Assembly (NCBI GenBank): GCA_019448385.1
Contig: JAGTXO010000003.1
Coordinates: 1 to 64,000 of the forward strand
DNA length: 64,000 nucleotides
Source: Diacronema lutheri
Taxonomy: Eukaryota > Haptophyta > Pavlovophyceae > Pavlovales > Pavlovaceae
Direction of reading: 5' to 3'
Every line of letters starts with the position of its first letter. The stretch's first letter is position 1. The translations under genes were made by a program, and so were the position numbers. Shown here one piece after another: positions 1-64,000 of this stretch. Below the pieces are notes generated by a model. That model was given only the letters and a program-made list of their open reading frames with translations, did no database searches and was not told where the DNA came from.

Positions 1-31
1 GCGAAGCGACTCGGAGGAGACCAAGGCTACG

Positions 32-346
32 ATGCGGCTGTCCTTCGGCCAGGGCGACGAGGATGGGCACCTTTTCTGCGGGCACTCTTTCGAACTCAAG
101 GAGCTTGGCGCTGGCGCGCCAGATCCGCTGCCGCCTGCGCCGCCGCCACCTCCGCCTGGAGGCAATGTCGGACACGACGATGACCACCATCCGGGCGACG
201 TGGGTGACGATGCGCATCTCGGCGACGACATAAAGGAAAACCTGAAGAGCGCGCGTGCGCAGCCGCCCGCCAAACGCCAACGCTGCAAGGTCTGTCAGTG
301 GCCAGAGCACAACGCGCGATCCTGTGGCCGCAGGAGGGCGGCTTGA
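32..346 (+). CDS. 3' part of a CCHC zinc-knuckle protein
   Basis: About 104 codons are open up to a TGA at 346. The middle is rich in Pro, Gly and Asp, and the end carries a basic stretch (PPAKRQR) followed by CKVC-x5-H-x4-C, a single zinc knuckle of the type found at the C-termini of MULE-like transposases and of nucleic-acid-binding proteins. The window starts just upstream, so this is probably the last exon of a longer gene. No catalytic domain is visible. It could be the tail of a transposase or a host RNA-binding protein; the sequence shown does not decide. Confidence 0.45.
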   Translation: MRLSFGQGDEDGHLFCGHSFELKELGAGAPDPLPPAPPPPPPGGNVGHDDDHHPGDVGDDAHLGDDIKENLKSARAQPPAKRQRCKVCQWPEHNARSCGRRRAA

Positions 347-381
347 CCCTTTACAGCGTCTTAGTAGCAATCTTCGCTAAC

Positions 382-461
382 ACCGCCTCAAAGTGCTTCC
401 TTCGATGACCGCCTAAAGGTGCTCGCCTGCAGCACTTTCGGACGACCGCCTAAAAGTGCTC
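382..461. repeat. Three short direct repeats downstream of the zinc-knuckle exon
   Basis: The motif ACCGCCTMAARGTGCT occurs three times (about 382, 408 and 444), and a reverse-complement AGCACTTT lies between copies two and three, so small hairpins can form. The stretch is less GC-rich than its surroundings and ends in an A/T-rich tract (461-480) directly outside the left arm of the large inverted repeat. It may be a 3'-end or polyadenylation region shared by the two convergent genes. The function is inferred. Confidence 0.4.
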
Positions 462-485
462 AAACAAATTCAAAATTTCAGGAAC

Positions 486-1861
486 TGACGAGCGCGTGCG
501 CCTATTGCGCGTCGCCCTGTCCTGCCTCGATGTTGACGCGCCGCGCCCCCAAGCCCTTCTTGCGCCAACGGTAGAGCAGCGCAATGGCGAGGCCCACAAC
601 CGGGACGCCGAGCCCAACGACCACGCCAACGATGATGCGCTCAGAGGCACTCAGCCCTGGCAGGATCACATCCTCAGCCTGCCAACGAAGGGGAGGGGGA
701 AGGGGGGGGGGGGGGGGGGGGGGGGGGATGCGCACGGGGCCAGGGCGCGTGAGGCGCAGCTCCGCGCGCGTGTGCTGCACTACTGCCGAAACCACGCCTG
801 CCGGGCGCGCGGCGTGGCGCGGCGCGGCGCGCGGCGTTGGCGCACCGTGGTGCCTGACCCCGCCTTCTTGCCGTCGCCGTCGTCGTCGTCGTCGTCTGCC
901 GACGGCGACCTTGACTCGGGGCTGGGCGGGCTGGGCGGCGGCGGCGGCGGCGCGGGCTGGAGGCCACTGACCGCCACCGCGGTCGCGCTCACACCTCCCG
1001 CTGAGAGCCACGAATTGAGCGTCGTCGTTGTGAGCGAGGAGAGCGTGCTGCTCACGCTGGGCAGCGTGACGGCCTCGCCGCCGAAGAAGGCGACCCTCGT
1101 CGTGACGACCGCCGAGCCGCCCGAAACGCTGACGATATTGAGGTTGCTCGCACTCAGCTGCAGGTTGGTCGCAATCGCGTCCATGAAGGCACGCCGGCTG
1201 TTCACGCGGAAATCCTCGACGCTCACGGAGAGCTCGCAGTTGAAAAGCAACGCGTCGGCAGAGGAGGGCACGGAGCGGCACGCGCAGCACTGCGGCGGCG
1301 GGCTGGGTGGCGGCGGGCTGGGTGGCGGGCTTGGCGGCGGCGGGCTGGGCGGCGGATGCGGCGGCGGGTGCGGCGGCGGGCGCGGCGGCGGCGGGCTTGG
1401 CGGCGGGCTGGGCGGCGGCGGTGATGGCGGTGGACGGGGCGGCGGGCTGGGCGGCGGGCGTGGCGGCGGCGGGCTCGGCGGCGGGCGAGGCGGCGGCGGG
1501 CTTGGTGGCGGACGCGGCGGCGGAGGGCTCGGCGGCGGGCTCGGCGGCGGGCTGGGCGGCGGGCGAGGCGGCGGCGGGCTCGGTGGCGGACGCGGCGGCG
1601 GCGGGCTCGGCGGCGGGCGAGGTGGCGGGCTCGGCGGCGGGTGTGGCGGCGGTGGGCTCGGCGGCGGGCGAGGCGGCGGCGGGCTCGGCGGCGGGCGAGG
1701 TGGCGGCGGGCTCGGCGGCGGGCTCGGCGGCAGACTGGGCGGCGGCCGGCTCGGCGGTGGGCTCGGTGGCGGCGGCGACGGCGACGGCGGCGGGCTCGGC
1801 GGCGGGCGTGGCGGCGGCGGGCTCGGCGGGGGGCGTGGCGGCGGCGGGCTCGGCGGAGGGC

Positions 1862-1893
<32 letters not shown>

Positions 1894-3072
1894 GGCGGCG
1901 GTGACGGTGGTGGCGGCGGCGACGGCGGCGGCGTGGGCGGCGGCGGGCTCGGCGGCGGCGCGGGCGGCGGCGGGCTCGGCGACGGCGTGGGCGGCGGCGG
2001 GCTTGGCGGCGGGCTCGGCGGCGGTGGGCTGGGTGGCGGCCTCGGCGGTGGCGGGCTCGGCGGCGGCTTCGGCGGCGGCGGGCTTGGCGGCGGCATGGGT
2101 GGCGGCGGGCTCGGCGGCGGGCTTGGCGGCGGCACGGGTGGCGGCGGACTCGGCGGCGGACGTGGCGGCGGGGGCGACGGCGGCGGCGATGGCGGCGGCG
2201 ATGGCGGCGGCGTCGGCGGCGGCGGGCTTGGTGGCGGCATGGGCGGCGATGGAGACGGAGGCGGCGAAGGTGGCGGCGACGGCGGCGGCGTGGGCGGCGG
2301 CGGGCTCGGCGGCGGCATGGGCTGCGGCGAACTAGGCGGCGGGCTAGGCGGCGGGCGCGGAGGCGGCGGTAACGGTGGCGGGCGAGGCGGCGGGCTCGGC
2401 GGCGGCGTGGGCGGCGGTGGGCTCGGTGGCGGCCTCGGCGGAGGCGGTGACGGCGGAGGCAACGGCGGCGGCGGCGACGGCGGCGGCGACGGTGGCGGCG
2501 ACGGCGGTGGTACGGGCGGCGGGGGCGACGGCGGCGGTGCGGGAGGCGGCGGCGAGGGCGGCTGCGCGCGCGCACGCGCGTACACGCCGACCGCGCGCGC
2601 GCGTCAGCCGCGCTCGCACGCGCGCGCGCGTGCGCTCGCGAGCGCACGCGAGCGAGCGACGCGCGGCTCGCCGCTCGCGGCTCGCGCCGTACCGGAAGTG
2701 GGGGCGGCGACGGCTGGTCACAGCCACAGCACGAGGCGCTGACCGCCGCCGGCGCGCCGCTCAGCAGCGCGAGCGCGAGCGCGAGCGCGAGCGCGGTCGT
2801 GATCCGAAAGGCCATTCAGCGCGCTGAGGTAACCGCCACGTGTTCGGGCGCGGAGTGAAACGCACAGTGAGTACGGAGCGCCCCAAAGTTGAGACCCTGA
2901 AGATCGGGTTTTGCGGTACGTATGATTTAGCCAGCACATACGGAGCTTTCGAAGATGTACAATCATCGCCGAATGTTTAAGCGAGATCGGCAGGGCAGGG
3001 CGGCGAGGGCCGCGAACCGTCAGTCCGTGACTGCTCGGCGATGATCGCGTGCACAATCAGGCCGACGCGCGC
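486..3072. repeat. Left arm of a 2.6-kb inverted gene duplication
   Basis: This stretch is the reverse complement, with small differences, of 51458-54124. It begins about 16 bases past the stop codon of the minus-strand pherophorin-like gene, covers the gene with both introns, and ends about 260 bases upstream of its start codon. The C-terminal globular domain is identical between arms at the protein level. Differences cluster in the proline repeats, in the poly-C run and in the promoter. The flanking genes of the two arms are unrelated, so only this gene unit was duplicated. See the right arm. Confidence 0.9.
502..2815 (-). CDS. Pherophorin-like proline-rich membrane glycoprotein, left copy (3 exons)
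   Basis: The gene model is exons 2815-2693, 2561-846 and 678-502, with both GT-AG introns in phase 0 (131 and 167 bases). Exon 1 encodes a signal peptide (MAFRITTALALALALALL...) and a CCGC motif. Exon 2 encodes about 400 residues of SPPPP/RPPPS repeats, as in hydroxyproline-rich wall glycoproteins, then a compact domain of about 120 residues starting CCACRSVPSS, then an acidic linker. Exon 3 encodes one transmembrane helix (IIVGVVVGLGVPVVGLAIAL) and a short basic tail ending GDAQ. The product is probably a type I cell-surface protein of about 670 residues. Intron 2 contains a 26-base run (C on the coding strand) just before its acceptor. The Arg-rich and Gly-rich open frames in the same place are shadows of the repeat. 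Confidence 0.75.
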
Positions 3073-3605
3073 AGTCGACGCCGCCGCCATCGTTTCGCCA
3101 ACAGCGTGGCACGCGGCGAGATTTACTGACACGCCCCGGCGCTGTGCGCCGCCAATTGCCGCCGCCTTCCCGCACGGAAACAATTTGGACTCGGGAGAAT
3201 CGTCACGACATTATCGAGGCTGGCCGCCGGCGACCAGTTTTTTGTCGCACATCGCGAAAAGCCGTCGTGGCAAACGAGGTGACGAACGAGCATGCGTTGC
3301 CTGCAGCCCAGCTACCCGACCGCGCGCACCGCACGCGCTTCACGTCGAGCCAAACGTTCATGGCGCGCCTGAAAAATCCAGCGCACACCTAGCCTGTGTG
3401 TGGGCGGCACGGGCGAGCAGGAAGCAGATGCATTGCGCGGCGTAGCAACGGACGCCGAGCGAGTCGGTCAGCAGCTGCGCAAACGTGGCCGCCTTGGCGG
3501 CACCGCACGGTGAGCACTGAGCACCGCGCGCCTTTTTAAAAAGAGAAAAAGAGGCGTTCTCGCCCGCGTCTCTTGTGTCACGACCGACCGCGAGGGACAC
3601 CGCCG
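2816..3605. promoter_or_regulatory. Shared upstream region between divergent genes
   Basis: About 790 bases separate the minus-strand pherophorin-like gene (start 2815) from the plus-strand zinc-finger gene (start 3606). The first 257 bases belong to the inverted duplication and are its promoter side. They are clearly less GC-rich and more diverged from the right copy than the coding part. On the right, GCCTTTTTAAAAAGAG at 3530-3545 is a TTTAAA-type element about 65 bases before the zinc-finger start codon. The same kind of motif lies before 6922 and 7759. No convincing gene is seen in between. Confidence 0.5.
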
Positions 3606-5999
3606 ATGGACTGGTCGTGCACGGTGTGCGGGCTAGCCGCCATGAAGTCGCGGCGCGATCTCGCGTGCCACCTCTTCCAAGTGCACGGTATCCGCCGCCC
3701 AACGCCGTTTGTATGCCCGCGCGCCGGCTGCGACAAACGCTTCTCCGAGCGCGCGCGCGTCTGGCGGCATCTGCTGCTCTTCCACGGCGATCCGCGGCCA
3801 TGCCATTGCGCGCACTGCCCGAGCTTCTTCTCGAACAGCGCTGATCTCGTCGCGCATGAGCGCGACATTCATGGCTGCGGGCGCGGCGGCGTAATGCGCG
3901 ACGAGCCGCACTCCCTCAGATCGCCGGCACCCGGCGCGCTGTCGGCGGCCGAGCTGGCGCCCTTGCCGGAGCGCGCGGGCGCGAATTTGGGCGGCACGGC
4001 GGCGTGGCCGTGCGCGCGCGCCGCGCGAGGCATTCGCAAGCGCCCGCGACCTAGTGGCTGGCACGTAAGGACCAGCTCCGCTTGGGCTGACAGGCCGGCC
4101 AGGGCGACGTGCACAAGCCGCGCCGAGCGGCTTCGGCTTCGCGAGGAGCGCGCAAGCATCGAGCCGACAAGCTCCACGCACAAGGCGCGCAGGACGAGCG
4201 CCACGTTTGTGCCCGAGCCCGAGCCACCCTCAGACGCGGGCGCATTTGCCCCGGCGTTTGCGCCGCCGGCCTGCGCGCGCGAATTCGTTTGTCGCCGGGC
4301 GGAGCAGCGGCCATGGGCTCCGCCCGCAGCTGGCCTCGACGCAGGCGCGGAGACGCGCGCGCGCGCCGCGCTCTCAAAGCCGGCGGGGGCGCGTTCTGAT
4401 ATCCACGCCGCAGCACAGGGGCGCGCAGCCGCGCAAACAGCTGCGCGTACGGTTGTGCAAACGCCGGCAGCCGACGCAGCGGTCAAACCGCCGACGCAGA
4501 CAGAGCGCATCGACGCCGGTGCCAACGACGCGACGGACGACATGGCAGGCGAGGAGGAGGAGTGGACGCAGGCCGATGCTGCCGAGCAGGAAAGAAGAGG
4601 GGAGCCGCGCCTTGCCTGTACGCCCCTTGAAGGGCAGCACACGCGCTCGCTGCCAGGCGCCGCGCCGCCTGCCGCGCTGCGCGTACACGCGCGCGCGCGC
4701 CTCGCAGCGGCAACGGCCGGGCTTGCTCAGGCGCGCGCGCGTTTTGCAGCCGCCGCAACTGCGCTCTCGGAGGCCGAGGCCGAGGCGGCCGCAGCAGAAG
4801 CGGCAGCCGCCGAGCCGCCCGCTGCCCCGCAATCGCTGCCGCTTGGCCCGCCACTCGAGGCACACGCGCGCCGTCTCGACCTTTCGATGATGGCGGGCGG
4901 CGAGCTGCATGGCGGCGCGCGCAACGACTTGCTTCCCTTCCTGCCAGGCACTGTGCGCGCCGGCGTGGCCGTTGCTGCAGGCGCCGCTCCGGCTGGCGCC
5001 GCTCCGGCTGACGCCGCTCCGGCTGGCGCCGCTCCGGCTGGCGCCGCTCCGGCTGGCGCCGCTCCGGCTGACGCCGCTCCGGCTGACGCCGCTCCGGCTG
5101 GCGCCGCTCCGGCTGGCGCCGCTCCGGCTGACGCCGCTCCGGCTGGCACCGCTCCGGCTGGCGCCGCTCCGGCTGGCGCCGCTCCGGCTGGCGCCGCTCC
5201 GGCTGGCGTGTGTACGCACGACGCCCGTGCGCGCTTTGCAGCGGCGAGCGCGGCCTTCGCCGCCATGTTGGTCACGGTTGAGCCGCCCGCCCAGCCGTTC
5301 GCCCAACCGCCCGCCCTGCCGCCCGACCTGCCGCACGCCGCCGCCAGCTGCGCGGCGCCTGCGCCGCTCGGCTCGCCGTTGGCGCGCATGTACGCGCTGC
5401 CGCTCGTGAAGGCCAGTGCGCTGGAGGCGGAGGCGGAGGCGGAGGCGGAGGCGGAGGCGGAGGCGGAGGCGGAGGCGGAGGCGGAGGCCAGTGGCGCGTG
5501 CGGCGATGCCGACGCTGTTGCCGCGGCCGCGCCCGCCGGCTCGCTGCCGCCGCCAGGCGCGAGCCGCGCTTCGGACACGCCACCGCCCGACTTGACGCGG
5601 CATTTCACGCTGACGGGCTTGGGGCGCTCGTCGCCACCGCTTTCCGCGCGCCTGAGCCGCTGGCAAAGCGCTCAGCCCGCGCAGATGCACAACCAGACGC
5701 GTTTCTCCCACAGACGCACCCAACGCACGGACACGTGCGAACGCGATGCAGTCGGCACAAGCGCACGGCCGAGCGGCGCGGCGCTCGCCGAGCTCGTGGG
5801 CGCAAGCTGCCGCACAATGCGCGCACACTCCGCTTGGTTCGCGCAAGCGGCGATGCGCGCGCAAAAGCTCCTCGAAATTGCGGCCTTTGCGCGCGATGGC
5901 GGGCCACAGTGCGGGGAGGGGGAGAGAGGAACCATGCCCGCCGCTACGGCTGCGGATGTGAGCTGCGCGCTTTCGGCGGGCCCGCCGCTCGCAGTCTGA
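3606..5999 (+). CDS. C2H2 zinc-finger protein with low-complexity tail
   Basis: One exon encodes about 797 residues, starting MDWSCTVCG. Three C2H2 fingers lie in the first 90 residues: CTVC...HLFQVH, CPRAGC...HLLLFH and CAHC...HERDIH. They suggest DNA or RNA binding in the nucleus. The rest is Ala/Pro/Arg-rich and disordered. It contains about 16 repeats of an AlaProAla(Gly/Asp)Ala unit (DNA 4980-5210, 15-bp period) and a Glu-Ala repeat of about 12 units (5425-5487, 6-bp period). No other domain is recognised. The start was chosen as the ATG directly before finger 1; a TTTAAA-type promoter lies about 65 bases upstream. The large minus-strand open frames opposite it are shadows. Confidence 0.75.
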   Translation: MDWSCTVCGLAAMKSRRDLACHLFQVHGIRRPTPFVCPRAGCDKRFSERARVWRHLLLFHGDPRPCHCAHCPSFFSNSADLVAHERDIHGCGRGGVMRDEPHSLRSPAPGALSAAELAPLPERAGANLGGTAAWPCARAARGIRKRPRPSGWHVRTSSAWADRPARATCTSRAERLRLREERASIEPTSSTHKARRTSATFVPEPEPPSDAGAFAPAFAPPACAREFVCRRAEQRPWAPPAAGLDAGAETRARAALSKPAGARSDIHAAAQGRAAAQTAARTVVQTPAADAAVKPPTQTERIDAGANDATDDMAGEEEEWTQADAAEQERRGEPRLACTPLEGQHTRSLPGAAPPAALRVHARARLAAATAGLAQARARFAAAATALSEAEAEAAAAEAAAAEPPAAPQSLPLGPPLEAHARRLDLSMMAGGELHGGARNDLLPFLPGTVRAGVAVAAGAAPAGAAPADAAPAGAAPAGAAPAGAAPADAAPADAAPAGAAPAGAAPADAAPAGTAPAGAAPAGAAPAGAAPAGVCTHDARARFAAASAAFAAMLVTVEPPAQPFAQPPALPPDLPHAAASCAAPAPLGSPLARMYALPLVKASALEAEAEAEAEAEAEAEAEAEAEASGACGDADAVAAAAPAGSLPPPGASRASDTPPPDLTRHFTLTGLGRSSPPLSARLSRWQSAQPAQMHNQTRFSHRRTQRTDTCERDAVGTSARPSGAALAELVGASCRTMRAHSAWFAQAAMRAQKLLEIAAFARDGGPQCGEGERGTMPAATAADVSCALSAGPPLAV
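4980..5210 (+). repeat. 15-bp tandem repeat inside the zinc-finger gene
   Basis: The unit GCCGCTCCGGCTGGC is repeated about 16 times with few changes, mostly GGC to GAC (Gly to Asp). The period is a multiple of three, so the reading frame is kept. Near-identical units imply recent expansion by slippage or unequal exchange. Confidence 0.85.
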
Positions 6000-6348
6000 G
6001 CCCGTCGCTCCTGCCGTTCCTCGGCTCCGCCGACATGCGGCCAGCTGCGCGACCGCGCGCGCGCGCGCGGCGAGCGGCGGGCCGGCAGGCGGGGCGTGCA
6101 TTTCAATGGTGGCGGGCGCGAGCGGCTCGTGCGTCTTGAGCCAACGCGTGCGCTCGCGTGCAGCAACAGCCGCCTCGACGAGCAGCGCTCCGCCGCGGGC
6201 GCGCTCCGAGCCGCGCACGTACCCCGCCGCGCCTCGCGGCCGTACAGCGTGCGCGCCCCTCCCGCGGCCGGCTGCGTGCGCATGTCGGGCGGCAGCACGG
6301 TCGTGCCGAGCCGCTCGAGCTCCACGTGCGGAAGGAGCCATTCATACG

Positions 6349-6810
6349 TCAGCGGGCGAGAACGGCCACGCGAGGGGCGCGGGCGCGGGCCCTTGACCCA
6401 TGCATGACAAGACGGCGAGACGAGCGAAGGAACGTCCGCCGTGCCGCGTGGCCACGCGGCCTGCTCGGGCGGCGGGTCGGGCCCGCGCGCCGGCAGCTGG
6501 CCTGCGGGCGCGGGCGCGCGTCGTCTAGCGCGCGGACGAGGCGATGGAGCCAAACATGCAGCTCGGAGCGCGTGTGGCTCACCAGGCACACAACCGGTGT
6601 CGCCTCCGAGAGCAAGCGCAGCTCGAAGGCATGCTCAAGCGACGACGCGCCAAGCGGCAGCGGCCGCAGCGCCCCAGGCCCCAGCGGCTCCGCAAGCGCG
6701 GCGACGGGAATGCGCATGCCGCCATCGGCAACGACCCCATCGAGGCGGAGCTCGGCGGCGTCGAGCAAGGCCCACACCTCCTCCCAGCGGCCACGCGCAT
6801 GCAGCAGCAT
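6349..6810 (-). CDS. PH-domain protein (3' end not resolved)
   Basis: The minus strand encodes a pleckstrin-homology-like fold. It has an N-terminal strand with LLHARGRWEEVWALLD, where the Trp pair and the WALLD strand fit the first PH strands. Hydrophobic strands at VVCLVSHTRSEL follow, and then the closing amphipathic helix HVWLHRLVRALDD. PH domains bind phosphoinositides or protein partners at membranes. The first ATG is at 6810; an upstream exon is possible because an acceptor-like ACTCAAG|GC lies just before it. Further coding sequence probably continues below 6349 (a plausible exon is near 6100-6400), but it converges on the end of the zinc-finger gene and I could not fix the splice pattern. 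Confidence 0.5.
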   Translation of the reverse strand: MLLHARGRWEEVWALLDAAELRLDGVVADGGMRIPVAALAEPLGPGALRPLPLGASSLEHAFELRLLSEATPVVCLVSHTRSELHVWLHRLVRALDDARPRPQASCRRAGPTRRPSRPRGHAARRTFLRSSRRLVMHGSRARARAPRVAVLAR

Positions 6811-6882
6811 GCTGCCTTGAGTGCGTGACGTGCCGGACGAGCATTGCTCGCCCGGGTTGCGGGGTTGCCCCGGCCTGCTCAC

Positions 6883-6921
6883 CTTTTTAAAAAAAAGGAA
6901 AAACCCAACAGTTGAAAATTA
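6883..6921. promoter_or_regulatory. Compact TTTAAA promoter before the plastid-protein gene
   Basis: CCTTTTTAAAAAAAAGGAAAAACCC lies 20-40 bases upstream of the start codon at 6922. It is among the few A/T-rich stretches in this GC-rich region. It also lies immediately 5' of the divergent PH-domain gene, so it may serve both directions. Confidence 0.55.
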
Positions 6922-7470
6922 ATGGCGCTCGTGCTCGCAGCCTGCGCTGCGCTTGCCTTTTCCGTGCCCGCACGGCCGGCCGCACGCACGCTGATGGCCG
7001 GCGCGCACGCGCCGCGACAGCTGTTCGTGGGCATTGACAAGCGGCTTGCCGCGCCGCGCAGGGCCGCGCCGCGCATGGATGGCGACACGCCCGACGACCT
7101 GGTCGAGTGTGCCGCACGCGCGCCGCGCCGTGCGCGCGCCTTCCACGAGCGGCCGCGAGGCGCGCGCATTGCCGCCGGTGTTGCCAACGCCCTTGCCGCG
7201 CGAACACTTCCGCGCCGCAGGTATTCGCTCCGCATGCTCGGCTTTGCCGCATCCGCGGTCGCCGGGCTCGTGTTCACCATCTTCATCGGCCCAGCGCAGG
7301 CCTTCATGCGCAACCCGCGCACGGCGTCGATCGCCGGGGTGGGTCTTGGCGCGGCGGGCGTGCTGCTGCTGCTTACGCTGCACGCAATGACCTCCAACGA
7401 CGTACCACTGCCGCGCGAGGCGGCCGAGCAGTCGAGCTTCACGTCCTACCAACCGCCCACCTTCGAATGA
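6922..7470 (+). CDS. Plastid-targeted small membrane protein
   Basis: The 182-residue protein starts MALVLAACAALAFSVPARPAAR. This is a short signal peptide whose predicted cleavage (ALA|F) leaves Phe at +1, followed by a basic, hydroxylated-poor stretch. That pattern is the classic bipartite presequence of complex red-derived plastids. Two hydrophobic segments follow (LGFAASAVAGLVFTIFIGPA and ASIAGVGLGAAGVLLLLTL), then a short polar tail ending QPPTFE. I do not recognise the family. The context, a one-exon gene with its own TTTAAA promoter, suggests an ordinary host gene for an envelope or thylakoid membrane protein. Confidence 0.65.
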   Translation: MALVLAACAALAFSVPARPAARTLMAGAHAPRQLFVGIDKRLAAPRRAAPRMDGDTPDDLVECAARAPRRARAFHERPRGARIAAGVANALAARTLPRRRYSLRMLGFAASAVAGLVFTIFIGPAQAFMRNPRTASIAGVGLGAAGVLLLLTLHAMTSNDVPLPREAAEQSSFTSYQPPTFE

Positions 7471-7699
7471 GCGCGCGGGCGGCGGGCGGCGGTGCGGGCG
7501 GATTGCCACGCCGCAGCGCCGGTGCTCGCACGTGCCCAGTCGCGGCGCAGGCCGGCTGGCCGGGGGCCCAGGCTCGTCGTTTTTCGGACCTACGCTGCGC
7601 GCGCTCTTTTCGCTACGTTCATTGCGCCTCGGCCTACGTCCGCCCACCCACCCACCCTCCCGACTGGCCCGAGTCACGACGGGTCTGGACTCTGGCCAC

Positions 7700-7758
7700 T
7701 CATTTTAAACTTTGATATATGGGTAATCGTATTTTCTTGCGAGAATTCAAACCGGGTC
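7700..7758 (+). promoter_or_regulatory. A/T-rich promoter of the coiled-coil gene
   Basis: CATTTTAAACTTTGATATATGG at about 7700-7721 combines a TTTAAA element with a TATA-like run. It stands 40-60 bases before the ATG at 7759. Confidence 0.5.
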
Positions 7759-9197
7759 ATGCCGCCGGTCTGCGCAGAACAAGTCGAAATGGATGGCTAT
7801 GCGCCCTTCATCGCGGGCGAGCTCGCCGCGTCGTGCTCGCCGGTGAGCGCTGAGATGTGCATCACGAGCAGCGCTGCACGCAGCGACATGCCAAGCGAAG
7901 CGCGTAGTGACAGCGGCGTGGATTGCGGCGACGAGGACTACGAATACGACGAGCTGGACGGCGACGCGGTGCAGGCGCAGCTGATCGACGAGCTCGTCCG
8001 CCAGCTTCTCACCGCCCGCCGCGAGCTCGAGGAGCGCGGCGCCCAGCTTGAGGCGCGCGAGTGCGAGGTGCGCTACCTGCAGCAGGCGCTGCTTCAAAAG
8101 GACGCGCACGCGAACAAGCTGCAGACCAAGCTCGACGCGCTCTCGCGGGCGCTCGGCTCGAGGCTCGAGCGCGTGTCCGGCGGTGCGCGCGCGCTGCGCC
8201 TCTATGCCGCGCCACGCCGCCCGCGCGCATGCCTGCCCCGCGCTGACGGCGCTTCGAGCCCTCTTCTTCCCCCCCCCCCCCCCCCCCCCCCCCCCGCGCG
8301 CGCGCAGCGCTCGGCCGGGCGCCGCATACTCCCAAATCCGCGCTCGCCCCGCTTGACGCCAACGGCCTTACGCTTCACCCAGCCGAGCGCCCGCGGCCAC
8401 TTCACGCAGCCGCGCCCGCCGGAGGGCTGCCCGTGGTGGCAAAGCCGCCCGTAACGCGTCTGAGCGCAGAGAGTCCACCGCCTCGCCCTGCCGCGCTTCT
8501 CCCCGCCGCGGGCGACGCGGGCGAGCAAACGAATCAGCCATCCACTCCAGAGACGCGGCGGCACACACCCACCGCCTCGGCTGCATCGGGTGCGCAGCTG
8601 CCGCAATCGGGTGCAGCCGCTGTGTGCGCTGACAGCCGTTGGTGCGAGGCCGGGGCAACGATGGCTCCTCCGAGTGGCATACTCTTCTCGGGCATCGAGC
8701 CAGACGCGTTCGCACCCCCGTCCTCGCCACGCGCGGACAGCCCGCCCGCCCGTCTGCCGTGCGGCGCGTCGCCGCAGCGGCGTGCGCCCCGGGAGCGGCC
8801 GACTCCGCGCGCGTTACAGCGCGCAATCGGCGGAGCGCACGCCGCTCTCGCGGCCGGACCGATGCACGCCGCGCGGTGTGACGACGAGTACGCAGCCAAG
8901 CTCGTCGAGGTGCGCCTACAAAGAGCGCGCGCCCAGCGCCCAGGTGTGTGCCGTGTGTGCCGTGTGTGCCCGTCTGTCTGCTCACCGCTCGCTGCGCCCT
9001 CGCGCGCGCCACCGGCGCTGGCGCAGGCAACGCGCGACGCCGCGCGTGCGCAGGCGGCCGCTTTTGCGGTCAAGGTCTTCTCCCGCCGCCTCTCACGCTC
9101 GCTCAAGGCGGAGCACGCCGCGTCCATGCGCGCCAACGCGCGCCGCGCGCCCGCGGTCGACATCCCCGCCGTCCGCGCCACCGGCGGCGGGCGCTGA
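7759..9197 (+). CDS. Coiled-coil protein, at least two exons
   Basis: Exon 1 (7759-8182) starts MPPVCAEQVEMDGY. It has an acidic segment (DEDYEYDELDGD) and then a heptad-rich helix (VRQLLTARRELEERGAQ... YLQQALLQKDAHANK). An intron of 125 bases follows, with donor G|GTGCGC at 8183 and an acceptor after a 27-base C run and GCGCGCGCAG ending at 8307. It restores an open frame through to 9197. The second part is Pro/Ala-rich and ends in a basic helix (FAVKVFSRRLSRSLKAEH). A further short intron near 8940-9030 is possible. No enzymatic domain is seen. The family is not recognised. Confidence 0.55.
8269..8295 (+). repeat. Poly-C polypyrimidine tract in an intron
   Basis: There are 27 cytosines in a row, 12 bases before the AG of the intron at 8183-8307. 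It is the same arrangement as in the pherophorin-like and USP genes. Confidence 0.8.
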
Positions 9198-9703
9198 TTG
9201 GCGGCGGTGGACGTGCGACGCTTACAGGCGGGTCAGCAGGAGGGGCGCGCACGGGGCCGAGGCTGGACAATCGGAGCGAGCGAAAGGGCGCACGCAACGT
9301 ATAGATGGTCAAGCCAAATCCGATCAGGGGCACGATCGCGCCCCGAGTGCAGCGCGGGCCGTTCGGAAGGACGTCCTTGTGAGGGAGCTCTTCGCGTTTG
9401 GCGAGCGGGGGAGCACGACGCGCAGCGTTGCTGCGGCGGCGTGCGGGCGGCGAGCAGCGGTCGGGCTGCTCGCGACGAGGCCGGAGCAGACGGCGCCGTG
9501 GCCGCCGGCGCAGGTGACGCGCGCCGACGAGCCGTAGCGAGCGTCCGTGATCCGCACGGCGGTTGGAGCGGGCCGGCTGGTGCGGCGCGCTCGGCCACGG
9601 GTGGCGGCGTGCACGGTCGTGCCGCGCGCGGCACGCGTCGCCAGCCGCGCGCGACCTGGGCAGAGCCCGCAAAGCGTCGACCGCTGCGCGGCTCGGCCGT
9701 GCG
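9198..9703. other. Region downstream of the Fanzor gene with a stable hairpin
   Basis: No supported gene is seen. A short A/T-richer stretch (9297-9326) is followed by a near-perfect 18-base inverted repeat, GGGGCACGATCGCGCCCC, at 9327-9344. This lies about 360 bases past the stop codon of the giant gene on its 3' side. In TnpB and Fanzor loci the guide RNA overlaps or follows the 3' end of the nuclease gene, so this is the natural place to look for one; that role is inference. Confidence 0.4.
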
Positions 9704-12434
9704 TCAACGCCGGCCGCGCTTCGGCCCGCGCGCGCTGCCGCCGCCGGCACTGGCGCTGGCAGCTCCGCGGGCGGGGGTGCGGGCGCGAGAGCCGCCGCCG
9801 CCACCGCCGCCGCGCCCGCCGCCGTCGTCGCCACCGCCGTCGCCGCCGCCGCCTCCCCCGCCGTCATCGTCGTCGTCGCCGCCGCCGCCTCCGTCGCCGT
9901 CGCCGTCGCCGTCGCCCTCGCCGCCGCCGCCGTCGCCGCTGCCATCGTCGTCGTCGTCGTCGTCGCCCTCGTCGTCGCCCTCGTCGTCGCCGTCGCACTC
10001 GTCGTCGCAGTCGTCGCCCTCGCCGTGCACCATGCGCTCCTCACGCTCCCACACCTCGCCGCGCGCCCACCAGGCGAGCACGAGGGCAAAGCGCTCAGGC
10101 GTCGACGTGGTGTCGCGCCCGGCCGCGTGCGCCGCCATGTCGTGCACGTCGTAGAAGATGTTGCGCGCGGCGTTGTAGTCGCGGTGCACGGGCTTCTTGC
10201 CGCCGTTGCACGCCGGGCAGATGACGAGCGCGTGCACCGTGCGCGTGCCGCCCTTTGCCACGGGCAGGCGCGGGTTCTGCGCGAGCTCCGCGCCGCAGCG
10301 CTGCAGCCTGCCGCCCTTGGCGAGCCGCGGCATCGAGCAGTGCATCGACGTGTACGGCTCGGGCACGAAGACGGCCGCGACGCCGCGCCGCCGCAGCTCG
10401 CGCAGCAGCCCCACCTGGAAGGCGGGCGGCGCGCCCTTGGGCTGCGCGCCCTTGTGGTCGCGCAGCCACTTGCCCACGCACACGAGCAGCCGGTCGCGCG
10501 TCACGCCGTCGACACAGTGCGCCGCGATGAGCGCCTCGGCGACGCGCGCCGCGTTGGACCGCCCGCCGCTGTCGCGCCGCCAGCGCTCCTTCCGGCGCGC
10601 CGGCGCGTCGTACACGTGCTCGGCGGCGCGCTCGCGCACCCGCGCGCTCTCGCGGTGGAAGGCGTGGAACTCGCCCTCGCCGAGCACCTTGGCGCTGTGC
10701 GCCTCGCCAAGCCGCGCCTCGTCCGCCTCCACGCTGAACTCCTCGCCGCGCCCGTCCTTGCGCACGCGCCGCCGCGCCGCGTTGGTCTTGGCCGTCTCGC
10801 GCGCAAAGCCCGCGGCGCGCGCGCGCGCGCGCTGCGTGAACTGCCGCCAGACGGCCGCCCGCCCGACGTGCGCAGAGTAGGTGGTGATGTTGCCCATGTT
10901 CGGGTCGGCCGCGACGACGACCGCCGCCTCGACGTCGATCGCCCGCCGCAGCTCGGAGCCGAGCGCGACGGCGATGCGCCCGTCCGGCCGGCGCCAGCGG
11001 TGCAGGACGCCCGAGCCGCCGGCCGGCGCCTGCGCCTTCGGCACGAGGACGGTCCCGACGGCGTGCACGGCGACGCCATCTGTCACCACCGACTTGACGG
11101 GCTGCCGGCCCGGGAGCGGCACGCGCGGCAGCGGCGCGAGGCCAACCCACGAGCGCCGCGCGTGCCACGGCAGATCGGCCGGCGGCCGCTCGCGCCCGGC
11201 GTAGTCGAAGACGCGGTTGGAGATGTCGAAGCGCGTCGCAAAGACCGCGTACCTGACGCGCACGTCCGACATCGGCGGGGTGTTGCCGTTTGTGCCTGTC
11301 CACTTGATCGGCTCGCCATCGTGGTCGCGCAGGTCCAGCGCCTTGAGCCGCGCGCGCAGCTCCTTGCGCTCGTCATCCGAAAGCGTCACCCAGATGGCGC
11401 TCGCGGCGAGGCGCACGTTGCGCGGCACCTGCGCGCAGCGCGCGGCGCGCGAGCGCGCGGGCGCGTGACCAACCTGGCCGCGGGGCGGCGCGCACGGCGG
11501 CGGCGCGCGCGCTTGGGCGCTCGGCGGCGGCAGCGGCAGCCACGCCTCGCGCGCACATTGTGCGTGCGCAGCGGCGCCACATTGTACCGCGGCGGCCGTC
11601 CGGTCAGCTGCGTGTGGATGTGCGCGAGCCGGCAGAGCAGCGCCTGCCCCTCGGCCACGTGCTGCAGGGTGCGGATCTGCACGAGGAAGTAGCGCGTCGT
11701 GTGCCGGTCGTAGTTCCACCTTTTCGTGGGCGTGCACTTGTAGTCGATCTTGTGGAGGACCATGTCGGGCAGGTGGCGGTCGAGCGCGGCGGGGCAGCCG
11801 ACGCGCGCGCCCTCCACGTCGCCGCGCAGCAGCCGCTCGCACAGCTCGCGCACGCGCGCGTTTCGCTGCATCTCGGGCAGCGCGACGAGCGCCTCGTCGC
11901 GCTCGACTGCCGCGCGGACGACGTCGCGGAGCAGCCCGTTCACGACGCGCGATGGATGCATCAGGCACGCGGTGGACACCTGCGTCGCCTCCGCCTCGAG
12001 GATCTCCGTGAGGCCCACCGCGCAGACGGGCTGGACGCCCTCGGCCATCTCGCCGACGGCGCGCGCCGTCGCCGCCTTGGTCTGCGCGGCGGCTTGCTCG
12101 GCGGGCTTGCCTCGGGGCGCTGCACCGTACGTGCTCTCGTCCTTGTGCCAGCCGATGGCCGAGAAGATCGCACGGACGGTTCCCTTGTCCATCGTGGTCG
12201 ACGTGTGCACGCTGGTCGACGGGCCGCCCGACGCCGCGCCGACGGCCTGCGCGCTCGCCACCGCAGCCTCGTCGCGCACCACCTTGTTGATGACGCGGTA
12301 CGCCTGTGTCGTGAGCCTGTGCACGGCCGCCGCGATGCGCCGCAGCTCCTTCCGCGCACCGGGCTGCGCCGTCACCGCCTGCGGCCCCGCGTTGAGCGTC
12401 GAGCGCTTGACCACGAAGCCCGGGAGCACGCTGA
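9704..12434 (-). other. Fanzor (TnpB-like RuvC nuclease) domain
   Basis: This is the C-terminal module of the giant protein, interrupted by the 128-base intron at 11556-11429. The helical N-terminal part begins near VSVLPGFVVKRSTLN. RuvC-I is VVAADPNMGN, with the catalytic Asp codon at 10904-10906. RuvC-II appears as VPEPYTSMHCS, a Glu directly before the TS-x2-C motif, as in the rearranged Fanzor active site. A zinc ribbon follows (MHCS... QRCG... CPAC). RuvC-III is HRDYNAARNIF, with Asp at 10178-10180. All three acidic residues are present. Fanzors are RNA-guided DNA nucleases carried by eukaryotic transposons and some giant viruses. After the core comes a Gly/Asp-rich acidic tail of about 90 residues ending GPKRGRR. 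Confidence 0.8.
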
Positions 12435-15400
12435 CGCGCGTGCGCGCCGTCGCGCCGCCGGCGGCGCGCGCGCTCGGCGCAGCGGGCTCGTCCACGCGCG
12501 CGCGCTCGACGCCGCGCGCGCGGGGAACGCTCGGCGCGCGCGCGCTCGCGGCGTCGCGCGCGCTCGCGGCGGCACCCGCCGCGGCGCGCTTGCCCGCGGC
12601 GCCCGACTCGCCGTGCGCGCGAAGCGGCGCCGACGCCAATGCCGACGCCGCGCCCGCGCCGCCGCTGCCGCTGCCCGATACGCCCGCGCGCCGCTTCTGC
12701 TCGTCGCGCGTCTTGCGGAACTGGGCGACGAGGTCGCTGCTCACGTTGGCCTCAGGCTCCCACGTGTCGGCGCTCTCGTCGTAGCCCCGCCACCTGATCC
12801 GGAACTGGAACGTCACCTTCTTGCCCGCCTTGCGGCGCTCGTCGACGACCGCCTCGACCTCGTACGTGCGCGCCTCCTCGTCGACGCTCGCGCCCGCCGC
12901 GCTCGCGCCCGTGTCCGGCCACCCAGCGACCGTGCCGCCCAGCCTCTCGGCGGCCGCGCGCAGCTGCCGCTCGCGCTGGGCGGCCGCGGCGCCTCGCGCG
13001 ACCAGCGCGGGCAGCATGCCCGCGCCGCCCGCGAGGCCGTGCGCGCCGACGCTGGCGGTCATCAGCGCGTCGAGGCACGCGAACGTTGCGAGCGCACGCG
13101 CGCCATCGTCGCCGCCGCGCGGCTGCGAGCGCACGACGGGCGATGGCCGCGGCTCCCCCTCGGCCGCGAGCAGCGGCCAGATCGCACTGGCCAGCGCGAC
13201 GGCATGCGCGCCGACCGCGACGGCCACGTCCGCGTCGAGCGGCGCAAAGTCGTAGCGCACGAGCGCGGCCGGGCGCGAGTCGTCCGTCGGCCGGTCGGCG
13301 ACGAGCAGCCCGACCTGGCGCGGCGGCTCGCCGGACGGCGCGGCGACGGGCACGCAGAGGAGCACGACGAGCAGGCGCGGCGTGCCGCCGAGCAGCGCGC
13401 GCGCGGCATCCGCCCCGTCGGCTCCGCCGCGCGCGGCCGCGGCGAGCAGCTCGGCCGCGCGCGTCGGGCCCAGCGCCGTGCGCGCGTCCTTGCGCGCGCG
13501 TGCGCGGGCCGTGTACGCGGCGCAGGCGTCGTCGAGCACCGCCGCGCTGGGCGCGGTGCCAGTCGTCGCCCACGCGCGCAGCGCGTCGCGCACCCGCGTG
13601 AGGATCGCCTGGTCGACCGCCGCCTCGCCGGCAGCGTGCGCCGGCGCGCACGCCGGCGGTGCGGCGGCAGGCGCGAGCGCGGGCGCGCCGTCGGCGCCGT
13701 CAACGCCGACGGCGCCGTCGGCGCGCCGCCACGCGAGCTTCGCCTCGATCTGCTGCCGGACGGCGTGGCAGTGCCGGTCGATGCCGCGCGCGTCGTCGAG
13801 CGCGGCCAGCGCGTCCTCAGCGGCGGGACGGCCGCTCGCGTCCGCGACGGCCTGCAGGCAGAGCAGCGCGGCCGCACGCGCGTTGCACGCGCTCTGCGGC
13901 TCGGGCGCGAGCGCGAGCTCGAGCTCGAGCGGCGACGCGCCTCGCGCCGCGGCGATCGCGTCCATCAGCACGTCCAACCGCTGCACCAGCGCCCTGTGCG
14001 CGTCGCGCGGCGCGCCCGTCGACGGCGCGCGCGAGCGCGTCGCCAGGAGCCCGAGCGCGCGCGCCGGCGCGCCCGCCGGCGTGTGCAGCACGAGCAGCGC
14101 CGCGCCCGCCAAGCTCGCGTTGCGCGTGACGAGCGCGAAGATGCGCGTCGCCTCGTGCGCGCCCACCGACGCCCAGATCGCAGCGCGATCGGCGTCCGTC
14201 TGCGCGTCGCACAGGTCGCGCACGTCGTCCGGCGCGAGCAGCGCGCCGCCGCCGGCGGAGCGCGCGACGATCGCCCGCGCCTCCGCCACGAAGACGGCCT
14301 GCGGCAGGTCGGCGTGGCGCGCGTCGACGATGGCGCGCGTCGCGTGCACGCCGAGCTCCACGCCGCGGTAGAAGGCGCGCGCGTTGGCCGCGCGCGCGTG
14401 CGCCGGCCGTCCGTCCGCGTTGCGCCTCGCGCGCGCCTGCTTGCTCGTGCGCGCGAGGCCGTCGCGTGGCGGTGGCGGCAGCGTGGCGAGGAAGCGCGCG
14501 GCGGGCGGCGGCGCGCGCACGCCGCGCTGCCGCCGTGCGATGGCCGCGAGCCGCCGGCCCGCCGCGCTGCCGCCCGCGCCGACGTGCTGCCGGCGGCCGA
14601 GCGCCGCCGGTGGCGGCGGCGGCGGCGGCGCGGCGGCGGGCGGCGGCGCGACGGCGGGCGGCGGCGCGGCGGCGGGCGGCGGCGCGGCGGTGGGCGGCGG
14701 CGCGGCGGCGGGCGGCGGCGCGGCGGCGGGCGGCAGCGGCGGCGGCGCGGCGGCGACGGCAGCACCAGTCGGCTTGTCCGCCCACGCACCCGAGACTCTG
14801 TCCCAGACCTTGCCCCATGGCGCGCGCCCACGCGGCCGCGCGAACTGCCCCGGCTCGAGCGCCTGGCCGCGCTTGGCGGCGGCGGCGGCGGCAGGGGGCG
14901 GGCGGCCGGCGCGCCAGTCGAAGACAGGTGCAACCGTGGCGGCAGGCGCCGAGTGCCGCGCGTCGGTCACAGAGCGCGTGGTGCGCGCGGCGACCGTGGC
15001 ACGCCTGGCAGGCGGGCGGTGAGCAGCGCCCGCCGGCGCGCCGGCGGGCGCGGCCGCCTCGAGCCCGGCGGAGGCGCCGCGCTTGCGCTTGCGCGTGCCG
15101 CCGCGCGTGCGCCTGCGCGCGCGCCCGCCGCGCGCCCGTTCGGCCTGCGCGTCGCCAGCCGCGTCGCCGGCCGCGTCGCCGCGCCGCACGTAGACGACCG
15201 CGAACGCCTCCTCGCCGGTCCCGTCGACGCCGCCGCGCGCGCGGCGCAGGACCGACCGCCACTGCAGCCGCCGCGCGCGGCCGGGCTCGCACGCAAACCA
15301 GCGCCCACCGCGCCTGACGACGGCCACAAAGTCGTCGTCGCGCCGCCCGCGCCGGCGCGTGCGCAGCAGCACGCACTGCACGTCGAGCCAGCCCTCGTGC

Positions 15401-18400
15401 CAGTCGGCCGTGCTGGGGGCGACGCGAATCGACTGCGGGAGCTCGACGCCAAAGCCGGCGAGGCGCACGATGTGCGCGACGATGACGCTCGAAATGGCGG
15501 GGGCGCTCGACGGGTCGCCCGCTGCAGCGAGCACCGCCCCGCCCCAGTGCTCACGCGTGACGCAATCCGCGTCCTCGACGTGCACGTGCGCCACGCTCGC
15601 GCCGAGCTGGTGCAGCAACGCGCAGATGTCGGCGTCGACCGTCCTCTCCTCCTCGGCCGCCTCGGCCGTGCCGCGGGCGGCGGCGTCGCCTGCCGGCTGC
15701 CCGAGGTACGCGATCGCCCGCTCGACGGCCGCGCGCTCCGCACGCGCTGCGCTGTCGATCGCCGCATTGCCGACGGGCGCGCGCAGCGCCGCGATCGCGT
15801 CTTGCAACGCCGTCGCGTCGCCCGTCGCCGCCGCCGCCGTCACCGCCGCCGCGCTCGCGGTGCCGTGCGCGACGGCGTGCAGCGCGGCGGCGCGCGCGGC
15901 GGGGATGCGCCCGTCCAGCGCGAGCACGAGCGGCGGCCCGGCCGGCGTCTGCTGCCGCCGGTGCCGCCGGCTCGCAGCCGGGTGGTCGGCGCGCGCGCGC
16001 TCGAGCCGCGCGCGCCGCTCGACGACGCGCGCCCAGAAGGCCTGCACCCTCGGCTGCGCGAATGCAAGCCAGCCGGCGCCGCGCGTCACGACGTGCACGA
16101 CGATCCGGTCCTCGTGCCTGAGGTACTGCACGTAGAGCGCTTTGCTCACGCCGAGGACGTGCATGCCGAGCTGCAGCTGATCGCGGTGCGGCTGCGGCGG
16201 CCCGTCCTCGTGCGCCGTGGCGCCCGCCTTGGTGAGCGTCTTCACCTCGACGAGGACCTGCTCGTTGTTTTCGGGGAGGATGGCGAGCCCGTCCGGCGAG
16301 AAGGCGAACGGCGCGCTCTTGTCGTGCGGGTCCGCACGCACCATCGGCAGGTTGCACACGACGGTGATGCCGTACGCGGCCGCCAGCTTGCGCAGCGCGA
16401 CGGCCTCGCCGAGGATGCCCGCGGTCGTCGCCTTGGTCCGCACCTCGCGCCGCCGCCGGTGCACGTACTCGTCGGTGAGCGTCTCGTGCGCGACGCCGGC
16501 GTTGTCGTTCACGACGTCGCCAACCTTGCTGCCCGTGACCTCCTCCCATCGCTCGTCGTGCCAGCGCGGGCTGCGCTGCGCGGGCGCGCCCGCGCCGACG
16601 GCGTCGAGCACGCGGCGCAGCGCTGTGCCGTCGGGCGCAGCAGGCACGCGCGCGCGGTCCTGGGCCTCGCGAGCGTCGAGGACGCGGCCCGTAGTGGAAT
16701 CTTGGGGTAGGTCGAGCTTGCTCGCCTCGCCGTAGCGGCTCTCCAGCTGGCGCGGTGCGTCGGCAGGGCCGCCGTCCGTGCGCGCACCCGACGCGCCCGC
16801 CAGTGCACGCGGCGCAGCGTCCGAGGCGCCCGCCGCGCCCGCGCCGCCGCCAATCGCGCCAGCGCACGCGCGCGCCGCGACCTGCGGACGGCCAGCCGCA
16901 GGGACCTCGTCCGCTCGGCCGGCCGCTGCGTCGGCCGTCCGCTTGGCCACCTCGCGCACGTCTCCGAGCGCGAGCGTGGCTGGCGCCGTCCAGCTCCCGT
17001 TGCGTTTGTCCCAACATTTGAGCAGCCCGCCAAGGAAGGGCGTGCCCGTCGGGCGGTCCTCGGGCACCTCCGCCAGGATCGCGTCGACGCGCAGCGCGGC
17101 CGCCACATCGCAGAACGCGCGCGCGGCGCGCGCCATCCGCTCGGCGCGCGCGCCGCCGTCGTCCGCCGCGCGGCGGATGGCGTGGCTCACGTGCGCGACG
17201 CGGAGCGAGACGACGGCGTGCGCCGGCGCGTCGGCGCCCGTGCCGAGCGTGTGCCGCCGGATGGCCAGCTGCCCATCGCCCATGCGCGGCGGCAGCGACG
17301 CGCACGCCGCGACGGTCGTCGTGCCGGCCGCGCTGTCGCACAGCCAGCTCGCCTCGCCGCCGCCCGCAAACTCAAAGGTCGCGAAGCCCTCGCGGCCGAA
17401 AAGCGCGACGAAGTGGTCGAGCACCGCCTTGTTGATCGCGCGCGCCGCCGGCCGCGTCGATGCGCCGCGGGCAGCGCCACCCGCCGCGCCGCGCGCATCG
17501 CTGCACGTCGCAGGGCAGGTGCAGCCGGACGCGCGCACGCCGTCCGACCGCGTCCGCGGCAGCTCGAGCTCGCGCACCTTGGGGCAGAACCAGAGCGGGT
17601 TGGACGCCTCGAGGCACAGCACGACGAGCCGCCCGTCCGTGCCGGCCAGCGCGCGCGCGTCGCGCAGCAGCTCGACGGCGAGCTCGGACGTCGCCGCGTG
17701 CACCGCCGGCTCGCCCGTCGCGCGGTCGGGCGGGAAGAGGCCGCCGCCGACGAGCGGGCTGGGGCAGCGGCCGAGCATCACGAGCAGCGGCGGCGGCGGC
17801 GTCTGCGGCGCCTGCTGCCCGACCGCAGCCGCCGTCAGCCCGGCCAGGTCGGAGCTCGTGCGGAGGGCCTTGAGCGCGACGCGCGAGCCGGTGCCCGCCT
17901 GCTCGGAAAACGTGGCGAGCATGGCGCACGTGCTCGCCCTCGCGCCGCACTGCCAGCTGACGCGCGCGAGGAGGCCTTCCAGCGTGTCGTTTTCCGCGCG
18001 GCCGCGTGACCGCGTCGAGCGCCGCCGGGCCGAGCTGGAGGCTGCCGGGCGTGACGCACAGCACCGCCTCGTGGTAGGCGCGCAGCAGCTCCCTCGGCAG
18101 CTGCTCGGCGGGCGTCGCCGCCTGCCCGCCCACCCACCGTGCACCGTGGCCGCCGTCGCCCGCGCCCGCGAGCCGGACCGCCGGCCCGCCCGTGATCGCC
18201 GAGGTCGGTGGCGTGCCGAGCGCGTCGACGAGCGCGCGCACGGGCGCGACACGCCTGCGCGCAGCGTCCGCGCCGACGGCGAGCGCGGCGATCTGAGCGC
18301 CGTCCCATGCGCGCTCCCTCGCGTCGTCCCGCGCGGCCGCCGGCGCGGCGCCCGGCCGCGCGCCGGGCGGCACCGCGCACGCCGCCGCGACGACCTCCGC

Positions 18401-20278
18401 GCGCGCGCCGGCGGCGTCGGGCGCGTGCAGCTGCGCGAGCGCGCCAAAGAGCGCGGCGGCCGAGCGGTAGCGGCCGTGCGCCGCGACGAGCGCGTAGAGC
18501 ACGCGCAGCGCGGCCACGCCCGCCTGGTCGGGCGCGTCGTCAGCGATTTGCTCGACCTCCCACGTGCGCGTGGGCGGCGGGCTGCCGTCGGCCGGGTCCG
18601 GACGCAGCGCCCACGCGCGCTCGACGATCGCGTTGAACACGCCGTGCGCGGCGCCCTCGTCAAACTCGGCGGCGCCCGCCGCGTGCGCGCACCACCCGTG
18701 CACGCGCGACGTGGGCGCGTCCACGGCGCGCTGCACGACGAGCACCGCCGGCCGGTCGACGCAGCCGAGGCTCACCGCCGCGTGCTTGCCCTCGAGCAGC
18801 GCCGCCGCCGCAGCCTCGACCAAGGCGTCATCAGGCGCGTCGCCGACGACGACGGCACAGCCGTCGCCGTACTCGGCCTGCATCGCGGCGACGCACGACG
18901 CGACAAAGTCGCCGCCCGCGGCCGCCGCGTGTCGCGCCGCCAGCATCCGGCGCGCGATGGCAAGCCAGACGTACTCGGCCGGCGCGCGCGCGGCGCGCGC
19001 GCGAGGCGCGCCGGCCGCGCCGCGTGCGCCCGCGCGTGCGCCTCCAGCGGCCGCAACGGCCGAGGCGGCTGGAGCGGCGGTGAGCGTGCGCCGCGCGCGC
19101 TTCGCCGGCCGCGTGATGGGCGATGCACCCGCCATCGCACCGCCCGCAGCAGCCGGTGCGGCCGCCACAGCGCCCGCCGCAACGCCACTCGTCACGACGC
19201 CCGTGGCGGGCGGCGCGGCGGCGGACGTGGCCGCCTCGACGGGCGTCGCGCAACTACCGCCAGCGGTCGCGGACGCGCCCGGCGACGCGTCGGCGAGGAG
19301 GTGGCGCAGCACGCCGCGCGCGAGCGCGACTCGCACGGCGAGCGTCAGCGCGCGCAGGCGGTCGGAAGGCGAGGCGTCGCGCTCGGCGTCGGCGGACGTG
19401 GCGGCAGCAGGCGGGGCGGCGGGCGGCACGGCGGCGGGCTGGGCGGCCGCCGGCGCAACCTCGTCGGCCTTGGCCAGCCAGACGAGCCCGGCGACTGCGA
19501 GCACGACGCTGTACGCGCCGACATCGTCACCCGCAACGCGCGCCAGCCGGGCGTGGGCGTCGGCCTCGGACACGGCGACGTGGAAGAGCACGTCGTCGCG
19601 GGCAGCTTGCTCGGCAAACTGACGCAGCTGCTTGGCCATCGTCACGCCGGCGACGCACGCCTCGCCCGCCTCTGCCTCGACCTGCTCGTCCTGGCCGATG
19701 GCGGACGCGCCGGCCTCGGCGCCAGCGTCGAGTGTCCGGCGGCGCTCGAGGGCGAAGCCACGCACACAGACGCGCTGGAGGCCGCCGAGCGCGCCCGCCT
19801 TCTCGTGCAGCGCGCACGACAGCTCGACCACCGAGTCCACGCGCCTCGCGGCGGCGCCCCCCCGCTCGCCGCGCGTGGCCGCGCGCACGACGAACACCGT
19901 GAATTGCGCGCGCTTCGCCGCGCGCGCCGACGCGCACGCGTGCTTCAGGAGCCGGCAAAGCGCGGGCCTTTGCGCCGCTGCGCCCCGCGTGCACAGCAGC
20001 AGTTGGCCGCGCTCGTCGCCCAGCTCCTGCTCGACGGCGGCCTCGAGCGCGTCGTCCGTCAAATCGCCGTGCTCCGTCGAGGCGAGCGCGCGCGCAGCCG
20101 CGAGCGCCAGCTCGCCTGCGCCCGCGCGCCGCCGGCGGCGCGCACCGGCGGGCGCGTGCGGCGCCGACGCGTGTGACGACGCCGCCGCGTCCGCGCGCGC
20201 ACACGCGGCGCGCAACGCCTCACGCGCCGAGGCGGCCGCGCGCGCCCTGGGCGCGAGCTTCAAGAACGTGCGCGCGGC

Positions 20279-20354
<76 letters not shown>

Positions 20355-23300
20355 TCGCCCGCGTCGCCGGCCGGCGGCGGCGGTGGCGGCGGTGGCGGCG
20401 CGGCCACGGCGGCGGCAGCAGCGGCGGCGGCGGCGGTGGCGGCGGCGGCGGCGCCCAGCGCGGGCGGCGGCGGCGTGGCGGCGGCGGTGGCGGCGGCGGT
20501 GACGCCAGCGGCGGCCTTGGCGCCGCGCGTCTGCGGCGGCGTTTCGGCGCCATCGGGGCTGCCCCCGCCGCGCACCGCGCTCGTGACCGCGCAGACGCCG
20601 CCCGGCGCACGATCGCTGGCCGCGCCGGTCAGCGCGACGCGGAGGCGCTCGCCGACAGCGTACATGTCCGCCACGCTGAACGTGCGCGGCGCGGACGAGC
20701 AGCCCGCCGCGGCGAGCGCGTCGTTGAGCGCGCCCACTATCGCGAGGCCGCACGTCGCGCCACGCTGCGCCGCCTCGTTGAGCAGCAGCGCGCGGCGCAC
20801 GCGCGAAATGTCGAGACCCGCCGCGTGCAGCGTGGCAGTTATCGCCTTGGCGAGCATGAGCGCCTGCCTGCAGGGCGACGCGAGCGTGTCGACGAGCACC
20901 GCGTCGTAGCGATGCTCGCCCGCGCGCGCGACGCGCACAAGGCGCAACGCGGTGAAATGGCCGGAGGCGAGCTGCGCGCCGTCGTCACCGCCCGCGCCGC
21001 CGCGCTCGTCCGACGGGCTCCACACGCCGATGACAGCCTGCGTTGTCGCCTCGCTGCGCAGGCGGTGCAGCAGCGCGGCGCGGTCGGCGTCGTCCTGAAA
21101 CACCGCGGGTTGCGCGGCGAGCGGCACGTGGCAGACATGCCCGCCGCCGGCCTGCCCGTGCACGCGCAGCACGACCTCGCAGCACGCGTCGACGGTTGAG
21201 GCGAGCATGTCGCCGCTGGCGATGCGCTCCACCTCTGCCTGCGGGAGGCCGGCGCTCGCGGCGGCGGCGGCCAGCCGGCGCGCAGCCGCGTCGCCCGCCC
21301 ACGCAAGCAGCGCCGAGTTGGCGGGTTGGAGGGGAAGCTCAAGGGCGGCTGGTTCGGTGGCGGTAGCCTCGTTGGCAACGGGCACGTTGGCGGTGCGCGC
21401 GTTGGCGGCGGGCGCGGCGGCGATGGCTGGTGGGGCGGAAGACGCGCCCGCGGCGGCGGGCGCGGACGCGGCAGCGGCAGCGGCTAGTGGGGCGGGGAAA
21501 ACGCCGTCGGTGGCAGGCGCGGAGGCGAATGCAGGAGCAACTAGTGGGGCGGGAAAATCGGCGGCAGGCGCGAAGGCGGATGCAGCAGCGGCTAGTGCGG
21601 CGGGGAAAACACCGTCGGCGGCAGGCGCGAAGGCGGATGCAGGAGCGCCCAGCGGGGCGCAGAAAACACCGTCGGCGGCAGGCGCGAAGGCGACAGCAGC
21701 AGCGGCCAGTGGAGCGGAGGCGCAGGGCCACGCGCGCGCCAGCCGTGCAAGCCCAAGCCGCGCGCGAGCGACGCACGCGCCGATGGCCGAGGCGGCGGCG
21801 CAGGCCACGACGTGGCCTGGCACCGGTGTGGCCAGCCGCTCGCGGGTGTGCACGTCGAGCCGCGCCCCACGCCAAGAGCGGCGGCGCGCTGAACGGAGGC
21901 GCGCGACCCCGATCGATCCGCCCGCGCACGCGCGCGCCGGCTCAGTGTGGCCAACGCGCGCCGCTATGCAAGGCGCGCGCGCGATAACGGCGGCTGTCGG
22001 CCGTGGCGTGCGCGTGGCGGCGCCGCGGCGACGGGCGCGGCACACGAGCCGCTCGGGCGCGCCGCCGCCGCGCGGCACGATGTCGAGCAGCACGGTCACG
22101 CCGCGCGCGCGCGCGACCGCCGTGCACGCGAGCCGCACGGGCAGCGGCGGCCCGTCCGGGCGCGCGAGCGCCGCCACCTCGGCGTCGGTGAGGCTGTGCA
22201 GCTCGCGGCGCGCGCGCGCGAACGCGGCGATGTCCGCGCGCAGCTCCGCGTCCGTGCCGAGCGCGGCACGCGCGTGCACGGGGAGCGACGCGCGCAGCGC
22301 GTGGAGCACGCCGCCGCGCGCGCCGCGCGGCGCCGGCGCGCGCTCGCGCTCAGCGCGCGCGGCGCGCGTGAGCTCGCGCACCGCGCGCGCGAGATTGCGC
22401 CGCGCGGCCGCGACGGGAGGGCTAGGTGCGCGCGCGCGCCGGTTGTAGCGCGGCCGCGCCGAGTCGAGGGGCGGCGGACGCGGTGCGTACGCCGCGGCGC
22501 GGCCCGCGCGCCAAAAGGCCGGCGGCGGGCGCAGCTCCGTCGCGTCGACCGCGGCCGCGAGCGCGCCGAGCGCGGCGTCGCTGTCGCCCGCCGCGTCGGC
22601 CGCGTCGACGAGCACGAAGAGCGCGCCGAGCGCGCGCGACGCGGCCGCCTGCGCGGCGGTGGGGCGGGCGCAGGCAGCGACGCATGCGGCCGCCATGCCG
22701 CGCGCCGCGGCGAACGCCGGTGACGTGACGGCCGCGCCGATGGCAACGGCGGCGGCGGCGACGGTGGAGGCGGCAGCGCCGGCGATGGAGGTGGCAGCGG
22801 CGGCGGCGCTTGCCATCGCGCGGCGCGCGAGACGCGAGGCGCCACCGACCGCCGCCGCCGCAGCGCGCGCTGCGCGCGCGCCGGTGGCGCGCATCGTCGC
22901 CGCGCCAGGCGCCGCCGCGCCGACGCCGCCGGCGCCCGCGCCGTCGCCGCTCTCGGCCGTGCAGGGCTCCGATGGCGAACCCGGCGTGCGCTGGCGCGTG
23001 ATGCGCGCGCCGAGGCGCGCGCTCCGCGCCGCGCGGCCGGCGACGTCGAGGAAGCGCCGTGCGCGCGCCGCGCGCAGGCCACGCGCGCGCGGCGGCGCAC
23101 CGACAGGCGCCGAGCGCCGCGGCGCGCACGCCGGCGCGTCGCTGTCGGGTTGCGCAGCGCGCGCGCGGGAACTCGGCGCGGCGTGTGCGGGCGGCGGGCG
23201 CGCGCCCGCGCGGCGCAGAGGCGCGAGGCGCCGGCCGCAGACGAGGCGTGTGCGCAACCAGGACGGCGAGGGCCGCAGGGCGCCGTCGACGTCGCGCATC

Positions 23301-26300
23301 GGCGGGCCGCGAGCCCGCCGCGCAGCCGTGCGGCGCGCGCGAGGCGCTCGGCGGCGCGCGCGCCGCACGGCGCGCGCGGCGGCGCGCACGCCAGCGACGG
23401 CTGCGGCCACGCCGCGCGCCAACACGGCCGCGGCGTGCGCCATCGCACCGAGCACGGCGCGTGGCGCGCCGAGCAAGCGCAGCAAGCGCGACGCCGTCGC
23501 GCGCGCCGGCGCACCGTGTGCAGGGGCCTCGCCAGCGCCAGCACCGACGCCGCCATCGCCGCAGCCGCAGGTGGCGTCGCCGCCGCCGCAGGCGTCGCGA
23601 CGGACGCCGCCGCCGCCGAAACAACCGCCGCACACGTCGCCGCCGACGTTGCCACCCCAGCCGCCGTTGCGTGCGCAGGTGGCTGCGGCGCGTGCGTGCG
23701 GGAGGCGTGCCGTGCGGCGCGCATCACACGGGCTGCGCGACGCGAGCGACGCCGCCGGGGTCCCCGCTGCGCCAGGCGCGCCGTGCGCGCCAGCCTCGCC
23801 GGCCTCGCCGGCGCGCGGTCGCGCGCTCGCCTCGACGTGGCCGCCTCCGCCGCCATCGCCGCCGTCGAACCGGGCGGCGGAGGGCTGCCGCTCGAACCGC
23901 TCGTCGGCGTCGGCCGCCACCGCCGCCTCGCGCTCCGCCGCCGCGGCGGCCGCACGGCGCGCGTGGCGGAGCGCGCGGCCGCCGTCCGCTGCGCGGCGTG
24001 GCGGCGCGGGCGCGGGCTTCGGCGCGCGCGGCCCCTCGGCGCGCTCGCGGAGCACGGCGAGCGGCGTGCCCGTGGCGACGCTCGTGCAGACGCGCCGCAA
24101 GGCGGCGCTTACGCACGCGTGGACGACGCGCGCCGTCCGCTTGTCGGCGGCGCGCGCGGCGCGGCGCGCGGCCTTGGCGGCGGCCTTTTTGGCGCGCCTC
24201 TGCTCCGCCTGCTCCGACAGCGCGCGCGCCTGGCGCTCGGCTGCGAGCGCGTCCTCGGGCGAAACGGTCGGCCTCGGCGGCCGCGCGCGCGCGCTGCGAC
24301 GCTGCGCGCTGCGGCGGTCGGACGGCGGCTGCCGCGGCGGCGAGGACGGCGAGCGCGAGCTCGGCGTGGGCGACCAATCGCCGCTGACGGTTGCGAGCGG
24401 CGCAAACGGGTTGTCGTCCCCGCGACCCGCGGCGTGCGACAGTGCACGCGGCGTCGGGCGCCGGCCGACCGCTGGCGGGCCCCACTCGGACGGCGGCTCC
24501 GAGGGCGAGCGCGCCGTCGGCGCCGCGCGTTGCGCGGCCGGCGGCGCCTCCCGGTCCAGCGCCGCCTGCTCTCTCGCCGCGGCCTGCTCGTCACCCTCCG
24601 GCACGCCACGCGGCGCGAGCACCGCGGTGGCGCAGCGCGTCGCGTTGAGCAACGCCGCCTCCATCTGCCGCACGCTGGCCTTGGCGCACGCCACACCCTG
24701 TCTCGCCCGGCGCAGCGCCTCGTGCGCGCGGCGCACTTCCGCGTCGGCATCTTCGCGCATGCCAAAGTGCGCCTGTTGCAGCCGCAGGTCCGCAGGGCGC
24801 CCCTGCGCGCGAGGGGCACGGGCGCGGCGGCGCGCAGGTGACGGAGCTGGCGCGCCGTTCTGCGCTGCGCGCACGCCAATCGACGGGCGCGCGCGCGGCG
24901 GGGCGCGCGCGCGCGCGCGCGCGCGCGCGCTGCCTACCCAGCCGCCGGCCGGCTCGCGCGAGCGCGCCAGCTGCTCCGCCGCCTCGGCGTCGAGCACGCG
25001 CTGCTGCGCCTCCTCCTCGCCCAGTGCAGCGAGGTGCAGCCGGCGGGCTGCCTTGCGGCAGTTGCCCTCCGCCTTGCCCACGGCCTTGCGCGCCGCGTCG
25101 ACGGGGTCGTCGTTGGCTCTGGCGCGCCTGCGCTTGCCCTTGTCGGCGGGCGGCGGCTTGGCGCGCTGCAGCGTGCCGAGCGCGTCGTCGGCTCCGCGCG
25201 CGGCCGCCCGCGGGCGGCGGGCCCCAAAAAGCGCACCGGTCGCCGTGCGCGCCGCGCAAGCAACGACCAGCGCTGACATGCCGGCGAAGACCGCACCGCC
25301 CAGCGCCACGGTTGCCACGATGCGCAGCGTCCCGTGCGCAAGCTGCGCTGCCTCCGCCGCTTTGGCGGCCTCGCGCGCGCGCGCATCGGCGGCTCTCATC
25401 TCGTGCAGCAGCCCGGCCGCGCCGCTCGCGCCGTCGCGGCCGCGCGCGAGCTCGCACAGCACCGCCGCCGCGCGCCGCGTGGGCTCGCGCGCGAGCAGCT
25501 GCGCGCCGCCGTCGGGGCGCAGCTTCTCAACGAACTCGACAAACGTCGCGTCGCGCCAGAGGGACATGCGGAAGGCCCTGTGCACCGCCCCCTCCTGCTC
25601 GCGCATCCGCCGTGCCGCCCGCCTGCCGTCGCGCGCGTGCGCGTGCGCGGCCGCGTCGAATCCCGCGACGCCGCGCTGCGCGTCGCGCGCGGCCGACGAC
25701 GGCGCCGCCGCGCTGCCCGCCAAGGGCGCCGCAGCGGCGACGCGCGCGTGCGGAGCGACGGGATCGCCGGCGGCCGGCGGCTCGGCGCGCTGCGGCGTGC
25801 CGTTTGCTCCGCGCGCGGCCGTCCCGGGGGAGATGGCCGCGATGGCGCCGCCAGCCGCGCCGCGCGCCAGCCACGCGCATAGGCTGCCGACGAGCTCGCC
25901 GAGACCCCCGACGGTCGCCGCGGCGGCGAGTGCGCCGGGCTTGCCGGCCGACAGCGGCTCGCGAGCGTCGTCGTCGCAGCCGCCGGCACCCGTCTTGGCG
26001 AGTGCGTCGCGCTCGCCCTCGACGCCCGCCACGACCGCCGCCCCTCCGTCGTCCGCCGCGCCGGCCGCGCGCGCGGCCGGGCGCAGAGGAGGCGTGCCGG
26101 TGCAGCCGTCGCCGCTCGTCTTCGCCGTTTCCTCCACTTTGGTCACTTCGTCGCCACCTGCGCCATCTCCGACGCCGGGGCCCTTGGTCACGCTTGCCGC
26201 CATGCGCGCCGTGCCCGCCGGCCAGCCCGCCGACTGCTCGAGCGCGGCGGCGAGCGGCGCGACGCGCGTCGACTCGGGCGCGCTCTCGTCATCGGGCTCG

Positions 26301-28612
26301 AGCGCGTTGTGCAGGCGCGCGAGCGCGCGCTCGACGGCCGCGGCGCCACTGCCGGGGGCGCGGCTCGCCGCGCGCACCGCGCGCCGCCAGGCCGGCGCGA
26401 ACATGAGCGCCGGCTCGAGCGCCGCGAGCGCGCGCGCCTCGCGCGCGTCGCTCGCGCCGAGGCGCGACGGCACGCGCGCGGCTCCGCGCGGCGCGGTGCC
26501 TCGGAAGCGTGGGCTCAGCGTGTAGGCGAGGTGCTGCGGCACGCCGCGCGCCTCCGCGCGCGCGCGTCCGTCCTCGACCTCGCGCCGCGCCTTCGCGATC
26601 GCCGGCGTGGCGCGCGCGAGCCAGTCGGGGTCGGCGGGCAGGTGGATCACGACGAGAATCGGCGCCCAGTCCAGCCGCGGGTTCTTGTGACGGTCGGGCA
26701 CGACCCACACGAGCAGCACCGTGCCCTCCGCGCCGCACGCCGCCTCGTAGATCCTGGGCTGCGAGCGCCAATCGGGCCTGACGCGCAGCGCCCGCGCGTG
26801 GTCGATGGCGGCGGCGCGGTCGCCATTGAAGTGAACCGTCGTCACCTCGCCGATGACGGACCGGCCGGACCGCCAGCAGAACACCGCGTCCGCCGACCCG
26901 CCGGCGATGGCCGCGAGCGATTCGGGCGCGGCGAGCCGCGGCAAGCCCTCGAAGGCGGCAAAGTCCTCGTGCGCATTGTACACGCCGCCCCAGCCGTCGT
27001 GCGCGTACGCGCGCGCGGCCGCTCGTACCGCGCGCGGCTGGTTCTCCACGCCCGACGTCATGTGCCATGTCGTCCCCGCGAAGCCGGGCTCGCCCAGCTC
27101 GGCCCGCACGACGGCACCGTACCCCGCGCCCTGCGTCGGGGCGGCGAGGTGGTGCATGCCCGCGCCGGTCACGCCCTCCGTGCGCTGCCGCGTGACGATC
27201 GTGCCCGTCGCGTGCGCGAAAAGCGTGTCGACCACGGCGGGCGCGCGCCCGCTGTTCGCCCGTAGCCGCGCCCTGCCCGCTTTTAGCTGCTCGGGGTCCT
27301 TGGCGTCGTACACGCGCGCGTCCGCGTCGCCCTCATCAGGCGCAGTGTAGACGCAGCGGCGTTCGAGCGGCGCCGAGCCACCGCCGTCCGCCGCCGCCGG
27401 CGAGGTTGGCGCCGCGCCCGCCGCCACCGCGCTCGTCGCCGCCGTGCCCGTCGCCACCGCCGCAGCCGCCGCGCCCGCGGGGTCGTCGTCCCCGTCCTCC
27501 GCGCCCTCCCCGTCGTCAGCGGTGGTGGCGTCGCCATCGTCCCCGTCGCCCTCGCCCCCGCCGAGGCTGCTGAATGGTCGGGGCCCCCACGCCGAGGCGG
27601 CGCGCCGCTGCGGCGCACGCGGCGGTGGCGCTCGCGACGGCGGCCTTGGCGCCGCCGCGCCGCGCGGCCTGGCCGCCGTCGACAGCGCGCGGCCTGCAGC
27701 GCCCGTGAGCGCGTCGAGCGCGGCCGTGCGTGCGATGCGGTCGTCGGGCGCGCGCAGCGCCGCCTCGACGGCCTGCAGCAGCCCGTCGGGCGCGGATCCG
27801 CCGACACTGGCATCGCACGCCTCGGCGAGCCGCGCGGCCTCGGCGAGCCGCGCGGCCTCGCGGGTGAACGGACCGAAGCGCCTGGCGCGGTCGCCGAGCA
27901 GAGCGCCGATGGCGGCGCGGAGCGTGCGCGCGCGGGTCTCCTCGTACGCGGCCGTCGTGAGGCGCGCGAGGCGCGCGTCCAAAGCCTTCTTGATGTCGAC
28001 AAGGACACTCGCGCGGCGGCCGTAGAGCGTCGATGCGCTCGCCACGACCTCGGCCGCGACTGTTGCCGCGGCGAAGCAACACGCGGCCCCACTCTGCGGG
28101 GGCGCCTTGAAGGCATCGATGGGCGGCGCTGTTCTGCCGATGCGCTGCGCAAGCTTCTTGATGAGCACGCCGGCCGCCGTGGCGTACGCCGATTCGCCGT
28201 TGCCCAAGGTGCGCGAATCGGCGAGCAGGGCGAGCGCGGCGCCGGGCGGCGCGCCGCGCTGCGCGGGCGGCGCGAGGAGCAGGTACGCCGCCGTCCAGTG
28301 CACGAGGCCGCTGGACGCGCGGAGGCAGAGCGGTAGCACGACCACGAGCACCTGCCCAAACCGGTCCGCATCCGCGCATGCTTTGCGCAGGTTGCGCAGC
28401 GCCACCTTGAGCGCATGCTGCGAGCACCCCGTGTCGCCCACCCTAACCCTGCTCGTGCCGAAATCCGCGTAACGCAGCAGGGCGATGAGGCAAGTGGATG
28501 GGACGACGTGGGGGTGGGTATCTCCCGGCGACAGAATGGTGCTGAGGGCCAGCGAGAAACTGTCCGAGCCGCCCCGCCCGCCGGGCAAAGCGTCCTTCAC
28601 GGAGTCCTCCAT
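9704..28612 (-). CDS. Giant Ulp1-YqaJ-chromodomain-Fanzor fusion protein (3 exons)
   Basis: The model is exons 28612-18011, 17898-11557 and 11428-9704, encoding about 6,220 residues. Both introns are GT-AG and phase 0 (112 and 128 bases); the second (GTGCGC donor, CTGCGCGCAG acceptor) is well supported, while the exact acceptor of the first could be another CAG nearby. In order: a C48/Ulp1-like protease (residues 1-200), a PD-(D/E)XK-like segment (about 500-700), one hydrophobic helix (about 1,100), coiled-coil and Arg/Ala/Pro-rich spacers, a second Ulp1-like protease (about 2,430-2,630), degenerate related modules, a YqaJ-like nuclease, a chromodomain, and a C-terminal Fanzor nuclease with an acidic tail. 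The combination suggests cleavage of SUMO- or ubiquitin-like modifiers plus DNA binding and cutting on chromatin, perhaps as a self-processing polyprotein. The start ATG is the first codon before the protease. Whether one protein is really made is unproven; long open frames are cheap at this GC. Confidence 0.6.
12712..12873 (-). other. Chromodomain upstream of the Fanzor module
   Basis: The segment reads TYEVEAVVDERRKAGKK, then FQFRIRWRGYDESADTWEP, then EANVSSDLVAQFRKTRDEQ. The Y-x-VE start, the aromatic cage positions (Tyr, Trp, and the Tyr of RGY), and WEPEANV followed by a helix are diagnostic. Chromodomains read methylated histone tails and target retroelement integrases to chromatin. It lies in the same exon and frame as the Fanzor N-terminus, about 90 residues before it. 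Confidence 0.85.
13020..15640 (-). other. Degenerate protease-like modules and proline-rich spacer
   Basis: Three stretches (about 15640-15180, 14400-13800 and 13640-13020) share a weak pattern: a buried strand (DDDFVAVVRRGGRWFACE, ALLVLHTPAGAPARALGLLA, LVVLLCVPVAAPSG), a later acidic strand, and an alanine-rich helix preceded by Gln (PQSACNARAAALLCL, SQPRGGDDGARALATF). This resembles C48 peptidase folds without the His or Cys. Between them (14755-14600) is an Ala-Pro repeat. I infer decayed or structural copies of the upstream protease modules; profile comparison is needed. Confidence 0.3.
15980..16575 (-). other. YqaJ-like PD-(D/E)XK nuclease domain
   Basis: The module starts RWHDERWEEVTGSKVGDVV, the helix that begins YqaJ/lambda-exonuclease folds. 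GILGEAVALRKLA supplies the upstream Glu. The core reads SPDGLAILPENNEQVLVEVKT, with Asp and the E-x-K pair, followed by a Gln-rich helix HRDQLQLGMHVLGVSKALYV. The catalytic set Glu, Asp, Glu-Val-Lys and Gln is complete. YqaJ-type enzymes are exonuclease/recombinases found in phages, large DNA viruses and some eukaryotic mobile elements. Confidence 0.7.
18410..20170 (-). other. Two further degenerate C48-like modules
   Basis: One module (about 20170-19650) contains DLTDDALEAAVEQELGDERG and a paired-strand region FTVFVVRAATRG... SVVELS. The other (about 18990-18410) contains FVASCVAAMQAEYGDG, strands PAVLVVQRAVDAP and VHGWCAHAAG, and a final DDAPDQAGVAALRVLYAL. That last motif mimics the Q-x-D-x2-D-C-G box of Ulp1 proteases with the Cys replaced. 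They look like catalytically dead relatives of the active modules. Confidence 0.3.
20274..20355 (-). repeat. GCC/GGC triplet repeat (poly-Ala)
   Basis: About 27 consecutive GGC/GCG triplets encode a polyalanine run of about 26 residues in the giant protein, between the second Ulp1-like module and the following spacer. Low-complexity triplet expansions on both sides suggest slippage. Confidence 0.85.
20715..21310 (-). other. Second Ulp1/C48-like protease module, active site intact
   Basis: The module contains ASGDMLASTVDACCEVVLR, then CHVPLAAQPAVF, then SGHFTALRLVRV with the catalytic His, YDAVLVDTLASP with Asp, and NEAAQRGATCGLAIVGALN with Gln and the nucleophile Cys in a CG pair. Order and spacing (about 18 residues from His to Asp, about 40 to Cys) match SUMO/ubiquitin-like proteases of clan CE. 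Confidence 0.55.
26500..27120 (-). other. Possible inactive PD-(D/E)XK segment
   Basis: The sequence GSADAVFCWRSG-RSVIGEVTTVHFN recalls the strand-turn-strand core D-(x)n-E-x-K of restriction-like nucleases, with Thr where Lys should be. A helix and buried strands follow (TVLLVWVVPDRHKNP, ILVVIHLPADPDW). If correct, this is a second, dead nuclease in the same protein. The evidence is only a motif. Confidence 0.25.
28010..28612 (-). other. First Ulp1/C48-like protease module
   Basis: The N-terminal 200 residues of the giant protein contain VLPLCLRASSGLVHWTAAYLL (His-Trp pair), ALLADSRTLG (Asp) and PPQSGAACCFAAATVAAE (Gln and Cys). This is the His-Asp-Gln-Cys set of clan CE cysteine proteases such as Ulp1 and adenain. 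The usual CG is CC here. The start ATG at 28612 has the context GCAGATGG. Confidence 0.5.
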
Positions 28613-30521
28613 CTGCAGACTGTGGGCACGTCAGTGTCCGGATGGCGGCCCGGATGATACTTGGGAGAATTTACATGATGCCCTAGAGAATGCCCCGCTC
28701 TCCCACAACCAGGACCCGCCAGCGCGCCGAGCCTACTCGTTTGCCCGCGCCGCCTCTCTTTGCGCGCCCGAGCGCGGCCTCCGAGCGCGGCCAACGTCCT
28801 CCGGGGGCGTGCATCGTGGCTGCTCGGAGGGGCTGCGACGCGGCGAAAGCTCGCTGCGCGGCCGCAACGTGAGCGCGCGCGCGCGGCCGCGCGCCGGCCT
28901 GCGCTGCTCTGCACGGCCGCGCGCCGGCCTGCGCAGCCTCGTCGCGCAGCGTGAGCGCGAGCGCGCGCGAGGTGAGCTCGGCGGATGGGTGCGCGGCGGC
29001 GTTGGCGGCGGGTGCGGCGGCAGGCTGGGCGGCGGGTTTGGACGGAGAGTGTCGGGGAAGAACGGGGCGCATCCTGGCTGGGAGTTGGACGGCGCCCACC
29101 ACGCGCTGGCGGATCCTGGTTGCCACCACCACCCCCCCCCCCCCCCCCCCCCCGGAGACGAGGACCAGGGGCATGGCCGACTCGCTGCGCCGCACAGCGC
29201 GCGGCGCGCGGCATGCTGCGCGACCTCAAGCACATCCAGCCGCGCTCCGCCCACGCAACGCGCGCAATGCCGCGTTGCACTGCAGGTGTGCACGTGCGGC
29301 TCTCACGCGCACTGTGTTGCACGAACGGCATCACGCCACCGAGCTGCGTCCGGACCACGCGCCGCGCGCAGGCGACCACACAGGGGCGCGCCGCGCCGCG
29401 CGTGCGCGCCCTCGCAACCGTTGCAGCACGCTCTGCCTTGCACTGCGCCGAGCCGCCGCGCGCTGTGCGCGTGCATGCAGGGCGCACGCGTGCGACGAAG
29501 CGCGCGCGCGGCGAGGCGCGCGGGCGGCTCGCTGCGCGGGCGGCAACGCGCCCAGCTGCGCCCAGGCCAGGCGCGCGCCCGCGAGTGCCACCGGGACGCA
29601 CTGCCCCCGCCGGGGTCGCCGCGCGCTCTGTGTGTGCGCTCGCGCGCTGCGAGCGCGGCGGAACGTTCGTGCATGGCGCGAAGAGCGCGGCACCCGAAGA
29701 CGGCTGCCCCGAGCCCGCGCCGGGTGGCAGCGAGCGGCGGCACCTCCTCGGCGAGCCCGCCCCGCGCCTTCCCCTCCACGTGGCGTTTTGAGGCAGACGG
29801 ACACGCGCCCACACTGCGACTGGGCACGCTGCTCGAGGCAGACACGCACCCAACGCGCGCGCACCACGCGCCCGCGTCGGCGGGCCGGTGTGAACGAGCG
29901 AGAGCTCGGTGTCGCCAACGGGGGCACGGGCGCGACTTCGGTCCGCCTCTCGACGGACGCAGGCGACGCTGCCGGGAACTTCCCCGACGCCTGCACATCC
30001 AGGGCTTCGAGGTACAGAGCTGGGCAACAGTGCCGCTCGTCACCGATGAGGCGGCCAAGCTCGCTATCCTTGCTGCCCTCGGCTCCACCAAACAGCCGGG
30101 CGACCCAACGGTTCGTGATCGCCTGGCCGCCAGGTGCGAACCGCGCCCGTGCAAGCGCTTCACCCGCATTCTCCGCCCCGCTGCGGACGTCCGCCTGCCG
30201 GCCGCGAACACGGCCGGTGCGCGTTGCCGCCTGGCCCAACACGAAAACCCGCCCGCCCCCGAGGCCGCAGGTCCTACCTGCCCAAGCGCAGCCCAACGGC
30301 ACGCAGACAGCCCGCCTTGGCAACCGACTCGTGCGCGAGCGCTCCGCCCTCCACAAGAGCCTGCCCCACGCCACCGCCGACGCGGAGCCAGCGCAGCCGA
30401 CGCCCCTCCGCGACGCTCGCGCCGCAAGGCGCAAGGGCCCCGGCGAGACGGCGTCAACCAAGCCCGCCGCTGGCACAGCGCCGGCACCCGGAGCCCACCC
30501 CAAGCCCCCGCGCACGCCTCG

Positions 30522-30557
<36 letters not shown>

Positions 30558-30589
30558 ATCGGCGGACCGATTGCGTTTTGGTGCGCCAG
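28613..30589. other. Unresolved region with a poly-C tract
   Basis: No domain is recognised on either strand. A run of 22 cytosines stands at 29132-29153 and another of 35 at 30522-30556. In this genome these mark 3' ends of plus-strand introns, so upstream exons of the small membrane-protein gene that ends at 31030 probably lie here. A plausible coding piece is near 29990-30170 (GFEVQSWATVPLVTDEAAK). I could not define exon borders. Confidence 0.3.
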
Positions 30590-31030
30590 GCTCAATGCGC
30601 CATCGCAGTGGCGGGCCCGCAGACGCAGACGCTGACATGCCCAACGCTGGGCACTGAGGCCGCAGGCCGGCCCTCCTGGACCTGGCGGGCGAGCTGCCCG
30701 CGCAGCGGCCACGCGAGCCTCGCACTGACCGTGGCGGTCGCTGCCACCGTGATAGCTGCGGGTGCGGCGGCCTTGGCCCCAACCCCATCATCCGTCTTCA
30801 TGCCCGCCCTGCTCGCGCTCGCGGCCTACGTCGGCAATCCCTGCACCGGGATCCGCCCCGCGAAGTCCACACAAGACTTATCCGTGCTGCACGCCAGCCG
30901 CGCGCGCCGACGCGCGCCGCTCCCACACGCTCACCTCCGTTTCCGCGGGCGGCCCAACGCCCCCCCCCCCCCCCCCCCCCCCCCCTCCCCCCCCCCCCCC
31001 CCCCGGCAGGCGGCCATCGAGCCGCATTAG
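30590..31030 (+). CDS. Last exons of a small membrane protein with poly-C introns
   Basis: Exon 30590-30829 and final exon 31010-31030 are joined by a GT-AG phase-0 intron. Its acceptor follows a 26-C run, one T, and 18 more C (30960-31004, then GGCAG). The upstream acceptor (GTGCGCCAG ending 30589) follows a 35-C run and is also phase 0. The exons encode a hydrophobic region (LALTVAVAATVIAAGAAALA... FMPALLALAAYV), probably two membrane helices, and end AAIEPH. Upstream exons are not resolved. The agreement of two phase-0 junctions with poly-C tracts is the main support. Confidence 0.4.
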   Translation, partial: AQCAIAVAGPQTQTLTCPTLGTEAAGRPSWTWRASCPRSGHASLALTVAVAATVIAAGAAALAPTPSSVFMPALLALAAYVGNPCTGIRPAKSTQDLSVLHASRARRRAPLPHAHLRFRGRPNAPPPPPPPPSPPPPPRQAAIEPH

Positions 31031-31342
31031 CACACCCGCCCGGGGCCTCCCGCCGCACCCGCAGCGGCTCGGCGCCTTGAATCCTCCCGTCCCCCGGGGT
31101 GAGGCCTTCAACCCGGGCCCAGCGCGCTCCGACTGCCTCACGCGCGCCAGCGCCAACCTCGGCGGCATGGTAGACTCCGAGCGAAAAGCCGCACTTCTCG
31201 CCGTCCTCGTCAGGCGCAAGTACGTTATCCTGCTCCTACTGCCGACGCGGCTCCCGCGCGCGCGGACTACTACGCCGGGCAGATCGCCGCAGACGCACGT
31301 GAGTGCACACGTGCGGACAAGGCGCACACGCTCGACGTCCAG

Positions 31343-31559
31343 TTAGCGCACGTGCACGTGCGCGCCACTGGTCACATTTGAGCGTCCGTGCTCGCCCACA
31401 GCGTCGCCATCCACAAGATGCGCGCTGGAGCCATCCAAGCAGGGCTCTGCCTGCTCGGCTTCCGCAAGGCAATTTGGGCCGCGGACAGCGGACAGCGGAC
31501 GGCGTGCGCGTGCGAGGTGCGAAAGGAGGAAGAAGGTAGGGAGAGTTGTGTGTGTGTGT

Positions 31560-31601
<42 letters not shown>

Positions 31602-33025
31602 CGGCCGCCGGAGACGAGGACGCACTCACCGCTGTTGGCAATGCGCGCGTCACGGAGACAACTTGGCGGGCCTCGCACGCAGCTGGGCCGATCGCCGCCG
31701 TAGAGATGTCTGCAGCCGTCTCCGCGATGCCGATCGTCGCATCTGTTGGCACCGCTGCCATCTGCCGCACCCGCGGCCAGGCTGCCGGCAAGGTCGGCGC
31801 GTCGGGCTCCGAGCTCGGCCACGCAGGCGATGCTGCCGACGGCGGTGACGCTGAGCCCAGCGCCGGGTCCAACGGCTCCACGTCGAGCCGGCTGTGAACG
31901 AGCATGCTCGCACCACTTGCCCACGCCAGCGCGTCGGACTCAGGCACGTTGTAGATCTGCGCGGGCAACGCGCGTGCGTGCGGCAGGCGCGCGCGCGAGC
32001 TTTCAGGCCACGCGCGCGTGCCGCGCGGGAGGACGGGGCGGTCGCGGCTGCGCTCGACCGCCGGTCGCGGCACCGAGCGACCGTGCGCGCCGCCGCACGT
32101 TGTAGTCGTCGCACGGAAACCAAGCCTCGTTGCGGAGCACGATGGCGACAAGGTGCCCGCTCATCGGCCCCTCGCCCACGTGCACCACGCCGGCGACGGG
32201 GAGGTGGTCGCGCCCGCCGAGCAGCAGCCGCGGCGCGCACACGAGCGCGCGGTTGTTCTTGCACTGCGAGCCATTGCCGCGCGTCGTGCGCGGCGCCTCG
32301 ACAGCAATGCTGGCTGGCGTGAGCACGCCCGAGTGGCCCGCGTTCGTGTGGCGATCCCGCGGCGGCCCAGCGGCGCCCCCCAGAGCGTGTGCAAGCGCGC
32401 GCGCCGCATCGCCGCCGACGCTGACGAGTACGGCGATGCCCTCGCCGGCCTCTGAAGGCACGGCGATCTGCTCGAGCACTGGCCCGACGCGTGTGTCGGC
32501 TTCAAAGGCCGCAGCGAGCCCGGGCACTCGGCCGAGCAGCAACCGGAAGAACTCAGCGGCATCCTGCGGCGTCCTTCGCGCGCCACGGCCCGAGATGACG
32601 TCGATGACGGACACAAGACACAGCCGTGTCGGCGCCCTGGTGTCCTCGATCAGCGTGCCAAAGTCCCGAAAACGCGCCCTCTCGACGCTGTTGGCACGGC
32701 GCGAAGCGGAGCGAAGCATCGCACGGAGCATGTTCAGGGCGAAGAGCGATTGCATAAGGACGGTCGTGTAGCACGCGTTGCCCTCGTTTTTCGCGCCTGC
32801 GCCGCGCCGCGCAGCGCCGGGTGTGCGGGGTGCGCACGCACGGTTTGCGGCGGGATGGAGGGAGGCTGGCTGGGCGCGCGCCGAGCCCGGCAAGCCGTGC
32901 AGGCGCTCACCACGCGGCACGCCGGGCACTCTCACCGGCCACATCGGGCCGTCAAACGCGTCTTCCACAGGCTGCCGACCGACGACGTAAAACTTGCTCA
33001 AGGCGCCGCGCCGTGCACGCGCCAT
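31343..33025 (-). CDS. Ubiquitin-specific protease (USP/UCH family C19), 3 exons
   Basis: The model is exons 33025-32099, 31956-31630 and 31450-31343, with two phase-0 GT-AG introns (142 and 179 bases), about 453 residues. The Cys box is KNEGNACYTTVLMQSLFALN. RTPQDAAEFFRLLLGRVP is the conserved QDA-EF helix. The His box is GPMSGHLVAIVLRNEAWFPCDDYN. Joined by splicing, the closing strand NVPESDALAWASGASMLVHSR fits the final USP strand. The enzyme removes ubiquitin from proteins. The Cys4 zinc-finger insert of many USPs is not visible, so this is a minimal USP. Intron 2 has a canonical GTGAGT donor and a 36-base C run. The start is the first in-frame ATG; an exon further upstream (33.1-33.9 kb) is possible. 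The intact splice pattern argues for a working gene. Confidence 0.7.
31561..31596 (-). repeat. 36-base poly-C (G on the plus strand) in USP intron 2
   Basis: This is an uninterrupted run of 36 G on the plus strand, hence C in the transcript. It is followed on the coding strand by a CA repeat and a pyrimidine-rich stretch that leads to the GAGCAG acceptor at 31451. Confidence 0.85.
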
Positions 33026-34509
33026 GCGCGCGCTGTTGCGGGCTGCGCAGCAGGGACGACGGGGGAATTGGCGAGCGAGGGTTGGGCGCAGATCAGCGTG
33101 GTGGCGCGGCAAGACGAGCGCGCGCCGGGCGCCTGGCGCGGAGGCGCCCCGCGCGAGGACGCGAGCCGCTTCTCGCACCGGACGGGCGCCCACGCGCAAG
33201 CCGGCTTTCGAGGGCTGGTGGATGGTGGCAGATGCCGAAACGGACACATGGAATGATGCGTCGGCGGCGCGAGCGCGGGACGATCTTGCCCGGGCAATTT
33301 TGCGCACGCTGCCAGCGCGCGTATGCGTGCGCATGCAGCGGGCGGCGCGCACGTTGCGCGTGACGGGGCGCCGAGCGGCACACCGGCGGGGACGCGCTCG
33401 CCGCTGCCGTGGCATCGTACGCTGCCTGCGTGCTGGCCCGCACGCACGTTGCCGGCGCGAGGGGACGGCGAGTGCGCCTCGGCCGAACAGGCGCAAACGT
33501 TACGCCCGAGCGCGTGGCCGGGCCCCGCCGACTGCACGCAGCGCCGGCCCAGGCGCGCATCCGCCCGACGCGGATTTGGACGACGCATCGACCGGCACGC
33601 CGAGCGTCTGCGCCCGCCTCGCGGCCGGTCGCGCCGGCCCCTCTTCGGCCCGAGGCCGCACGTCCGCCGCGCGCCGCTTTGGCGCGCGGCGCGGCGCTCC
33701 CGGAACGCGCATGGCACACGCGCGGTGCGCGGGCACGCCCGCAACGCGCCATTCCAGCGCGAGCAGTTCGGCAAGCTTGCAGCGCGCGAGCAGCCGGGCA
33801 TGTGCCGCGGAAACACAGTTCGCTGTGTGCGCCGGCCGCGACGACACGGCGTAGCGGCGCGAGGCTGGCCGCCGGGGCCACGGGCGTACTGCCGTGGCGC
33901 GACGCCATGGTATGAGCATTAAATTCATCGGGGGGTGGGGTGGGGGGGGGGGGGGGGGCGCGTTGTGCGCACTTGGCGCGCGAGTAGTGCGAGTGGCGGG
34001 CGAGCCTCGTCGCCCACGGAGCCCGCCCCCGGCTCGGCGGCGCGCCGCCTGCTCGCCGGGTCGCGCACCGCCGTCGCCGCCGCTGCGCACTTGCCCAGCT
34101 TGCCGGCAGGCGGCAGGCGGCGGCGACGGCGGCGGCGGCGGCTGCGGCTGCGGCGCGAGCGCGACGCCGGGCGGCGGCAGCGCCGACGGCACGCGCGCAG
34201 CGGCGACCCACGCGGCGGCGGGCAGCGCGCCAGCGTGAGGCCCCTGCGCGCCGGCCGCATTGGCGCCGCCCTGCGCGCCCTAGAAGGGCGCGCAGGTACG
34301 CGGGCCGGTCGCGCGGCGCGCGGTGCTGGCGAGCACCCGACGGCTGCGCGTCGGCGCGAGCGGCGCGGCGGGCGTCGCGCCGGCGGGTGCTGGCCAGCAC
34401 CGCGCGCCGGCGGCGCGCCCGCCGCCAGCGCGCCGCCCGCCGCCGGCGCCGCGCGCGCCGTCCGCGCCCGCCGCCACCGCGCGCCGCCGCCGCGCATTCG
34501 CGCGCGGCG
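33026..34509. other. Spacer between the USP gene and the helicase relic
   Basis: No gene can be assigned. A 17-G run within a G-rich block (33930-33958) may again be an intron end for the minus strand. A candidate exon beyond it (about 33830-33560) reads CVSAAHARLLARCKLAELLA on the minus strand and could belong to the USP gene. The part at 34250-34510 is an extremely GC-rich, imperfectly repetitive stretch of GCGCGCC-type words. Confidence 0.3.
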
Positions 34510-36927
34510 GCGACGGCGGCCGCGGCGAGCGCCGCCGCCGCCGCCTCGCCACCGCTGACCGCGCGGAGCACCTCTTTGAAGACGACGCTGCGCGTCACGA
34601 GGTCCGGGCCGAGCGCAAAGCGGACGCGCGACGTGTGCCCGACGCGCGAAGCGGCCACGTGGAGCTGGCCGTGCGTGAAGCACGGCTCGGCGAGCCACAC
34701 GCCCGCGCACCCGAGCGCTTGCCCCTGCGCCTCGTTACGCCGGCCGCACCGGGGAACTGGCGGCGCATCCGCACAAGCGCGAACGTGCCGTCGTCGGGCG
34801 AGTGGTGGTCGACACGCGCGACGAGCACGGTGCTGTCGCGCCCGGCGGCCGCGCCGGGGCGTGCGCACTCGAGCAGCCGGCCGCCGGCGCGCACGCCGCG
34901 CACGATCAGCCGCGTGCCGCCGCACAGCCCCTCGCCGGGCGAGAGGTTGCGCGGCAGCATCACCACCATCCCGGGCTTCAGGTCGAGGACGCGGTGCGGC
35001 ATCTGCGCGTGCTCGAGCGAGTCGAGGAATTCGACCGACGCCCGCGCAATCTGCTTGCCCGCCCCGTCGTCGCGCCAGCTCGTCCGCCGACGCGCACCTC
35101 GCCGCCGCGCCCGGGAAGCGGCCGATCACCAGCCAGTTGATCCGCGCCACGTCCGTCTGCTTGGCGCAGAGCACCGCGCGGTCGCACAGCGAGCCGTCGT
35201 CGGTCCAACACGTCGCGCCGTGGACAAAGTCGTCACGAGCTCCGTCGGGTAGGCCGAGCCCACGCGGATGGGGACGCCGCCGACGGCCTCGGGCAGCTGC
35301 ACGGGATCGAGCGGGAATGCGCCGGGCATGGCCCCGGCCGCCGGCACCGCCGCGGGAACGGCGCCGTCGCCGGGGCTGCGCAGCAGCTCCGCCCACTCGC
35401 CCGCGCCGAGCGCGTCGCCCGTGTCGCGCGCCGCGCTCGAGGCGCGAACGTTCTCGACCAAGGCGTGCTGCCGATCGTGCTGCCACGGCGCCGAGTACTT
35501 GAGGCAGGAGCGCACGATCTGCGCGCGCGAGCCGCGCCGCACCACCGGCAAGCACTGGCGAAAGTCGCCGGCGAGCAGCAGCGTCTCGCCGCCGAAGCGC
35601 TCGTCGACGCCCGTCACGTCGCGCAAACACCGATCAGGCGAGTCGAGGTGGCACCGCGTCTGCATCGGCGCCTCGTCCCACACGACCAGCCGCCGCGGCG
35701 GCCAGGGAGCGCCCGCGCTCGGAGCGCGGCACGCCATTGAACGGCTTGCCCGTCGGAGTCGGCACCGCCGGGCACCTTGAAGGTCAAGTGGAAGGTGCGG
35801 CCGTCGGGCAGCAGCGTGGCGGCGACGCCCGAGGACGCGCCCACGACGACCGCGTGCCCATCCGCGCGCACGGCGGCGATAATGGCGCGCTCGACGAACG
35901 TCTTGCCCGTTCCGCCCGGCGCGTCGCAGAGATGCAGCCGGTTGCCCACGCCGCGCAGCGCCGATTTGACGACCGCGCCGTGGAGCGCGCACTGCTGGCC
36001 GCCCTCGGCCATCGCCGCGCGCGCCGCCGCCGCGCTCGCAGCCCGCTCGGCGCGATGGTAGCCCTGCGCGCGCGCGAGCTCGCGCCCGCCCGGCCCGGCC
36101 GGCGCGCGCGCCGTGCGCAGACCGGCCACCGCCGCGAGCGCCGCCGCGCGCTCGCGCTCGTCGGGCACGTACAGCCCCGTGGAGTCGAACGTGTCGGCCC
36201 AGGCGGGCACGCCGTACGAGGCGAAGGCGTCCGAGCCGGGCTGCGGCCGCTGCTCGGCGCGCTTCAGGAGCATGACCCCGCACACGTTCCACTTGGTGCC
36301 AAACATCGAGCCCGTGAGCCCCGTGTAGACGCGGTCGAGCTGCGTGGCGATGGCGCAGACGTCCTCGTGCCGGATCTCGTCGACCGGTTCGCGCCGCGCG
36401 TCGACGAGCGGCACGACGCGCTCGGAGCCCGCCCACGTGAACGTGCGCGTCGACATGTTCAGCCGCGTGTGCGCGAGCGTGTCGTCCTCGTACTTGGGCT
36501 TGACGGCGGGCGAGAGCTTGCCGCGCACCTCCTCCTTCGAGAGGCCGCGCGTGTTGAGCAGCTCCTTCTGGCGCGCGTGCACCGTCTCGACGCGCTGATC
36601 GTCGATGGCGCGCAGGGCGCCAAAGTAGGCGTCCATCTGCGCGAGCGGCGCGCCTTCAATCGGCAGCTCCTTGTCGGTCACGCCGGCCGTGTACGCCGCC
36701 TTGTCGACGTCCGTCGGCCCGTACATGGTGCCAAAGTTGCCGTCGCCCGTGAGCTCGGGCCAGTCGACGACGCAGGGCGGCGAGACGAAGGCGAGCGCGC
36801 GGCGCGACGGCCCGTAGCTCAGCTTGTCGACCGTGCGCGCCTGCTCGCTCGGCTTGACCGGCCGCGTGCTCACGATCTCGCAGTTGACGAGCGCCGCGTC
36901 GAAGGCGCGCAGGTCGATGGCGGCCAT
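34510..36927 (-). pseudogene. Helitron-type PIF1 helicase relic with ssDNA-binding-like N-terminus
   Basis: From the ATG at 36927, about 280 residues (MAAIDLRAFDAALVNCEIV... LSKEEVRGKLSPAVKPKYED... VYTGLTGSMFGTKWNV) resemble the ssDNA-binding-like proteins of large DNA viruses. Then come the SF1B helicase motifs in correct order: DAPGGTGKTF (Walker A), ASSGVAATLL-GRTFHLTFKVP, LVVWDEAPMQ (motif II), LLLAGDFRQCLPVV (motif III), a domain with GMVVMLPRNLSPGEGLCGGTRL, and EPCFTHGQLHVAASRV (motif VI). The match to Helitron helicases is close. The coding frame is broken in about four places, so this is a fossil. No Rep/HUH domain or capsid gene is seen beside it. Confidence 0.7.
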
Positions 36928-37103
36928 GGTCGTTGTGCGCGGGAGATCACGCTGCAGGCGGCTCCACAGTAGGTTCGAGAAAAAAAAAAGCTGGGCCAAC
37001 GGTCAGTCGAGCGCCACAAGCAATCCTCGGGAGCCGGTGGCCCAACCCAACCCAACGATCTTCGTCGCCACCCTTCGCGCGTTTTCCGTTCGCGCCCAAG
37101 CAG

Positions 37104-37402
37104 ACAATGAGACCACAATCTCGGTGCTGCTCGGCGCGATGATGGGCCTCAGCGGCTCGGTGGCGATCGTGCTCTACGTGCGCGCGCGACGTCGCGAGGT
37201 GAAGCACGGGCGCGTGGCGACGCCGCGCATCATCCAGCGCCAGCTCGAGCTGCAGCTGCCGTGGGGCCGGCCGGACGAGGCATCCGTCGCCTCGCGTGCC
37301 GAAACGCCGGGCGTCGAGGCCGCGTCGCGCTCGGTGCGCGACGCGGCGCCCGAGCCGGACCCGGACGAGGGCTACGTGCGCGTGGCGAGCGCGGCGTTCT
37401 GA
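37104..37402 (+). CDS. Orphan C-terminal exon of a membrane protein
   Basis: An acceptor-like CGCCCAAGCAG precedes an open frame with one transmembrane helix (TISVLLGAMMGLSGSVAIVLYV). A basic stop-transfer RARRREVKHG and a cytoplasmic tail ending YVRVASAAF follow. The layout is like exon 3 of the pherophorin-like genes. The upstream neighbour is the minus-strand helicase relic, so the 5' exons of this gene are either far away or were displaced by the insertion of the accessory block. Confidence 0.4.
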
Positions 37403-37484
37403 GGCGCGCACGACGTCGCCCAGCCAGAGCAGCCCGGGGCGGGGCGAGTCCGGCTGCGCGGAGGTCCGGCTCGAGCGGGCGGGC

Positions 37485-37832
37485 GCCATGCTCTGAGGCG
37501 CCGCCGCTTTCTAAAAGGGTGTAGGGTGTAGGGTGTAGGATGCAAAACAAGCCCTCCCCACATTTGGGCCCGACGTCATTCCTTCTTCGAAGCCGTGACG
37601 TTACTCACATACGAGTACTTTTACTTAGTGTAGGATGTATCTATTCTCTAAGTATTTGCATAGTGTAGGGTGTAGGATAAGTACGGTTACGAAAGTCCTA
37701 CAGGGAGTGAGGGAATGACGCTGTGACGAAAGAAGGAATGACGTCGGGCCCAGATGTGGGGAGGGCTTGTTTTGCATCCTACACCCTACACCCTACACCC
37801 TTTTGAAAAGCGGCGGCGCCTCAGAGCATGGC
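37485..37832. mobile_element. MITE-like palindromic element, copy 1
   Basis: Terminal inverted repeats of about 100 bases (37485-37588 and 37730-37832) enclose about 140 bases of A/T-rich, non-coding sequence. Near each end stand three GTGTAGG units followed by ATGCAAAACAAGCCCTCCCC. There is no open frame. It looks like a non-autonomous element. A second copy lies inverted at 38034-38368. Confidence 0.65.
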
Positions 37833-38366
37833 GGCTCGACAGCATGGCGCCTATACAGCATGGCGTCGTCCAGCGTCACGCCGCGTCGTGGTCCTGCCGC
37901 TCCTCCGTGGCGCACGGATGGCGCTCCTCCGTGACGCAGCCGAACGACGTCGCGGCGTCACGGCCCGGGCGCAGTCGCCATCCTGGACGCCACGCTGGAC
38001 GACGCCATGCTGTCGAGGCGCCATGCTGTCGAGCCGCCATGCTCCGAGGCGCCGCCGCTTTCGAAAAGGGTGTAGGGTGTAGGGTGTAGGATGCAAAACA
38101 AGCCCTCCCCACATTTGGGCCCGACGTCATTCCTTCTTTCGTCACAGCGTCATTCCTTCTCCCCCCTATGGGACTTTCATAACCGTACTTATCCTACACC
38201 CTACACTATGCAAATACCTAGAGAATAGATACATCCTACACTAAGTAAAGGTACTCGTATGTGAGTAACGTCACGGCTTCGAAGAAGGAATGACGTCGGG
38301 CCCAAATGTGGGGAGGGCTTGTTTTGCATCCTACACCCTACACCCTACACCCTTTTAGAAAGCGGC
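37502..38366. repeat. Nested 865-base palindrome
   Basis: Two oppositely oriented copies of the MITE-like element and the sequence between them form one long imperfect inverted repeat. Its centre is near 37934; for example GTCGTCCAGCG at 37865 pairs with CGCTGGACGAC ending 38003. The outer ends also pair (CTTTCTAAAAGGG with CCCTTTTAGAAAG). Each arm is itself palindromic. Confidence 0.7.
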
Positions 38367-38368
38367 GC
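38034..38368. mobile_element. MITE-like palindromic element, copy 2 (inverted)
   Basis: This is the reverse complement of copy 1, with a few substitutions and a short C-run difference near 38161. The same GTGTAGG triplets stand at both ends. Confidence 0.65.
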
Positions 38369-38784
38369 CGAAGGTGGGAGGATGCCACCCGTATGCGCGC
38401 GTTTGAACGTGCGCGGACGGCCGTTGGCTTCGCGCCCTTTCGCCCACGGTTTGCGCGCCAACGGACCAGTCCTCCGCGGGCGCCGCGCATCGTCTCAGGG
38501 GCGGTCGGTGTGGTACGCCGCGCGCATCGTCAGCGCCGCGGCGTCGAGCTCGGCGAGCGAGGGCGCGTACGTGACGCCGCTCAGCACCTCGTCCGCGCCC
38601 GCCCTCGTCGCGCTCGCCGCCTCCGCAGTGCGCGCAGGCGGCTTCGTGACGGCACGCGAGGCCACGCCGCGCGCCGCAGGTGCCTTCGCGCGCTGCATCG
38701 TCTGTCTGCCGGTCCGACGCGCTCTGCTCTGAACGAACGGACGGCACGCCCGACGAGATCTCGTCGCGTGCACGCTCGCACAGC

Positions 38785-39617
38785 ATGTACCCCCAGAACG
38801 TCTCCGAGCTGCTGCCCGACGAGATCTTCGGCGACGAGCTGCTCGTCGACCGGCACTACCGCGTGCGCATCCTTCAGCGCGTCGCCCGCCGCCGCGATGC
38901 GGCCGAGGCCAACTTTTGGCTCGACGGCGGGCCCGCCGACTCGGTCGTCGGCGCGTGCATGTGCGGCCGAATCTACGCGCTCAAGTGCATGGGCCGGCTC
39001 GTCCGCGGCGCCCGGATCCTCGCGCTGCTGCGCAAAAATGTGGCGCTCGCCACGTGCCGCGCACACCTCATGGGCCACATGCTCCAGCGCATCGTCGGCG
39101 ACAGCGGCGTCGCGCGGCTGCTGCAGCTGGTTGCAGCTCGTTCGCGAGGATCACGACACGCTCAACGCCGAGCACCAGGCCTTGGAAGCACAGCATGACA
39201 CCGGCCAAGTCATGCGACGGCATGTGCGCGCGCGCCGACGCGCTCTCCAAGGACCTCGCACGGGCGCACGAGCACGCTCACAAGCTCGATGGCTATCTGG
39301 TGTGGTGCAGCGAGCGCCTCGGTGAGAGTGACTCTTTCAACGGAGCGCTCGAGAACCTGAACACGCGGTGCAGCATGAGATGTGCTGGCTCCACGCCGAG
39401 ATGTCGTCGCTCGTTGCGAGTTCGCCCGAGGCTTACGCGAACGACAGCGAGGCCACCGACTTCAAGGACCACGGCGTGTGCGTCGAGTTCGATGTCTTCA
39501 ACCGCGACGGGGTCGAGGGCGCGCCCGTGCCCGCGACCGCGCCCACGAAGGCAGAGCCGGGCATCGAGTCCGAGTGCATCGCGCCCGCACAGGCAGAGCC
39601 GGGCAGCGAGTCCGAAG

Positions 39618-39650
<33 letters not shown>

Positions 39651-39690
39651 GGCAGAGCCGCGCACCGAGCCCAAGTGAGCCAACGTGCCG
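38785..39690 (+). pseudogene. Decayed coiled-coil protein gene
   Basis: An open stretch starts MYPQNVSELLPDEIFGDELL and continues for about 110 residues. Protein-like sequence then continues in other frames: LVREDHDTLNAEHQALEAQH, then LSKDLARAHEHAHKLDGYL, then CWLHAEMSSLVASSPEA, followed by an acidic and Pro/Arg-rich tail. Three successive helical segments in three frames suggest a coiled-coil host protein broken by about three frameshifts, or unusual small introns that I could not identify. The family is not recognised. Confidence 0.4.
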
Positions 39691-39699
39691 CCGAACTCG

Positions 39700-40500
39700 C
39701 CCAAGCTCTCGTCGGTCGACAGTCAGGCCACCGAGTACAAGACCTCCTACGCGAACTCACGTGCTCGCCACCTGCAACGCCTCGAGTTTACGCACGCGTT
39801 CGAGTCTGTGCAGGCCGAGGTCGCTTAGCCAAAGCGCGCCAAGGTTCCGGCCACCGGCGCATCCAGCCGCTGGCTGCGCAACACGGCGGTGCGCAACACC
39901 CGCAGCTCGGCCAACGGCAAGTAGCGCGCCGGCGCAGCGCACGGTATGCCGCGGCGAGCTCAGTCGCGAAGAGTGTCCGACTGGCCGCGCCCTCCACGGG
40001 GTGCACGCGCACTCGGCGCGGTCCGGTCAGTCAGGGGGCCTCAGCTTGCGCGATGCCAGTTGCGAGCCCCCCCGGAATCCGCCATTCTATTCTACTAGGC
40101 GTAAATCACCCAAGCCCTTCCGGTCGCCCGCATTCCGGGGTCGGACCCTCCGTCGGCCCGGCTCGGGCCCTCCGTCCGCCGCGCCCGCTCGACCCCGAAT
40201 TCTACTCCAAATCGGCCGGTCAGGAGGGTGTCTCGGTCCTAGGCTCGTCATAAGCCTCGCCCCGACCCCTCGAGCGCTCATTGGCTGGCTTTTAACCCTT
40301 GATTGTACGACCCGGGTCGTACTCTCAGCCTTACACTGGCCGGACCAGCCCGGACCGCGCCGTATATAGACTAACGGCGCTTACGTCAGGACAGCGGGGT
40401 CAGCACCAGCTGCGGGGGAATCGAGTACAGTCGATCCCCGCGCATCCCGGTCACCAGCGAGCGGGCAGCGAGGCCCGACGGGCCCAAAGGGCCCGCACGT
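39700..40500. other. Non-coding stretch with palindromes
   Basis: This stretch is less GC-rich than its neighbours and no gene is supported. It contains a perfect 18-base palindrome, GTACGACCCGGGTCGTAC, at 40303-40320. A TATA-like GTATATAG follows at about 40364, and a hairpin GCGGGG...CCCCGC is centred near 40427. These may be the terminal or untranslated part of the minus-strand retroelement next door. Confidence 0.4.
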
Positions 40501-40502
40501 GC

Positions 40503-42650
40503 CTAACCGCCGCGCGCTGCCGGTCGCGTGCCGCCGCCCGCGTGCAGGCGATACACGCCGTCCAAACCACCGCACGCGTCAGCGCCCGCTTCCGCCGCCT
40601 GGTCGGCCGCACGACGCGGCGCCGCTCCCGCGCGCACCATGCGCGCGCGCGCGAGCAGCAGCTGCGCGTGCCCGCGCACCACGCACGCGGCGAGCTGGTG
40701 GCGCATGACGCGCTCGAGCGACGCCTGAGCGGCACCGCGAGTCGGCGCGCGCATGCGCGCCATCCACGCGTCCGCGCCCATGTGCGAGAGCGTCTTGAGG
40801 AGGGTAGCCAGCCCGGCCGACCATTCGCCAAAACTGCCGACGACGACCGCCTGCAGCGGCGGGAACTCGTGGAGGCGCCGCTGCATCGGGCCCACGTGGC
40901 CCTCTGGCGCCGCGAAGACCTCCCGGTCGAGCGCGACGCACTCGCGCAGCCGCTCCCTCGGCACCTCGCGCGCGCGCAGCTCCACTGCCCCGCAGCGTCG
41001 GGCGTCCGCCCACGGCTTGTAGCGCGTCGGGCAGAAGGCGAGCGTCTTGAGCTCGAAGATGTTCAGCTGGCTGCGGAGCGCGATGACGAAGTCGACTGTC
41101 GGCACGCGCCGGCGACCGAGCGCACGGCGGCCCGCGGCCGGCACGCCGGCGAGCACGGAGCCGAAGATGTCACTGTCCTCGAGGCGCACGTAGGCGCCCG
41201 CCATGCGGGCGAGCGACGCGACCGCGGCGAGAACCGGGTCATGCCGAAGCTTGGCGAAGTGGTCGTGCGCGACGCCGGGCGCCGCAGCGATCGAGTCGCC
41301 GTAAGCGTCGCCTGGCACCGGCCGCTGCGCGCCGCTGCGCGGGAGGCGCGCGCCCGCCGCCGCGAGCGGCGCGCATGCCGGGCTCGGCATGCCAAAGTAG
41401 CGCGCCGTGGCCTCGACCCACTCCGCGCACGAGAAGGCGCCGAGGCCGCGCGGCAGCAACGAGAGAAACAAGCCGCTCTCCCGACCGAGTGCGAACCACA
41501 GCTGGCGCGCGCGTGTGGAGGGGGGCATGGCGGCGTGCTCCGCGTCGAGCATCGCGAGGCGGCAGCGCTCGCGGTCGCCGGTGATGTCGGCCTGCAGGTT
41601 GGGCCTGCGACCTGCGTCGGGCGCCGCGGGTGCGACCGACCCAGCGGGCAAGTGCAGCACGCGCACCTCCACGCCGCCCGGCTGCTGCCCCCATCCGGCC
41701 AGCTCCGTCTGCATGCGACTCCACGTCGCCTCGAGCTCGCCGCCTAGGCGCGAGCCCGAGGCGAAAAACTGGCGCCAGCCCTGCGCGGGCATGTCTTCGA
41801 ATGCGCCGCGACCGACGCGAGCTGCGATGGCCGGGCGGTCGAGGATGCCCTGCATGAGCACCGTGCCGTCCGGCGCGAGCGTGTCGAGCAAGAGGGGCAC
41901 GACCCGCCACGCTGCGCCCCAGACTTCCGCGAGCGCAGAGTCGGCCTGCCGGCGCAGGCCGCCGCCGTGCTGCGCGACCGGCAGGAACAGCCGGCGGTAG
42001 GCGTGAGCATCTGTGGACACCGAGACGCCGAGGGCGACGGTGGCGACCCGAAGGACGGCAGCGTCGTAGATCGCCGCCGCGCCGGCCGCGTCGGAAGGGT
42101 AGGAGTTGGAGGTGAACCATGCGAGGCGGTGCTGAAACGAGCAGCGCAACACGACCCACAGCACTGTTTGTCCGACGAGCCGAGCGACTGAATCATGTTG
42201 TTCGCTTTGCCGGCAAGCTCGTCGGCCTTCGTGCTGAGGGTCGAGTGCACATACTCGCGCGCGCCGATGGGCACGCCGTAGACATCGATGCCGTAAGAAG
42301 CGCCGCCCGCGCCGTCTGGTACCGAGCCGAGCGGGACCGAGCCGCGGCAGGCCTCGAGCGAGGCCATGTGGAGCGGGTCGATCCAGCACTGCGACTTGGC
42401 CGCATTGGCGCAAAGGCCGAGGTCCTCCAGCCGTCGCGTGAAGTCCGCAAGCGCGGCGAAGACATCTACCGGCCGCCCGAGGAGGTAAACGTCGTCGTGC
42501 GCCGCGCGGACCGTCCCGCCGTGGAGCGCCAGGCGCGCGTCGAACTCCTCGAGAAGGGGTTGGATGGCGGCCGCGAAGAAGAAGGAGCTTTCCGGTGCAC
42601 CCTGCTGGACGCCCTCGGAGCTGCGGAAGCCGAGCTCACGGAGAGGTGCA
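40503..42650 (-). pseudogene. 5'-truncated reverse transcriptase with nuclease-like C-terminus
   Basis: The minus strand begins inside the RT palm: SSEGVQQGAPESSFFFAAA, then AHDDVYLLGRP (the x-x-DD catalytic box), then GIDVYGVPIGAREYVHS. A thumb-like region, LWVVLRCSFQHRLAWF, follows in another frame, so there is at least one frameshift near 42.17 kb. Downstream, VDFVIALRSQLNIFELKT (41035-41097) looks like the D...E-x-K core of a PD-(D/E)XK nuclease, then a conserved-looking tail (VVVGSFGEWSAGLATLL) to the stop at 40503. This is a non-LTR-like retroelement protein lacking its N-terminal half. It is truncated almost exactly where the DIRS element starts. Confidence 0.65.
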
Positions 42651-42784
42651 ACTCTTATATCGCAACTTGTTACGCAGTAACAAGAAGCTTTATCCGGCAG
42701 GGAAGGGAGTCCAAAGGCCGAGACATCGTGCTGAGGCCGACGACCCCCCTGCCGAACCCCCCTTGCTCGTCCACTTTACCGCGA

Positions 42785-45019
42785 ATGGCGACCGCGCTCC
42801 TGCCCTCGCGCGATGCTGACGTCTACCTCGTCCCGGTGGACGGCGCCGCCGGCGCAGCCCTCGCCCTCGTCGCCGGCTCCGCCTCGCTTTCTGCCTTCTC
42901 CCTCGACACGTGCCTCTTGCGCTTCTCTACTCTCGACCCAATGCCTCATGCCTCGCTCTTGCACGCTCTCGGCCTCGAGCTAACGCATGACGCGCGGATG
43001 AGCGCTTTCTCGTGGCTCTGCGAGCGCTACCCCGGCCCCGCACCTGCGCTGCTCGAGATGGCGGTCGCCGGGTTCTCGCTGGTTCGCGACACCACTCCAT
43101 TCGCCCTCGACGCCTCTGCTATCGCGCAGCGTGTGGTCTCTGTCGACGGCTCGCCCTTGCCGCCTGGCTCGCCGGAGGCCTTCGCCGCGCAGCTCACGGT
43201 TGGCGCCCTTGCTGCCCTCGACGACCTTATCGCCGTCGTCGCCGTCCGCTCGGCTCTTTCGTCCTGCGCGACGACCGAGTACACCGACGAGGGCGCCTTC
43301 TCTTTCTGTTTTCCCCTGGCGGACCTCGCCGGCGTCGGCGACATTCTCCGCGCACCACGCGCACGGCCGGGTTTCCCCACCGCGGCGTCGAATCTCACTG
43401 CCGCCCTTGCCCAAGTCGACCCCTTTGTCCCCGTGCTCCGCTCGCCCTCCGACCTCGCGGCGCTCGCGGACAGCCTCCTCGCCGGCGACGGCGCGCGCGA
43501 CGATTTCCTCTCGCGCCACGCGGTCTTCGCTATCGCGCACTGCCCGACTCTCGCCGCGGCCCTCCTCGCCGACGGCGCCGGCGCCCGTCGCCTCGCCCTG
43601 CGCGGCCTGCGGTCCATCCTCGCCGACCTCGGACTGCAGCCTCCCTCCCACTCGGACGGCGGCCACGTCCTTCAAGTGGCGGACGCGAAGTTCGCGGCCA
43701 CCGTCCACGGCCTGGCCCCGGCCTCCGGCAAGGCGCTCTTGGAGCAGCTCTCCTGCCGACTGCTCGACATGTCTGCCGGAGCGCCTCGCGCTTCCGACGT
43801 TCCTGCTCCCACGCACGTCATGCTCGCGTCGCCCGGCTGGCGCCAGCTCATCGACAGCCTCGCCGCGGACCCCGCCGCCGCCGTTCCCATCCTCCTCGAC
43901 TCCGGCCTCGTCTCCGTTCGGAAGCTCATGGCCTCTGGCAAGCTTCGCTCCGGCCAGGACCCTGTGCACCTCGCCGCGCGCGCCTCACACTGCCTCCTTC
44001 CTAACGCGCTCTCCACGATGCTGCGCCGGAACGCGCACATGTCAGTGCCGCTCTCCGCGAGCACCGACCTCACCGCCGCCGACTGCTCCGCGTTTCTCCT
44101 GGGCGATCGCTCGCTCTTCTCTAGCTTCCTGTCCCTCGCCAAGCCCCTCCTCGCGCTCAACATCCTCCTTCCCTCGGAAGTTGACGCCGCTTCGGAGTCC
44201 TTTTTCTCCGCCCACGGCACGCACCTCGTCTCGCGCGTCGACACGTGCATGCGCGAGCTTTTCGCCGCGCCGCACTACGAGGCGTGGTCAGGCTTCTGCG
44301 CGGACGTCCTCAACCTCATGCACACTGCCATGCGGCTCCCCGGCGTCGGCACTGGTGTCTCTAAGTTCGTCTTCGACTCCTTCTCCGAGCTCTCACACGC
44401 GGTCGCCACGTCGCTCACGTTGGAGTCTGCTGACGCGAAGATCACCGCCACGTTCCGCGGCCCTGGCGCGACTCGGCGCCTCGTGGAGCTCAACTCGGCA
44501 ATCGCGCTCGCCCGCGCCGTCCAGGAGACCGGCCTGACGCTCACGCTCAGCCCCTCCCCCGCCGCCAGCGCCGCAGCTCCTTCCGGCGCAGCAGGCTCTC
44601 GGCCGCCGACGAGCGCGGCTACCACCGCGCTCTCTCACCAAGCACCGCCCGGTGGCCGTCCGCCGCCGCCTTTCGCGCCGCCCTCCGCCGCCGGTCCGGC
44701 GGCGCGCAACGGGCCTATCTCGCTGCGCCCGCGCGCGAACGGCACAGTCAACTTCGGGCGCGCAGTGTTCGACATGGCCGCGACCGCGGACTTGCTGGGC
44801 CGCAGCGTCGACGAAATATGCTTCCCGGCCAGGGAAACGGGCCGGCGCCCCTGTCGTAATCGCACAGGGGCGCGCCCTCCGCGCCACGCCGTTCGTCTGG
44901 CTCGCGCCGGGCGTCGGGGCTGGCGCAGTCCTGGTCGTGGCGCACGGCGCCGACTACGCCGCCAGCCCAGACGGCGCCCTACCCGACTTTGCGCGCGCTC
45001 CCTCGCAACCTCGCCCTGA
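42785..45019 (+). CDS. Gag-like protein of the DIRS element
   Basis: The protein has about 740 residues, starting MATALLPSRDADVYLVPVDG. It is rich in Leu, Ala and Ser, with predicted helices throughout (for example LSCRLLDMSAGAP, LLALNILLPSEVDAASESFF) and a Pro-rich linker near residue 640 (PPPPFAPPSAAGP). It has no zinc knuckle and no enzyme motif. Position before the RT makes it the structural protein. Codon choice is clearly different from the flanking host genes (more C/T at third positions, fewer CpG-rich runs), which fits foreign origin. Confidence 0.6.
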   Translation: MATALLPSRDADVYLVPVDGAAGAALALVAGSASLSAFSLDTCLLRFSTLDPMPHASLLHALGLELTHDARMSAFSWLCERYPGPAPALLEMAVAGFSLVRDTTPFALDASAIAQRVVSVDGSPLPPGSPEAFAAQLTVGALAALDDLIAVVAVRSALSSCATTEYTDEGAFSFCFPLADLAGVGDILRAPRARPGFPTAASNLTAALAQVDPFVPVLRSPSDLAALADSLLAGDGARDDFLSRHAVFAIAHCPTLAAALLADGAGARRLALRGLRSILADLGLQPPSHSDGGHVLQVADAKFAATVHGLAPASGKALLEQLSCRLLDMSAGAPRASDVPAPTHVMLASPGWRQLIDSLAADPAAAVPILLDSGLVSVRKLMASGKLRSGQDPVHLAARASHCLLPNALSTMLRRNAHMSVPLSASTDLTAADCSAFLLGDRSLFSSFLSLAKPLLALNILLPSEVDAASESFFSAHGTHLVSRVDTCMRELFAAPHYEAWSGFCADVLNLMHTAMRLPGVGTGVSKFVFDSFSELSHAVATSLTLESADAKITATFRGPGATRRLVELNSAIALARAVQETGLTLTLSPSPAASAAAPSGAAGSRPPTSAATTALSHQAPPGGRPPPPFAPPSAAGPAARNGPISLRPRANGTVNFGRAVFDMAATADLLGRSVDEICFPARETGRRPCRNRTGARPPRHAVRLARAGRRGWRSPGRGARRRLRRQPRRRPTRLCARSLATSP

Positions 45020-47064
45020 GATGGGCACAAGCCGCTGGCGACGCGCTCCTCGGCATGCATGCGCGCGCTACCTGGGCGGCCACGCCCGTGCATGGAACCC
45101 TCGTGCACGCATTATTTTGCGCGACGCTCGCCCCCCTTCTGCGCGGTGCGCTCTGGCGGGCGGCAACCGCGGCGCCGCCGCACGTCCGCGAGGCCCTCGA
45201 CTCGGCGTCGCGCTCGCGCGCCATTTTCGCCAGCCGCGCGGGCCTCGTTCCTGCCCCGCACGCCGGCGCCGCGGCTTCGAGTCCCGCCGCAACGCGCGTC
45301 GCGGCGGCCCTGCGCGCTCTTGCCGACACGCAGGCCAGCGTCCGTGCCGCCCTCTCGATCGACGGGCCGCCTTCTGACCGCGAGCGCTACCGCGAATGGG
45401 CGCGTGCGATGCCGACGTTTGGCGCGTCGCCCGAGCTGCCGCCCGCTGCCGTTCTTCTCGCACCGCGCCTGCCAGCTTCGTTGCGACACACCGCCTTCGC
45501 TCTGTCCGGCTCACGATACGACGCGCCGCGCACGACCGCGCCCGCCCGGCTTACTCCGACCAACCCGACGTACGCGCCGCGTACGGTCGCGGACATCCTC
45601 TCGTCGACCGCGCTCGCGTCCATCGCGGCGTGGGGTGCGCGCGAGCAGCGCGACTTGTGCGCGGCGCGATCCGACCGCGGAGCACGGCGCACGAACCGGC
45701 CGCTTGTCATCACTCAGGCGGACTTCCTGCCAGCCGCCCGCGGCATAGTGTGGGACCTGCGCGGCCCGCGCCCCCGCGCCGTGCACGGCGACGAGCCAGT
45801 CATCCCCGGCCTCCGCGCCGCTTCCGTCGCGCGCACGCTCGGCTCGGACTTTCCTGACGTGGCGCTCCTTCACGCTGTCGAGCGCGGCGTTTTCTACCCA
45901 ACCAGCGCCGCGCTCGACATTGTCTTGCAGCCCAACCTTCTTTCTTCGCGCTTCGGCGGCACGGCCGTTCTCGACGGCATCAACCGCATGGCCTCCGCCT
46001 CGGCGCTCTCCACGCACGCGTTTCTTCCTTTCGCGCCGTGCCAGCTTAACCCGCAAGGCGCCGTCTTCAAGTCGGCGGCGGAGGCGGCTGGCGATTTCTC
46101 CAAGCCGCGACGCGTCAGTGACTGCAGAGCGCCGCACGCGGCCCTTTTCGCGCCCGGCGGCTCGCGCGCCGTGCCATCCGTCAACGCGATGGTGGCCCCG
46201 CACAGCGGGCTGTGGCCCCCCGAGTGCAAGGTCACCGTCCGCGAGATGCGCGCTGACGCCGCCGTCCTCGCCGACGCTGCCGCGTTTTTCGGTGAGCCCC
46301 TCGTCGGCTTCTGCGACGACTGGCGCGACTTTTTCAACCACTTCGCCCTCCACCCGTCCGTCTTGCACACTATGTGCTTTTCGTACCTGTCCGAGAGCGG
46401 CGACTTGCGCTTTGCGAGCGAGTCGGTCCTGGGCTTCGGCATGACCGTCGCCAGCAACATCGCTCAGCGTCTGGCGAACGCCGTCGCTGACGTCGTCCGC
46501 CAGCGCATGGACGCCGCGGAGGCCGTCCACATGTCCATGCTTCGCCGCACGGCTTCGCAGGCACAGCTCGCGTGGCTCGACGCTCGCGACCGCCTCTTTA
46601 TGACCACCGGCCGCGCGCAGACGCGCCTCTTCGGCATCGGCATATACACCGACGACTCCCACGGCTTCGCCGTCGGCGCCCCGCGTCTCCGCCGTCTCCT
46701 CGACGTTTGGGCCAGCGTGTGCGCCGACTTCGGGCTCGTGCGCGCGGACGCGGCCAAGCGCCAAGTGGGCCTCTCCACGGTCAGCCTCGGCATCGGCTTC
46801 TCCTTCCCGCTCGCCGCGGTGTACATTCCTCGCGCCAAGGTGCTCCGTGCCACCTGCTCGCTCTCTTTGATCGCTCGCGGCGAGCACATCACCTTCGCCG
46901 AGCTGCGCAAGCTCGCCGGCCTGCTCGAGCACTTCTCCAGCGCACTCGACCTCGCGCGCACGGGAATGTACGGCGTGTACGACGGCTTTGGCGCGTCGGT
47001 CTCGCCTGGCGCACGCGCGCCCCTCTCCGTCGATGGGGTTCGCGCCTGCACACGATGGCTCTAA
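44989..47064 (+). CDS. Reverse transcriptase region of the DIRS element
   Basis: The palm motifs are visible: GFCDDWRDFFNHFALHP (motif A with the first Asp pair), ESVLGFGMTVASNIAQRLAN (motif B), and IGIYTDDSHGFAVG (motif C, YTDD). The following KRQVGLSTVSLGIGFSF fits the thumb entry. The N-terminal 230 residues are not recognised. It overlaps the end of the gag-like frame by about 30 bases, a layout seen in this family. Confidence 0.75.
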   Translation: MRALPRNLALRWAQAAGDALLGMHARATWAATPVHGTLVHALFCATLAPLLRGALWRAATAAPPHVREALDSASRSRAIFASRAGLVPAPHAGAAASSPAATRVAAALRALADTQASVRAALSIDGPPSDRERYREWARAMPTFGASPELPPAAVLLAPRLPASLRHTAFALSGSRYDAPRTTAPARLTPTNPTYAPRTVADILSSTALASIAAWGAREQRDLCAARSDRGARRTNRPLVITQADFLPAARGIVWDLRGPRPRAVHGDEPVIPGLRAASVARTLGSDFPDVALLHAVERGVFYPTSAALDIVLQPNLLSSRFGGTAVLDGINRMASASALSTHAFLPFAPCQLNPQGAVFKSAAEAAGDFSKPRRVSDCRAPHAALFAPGGSRAVPSVNAMVAPHSGLWPPECKVTVREMRADAAVLADAAAFFGEPLVGFCDDWRDFFNHFALHPSVLHTMCFSYLSESGDLRFASESVLGFGMTVASNIAQRLANAVADVVRQRMDAAEAVHMSMLRRTASQAQLAWLDARDRLFMTTGRAQTRLFGIGIYTDDSHGFAVGAPRLRRLLDVWASVCADFGLVRADAAKRQVGLSTVSLGIGFSFPLAAVYIPRAKVLRATCSLSLIARGEHITFAELRKLAGLLEHFSSALDLARTGMYGVYDGFGASVSPGARAPLSVDGVRACTRWL

Positions 47065-47130
47065 CTTCTCAAAGACACCGTCGTCAACTCCTTTGCTGAG
47101 TCGCCTGACAGCCTGCGGCCCCTCCTTCGC

Positions 47131-49119
47131 GTGCCGGCAACGACCTTCTGGGCCACGGACGCGTCCGAAAAGGGTCTCGGCGGCTACTGCCACGGATCTT
47201 TCTTCATGCACGCGCTCCCGACCGACGTTGCTCTCGCCGGCCTGCCCATGCCTGTGCTTGAACTCGTTGCCTTCGTCGCGGGCGTGCTTTGCTTTCACTC
47301 GCTCACGCGTGACGTGCCCACAACTGCTTTCACGGACAGCACAGTCGTCGCAGCCATTGTCTACTCCCACCGCGCACGCTCGCCGCTTCTCCGCCTCGCC
47401 CATTTGGCTCTCGTCCATGATCCATGCTGGTTGGCCGCGGTGCCCAACTTGCGCGTCGAGTACACGACGTCGGAGGCGAACGCCTGCGCAGATGCCGCGA
47501 GCCGGCTCGACTCGCCCCGCCTCGCGGACCTCGCAGCCCAAGGCGGCGCGCGTCTGCGCCAACTGCCGTTCCCTCGCGCCGCGTCCCGATTGCTCGCCAC
47601 CCTCGTGCGCTTGCACAGCGGCACGCCGCGCCGCAACCCGCAGTCGCCGCTCGCCGGCGTGCGCGTCGGCGAGGCCAGTCACCCGGGGCCGATCAACGGC
47701 GCACCGCGCGCGACCGACGGGTCGGCGCTTTCGACATTTCTCGCCTTCGCCGCGCGGTCGCCCACGCCGCCCTCGGCCGCCGCGCCGCCGCTAGCGGCGC
47801 CGCCGGGCGCCGGCCTCGCGCCGCGCTCGCCGCCGTCGCACACTCCGACGCCTGTCTCGCCGCTCGCTACGCTGACGCAGCACGCCCGCTCCCTCCCTGG
47901 GGTCGCGCCGGCACAGTCAGAGCTCGGCGTTGCCTACCCCTGGACTGGCGCCTGCGCCGCGCTCGCCGGCGCGCCCGGCGACGCGCCGCGCCTCGCCGCT
48001 GCCGCCTCGCCGGCTCCCGCCGGCGACCCAGCCAGTCGCCTCGCAGCTCTGCGCCGCGAGTCTGCGCTCCTCGCCGCGGCGGGCTCTCGCGCTCCCAGCA
48101 CGGCGTCGGCCGACGGCCGCGCGTGGCAGCGCTGGCTGTCTTTCTGCGCGTCTCACGGCTGCGACCCCCTCGCTCCGACCGCGGAGGTCTTCGCGCCGTT
48201 CGCGCTCCACTCCTACAGGCTCATGGCGCCACGCTCGTCCTCCGATGCAGCGCCGCGCCCCGCCTCGGCGCTCGCACTCGTCCTCGCCGTTCGGCGCGAG
48301 CTCGCCGCCCGCGGTGTCCGCGTCCCGGAGGACGTCACAACGGCACGCGTCATCCGCGGGCTCGAAAAGGAGCTCACGGCGCGTGCGGGCGTCCAAGCGC
48401 TTCAGCCCCGCCGCGCCAGCCCGATGTCTCCGCGCCTTCTCGCCGACCTGCTGGCCGCTGGCGCCGGGTCACCTTTCCGCGGACAGCTTATCGACTGGCG
48501 GGCCCCACCTTTCGACGCTGCCGCGGCCTTCTGGGCACTGCTTTGGCGCTTTGTCGCGCGTGCGGACGACTGCCTTCGCCTCGACGCGCGCGCTGTGACC
48601 GTCCGCGCCGACGCGATCGTGGTCGTCCCCGGCGCGTCCAAAACGGACCAGACCGGAACGCGATGGGGCGACTCCCCGGCCGTAATCCCCTTCGGGGGCT
48701 TCTCGGCGGTCGACGCCGCTTCTCTCGTCGCCACGCTCCTCGCCACCCGCCGCCACGAACCGCACACCGGCCGCGCGGCGCTCTTCACCGACGGCGCGGG
48801 CCGCCGGCTTCGCAAAGAGTGGCTCGACGCGCTCCTGCAGCACTGCCTCGTCCGCACGCTCCCAGCGACGGAGGCGACGCACTTCTCCATGCACAGCTTC
48901 CGCGTCGGTGCCGCCACGGCCCTGTTTGCCGCCGGCGTCTCCCTCGACGTGGTGCAGCGCATGGGCCGCTGGGCCGCGCCGTCCTCTGCGGCGCTCTACG
49001 CACGCACGACGGCCGCGCTCTTCGCCGAGCCGGCCGACGTCCTCAGCCGCGGCAACGCCCCCGCACCCTCCGCGGCGGCGATCGCTGCGGCGGCTGCGCT
49101 CGTCGGCCACGGCGCTTGA
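47131..49119 (+). CDS. RNase H and tyrosine recombinase region of the DIRS element
   Basis: RNase H motifs come first: FWATDASEKGLGGY (Asp), MPVLELVAFVAG (Glu), TAFTDSTVVAAI (Asp) and SEANACADAASR (last Asp). A short conserved-looking RVGEASHPGP lies at the junction. After a variable Pro/Ala linker comes the recombinase: an N-terminal core-binding part (WQRWLSFCASHGCDP), ARADDCLRLDARAV with the first Arg, HSFRVGAATALFAAG with the His-x-x-Arg box, VQRMGRWAAPSSAALYAR with the nucleophile Tyr. The catalytic set looks complete. It integrates a circular DNA copy. Confidence 0.75.
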   Translation: MPATTFWATDASEKGLGGYCHGSFFMHALPTDVALAGLPMPVLELVAFVAGVLCFHSLTRDVPTTAFTDSTVVAAIVYSHRARSPLLRLAHLALVHDPCWLAAVPNLRVEYTTSEANACADAASRLDSPRLADLAAQGGARLRQLPFPRAASRLLATLVRLHSGTPRRNPQSPLAGVRVGEASHPGPINGAPRATDGSALSTFLAFAARSPTPPSAAAPPLAAPPGAGLAPRSPPSHTPTPVSPLATLTQHARSLPGVAPAQSELGVAYPWTGACAALAGAPGDAPRLAAAASPAPAGDPASRLAALRRESALLAAAGSRAPSTASADGRAWQRWLSFCASHGCDPLAPTAEVFAPFALHSYRLMAPRSSSDAAPRPASALALVLAVRRELAARGVRVPEDVTTARVIRGLEKELTARAGVQALQPRRASPMSPRLLADLLAAGAGSPFRGQLIDWRAPPFDAAAAFWALLWRFVARADDCLRLDARAVTVRADAIVVVPGASKTDQTGTRWGDSPAVIPFGGFSAVDAASLVATLLATRRHEPHTGRAALFTDGAGRRLRKEWLDALLQHCLVRTLPATEATHFSMHSFRVGAATALFAAGVSLDVVQRMGRWAAPSSAALYARTTAALFAEPADVLSRGNAPAPSAAAIAAAAALVGHGA

Positions 49120-49157
49120 CGCCACGCGCTGGCTACCGCCGCGAGTGCTCGTCTCTC

Positions 49158-49565
49158 CGGTTGGACACCGGGTCACAAACCTCCCCGAGGCGCCGGTTGC
49201 TGCCGGGTAACCATTCCCCATCGCCGGTTGGACACCGGAAGACAAACCTCCCCGAGGCGCCGGTTGCTGCCGGGTAACCATTCCCCATCGCCGGTTGGAC
49301 ACCGGAAGACAAACCTCCCCGAGGCGCCGGTTGCTGCCGGGTAACCATTCCCCATCGCCGGTTGGACACCGGAAGACAAACCTCCCCGAGGCGCCGGTTG
49401 CTGCCGGGTAACCATTCCCCATCGCCGGTTGGACACCGGATGACAAACCTCCCCGAGGCGCCGGTTGCTGCCGGGTAACCATTCCCCATCGCCGGTTGGA
49501 CACCGGAAGACAAACCTCCCCGAGGCGCCGGTTTGCTGCCGGGTAACCATTCCCCATCGCCGGTG
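49158..49565. repeat. Six 67-bp tandem repeats
   Basis: The unit contains GGTTGGACACCGGAAGACAA, then CTCCCCGAGGCGCCGG, then TTGCTGCCGGGTAACCATTC. Copies start near 49158, 49225, 49292, 49359, 49426 and 49493. They are almost identical, differing mainly at the bases after CACCGG (GTC, AAG, ATG). The period is constant and there are no unique spacers. The array lies directly after the recombinase gene, where DIRS-like elements keep their terminal repeats. Confidence 0.9.
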
Positions 49566-49925
49566 GGAGCCCCCTGGCTCCGGGCGACTCATGTGTGGTC
49601 CGCACGCCTGCCAAACAAAAAAAAAAAAAAAAGGGTGCGAGACAATCTTTGGGGTATTGGGGAAAGACGCCTACGGCGCCGAGGACGCACAAAAAGCACC
49701 TCGGGGGGAGGGAGTCGTCCCCTTGGGCAGACCCCTCCCCCTGCGAGCGGCCCGGCCAACAGGCCGGCCGTCGCCCCGAGTAAAAACCCCTAGATACAAC
49801 ACACAAAGTGGACACTGTCCCAGGTCGGGGCGACCAGACAAAAGCCAGATAAAACTCTCTAACTTTTTGGTCCTGAGCAAGGAAGAAGCCAAGAGCGGCA
49901 AGCGCTACTCGGGCCTGGGCGCACA
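49566..49925 (+). promoter_or_regulatory. Upstream region of the kinase gene
   Basis: No gene is seen. It contains a 15-base A run (about 49620), short GC-rich inverted repeats, and an A/T-rich stretch AGATAAAACTCTCTAACTTTTT at 49846-49867, about 60 bases before the kinase ATG, which may be its promoter. Part may belong to the 3' end of the retroelement. Confidence 0.4.
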
Positions 49926-51404
49926 ATGGAGGACGGCGAGATGCTCGACGAGGGGAGGGGCACGGCCTCGTCGTACGATGAGGCGTCCGCCACGGCCGAC
50001 GCGCCCTCTGCTGACTTGCCCGCTCGCGCCCTGCGCGACGCGCTCGGCATGCGCATGCCGCCCGCGCGCGGCGCGGACGGAGAGCACGACAGCGCGCTCG
50101 CGATGTCGGCGCTCGCGTCGGTGCTTGCCCTCGCTGAGGAGCGGCGGCCGCCGCTCGCGCGCGCGGGCGCGCCGGCACAGCACCGGCGCGCGCATAGCAC
50201 CGCGGGCGGCCCACTTCGGCTGAGCGACCTCGAGCTGCTGCGCGAGCTGGGCGAGGGCTCATTTGCGCAGGTGGTGGAGTGCCGCCGCCGCTGCCAGCCG
50301 CGCCCGGCTTTTGCGCTCAAGGTGATGCACAAGGGCTCTCTCCTTTCCGCGGGGCTGCAGTCCAACGCGCTCGCCGAGAAGGCGGCGCTCGCTGCGTGCC
50401 GCTCGCCGCACGTCGTCACGCTCTACTACGCGCTTGCGGACGCGGAGCACTGGTGCATGCTGCTCGAGCTGTGCCCGCGGGGCGACCTGCATGCGGCCAT
50501 CGAGCGTCGCGGCCCCGCGAGCGCGCGTGCGGCCACGTGGCTGTGCGCGGAGGCGGCGGCCGGCCTCGCGCACCTGCACGCGCGCGGCTGGGCGCACGGC
50601 GACGTCAAGCCCGAGAACATCGGGCTGTGCGCGGCGGGGCACGCCAAGCTGCTCGACCTCGGCACCGCTCGCCGGCTCGACGGGCGGGATGCCGCGCCGC
50701 ACGCCGGCACGGCCAGCGCGGCCGCCGACGGCGAAGGCCGGCGCGCGCAGCGCACGGCAGGCACGGCTGCGTACGTGGCGCCCGAGGTGGCGCGCGGCGA
50801 GAGCGATGGCGGCGAGGCGGCTGACTTGTGGTCGCTCGGCTGCGTGCTCTACTACTGCCTGACGGGCGCGTCGCCCTTCGCGCGCGAGACCGAGTACCTC
50901 ACGTTGAGCGCGGCTGCGAACGGGCATTTTGCCTGGCCAGACGGTGCGCAGCCTCCGCCGGCCGAGTGCGACGCTGCCGTGCGGCTGCTGCTCTGCGCGC
51001 AGCCCACGGTGAGGCTCGCGCTCGGGCGCCGCTGCGGCGCTGGCGGCGGCGGCGGCTGGCTCGGAGCACTGGGCGAGCTGCCCGCGTTCGCAGCGCTGCC
51101 TGCGCCTCCCGACGGCTTGCACGCGCTGCAACCGCCACCGCTGCAACCGCCACCGCTGCACGGGCTGCAACCGCCACCGCTGCACGATCGACTGCGCGCG
51201 GACGGCAACCGCGATTTGGAGCCGTCGCACACGCCGGCGCGGCTCGCGCCGCCCGCGGCCATGGCGATGAGCGGCGAGTCGGGCGATGGCGGCTGCGCGC
51301 ACGTGCCAGGCGGTGGCGGCGGCGGCGGCGCGGGCATTCCGGCCGCAACGGCCGCGCGATGCACGCGGCCGCGGCGGCACAGCTCGGTGTCGTTGACGCT
51401 GTGA
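49926..51404 (+). CDS. PDK1-like AGC serine/threonine protein kinase
   Basis: One exon encodes 492 residues. The kinase domain starts near residue 98 (LSDLELLRELGEGSFAQVV). Markers are the Gly loop GEGSFAQV, FALKVMHKG with the ATP-binding Lys, HGDVKPENIG (catalytic Asp), KLLDLGTARRL (metal-binding Asp), GTAAYVAPEVA and DLWSLGCVLYYCLTGASPF. The KVM/GTA/YVAPE set resembles PDK1, the kinase that activates AGC kinases. Two deviations: HGD instead of HRD, and DLG instead of DFG. There is no PH domain; the tail is Pro-rich (LQPPPLQPPPLHG) and Gly-rich. The N-terminal 95 residues look disordered. Active status is likely but should be tested. Confidence 0.75.
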   Translation: MEDGEMLDEGRGTASSYDEASATADAPSADLPARALRDALGMRMPPARGADGEHDSALAMSALASVLALAEERRPPLARAGAPAQHRRAHSTAGGPLRLSDLELLRELGEGSFAQVVECRRRCQPRPAFALKVMHKGSLLSAGLQSNALAEKAALAACRSPHVVTLYYALADAEHWCMLLELCPRGDLHAAIERRGPASARAATWLCAEAAAGLAHLHARGWAHGDVKPENIGLCAAGHAKLLDLGTARRLDGRDAAPHAGTASAAADGEGRRAQRTAGTAAYVAPEVARGESDGGEAADLWSLGCVLYYCLTGASPFARETEYLTLSAAANGHFAWPDGAQPPPAECDAAVRLLLCAQPTVRLALGRRCGAGGGGGWLGALGELPAFAALPAPPDGLHALQPPPLQPPPLHGLQPPPLHDRLRADGNRDLEPSHTPARLAPPAAMAMSGESGDGGCAHVPGGGGGGGAGIPAATAARCTRPRRHSSVSLTL

Positions 51405-51457
51405 AGTCGGGCCGATGTTGGATGAGTTTATTTGACAGCGAGCTCGCGATGTCCCCC

Positions 51458-52638
51458 CCCCTGCGCGTGTCGGCCTGATCGTGCACGCGATCATCCCGAG
51501 CAGTGACGGACTGACGGTTCGCGGCCCTCGCCGCCCTGCCCTGCCGATCTCGTTTAAACATTCGGCGATGATTGTACATCTTCGAAAGCTCCGTATGTGC
51601 TGCTTAAACATACATCGCAAAACCCGATCTTCAGGGTCTCAACTTTGGGGCGCTCCCGTACTCACCGTGCGTTTCACTCCGCGCCCGAACACGTGGCGGT
51701 TACCTCAGCGCGCTGAATGGCCTTTCGGATCACGACCGCGCTCGCGCTCGCGCTCGCGCTCGCGCTGCTGAGCGGCGCGCCGGCGGCGGTCAGCGCCTCG
51801 TGCTGTGGCTGTGACCAGCCGTCGCCGCCCCCACTTCCGGTACGGCGCGAGCCGCGAGCGGCGAGCCGCGCGTCGCTCGCTCGCGTGCGCTCGCGAGCGC
51901 ACGCGCGCGCGCGTGCGAGCGCGGCTGACGCGCGCGCGCGGTCGGCGTGGACGCGCGTGCGCGCGCGCAGCCGCCCTCGCCGCCGCCTCCCGCACCGCCG
52001 CCGTCGCCCCTGCCGCCCGTGCCACCGCCGTCGCCGCCACCGTCGCCGCCGCCGTCGCCGCCGCCGCCGTTGCCTCCGCCGTCACCGCCTCCGCCGAGGC
52101 CGCCACCGAGCCCACCGCCGCCCACGCCGCCGCCGAGCCCGCCGCCGAGCCCGCCACCGTCACCGCCGCCTCCGCACCCGCCGCCTAGCCCGCCGCCGAG
52201 CCCGCCGCCGCCCATGCCGCCGCCGAGCCCGCCGCCGCCCACGCCGCCGCCGTCGCCGCCACCGTCGCCGCCTCCGTCTCCACCGCCGCCCATGCCGCCA
52301 CCAAGCCCGCCGCCGCCGACGCCGCCGCCGTCGCCACCGCCGTCGCCGCCGCCGTCGCCCCCGCCGCCACGTCCGCCGCCGAGTCCGCCGCCACCCGTGC
52401 CGCCGCCAAGCCCGCCGCCGAGCCCGCCGCCACCCATGCCGCCGCCAAGCCCGCCGCCGCCGAAGCCGCCGCCGAGCCCGCCACCGCCGAGGCCGCCACC
52501 CAGCCCACCGCCGCCGAGCCCGCCGCCAAGCCCGCCGCCGCCCACGCCGTCGCCGAGCCCGCCGCCGCCCGCGCCGCCGCCGAGCCCGCCGCCGCCCACG
52601 CCGCCGCCGTCGCCGCCGCCACCACCGTCACCGCCGCC

Positions 52639-52670
<32 letters not shown>

Positions 52671-54124
52671 GCCCTCCGCCGAGCCCGCCGCCGCCACGCC
52701 CCCCGCCGAGCCCGCCGCCGCCACGCCCGCCGCCGAGCCCGCCGCCGTCGCCGTCGCCGCCGCCACCGAGCCCACCGCCGAGCCCGTCGCCGCCCAGTCT
52801 GCCGCCGAGCCCGCCGCCGAGCCCGCCGCCACCTCGCCCGCCGCCGAGCCCGCCGCCGCCTCGCCCGCCACCGAGCCCGCCGCCGCCTCGCCCGCCGCCG
52901 AGCCCGCCACCTCGCCCGCCGCCGAGCCCGCCGCCGCCGCGTCCGCCACCGAGCCCGCCGCCGCCTCGCCCGCCGCCCAGCCCGCCACCGAGCCCGCCGC
53001 CGAGCCCGCCGCCGCCGCGTCCGCCGCCGAGCCCGCCGCCGCCTCGCCCGCCGCCCAGCCCGCCGCCTCGCCCGCCGCCGAGCCCTCCGCCGCCGCGTCC
53101 GCCACCGAGCCCGCCGCCGCCGAGCCCGCCGCCGAGCCCGCCGCCGCCACGCCCGCCGCCCAGCCCGCCGCCCCGTCCGCCGCCATCACCGCCGCCGCCC
53201 AGCCCGCCGCCAAGCCCGCCGCCGCCGCGCCCGCCGCCGCACCCGCCGCCGCATCCGCCGCCCAGCCCGCCGCCGCCAAGCCCGCCACCCAGCCCGCCGC
53301 CACCCAGCCCGCCGCCGCAGTGCTGCGCGTGCCGCTCCGTGCCCTCCTCTGCCGACGCGTTGCTTTTCAACTGCGAGCTCTCCGTGAGCGTCGAGGACTT
53401 CCGCGTGAACAGCCGGCGTGCCTTCATGGACGCGATTGCGACCAACCTGCAGCTGAGTGCGAGCAACCTCAATATCGTCAGCGTTTCGGGCGGCTCGGCG
53501 GTCGTCACGACGAGGGTCGCCTTCTTCGGCGGCGAGGCCGTCACGCTGCCCAGCGTGAGCAGCACGCTCTCCTCGCTCACAACGACGACGCTCAATTCGT
53601 GGCTCTCAGCGGGAGGTGTGAGCGCGACCGCGGTGGCGGTCAGTGGCCTCCAGCCCGCGCCGCCGCCGCCGCCGCCCAGCCCGCCCAGCCCCGAGTCAAG
53701 GTCGCCGTCGGCAGACGACGACGACGACGACGGCGACGGCAAGAAGGCGGGGTCAGGCACCACGGTGCGCCAACGCCGCGCGCCGCGCCGCGCCACGCCG
53801 CGCGCCCGGCAGGCGTGGTTTCGGCAGTAGTGCAGCACACGCGCGCGGAGCGATGCGCCTCACGCGCCCTGGCCCCGTGCGCATCCCCCCCCCCCCCCCC
53901 CCCCCCCTTCCCCCTCCCCTGCGTTGGCAGGCTGAGGATGTGATCCTGCCAGGGCTGAGTGCCTCTGAGCGCATCATCGTTGGCGTGGTCGTTGGGCTCG
54001 GCGTCCCGGTTGTGGGCCTCGCCATTGCGCTGCTCTACCGTTGGCGCAAGAAGGGCTTGGGGGCGCGGCGCGTTAACATCGAGGCAGGACAGGGCGATGC
54101 GCAATAGGCGCACGCGCCCGTCAA
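51458..54124. repeat. Right arm of the 2.6-kb inverted gene duplication
   Basis: It matches 486-3072 in reverse orientation. The match starts at the sequence GTGTCGGCCTGATCGTGCAC upstream and ends just past the stop codon (CGCCCGTCAATT against CGCTCGTCAGTT). The promoter half shows several substitutions and small indels near 51600, while exons 1, 3 and the globular domain of exon 2 are almost unchanged. Confidence 0.9.
51717..54107 (+). CDS. Pherophorin-like proline-rich membrane glycoprotein, right copy (3 exons)
   Basis: The model is exons 51717-51839, 51971-53764 and 53931-54107, phase-0 GT-AG introns of 131 and 166 bases, about 697 residues. Its architecture is the same as the left copy: signal peptide, about 430 residues of SPPPP repeats, a Cys-containing globular domain (CCACRSVPSS... 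VVTTRVAFFGGEAVTLPS), an acidic Asp run, a transmembrane helix and a short tail. The proline region is about 26 residues longer than in the left copy. Intron 2 contains 23 consecutive C (53885-53907) before TTCCCCTCCCC and the GCGTTGGCAG acceptor. The globular domain has the look of an SEA-like extracellular module, but I cannot confirm that. Confidence 0.75.
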
Positions 54125-54313
54125 TTGACCTCCCGCGGCCGTATCGACGACGGATCCTTCAAGCCAGCTGTGGAGGCTTCTGTGGAGTATGGAAATTCGC
54201 AGCCGGCGCGAGCGTGATGCCGTTCGCGTTCAGCGACTTGCCCCGTGGCGCGCATGCGATGCGCAAAAATGCCAAGAGTCACAGTCACAGAAAGGTTCAA
54301 GCACCGATGAGGC

Positions 54314-57300
54314 TTAGTCTTGGCTGCTGATGGACACGCAGAAGCCGACGAGGGTCGAGACGCACTGGCCGACGCCCGTCGCGAGGAAGTTGTTGAGCAG
54401 CTCGCTCATCACCTCGTTCTGAGACGCGATGCCGACGATCGCTGGGATGAGCATGTAGATCCAGATCATCACCTGGCGCAGCGCAATGTGACGGAGCGGC
54501 GGTTGCGTCAGGCGCCCTTGGGCGACATTTGGGCGGCGCGCCGGTGCGCGCGCCGCGAGCGCGCGCCGCGTACCGGCTCCTCCGCGGCAAACGTCTGACC
54601 GAGACCGATGCCCCACGAGGTGATGATCGCGTTGAAGCGCTCTTCGCCAAAGGTGAGCGCAAACGTGACGGAGAGCACAGCGAGCAGCGTGAAGATGAGC
54701 CAGTTCACCAGCCAGCCAATCACGATCCGCGCCCACCTCGGCAGCTTGAGCGTGTCCTCCCACACGACGCGCCACTTGCCGCGCTGCTTGCGCCGCTCAG
54801 CCTCGGCGACCGCGTAGTCCTGCATGCGCTCGAGGTACCACGCCATCAGCTCGGCAAACTCGACATCTCCCGAGCCGTCAGTGTCGAGCTGATGCACGAG
54901 GCTGCGTGCGCAAGAGAGAGGCGGGCGGATGCGGGGGGGGCGGGGCGAGCGGGCGGCCGCGCCGTGCGCCAACCGCGTTGCGCGCAAGGGTTGCTGTGAG
55001 CTCGCGCGCGCGCGCCGTGCCGAATGCGCGCGTGCGTGCAGCCCGCTGCAGCGGCGCAGCGCGCGTGCGACGCACGCGTCCGCCTCCTCCTGTGAGAGCT
55101 TGAGGCCGACACGCCTCATGAAGAACCGCAGCTCAGAGCCCTTCAGCGAGCCGTCACCGTCCTTGTCGTACCGGCGGAAGGAGCGGAAGAGCTGGCGCAC
55201 CTCGCGCGCGCGCAGCACGTACCTGTGTGCGCAGCGGCAGTGCGGCGCAAGGCGTGAGCGCGCGGCGCGCGGGGCGCGCACCACGGCGCACGAGCGCGCG
55301 GGGCGCGGCGCGCGCACGTTGGCCTCTTCTCGCTCGCGGCGCTGTGCATGCGCGCGACGAGCCGATTGAGGCGCGCGCGCTGCGCCGCGTCAATGGGCAG
55401 GTCGGCGAACGCCTCCTTGGCCCGCGCGTGCTCCGGCAGGTCGCTGGTCTCAACGCCCTCCGCCCCCTCCGCCGGCTCTGGGCCGTGCGCAACGCGCCAG
55501 CCAGGCGCCAGGGCGTCAGTGGTGCGCGTCACGATGGGGTTGATTAGCGCGCGGCCTGCTCTGGGCGGCGACGTGCTGTCGAGCACGAGCTGCGAGCGGC
55601 TGCCGCTGCCCAGCGCCTTTTCATCGTCGCCCGTGCCCCTCGCGGACGCCATCTCGCAACGCTCTCCCGCGGCGGGAAGGGCGGCCGCATGCCTCTCCGT
55701 CGGCCTCACGCGGTCGGAGAGCACGTTAAGCGCGCGAGTCGATGCGAGAGGGCCACCTTCCGTCTCGCCGAGGTGTGCGAGCGGCTGCGCAGCATAGATC
55801 GCACCGCCGAGCGCGGCGCGCACTGCCTCCGACGCTGCACTCGCGCACGCCAAAGGTGGCACGGTCGGCACGCTTCCGCCCTGCTGCGCCGCGGCACCTC
55901 GCGCCAGTGGCTGCACATCGCTTGGCAGCACCGGTGCCAGCACGCTATCCCGTGCCGACGCCTCAAGCGAGGCACCAACGTCACCGCCCGCTCTGCCGCT
56001 GCCCGCCTTGGGCGGGGAGGACGGCAGCTGCGCCAGAGGGCGCGGCTGCACGAACGGCAGCAGAGGTGCTGGCGGGGGCGGAGGCGCACGCGCACGCGGA
56101 GGCGGAGACATAGGTGGGCGCGCGAGCGGTGCAACGACTTGCGCCGCCGCTGTGGCCACGCTCGCGCTAGCGTCAGGCCGCGACGCTATGACCGAGCTTG
56201 CAGCCGCCCGCGGCAGTACGACGTCGGCAATGCCTGGCGCGGCCGCGCTGATCGCTGGCAGCGGCGCCGAGCCATCGACGGAGCGGCGCAGCACGTCACT
56301 GGCTGCCGTGCCGCCGCCAGCCGCCGAGCCAGGTGCGGCTGCGAGCGCGCGCTCGAGTTGTTGCTCCGTCTCCGCGCGCGCGACGGCCTCCATCGCCTCG
56401 ACGGAGGCGGAAGGCGCGCCAAGCCGCTTAAGCGCTGGGGTGCCACCGCCACCACCCGCACTGCCCGTTGCGGGCGCGCCCTCGACTGATGTCCGGCCGG
56501 TGCGCAGCTCGGGCTCGGTGCCGACGCGCGAGCTGAAGAGCGGCGGCGGGTTGCGCGACGAGAAGCGGCGCGCGGCCAAAGGCCGGCGCATTGTGCTGCC
56601 CGACCGAGCGTGAGCGTCTGCTCCCGCCGGCAACGGCGCGGCCTCAGGCCTTCCCGTGGAGCCTAAGCGCACGCGACCGTGCCTGAACCCATCTGCGCGC
56701 GACTCGCTCGCCGTTGCGCACGCGTTGCTTGCCTCGGCTTGGCCGCAGCCACTGCCGGTCATCGCTGCAGCGCCATTCGCCAAGCCTGCACGCCCGAGCA
56801 ACGGCGTAGCGCGCGCGCGTCTGGGCGCGCCGTCGAGCGTGGCGCGCGCGCGCAAAGTGAGCGGCGGCAGCGGCTGGCCGCCACCTTCGCCACCTTCCGG
56901 CGACGCACGCGCGGGCGACGCCGGCGGGCTGGGCGGCGGGCTGGGCGGCGGCGGGCCCTCGCCGCCGAGGGGCACGAGGGGCACGACAATGCCATCGCCG
57001 CTCGCGCGGCCCGCCGCCAGCCCTCGGAGCGAACCGGCGGGACCGTTGGAGCTAGCGTCACCAGCGCCGGACGAGTGGCGCACGAGCGAGTCGGTCGCAC
57101 GCGAGTAGGCGTCGACTGACACCGCTGTTACGACGGATACCCCCGCATGCACGGCGGTGGCGGCGGGCGAAAGAGCGAAAGCCTCGTCGCTGCCGCTCGT
57201 GCGCTGGTTGGACGGCGCGCCACGCTCGCCTGCGAGCGACGGCAGCTGCAGCTGCCCAGATGGGCTGACCGCGCGGCTCAAGGTGCCGTCCGCGCTGTCT

Positions 57301-60300
57301 GCCGCGTCCGCTCGCACGGCCGCACCGCCCTCGCCACAGCCGATTGGTGGCAGCGGTGCAGCCGTCGCGTTGCCTGTCCGCGCGCGCGCCCATGACGCAC
57401 ACGTGGTGGCGGGCGCAGGACCAACGCGCGCCGAAGCGCGCGTCTCAGGCGCACCGACGCTCCAACGCACGATCCCATCCGAGGCGGGCGCATCCGCACG
57501 CGCGCTCTCGCGCGCGCCGGCTGGCGGCGGCGGCGATCGCGCCGGCGCGGCGCGGTGCCGCGCATGGATGGGCGAGTGCACGGGCGAGCCGAGCGTGGCG
57601 AGCATCATCGCGCTGCGCCTCCGGTAGAGCGACGGGCCTGCGAGGCCGCTCACCGCGCGGCCGAGGCTTGTGAGGACGGGCAGCGGCTTGGAGTAGGCGA
57701 ACGCCCATGTCAGCTTCATCAGCACGAGGCACGGCGCGGCGAGCGCGGCGCAGATCGTCGCGTTGATCACGACGACGAGCAGATTGATAGTGGGCGTGGC
57801 CTCCTCCGAGAAGAGCAAGCAGATGATGAAGACTTCGAGCATGAGCATGTTGAACAGGATCTGCACGAGCTGCGGCCGCCTGATCTCAGAGTCGCGCGCA
57901 AACCACAGGCCGAGCACCGTGTGGTCCGACTCGAGGCTCGCCATCATCGCGCGCGTGATGCGCACGAGCAGCCGCTCCTTCTTGCGCGCGCCGCCGCCCT
58001 CAACGCCGCCCTCCGCCGGCGCGCCCAGCTTGTCCGCCGCCACCTTGCCCAGCCGTTCGGTCGCCGCGGTGACGCGCGCGCGCGCCACCTCGCGCTCCAC
58101 CTCGGACTGCGCGCCCTTGACCATCGCAATTGCCTCGCGCGTCTCGCGCCGCGCCCTTGATTGGATCGGTCGTCGCTGCAGCAGCCGCGCCGCGCGCGCC
58201 TCGATCGCGTCGAGCTTCTTGTCGACATAGGCGGCCGCGTCGTCCGTGCGCCTCTGCGCGCGCGAGCGCAAGTCCTCCTGCGTGGTGCGCAAGCTCGTCG
58301 TGTCGCCCGCGGCGATGGCGGCAGCGCGTGCCTGCTTGCGCTCGAGCGCGCGCGCGCGCATCTCCGCCGCGCGCCTCAGCTCGCGCCGGTCGTCGTAGGC
58401 GTCCTTGGCGACGGCGAGGACGAGGCACAGGGCGCATGCGCCCGCCAGCGAGAAGACGAGCGCGTAGACGCTCGGGTTGGCCGCTATCGGCGGCGGCTTT
58501 GTGAGCACGTCAGCCAGGTCGTCCGACGAGAAGGTGTTGATCGTCACCGACTGCGCCACCTCGCGCGCCTCGTCTGGGCTGCTCGGCACGGAGATTCCGC
58601 CAAAGTCGGTCAGATGGTCGCATGCGCACAGCAGCGCGCGCTCATCGCCGCCGTCGGGCGTGGGCAGCGTGCGACAGCCGTCCGTCGCCCAACGCGCGTC
58701 CGCTTCATGCCAGTAGTGGCAAACTGCGGTCAGCTCGCACGAGTCGCCATAGAAGGGCGACGCGCACGCGCATGCGCCGTTGGGTAGGCACGCGCCGCGC
58801 CCGAGGCAGTCGGATGCACGCGAGCAATTGAACGCGCGCTCGGACGCGTCGGCGGCAAGCTGGAGCGGGATCGTCAGCACAATGGGCTCGGCCAGCCCGG
58901 CAATCGCCACGTCTGCCCCCGTCGCAGCCGCCCTGAGCGTCACCGAGAAGACGCCAGTCGCAAGGCCGCCCAGCCCAGCGTTGCCACCGCTGCCGTCCGC
59001 CGTCGCATTCTGCTCGGCGGGGTCGGCGTGCACGTTCGCGCCAAAGCTGACGAGCACGAGGTCGACGCCCGTCGCCAGGTCGACGGCGCTGCCGTTCACA
59101 CCGGCAAAAAGGGTAGCGGGCATCGCCACCGCACCCGCGCCGCCCGGGCCGGCGATCGTTGCGTTGGCCGTCGAGTCAGCGTTGGAGCGCGCGGCGGAGA
59201 TGTTCACGTTGGCGCCCGTCTGCTCAATGCCCGCTTCGCCCGCCACCGTGCCGGCGAGCAAAGCCGCGCCCAAGCCCCGCGCCGCCGCCGTCGCCGCCGC
59301 GCTGACCGCGTCCGCCTGCACGCGCGCGTATGCGGCGCCGGCGGCCGCCGCAGCCGCCGACGCGCCGAGCGTCGAGTCGAGCGCGCCGGCGATGTTGCCC
59401 GCCGTCGCGGCGTCGATGCCATCAACCGCAGCGGCCGCAGCGATGGCTGCCACTTGCGAAAGGCCGCTCACCGCCGCACCGGCTGAGAGCGCGCCGCTGC
59501 CGCCGCCACCGCCTTGGATCACCGTCGAGAGCACGGACGCCAGCAGGTTGCGCGCGCTCAGGTCGGTCGAGCCGATCGCGTCGGTCGCGCTCTGCACGAG
59601 CGCAAGCAGCTCGAGCGCGAGGTCCGGCTCCGCCGCGCCCGCCGTGCCGTTGGCCGTGCCGTTACCGATCGCCACGTCGGCGTCGGCGAGCGCGCGGCGC
59701 AAGCGCCGCGCGCCGCCGCGTGCGGCCGCGCTTGCGGCCGCGAGATCGGCGCAGCTCGCCGTGCCCGCGGACGTGGCGACGGAGGCAACATGCCCAAGCG
59801 CAGCAAAGCCGTCACCCATGCTCGCCTTTGACGCCGCCGAGCTGACCGCGCCTCGCAGCGCCTCGCAGCTCGGCGCGCCGACCGCGATTGGCCGCGTCGC
59901 CTGCGTGCGCCCGCCGTACGCGTCGACGATGGCGAGCTCGATGCGGCCTTCGACGCCCTCGCGCAGCTGCGTCGACAACTCGGATGCCTTGGACGGCGGC
60001 GCGAGCGCCGTCGCGAGCGCGGACGGCGCGGGCGCGTGCGCGAAACCGTAGCTGAGCGGCAGGTCGTCCGGGTCGTCCGACCAGCCGACGGCTGCGAGAG
60101 CAAAGACAGTCTGCGCCGCCGAGCCGGTCGATGGCTGCACGCTGAGGCGGCCACCGTACGGCGGCCGGTTGATCAGCACGCGCACCTCGCCCACCGTCGT
60201 CGCGTCGCCGCCGCGCACCGTCAGCTCGAAGGAGTAGAGCGCGCCCGCCGTGAGCACGCCCGACCGGAAGGCGAGCGCTGGCTGCGCGCTGCCCGTCGTC

Positions 60301-63300
60301 GTTGTGCGCACGGCGTCGGCGAGGTCGAGGGTCGTGTCGGGCTCGAAGGCGCCGGCACGAAAGACGAGCGCGCGCCACGCGTGGCTGTACGCGACCGCGC
60401 CCTCCGCCTGCAGCGCCGCCGCCGTCGCGTCGAGGCGCGTGACGATCGCGAACCGCTCGGTCGGCGACGTCCACGCCGCGTTGAACTTTGCGGCGGCGAG
60501 CGGCTCGAAGGTGATGGCCGGCACGTGCGCGGGGCTCGGCGCGAGCGCGGTCACGATGATCGACGCGCTCGCGGGCCCGAGCCCCGACCCCGCCTTCGCG
60601 ACGGTGAGCGTGATGGCGTATCGCGCGCCCGCGAGCGGTGGGATCGTTCCGGCCGGCAGCAGCAGCGTCGGCCGGTCGAGCTGCACGCTCGCGGGCAGCG
60701 GCAACGCAACGGCACCGGCGGCCTCGTCGACGCTCGCCAGCTCGACCGTCCACGCGTACGCCAGCCCTGCTCGTCCCGAACCCTCGCCGTTCGGATCGAT
60801 GGAGGCGGAGCCGTCCACGCTGAGCGGTGCGTCGTAGCGCGCGCTGCGGTCGCCGCCCGCGATCACGGCGCGCAAAGGCTCCGCCTCGACGCGCACGCGC
60901 ACGCGCGCAAACGTCGCGGCAATGGGGTCGGCGACCATCCGCGCACTCAGCTGGAAGTCGTAGGTAAAGCCGTGCGCCAGCGCATTGCGCGGCAGCACCA
61001 GCTGCGCCCTGTCGGTGCGCACGCCGCCCAGCTCGGCCGCCATCGCCGGCGCGGGCTCGCCCGTCGCCGTGACGCTCGCGTTGGGCGCGGACCACGCAAA
61101 GGCGATGGTCGGATCGGCGGCAGCAGGCCAGCACGCGGCGAGCGCGGCGACCCCGCGCAGCCGCAGCTCCGCCGACGGCCGTTGCGTCAGCTCGAATGGC
61201 CCGTCGATAGCGAGCAATGGCGAGTCGCCATCCGACCGCACGACGTCCCAACTGATGAGCGGCGAGACGGTGCCGAACAAGGAGCGCGCGCGCAGCAGGA
61301 AGCGAAACCGCGTGCCGCGTAGCGCGAGCAGCGTCACCACGCTCGCGCCGCCCGCCGCCTGCGCCGCGAGCTGCGCGCTCAGCTCCGCCGCAAAGTCCGA
61401 CCGCGCCGCGTCCACGCGCCACTCAAAGCTGAGCGGCGCAAAGCCGACCGCGATCGAGCCGGACGCGTCGAGCCGGAGGACCTCGTCGGGGCAGCGCGAA
61501 AGACGCTGCGGCCCGTTCAGCGCCGCGACCGGCGTGGCGCATGCGCCATCGCACGGAAAGTTCGCGTCGATGGTCGCTGCCGATTGTGCGCACTTGGTCG
61601 AAGGGCAGCGGCCCCCGCCCTGCGCAAAGATGAGCGGCCGGATCACGCCCGGACGGAGGCGCACCGTGTCGCCGGGGCGCAAAAGCGTATCCACGTTGAG
61701 CTGCGCGACGAGCAGCGTCGCCGACTCCCAGTAGCACAGCGGCTCGGTCGGGTAGGCACCGCGGATGAGCGCGACAGTCTCATCGTCGAGCGCCGCCGAG
61801 CAGCCGGCCACGCCGCTCATGCCGGCGCGGTCGGTCTCCTGCGCGTCGAAGCGGACGAAGAGGCGCGTCGCCTCGGCGGAGAAGAACGCCGACTCGATCA
61901 CTGGCGCGTGCAGCCCGACGAATGTGAAGGGCACCGACGAGGGCGAGAAGTCGCGCCCGTTCAGGCTCACGCGCACGCTCAGCGGCGCGCCCTGCCGACC
62001 CCACGTCGCGCGCTGCACGATGCGCGTGTCGCTCCACTCGAGCGGCGGCTCGGTCGCGACAGTCGAGCCGAAACGCACGCGCAATCGCACCGTCGCGTTC
62101 GTGCCGCCTTCCGCCGTCGTGCCAGCAAACGGCGGCTCGAGCGCGGCAAAGCCCGAGCCAACGATCGTGACGAGCCCGCCACCCTCCGCGTCGCCCGAGC
62201 TCGGTTGGATGGACGAGACGACGGGCTGCGCGTAGTATTCAAAAGCAACCGCCGAGTCTACCGACACCGAGTAGGCCACGCCACCGTTGAGCGACACTTC
62301 GAACGGCACGGCGGCCGGCGCGCCGTCCGGCGCGGGCGGCATCGTGCACAGCGCGCGCGAGCTGCCGTCGGCGCCGTCGGCGAGCAGCGTGGCGGGCGCG
62401 GCGCAGCCGGGCGCCTGCGCCACGTCGGTCACGCGCGCGAGCACGCAGCACAGCTGCCCGCTCCCAAAGTCGGCAAAGCCGCGCCCGATCACCGTCACGA
62501 CCGTCCCGCCTCCGACAGGGCCCGCGGGCGGATCGACTGCCCTGACCGCAAGCTCCGACGCCGCGTCGTAGAGCGTCAGCGCGGGCGGGTCGAACTGCGC
62601 GGGCACAAAGTCCACGCCGCTGTTCAGCGAGAGCGAGACCGTGTACGCGCCCGGCGTCGCCCCCGTCGGCGTGGCGCACACCACCTCGCTCGCCGACACG
62701 ACGACGCCCGCGCCCAAAAGATCGCCGCGCCCGTCCGCGCGCGCGTACGCGCACGTCGCGACGTCGCCCAGGTCGACGAAGCCAAGGCCAACGAGCGTGA
62801 CCGTGGCGGCTTGCAGCGGCGCGCCCGCAGGGTAGCTGCGCTCGACCAACGCCGTGTACAGCGTGTAGACGAGCGGCGGCGACGGCGTGACGAACGTCTG
62901 GCCGTCAAGCGAGACGGACAGCTCGACACTCGTCGGCGCGCCAACAGCGGGCGGGTCGTACGGCGCGGCGCAGACAAGCTCGGCGACGCCCGCGTCGGGG
63001 AGCGACGCGGGCACGTCGCCCTTGGCGCCAAAGCGCACCGTCAACCGGCCATAGTTGGTCAGGTTGGCGCCAAGCAGCGCGACGCGCGCGCCCTCGACGC
63101 CCTGCGGCCCTCCCGACGGGAGCGCGCGCGTCACGTGCACGTGCGCGGCGTCGTACGCGCCAAAGGCGGTGAGCAGCACGACAGGGTTGCGCGCCGCGCC
63201 GCTTTCGTCCAGCTCGTCCACGCGCAGCGCGAAGGGCACCGATGTCTCGATCGAGAAGCGCGGCGAGAGGCAGACGATGGAGCGTGCGCTCACCGAGACG

Positions 63301-64000
63301 GCGGGCGCCGACTGCGCGCCAAAATCGCACCGGATCAGCGCGGCCTTGGCTGTGGCGCCCTTGTCGAAGCCCGAGCCGCTCACGGTGACGAGCGTGCCCA
63401 CGCCCAGCGCGCCGCCCGTCGGCGCCACGTGCGCAAAGTCTGCGAGCGCGAGCGGGTCGGTCGGAAAGGTGATCGTGAGCGCGGGTTGGCTGAAGCGCAC
63501 GTGCGGCCTGCCCAAGAACGAGTAGCACAGCTCGAGGCCCGACTGCAGCTCGGCGAAGGTGAAGGCAAATACGCCATTGGCGCGCAGCGCGGATGGCCCG
63601 ATGCGCTGCGCCTCCGCGCAGCCGGCGCCGCCCGCCCTCGCCCAGAAGGCCGAGTCGCCGTCCCTCAGTCCGTGGCCGACAAGCCGCACGCGCGTTTCAA
63701 TCTCGATCGCGCCGAGCGCGACAAACGGCGCCGTCACCTCCCACACGGCGAGCGAGAGCTCGGGCTGCGCGTACAGCGCGTACTGCTGTGAGCCGAAGCG
63801 ATAGCACAGCGCGTACGGTACGGCCGAGCCCGCGCCTGCGAGGAAGGTGAAGCTCGCCCCCGCCGAGACGACCAAGCGCGCACCGCCCAGCTGCGCAAGC
63901 GGCGCGGCGGCCGCGCACGACAGCGTGGCCGCGGGCACCCAGAAGGCTGAGTCGCCGTCGCTGACGCCCACGCCATTAAACGTGACGAGCGTCGGCGAGC
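54314..64000 (-). CDS. TIG/REJ/GPS/EF-hand polycystin-1-like receptor (5' end outside window)
   Basis: The minus-strand exons are >64000-55318, 55222-55076, 54901-54574 and 54472-54314; introns are 95, 174 and 101 bases. The order is: about seven IPT/TIG repeats (to about 61.8 kb; e.g. VSSIQPSSGDAEGGGLVTIV), a REJ-like region with RLDASGSIAVGFAPLSFEWR (61.5-59.8 kb), a Cys-rich EGF-like motif (CLGRGACLPNGACACAS), and a GPS autocleavage site with CHYWHEADARWATDGC... CACDHLTDFG. Next come a first membrane helix (about 58.45 kb), two more (57.86-57.69 kb), a long disordered loop, two EF-hands (YDKDGDGSLKGSE and LDTDGSGDVEFAE) and two final helices. It is probably a surface mechanosensory or adhesion receptor regulated by calcium. 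The second EF-hand is completed only after splicing (EEADA|LVHQLD), which supports the model. No PLAT domain is seen. Confidence 0.75.

Follow-up and report, generated by a model that had tools for sequence, protein, structure and literature searches.

We find that a 64,000-nucleotide stretch of the genome of the haptophyte Diacronema lutheri (hereafter the window) contains a 31,070-bp repeated element that is probably a giant Helitron-like DNA transposon, encoding a PIF1-family helicase, a ubiquitin-specific protease and a predicted giant protein that joins a chromodomain to a Fanzor-type nuclease. A preliminary description had read the last of these as one gene, without the transposon around it, and had offered a selfish element as one interpretation. 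That interpretation is supported: the sequence is no single host gene but cargo of a high-copy 31-kb transposon that also holds the helicase and protease genes. Cargo of this kind can pass for a host gene in a genome scan. The parts of the element outside the giant gene are as follows.

9299–40368, no strand assigned: giant Helitron-like transposable element, with sharp ends common to the copies read and differing flanks
40305–40322, minus strand: 18-nt perfect palindrome near the 5' end (sequence and fold)
37499–38370, no strand assigned: nested inverted repeat of ~870 bp, also matched in copies C3, C78 and C89
34560–37002, minus strand: PIF1-family helicase, frame broken in several places (PF05970, E 3.7e-14 and 1e-24 in two frames)
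32006–33499, minus strand: ubiquitin-specific protease (USP/UCH) frame (PF00443, 36.5 bits against a cut-off of 23.9, E 5.3e-9)
9327–9344, minus strand: 18-nt near-palindrome near the 3' end (sequence)
9299–9703, minus strand: 405-nt 3' tail from the Fanzor stop to the element end, by analogy the place expected for a guide (omega) RNA

A repeated element with fixed ends

Copies of the element share precise boundaries. Similarity stops at window 9295–9299 in all 10 Fanzor-exon copies compared, three further copies break off at 40368–40370 at the opposite end, and copy C89 aligns with the element from end to end at 99.65% identity. Insertion flanks, where read, are unrelated between copies. The genome contains at least 76 copies of the Fanzor exon, 103 of the helicase exon (first helicase frame) and 150 of the N-terminal part, 92–100% identical, together with at least 67 scored copies of the core exon. 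Scoring covered only some of the candidates, which makes all four figures minimum values. Within an assembly of 103 contigs and 43,492,796 bases, 76 to 150 copies would make up 5–11% if all were full length, an upper-type figure because there are fragments among the copies. The genome paper for strain NIVA-4/92 gives 103 contigs, 43.503 Mb and 73.25% GC, and its main text contains no occurrence of 'transpos' or 'helitron' (PMC8379373); a print description of the element was not found in the open-licence literature. Across 30 hand-paired copies the span from Fanzor to helicase is long in 18, short in 10 and different again in 2. As seen in C3 and C78, the short form carries ~2 kb of other sequence in place of window 26204–33958, which holds the first protease motif set and the USP gene.

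Insertion is precise. A target duplication is absent from all 23 copies with both ends read (one more copy was read at a single end). Directly at the ends, none of the 23 has two or more bases in common and four have one; with offsets of 0–2 bases allowed per end, a match of 5 bases is present in two copies and one of 3 bases in a single copy, figures for which no null was computed. Among five-prime flanks, 15 of 22 have C at −1, and among three-prime flanks 14 of 29 have G at +1, with the C|G combination present in 9 of 23 copies. Each end has an 18-nt palindrome or near-palindrome nearby, though the 3' one takes no part in the computed DNA fold of the terminal 80 nt. Neither an asymmetric terminal inverted repeat longer than 6 nt nor the TC/CTRR termini of Helitron1 were found at the element ends. 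We also considered and rejected a telomere-specific element: four contigs begin near an element end, but in one case the contig start lies 47 bases beyond that end and in another it falls far within the element, as assembly breaks would give.

Other repeats lie in and around the element. The arms of the nested inverted repeat, 207 and 174 nt long, are 97 and 95% complementary and include TGTAGGG-type runs. The terminus of another repeat family occupies window 40370–42069 and beyond, with 42 matches that include the window's own and one 45-nt piece, the others being at 92–95%; by eye, the 5' end of the giant element adjoins sequence like the end of this neighbour in 6 of 23 copies. Also outside the element are a tyrosine recombinase match (PF00589, 39.5 bits, window 48529–49011, plus strand; 16 such places in the genome) and a long GC-rich repeat of CCGCCG-type units at window 51870–53700.

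The giant gene and its domains

The predicted gene consists of the following parts, all on the minus strand.

24938–28612: either a gene of its own or the N-terminal part of the giant gene, with motif-only protease 1 and an unknown domain (at least 150 copies)
28079–28300: candidate Ulp1-like H-D-Q-C motif set, protease 1 (motif residues, kept in copy C46)
24860–24937: candidate 78-nt GT-AG phase-0 intron with a variable (GC)n tract (length polymorphism; codon score −0.09)
11557–24859: core exon with motif-only protease 2, YqaJ, chromodomain and the N-terminal part of Fanzor (frame and codon analysis)
20750–20959: candidate Ulp1-like H-D-Q-C motif set, protease 2 (motif residues in the sequence)
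16153–16563: candidate YqaJ-type nuclease domain (PF09588, 20.4 bits against a cut-off of 22)
12712–12864: chromodomain (PF00385, 52 bits, E 6.9e-14)
11429–11556: GT-AG intron of 128 nt, supported by a frame change, non-coding-like sequence identical in 10 of 10 copies and the starts of relatives
9704–11428: last exon, with Fanzor RuvC, zinc ribbon and acidic/Gly tail (PF07282, 27.3 bits; at least 76 copies; relatives P0001–P0004)

The three long frames of the preliminary description are confirmed on the minus strand; they show strong codon periodicity, and the frame changes at about 18.0 and 11.5 kb. Scored in 500-bp bins, third-position GC is mostly 0.85–0.98, following frame A over 28.5–18.0 kb, frame B over 18.0–11.5 kb and frame C over 11.5–10.0 kb. 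Weaker bins occur at 19.0 kb (0.84), 21.5 kb (0.72), 23.5 kb (0.84) and 9.5 kb (0.82), and another frame class scores higher in the last three. At 3752 aa, the longest frame surpasses every frame that dinucleotide shuffling produced in 200 runs on the gene region (maximum 1524) and 200 on the element (maximum 1293). Alanine makes up 13–30% of the protein by segment, and motif claims in its repetitive parts therefore call for care. A short repeat array within the gene, at window 21468–21717, is apparently expanded in copy C11.

The preliminary description had connected the three frames through two phase-0 introns, only one of which holds. The 11556–11429 interval scores −0.36 per codon in frame B and −0.05 and 0.06 in the remaining two frames, against an exon reference of 146 windows with a median of 0.70 and a 5% point of 0.00. 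It is the acceptor residue of this interval at which three of the four predicted relatives start, the fourth starting four residues later, and a predicted intron here is thereby supported. The proposed intron at 18010–17899 was rejected: the stretch is coding-like (the C89 counterpart scores +0.56 per codon) and 62 of 67 copies have a frame of more than 3000 aa running through it; in one of these 62 the match contains a stop. Within this stretch the window copy differs from C89 and C11 by one nucleotide in length, with a change of frame, and intact copies exist.

A third junction, at 24.9 kb, bears on whether the whole is one uninterrupted gene, as had been claimed. A (GC)n tract of varying length lies there, and the frame of the protease-1 region continues past it in 9 of 150 scored copies; copies with one open frame all the way from 28.6 to 18 kb are thus in the minority. 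The tract is perhaps an overlooked intron, although nine other GT-AG pairs listed besides 24937/24860 also fit the frame. Given this junction evidence, there is good support for the core (protease-2 motif, YqaJ, chromodomain and Fanzor, encoded by one frame and, past one intron, the last exon) as a single predicted gene. That the first 1,225 codons belong to it, joined across the (GC)n tract only, is plausible. Two or three separate genes are quite possible, if short of probable: an N-terminal protease gene (24.9–28.6 kb), a gene for the core and, under a promoter of its own, a chromodomain-Fanzor gene. The closure of the first frame past 24.9 kb in 141 of 150 copies suits such an arrangement, as do the predicted relatives P0002 and P0003, which begin with methionine at the Fanzor exon. 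Predicted-protein starts are mechanical, however, the frame from YqaJ through the chromodomain to the Fanzor N-terminus is continuous in the 62 read-through copies, and the candidate 78-nt intron would join the first two parts. The question concerns gene structure, and either answer is compatible with a giant transposon.

At the C-terminal end, the last exon exceeds the cut-off for the Cas12f1-like_TNB profile (PF07282, cut-off 26.3) and has the Fanzor/TnpB signature of RuvC D, E and D acids with a TS-x-x-C4 zinc ribbon-RD motif, as the preliminary description had proposed. A search that scored about 8,000 candidates found four relatives of this exon; one is 99% identical, and the other three have 39–45% local identity (43–51% in alignment). 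RuvC D175 aligns in the three distant relatives P0002, P0003 and P0004; E357, the zinc ribbon and RD (RDY) align in P0002 and P0003, and the end of P0004 is cut or diverged. Among the four, P0001 alone passes the TNB cut-off. A PDB profile search returned no Fanzor, with Cas12f1 at E 0.13 below two unrelated matches, and the AlphaFold model of the exon (pLDDT 45) was too poor for a fold search. The profile and the relatives together support a predicted Fanzor end. Guide RNAs of TnpB and Fanzor systems arise from the 3' end region of the element. By analogy of position, a guide RNA may come from the 405-nt tail, which folds only slightly better than shuffles (z-score −1.13, not significant) and has no Rfam match.

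The chromodomain seen earlier is confirmed at the sequence level by a match spanning profile positions 1–52 of 53. Upstream, the YqaJ region falls just below its cut-off in the window and reaches 28.2 bits in copy C71; its E/D/ExK/Q set, already reported as complete, is so by eye, and the region is a candidate nuclease. A long-protein search with this region found nothing.

The two His-Asp-Gln-Cys sets that had been taken for SUMO/ubiquitin-type proteases are present as motifs, but neither segment matched a peptidase profile at E≤10 in a search whose HMMER filters may drop weak matches; the protease-1 segment gave DUF7525 at 0.73 and nothing else. Two SUMO-type proteases are accordingly motif-only candidates. 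In copy C46 (L088) the protease-1 region is 75% identical (152/203 aa), with H105, D132, Q173 and C178 kept in an open frame with the same start. There, L088 7373–8000 differs from window 28003–28612 at 73 of 608 bases (12%); other L088 stretches differ at 45/2834 and 23/1235 bases and the helicase pieces at 16/279, 20/479 and 2/391. Outside the protease-1 region, L088 differs by about 0.5–6%. The protease-1 divergence possibly reflects exchange or fast change. It falls on codon positions 1/2/3 as 28/29/16, with N 59 and S 14 (expected N/S ~2.5), counts from which we do not claim selection. For protease 2, relative P0005 keeps H and D and ends before Q and C, relative P0006 diverges ahead of H, and the structure model (pLDDT 46) was too poor for a fold search. 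Pairwise profile comparison of ten segments gave no support for further protease repeats within the protein.

No purifying selection was seen among recent copies, in which N/S is near the neutral 2.5. Comparison of the USP gene with L089 gives N 94 and S 31. Such figures suggest no constraint in recent copies, as expected for transposon copies after insertion.

Mobilisation and competing explanations

The USP match is well above its cut-off, while the PIF1 helicase motifs are spread over three frames and no intron room was found at the frame changes; some of them (e.g. THGQL) we take to be Helitron-like. Neither Rep (PF14214) nor another known transposase was found in the frames tested, which comprised the three gene frames and, within 28–40.5 kb, 20 of the 24 frames that are 250 aa or longer. 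We write 'Helitron-like' and not Helitron because Rep was not found and the helicase frame is broken: the term denotes likeness and not membership, since the element resembles Helitron2 in several respects without a detected Rep. The single Helitron Rep match of the genome at E≤0.1 (Helitron_like_N, 86 bits) lies at C63:35738–36019 (L039) and is a possible source in trans. A sister repeat at C4:442001–449000 (L089) has helicase and USP at 90–95%, and the giant gene is absent from the 7 kb that were read; its USP is a 439-aa frame, found in about 30 such places in the genome.

On the reading we favour, a giant Helitron-like transposon was probably moved in trans. Because its own helicase frame is broken and Rep was not found, Rep would be supplied in trans for rolling-circle-type copying. 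The best reading of the chromodomain-Fanzor protein is that it would aid the element's spread. Fanzor may load a guide RNA from the element 3' end plus flanking DNA and cut the empty site on the sister copy, so that retention or spread is favoured, a 'cut-and-copy' scheme with a parallel in the available portion of a Fanzor study (PMC10432273). The chromodomain could anchor the protein to marked chromatin, YqaJ could trim DNA ends, and USP with the possible Ulp1-like domains could strip host ubiquitin or SUMO marks. A bolder version, which we consider improbable, adds to a Rep-less, rolling-circle-like giant transposon a spliced (GC)n intron and a polyprotein of more than 6,000 residues that cuts itself through SUMO-type proteases of its own and frees a chromodomain-guided Fanzor. 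If true, it would mean RNA-guided, chromatin-targeted propagation; the proteases and the processing of the self-cleaving polyprotein proposed earlier are predicted from motifs.

The element might instead be a non-autonomous giant of another class (e.g. KDZ, EnSpm or Sola) that acquired PIF1, USP and Fanzor and is moved by an unrelated transposase in trans. The KDZ, EnSpm and Sola superfamilies make target duplications. The uniform absence of such duplications in the 23 copies, and the palindromes near both ends, make this unlikely, though it retains a real chance: the element has no Rep that we found, its helicase is broken, and the Ectocarpus giants of these superfamilies, in the available text, can reach sizes above 30 kb, contain nested insertions and have transposases that are often pseudogenes (PMC12477816). 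A fragment of an endogenous large virus is very improbable given the fixed ends, the high copy number and the absence of capsid, packaging and polymerase profiles among the frames tested; nor were close viral-contig relatives found for the Fanzor, helicase or YqaJ queries. YqaJ and PIF1 do occur in large DNA viruses as well. So does Fanzor, according to the accessible part of one survey (PMC3627910). Large intact frames and a chromodomain would also befit a domesticated host gene or an antiviral defence locus acting on chromatin, but for a sequence with at least 76–150 dispersed copies, fixed ends and unrelated flanks where read, we give this the slightest chance of all, and no observation pointed towards defence.

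The giant Helitron-like transposon places a Fanzor, apparently fused to a chromatin reader, inside a very large and recently multiplied element of a culturable alga. Arguments about the role of Fanzors in their transposons still draw on TnpB; if expressed, the protein would allow that role to be tested in a native host, and also whether histone marks steer RNA-guided cutting.

Comparison with known systems

In the portions of the literature available to us, Fanzors are associated with HUH transposons (PMC10432273), and Fanzor1 occurs in Helitron2 elements with two hairpins (PMC3627910). Giant elements are known from Ectocarpus, where KDZ, EnSpm and Sola-1 members range from >10 kb to >30 kb, reach high copy number and carry extra genes; they belong to superfamilies different from that of the D. 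lutheri element, and the word Fanzor has no occurrence in the main text of that paper (PMC12477816). Closer parallels are the Chlamydomonas Helitron2 elements CRe-1, 2 and 3, which, in the sections available, likewise combine a Fanzor-type protein with a palindrome or hairpin near both ends and lack target duplications in full-length insertions (PMC3627910). They are non-autonomous, and the D. lutheri element was probably moved in trans; CRe elements insert after TTTT-like sites and have asymmetric terminal inverted repeats, whereas ours shows a C|G tendency and no such repeat longer than 6 nt (PMC3627910). Also unlike CRe elements, the D. lutheri element extends over 31 kb, has PIF1 and USP genes and joins its Fanzor to a chromodomain in a giant predicted protein.

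Helitron and Helentron RepHel proteins carry a PIF1-family helicase, as the D. lutheri element does. Judging from the available part of one account, precise insertion is also common to both, the palindromes near the ends of the D. lutheri element may correspond to the hairpin there, and a known accessory there is an OTU cysteine protease, in place of which the D. lutheri element has USP and possible Ulp1-like domains (PMC6431247). Unlike RepHel, the element has no detected Rep domain and its helicase frame is broken.

Reported Fanzors are, to our knowledge, stand-alone proteins. SpuFz1 and other Fanzors, as presented in the accessible text, have the RuvC D/E/D acids and zinc ribbon at the C-terminus, as does the D. 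lutheri protein (PMC10432273). Unlike them, the D. lutheri protein is predicted to carry a chromodomain and a YqaJ-type domain N-terminal to these, in the same frame.
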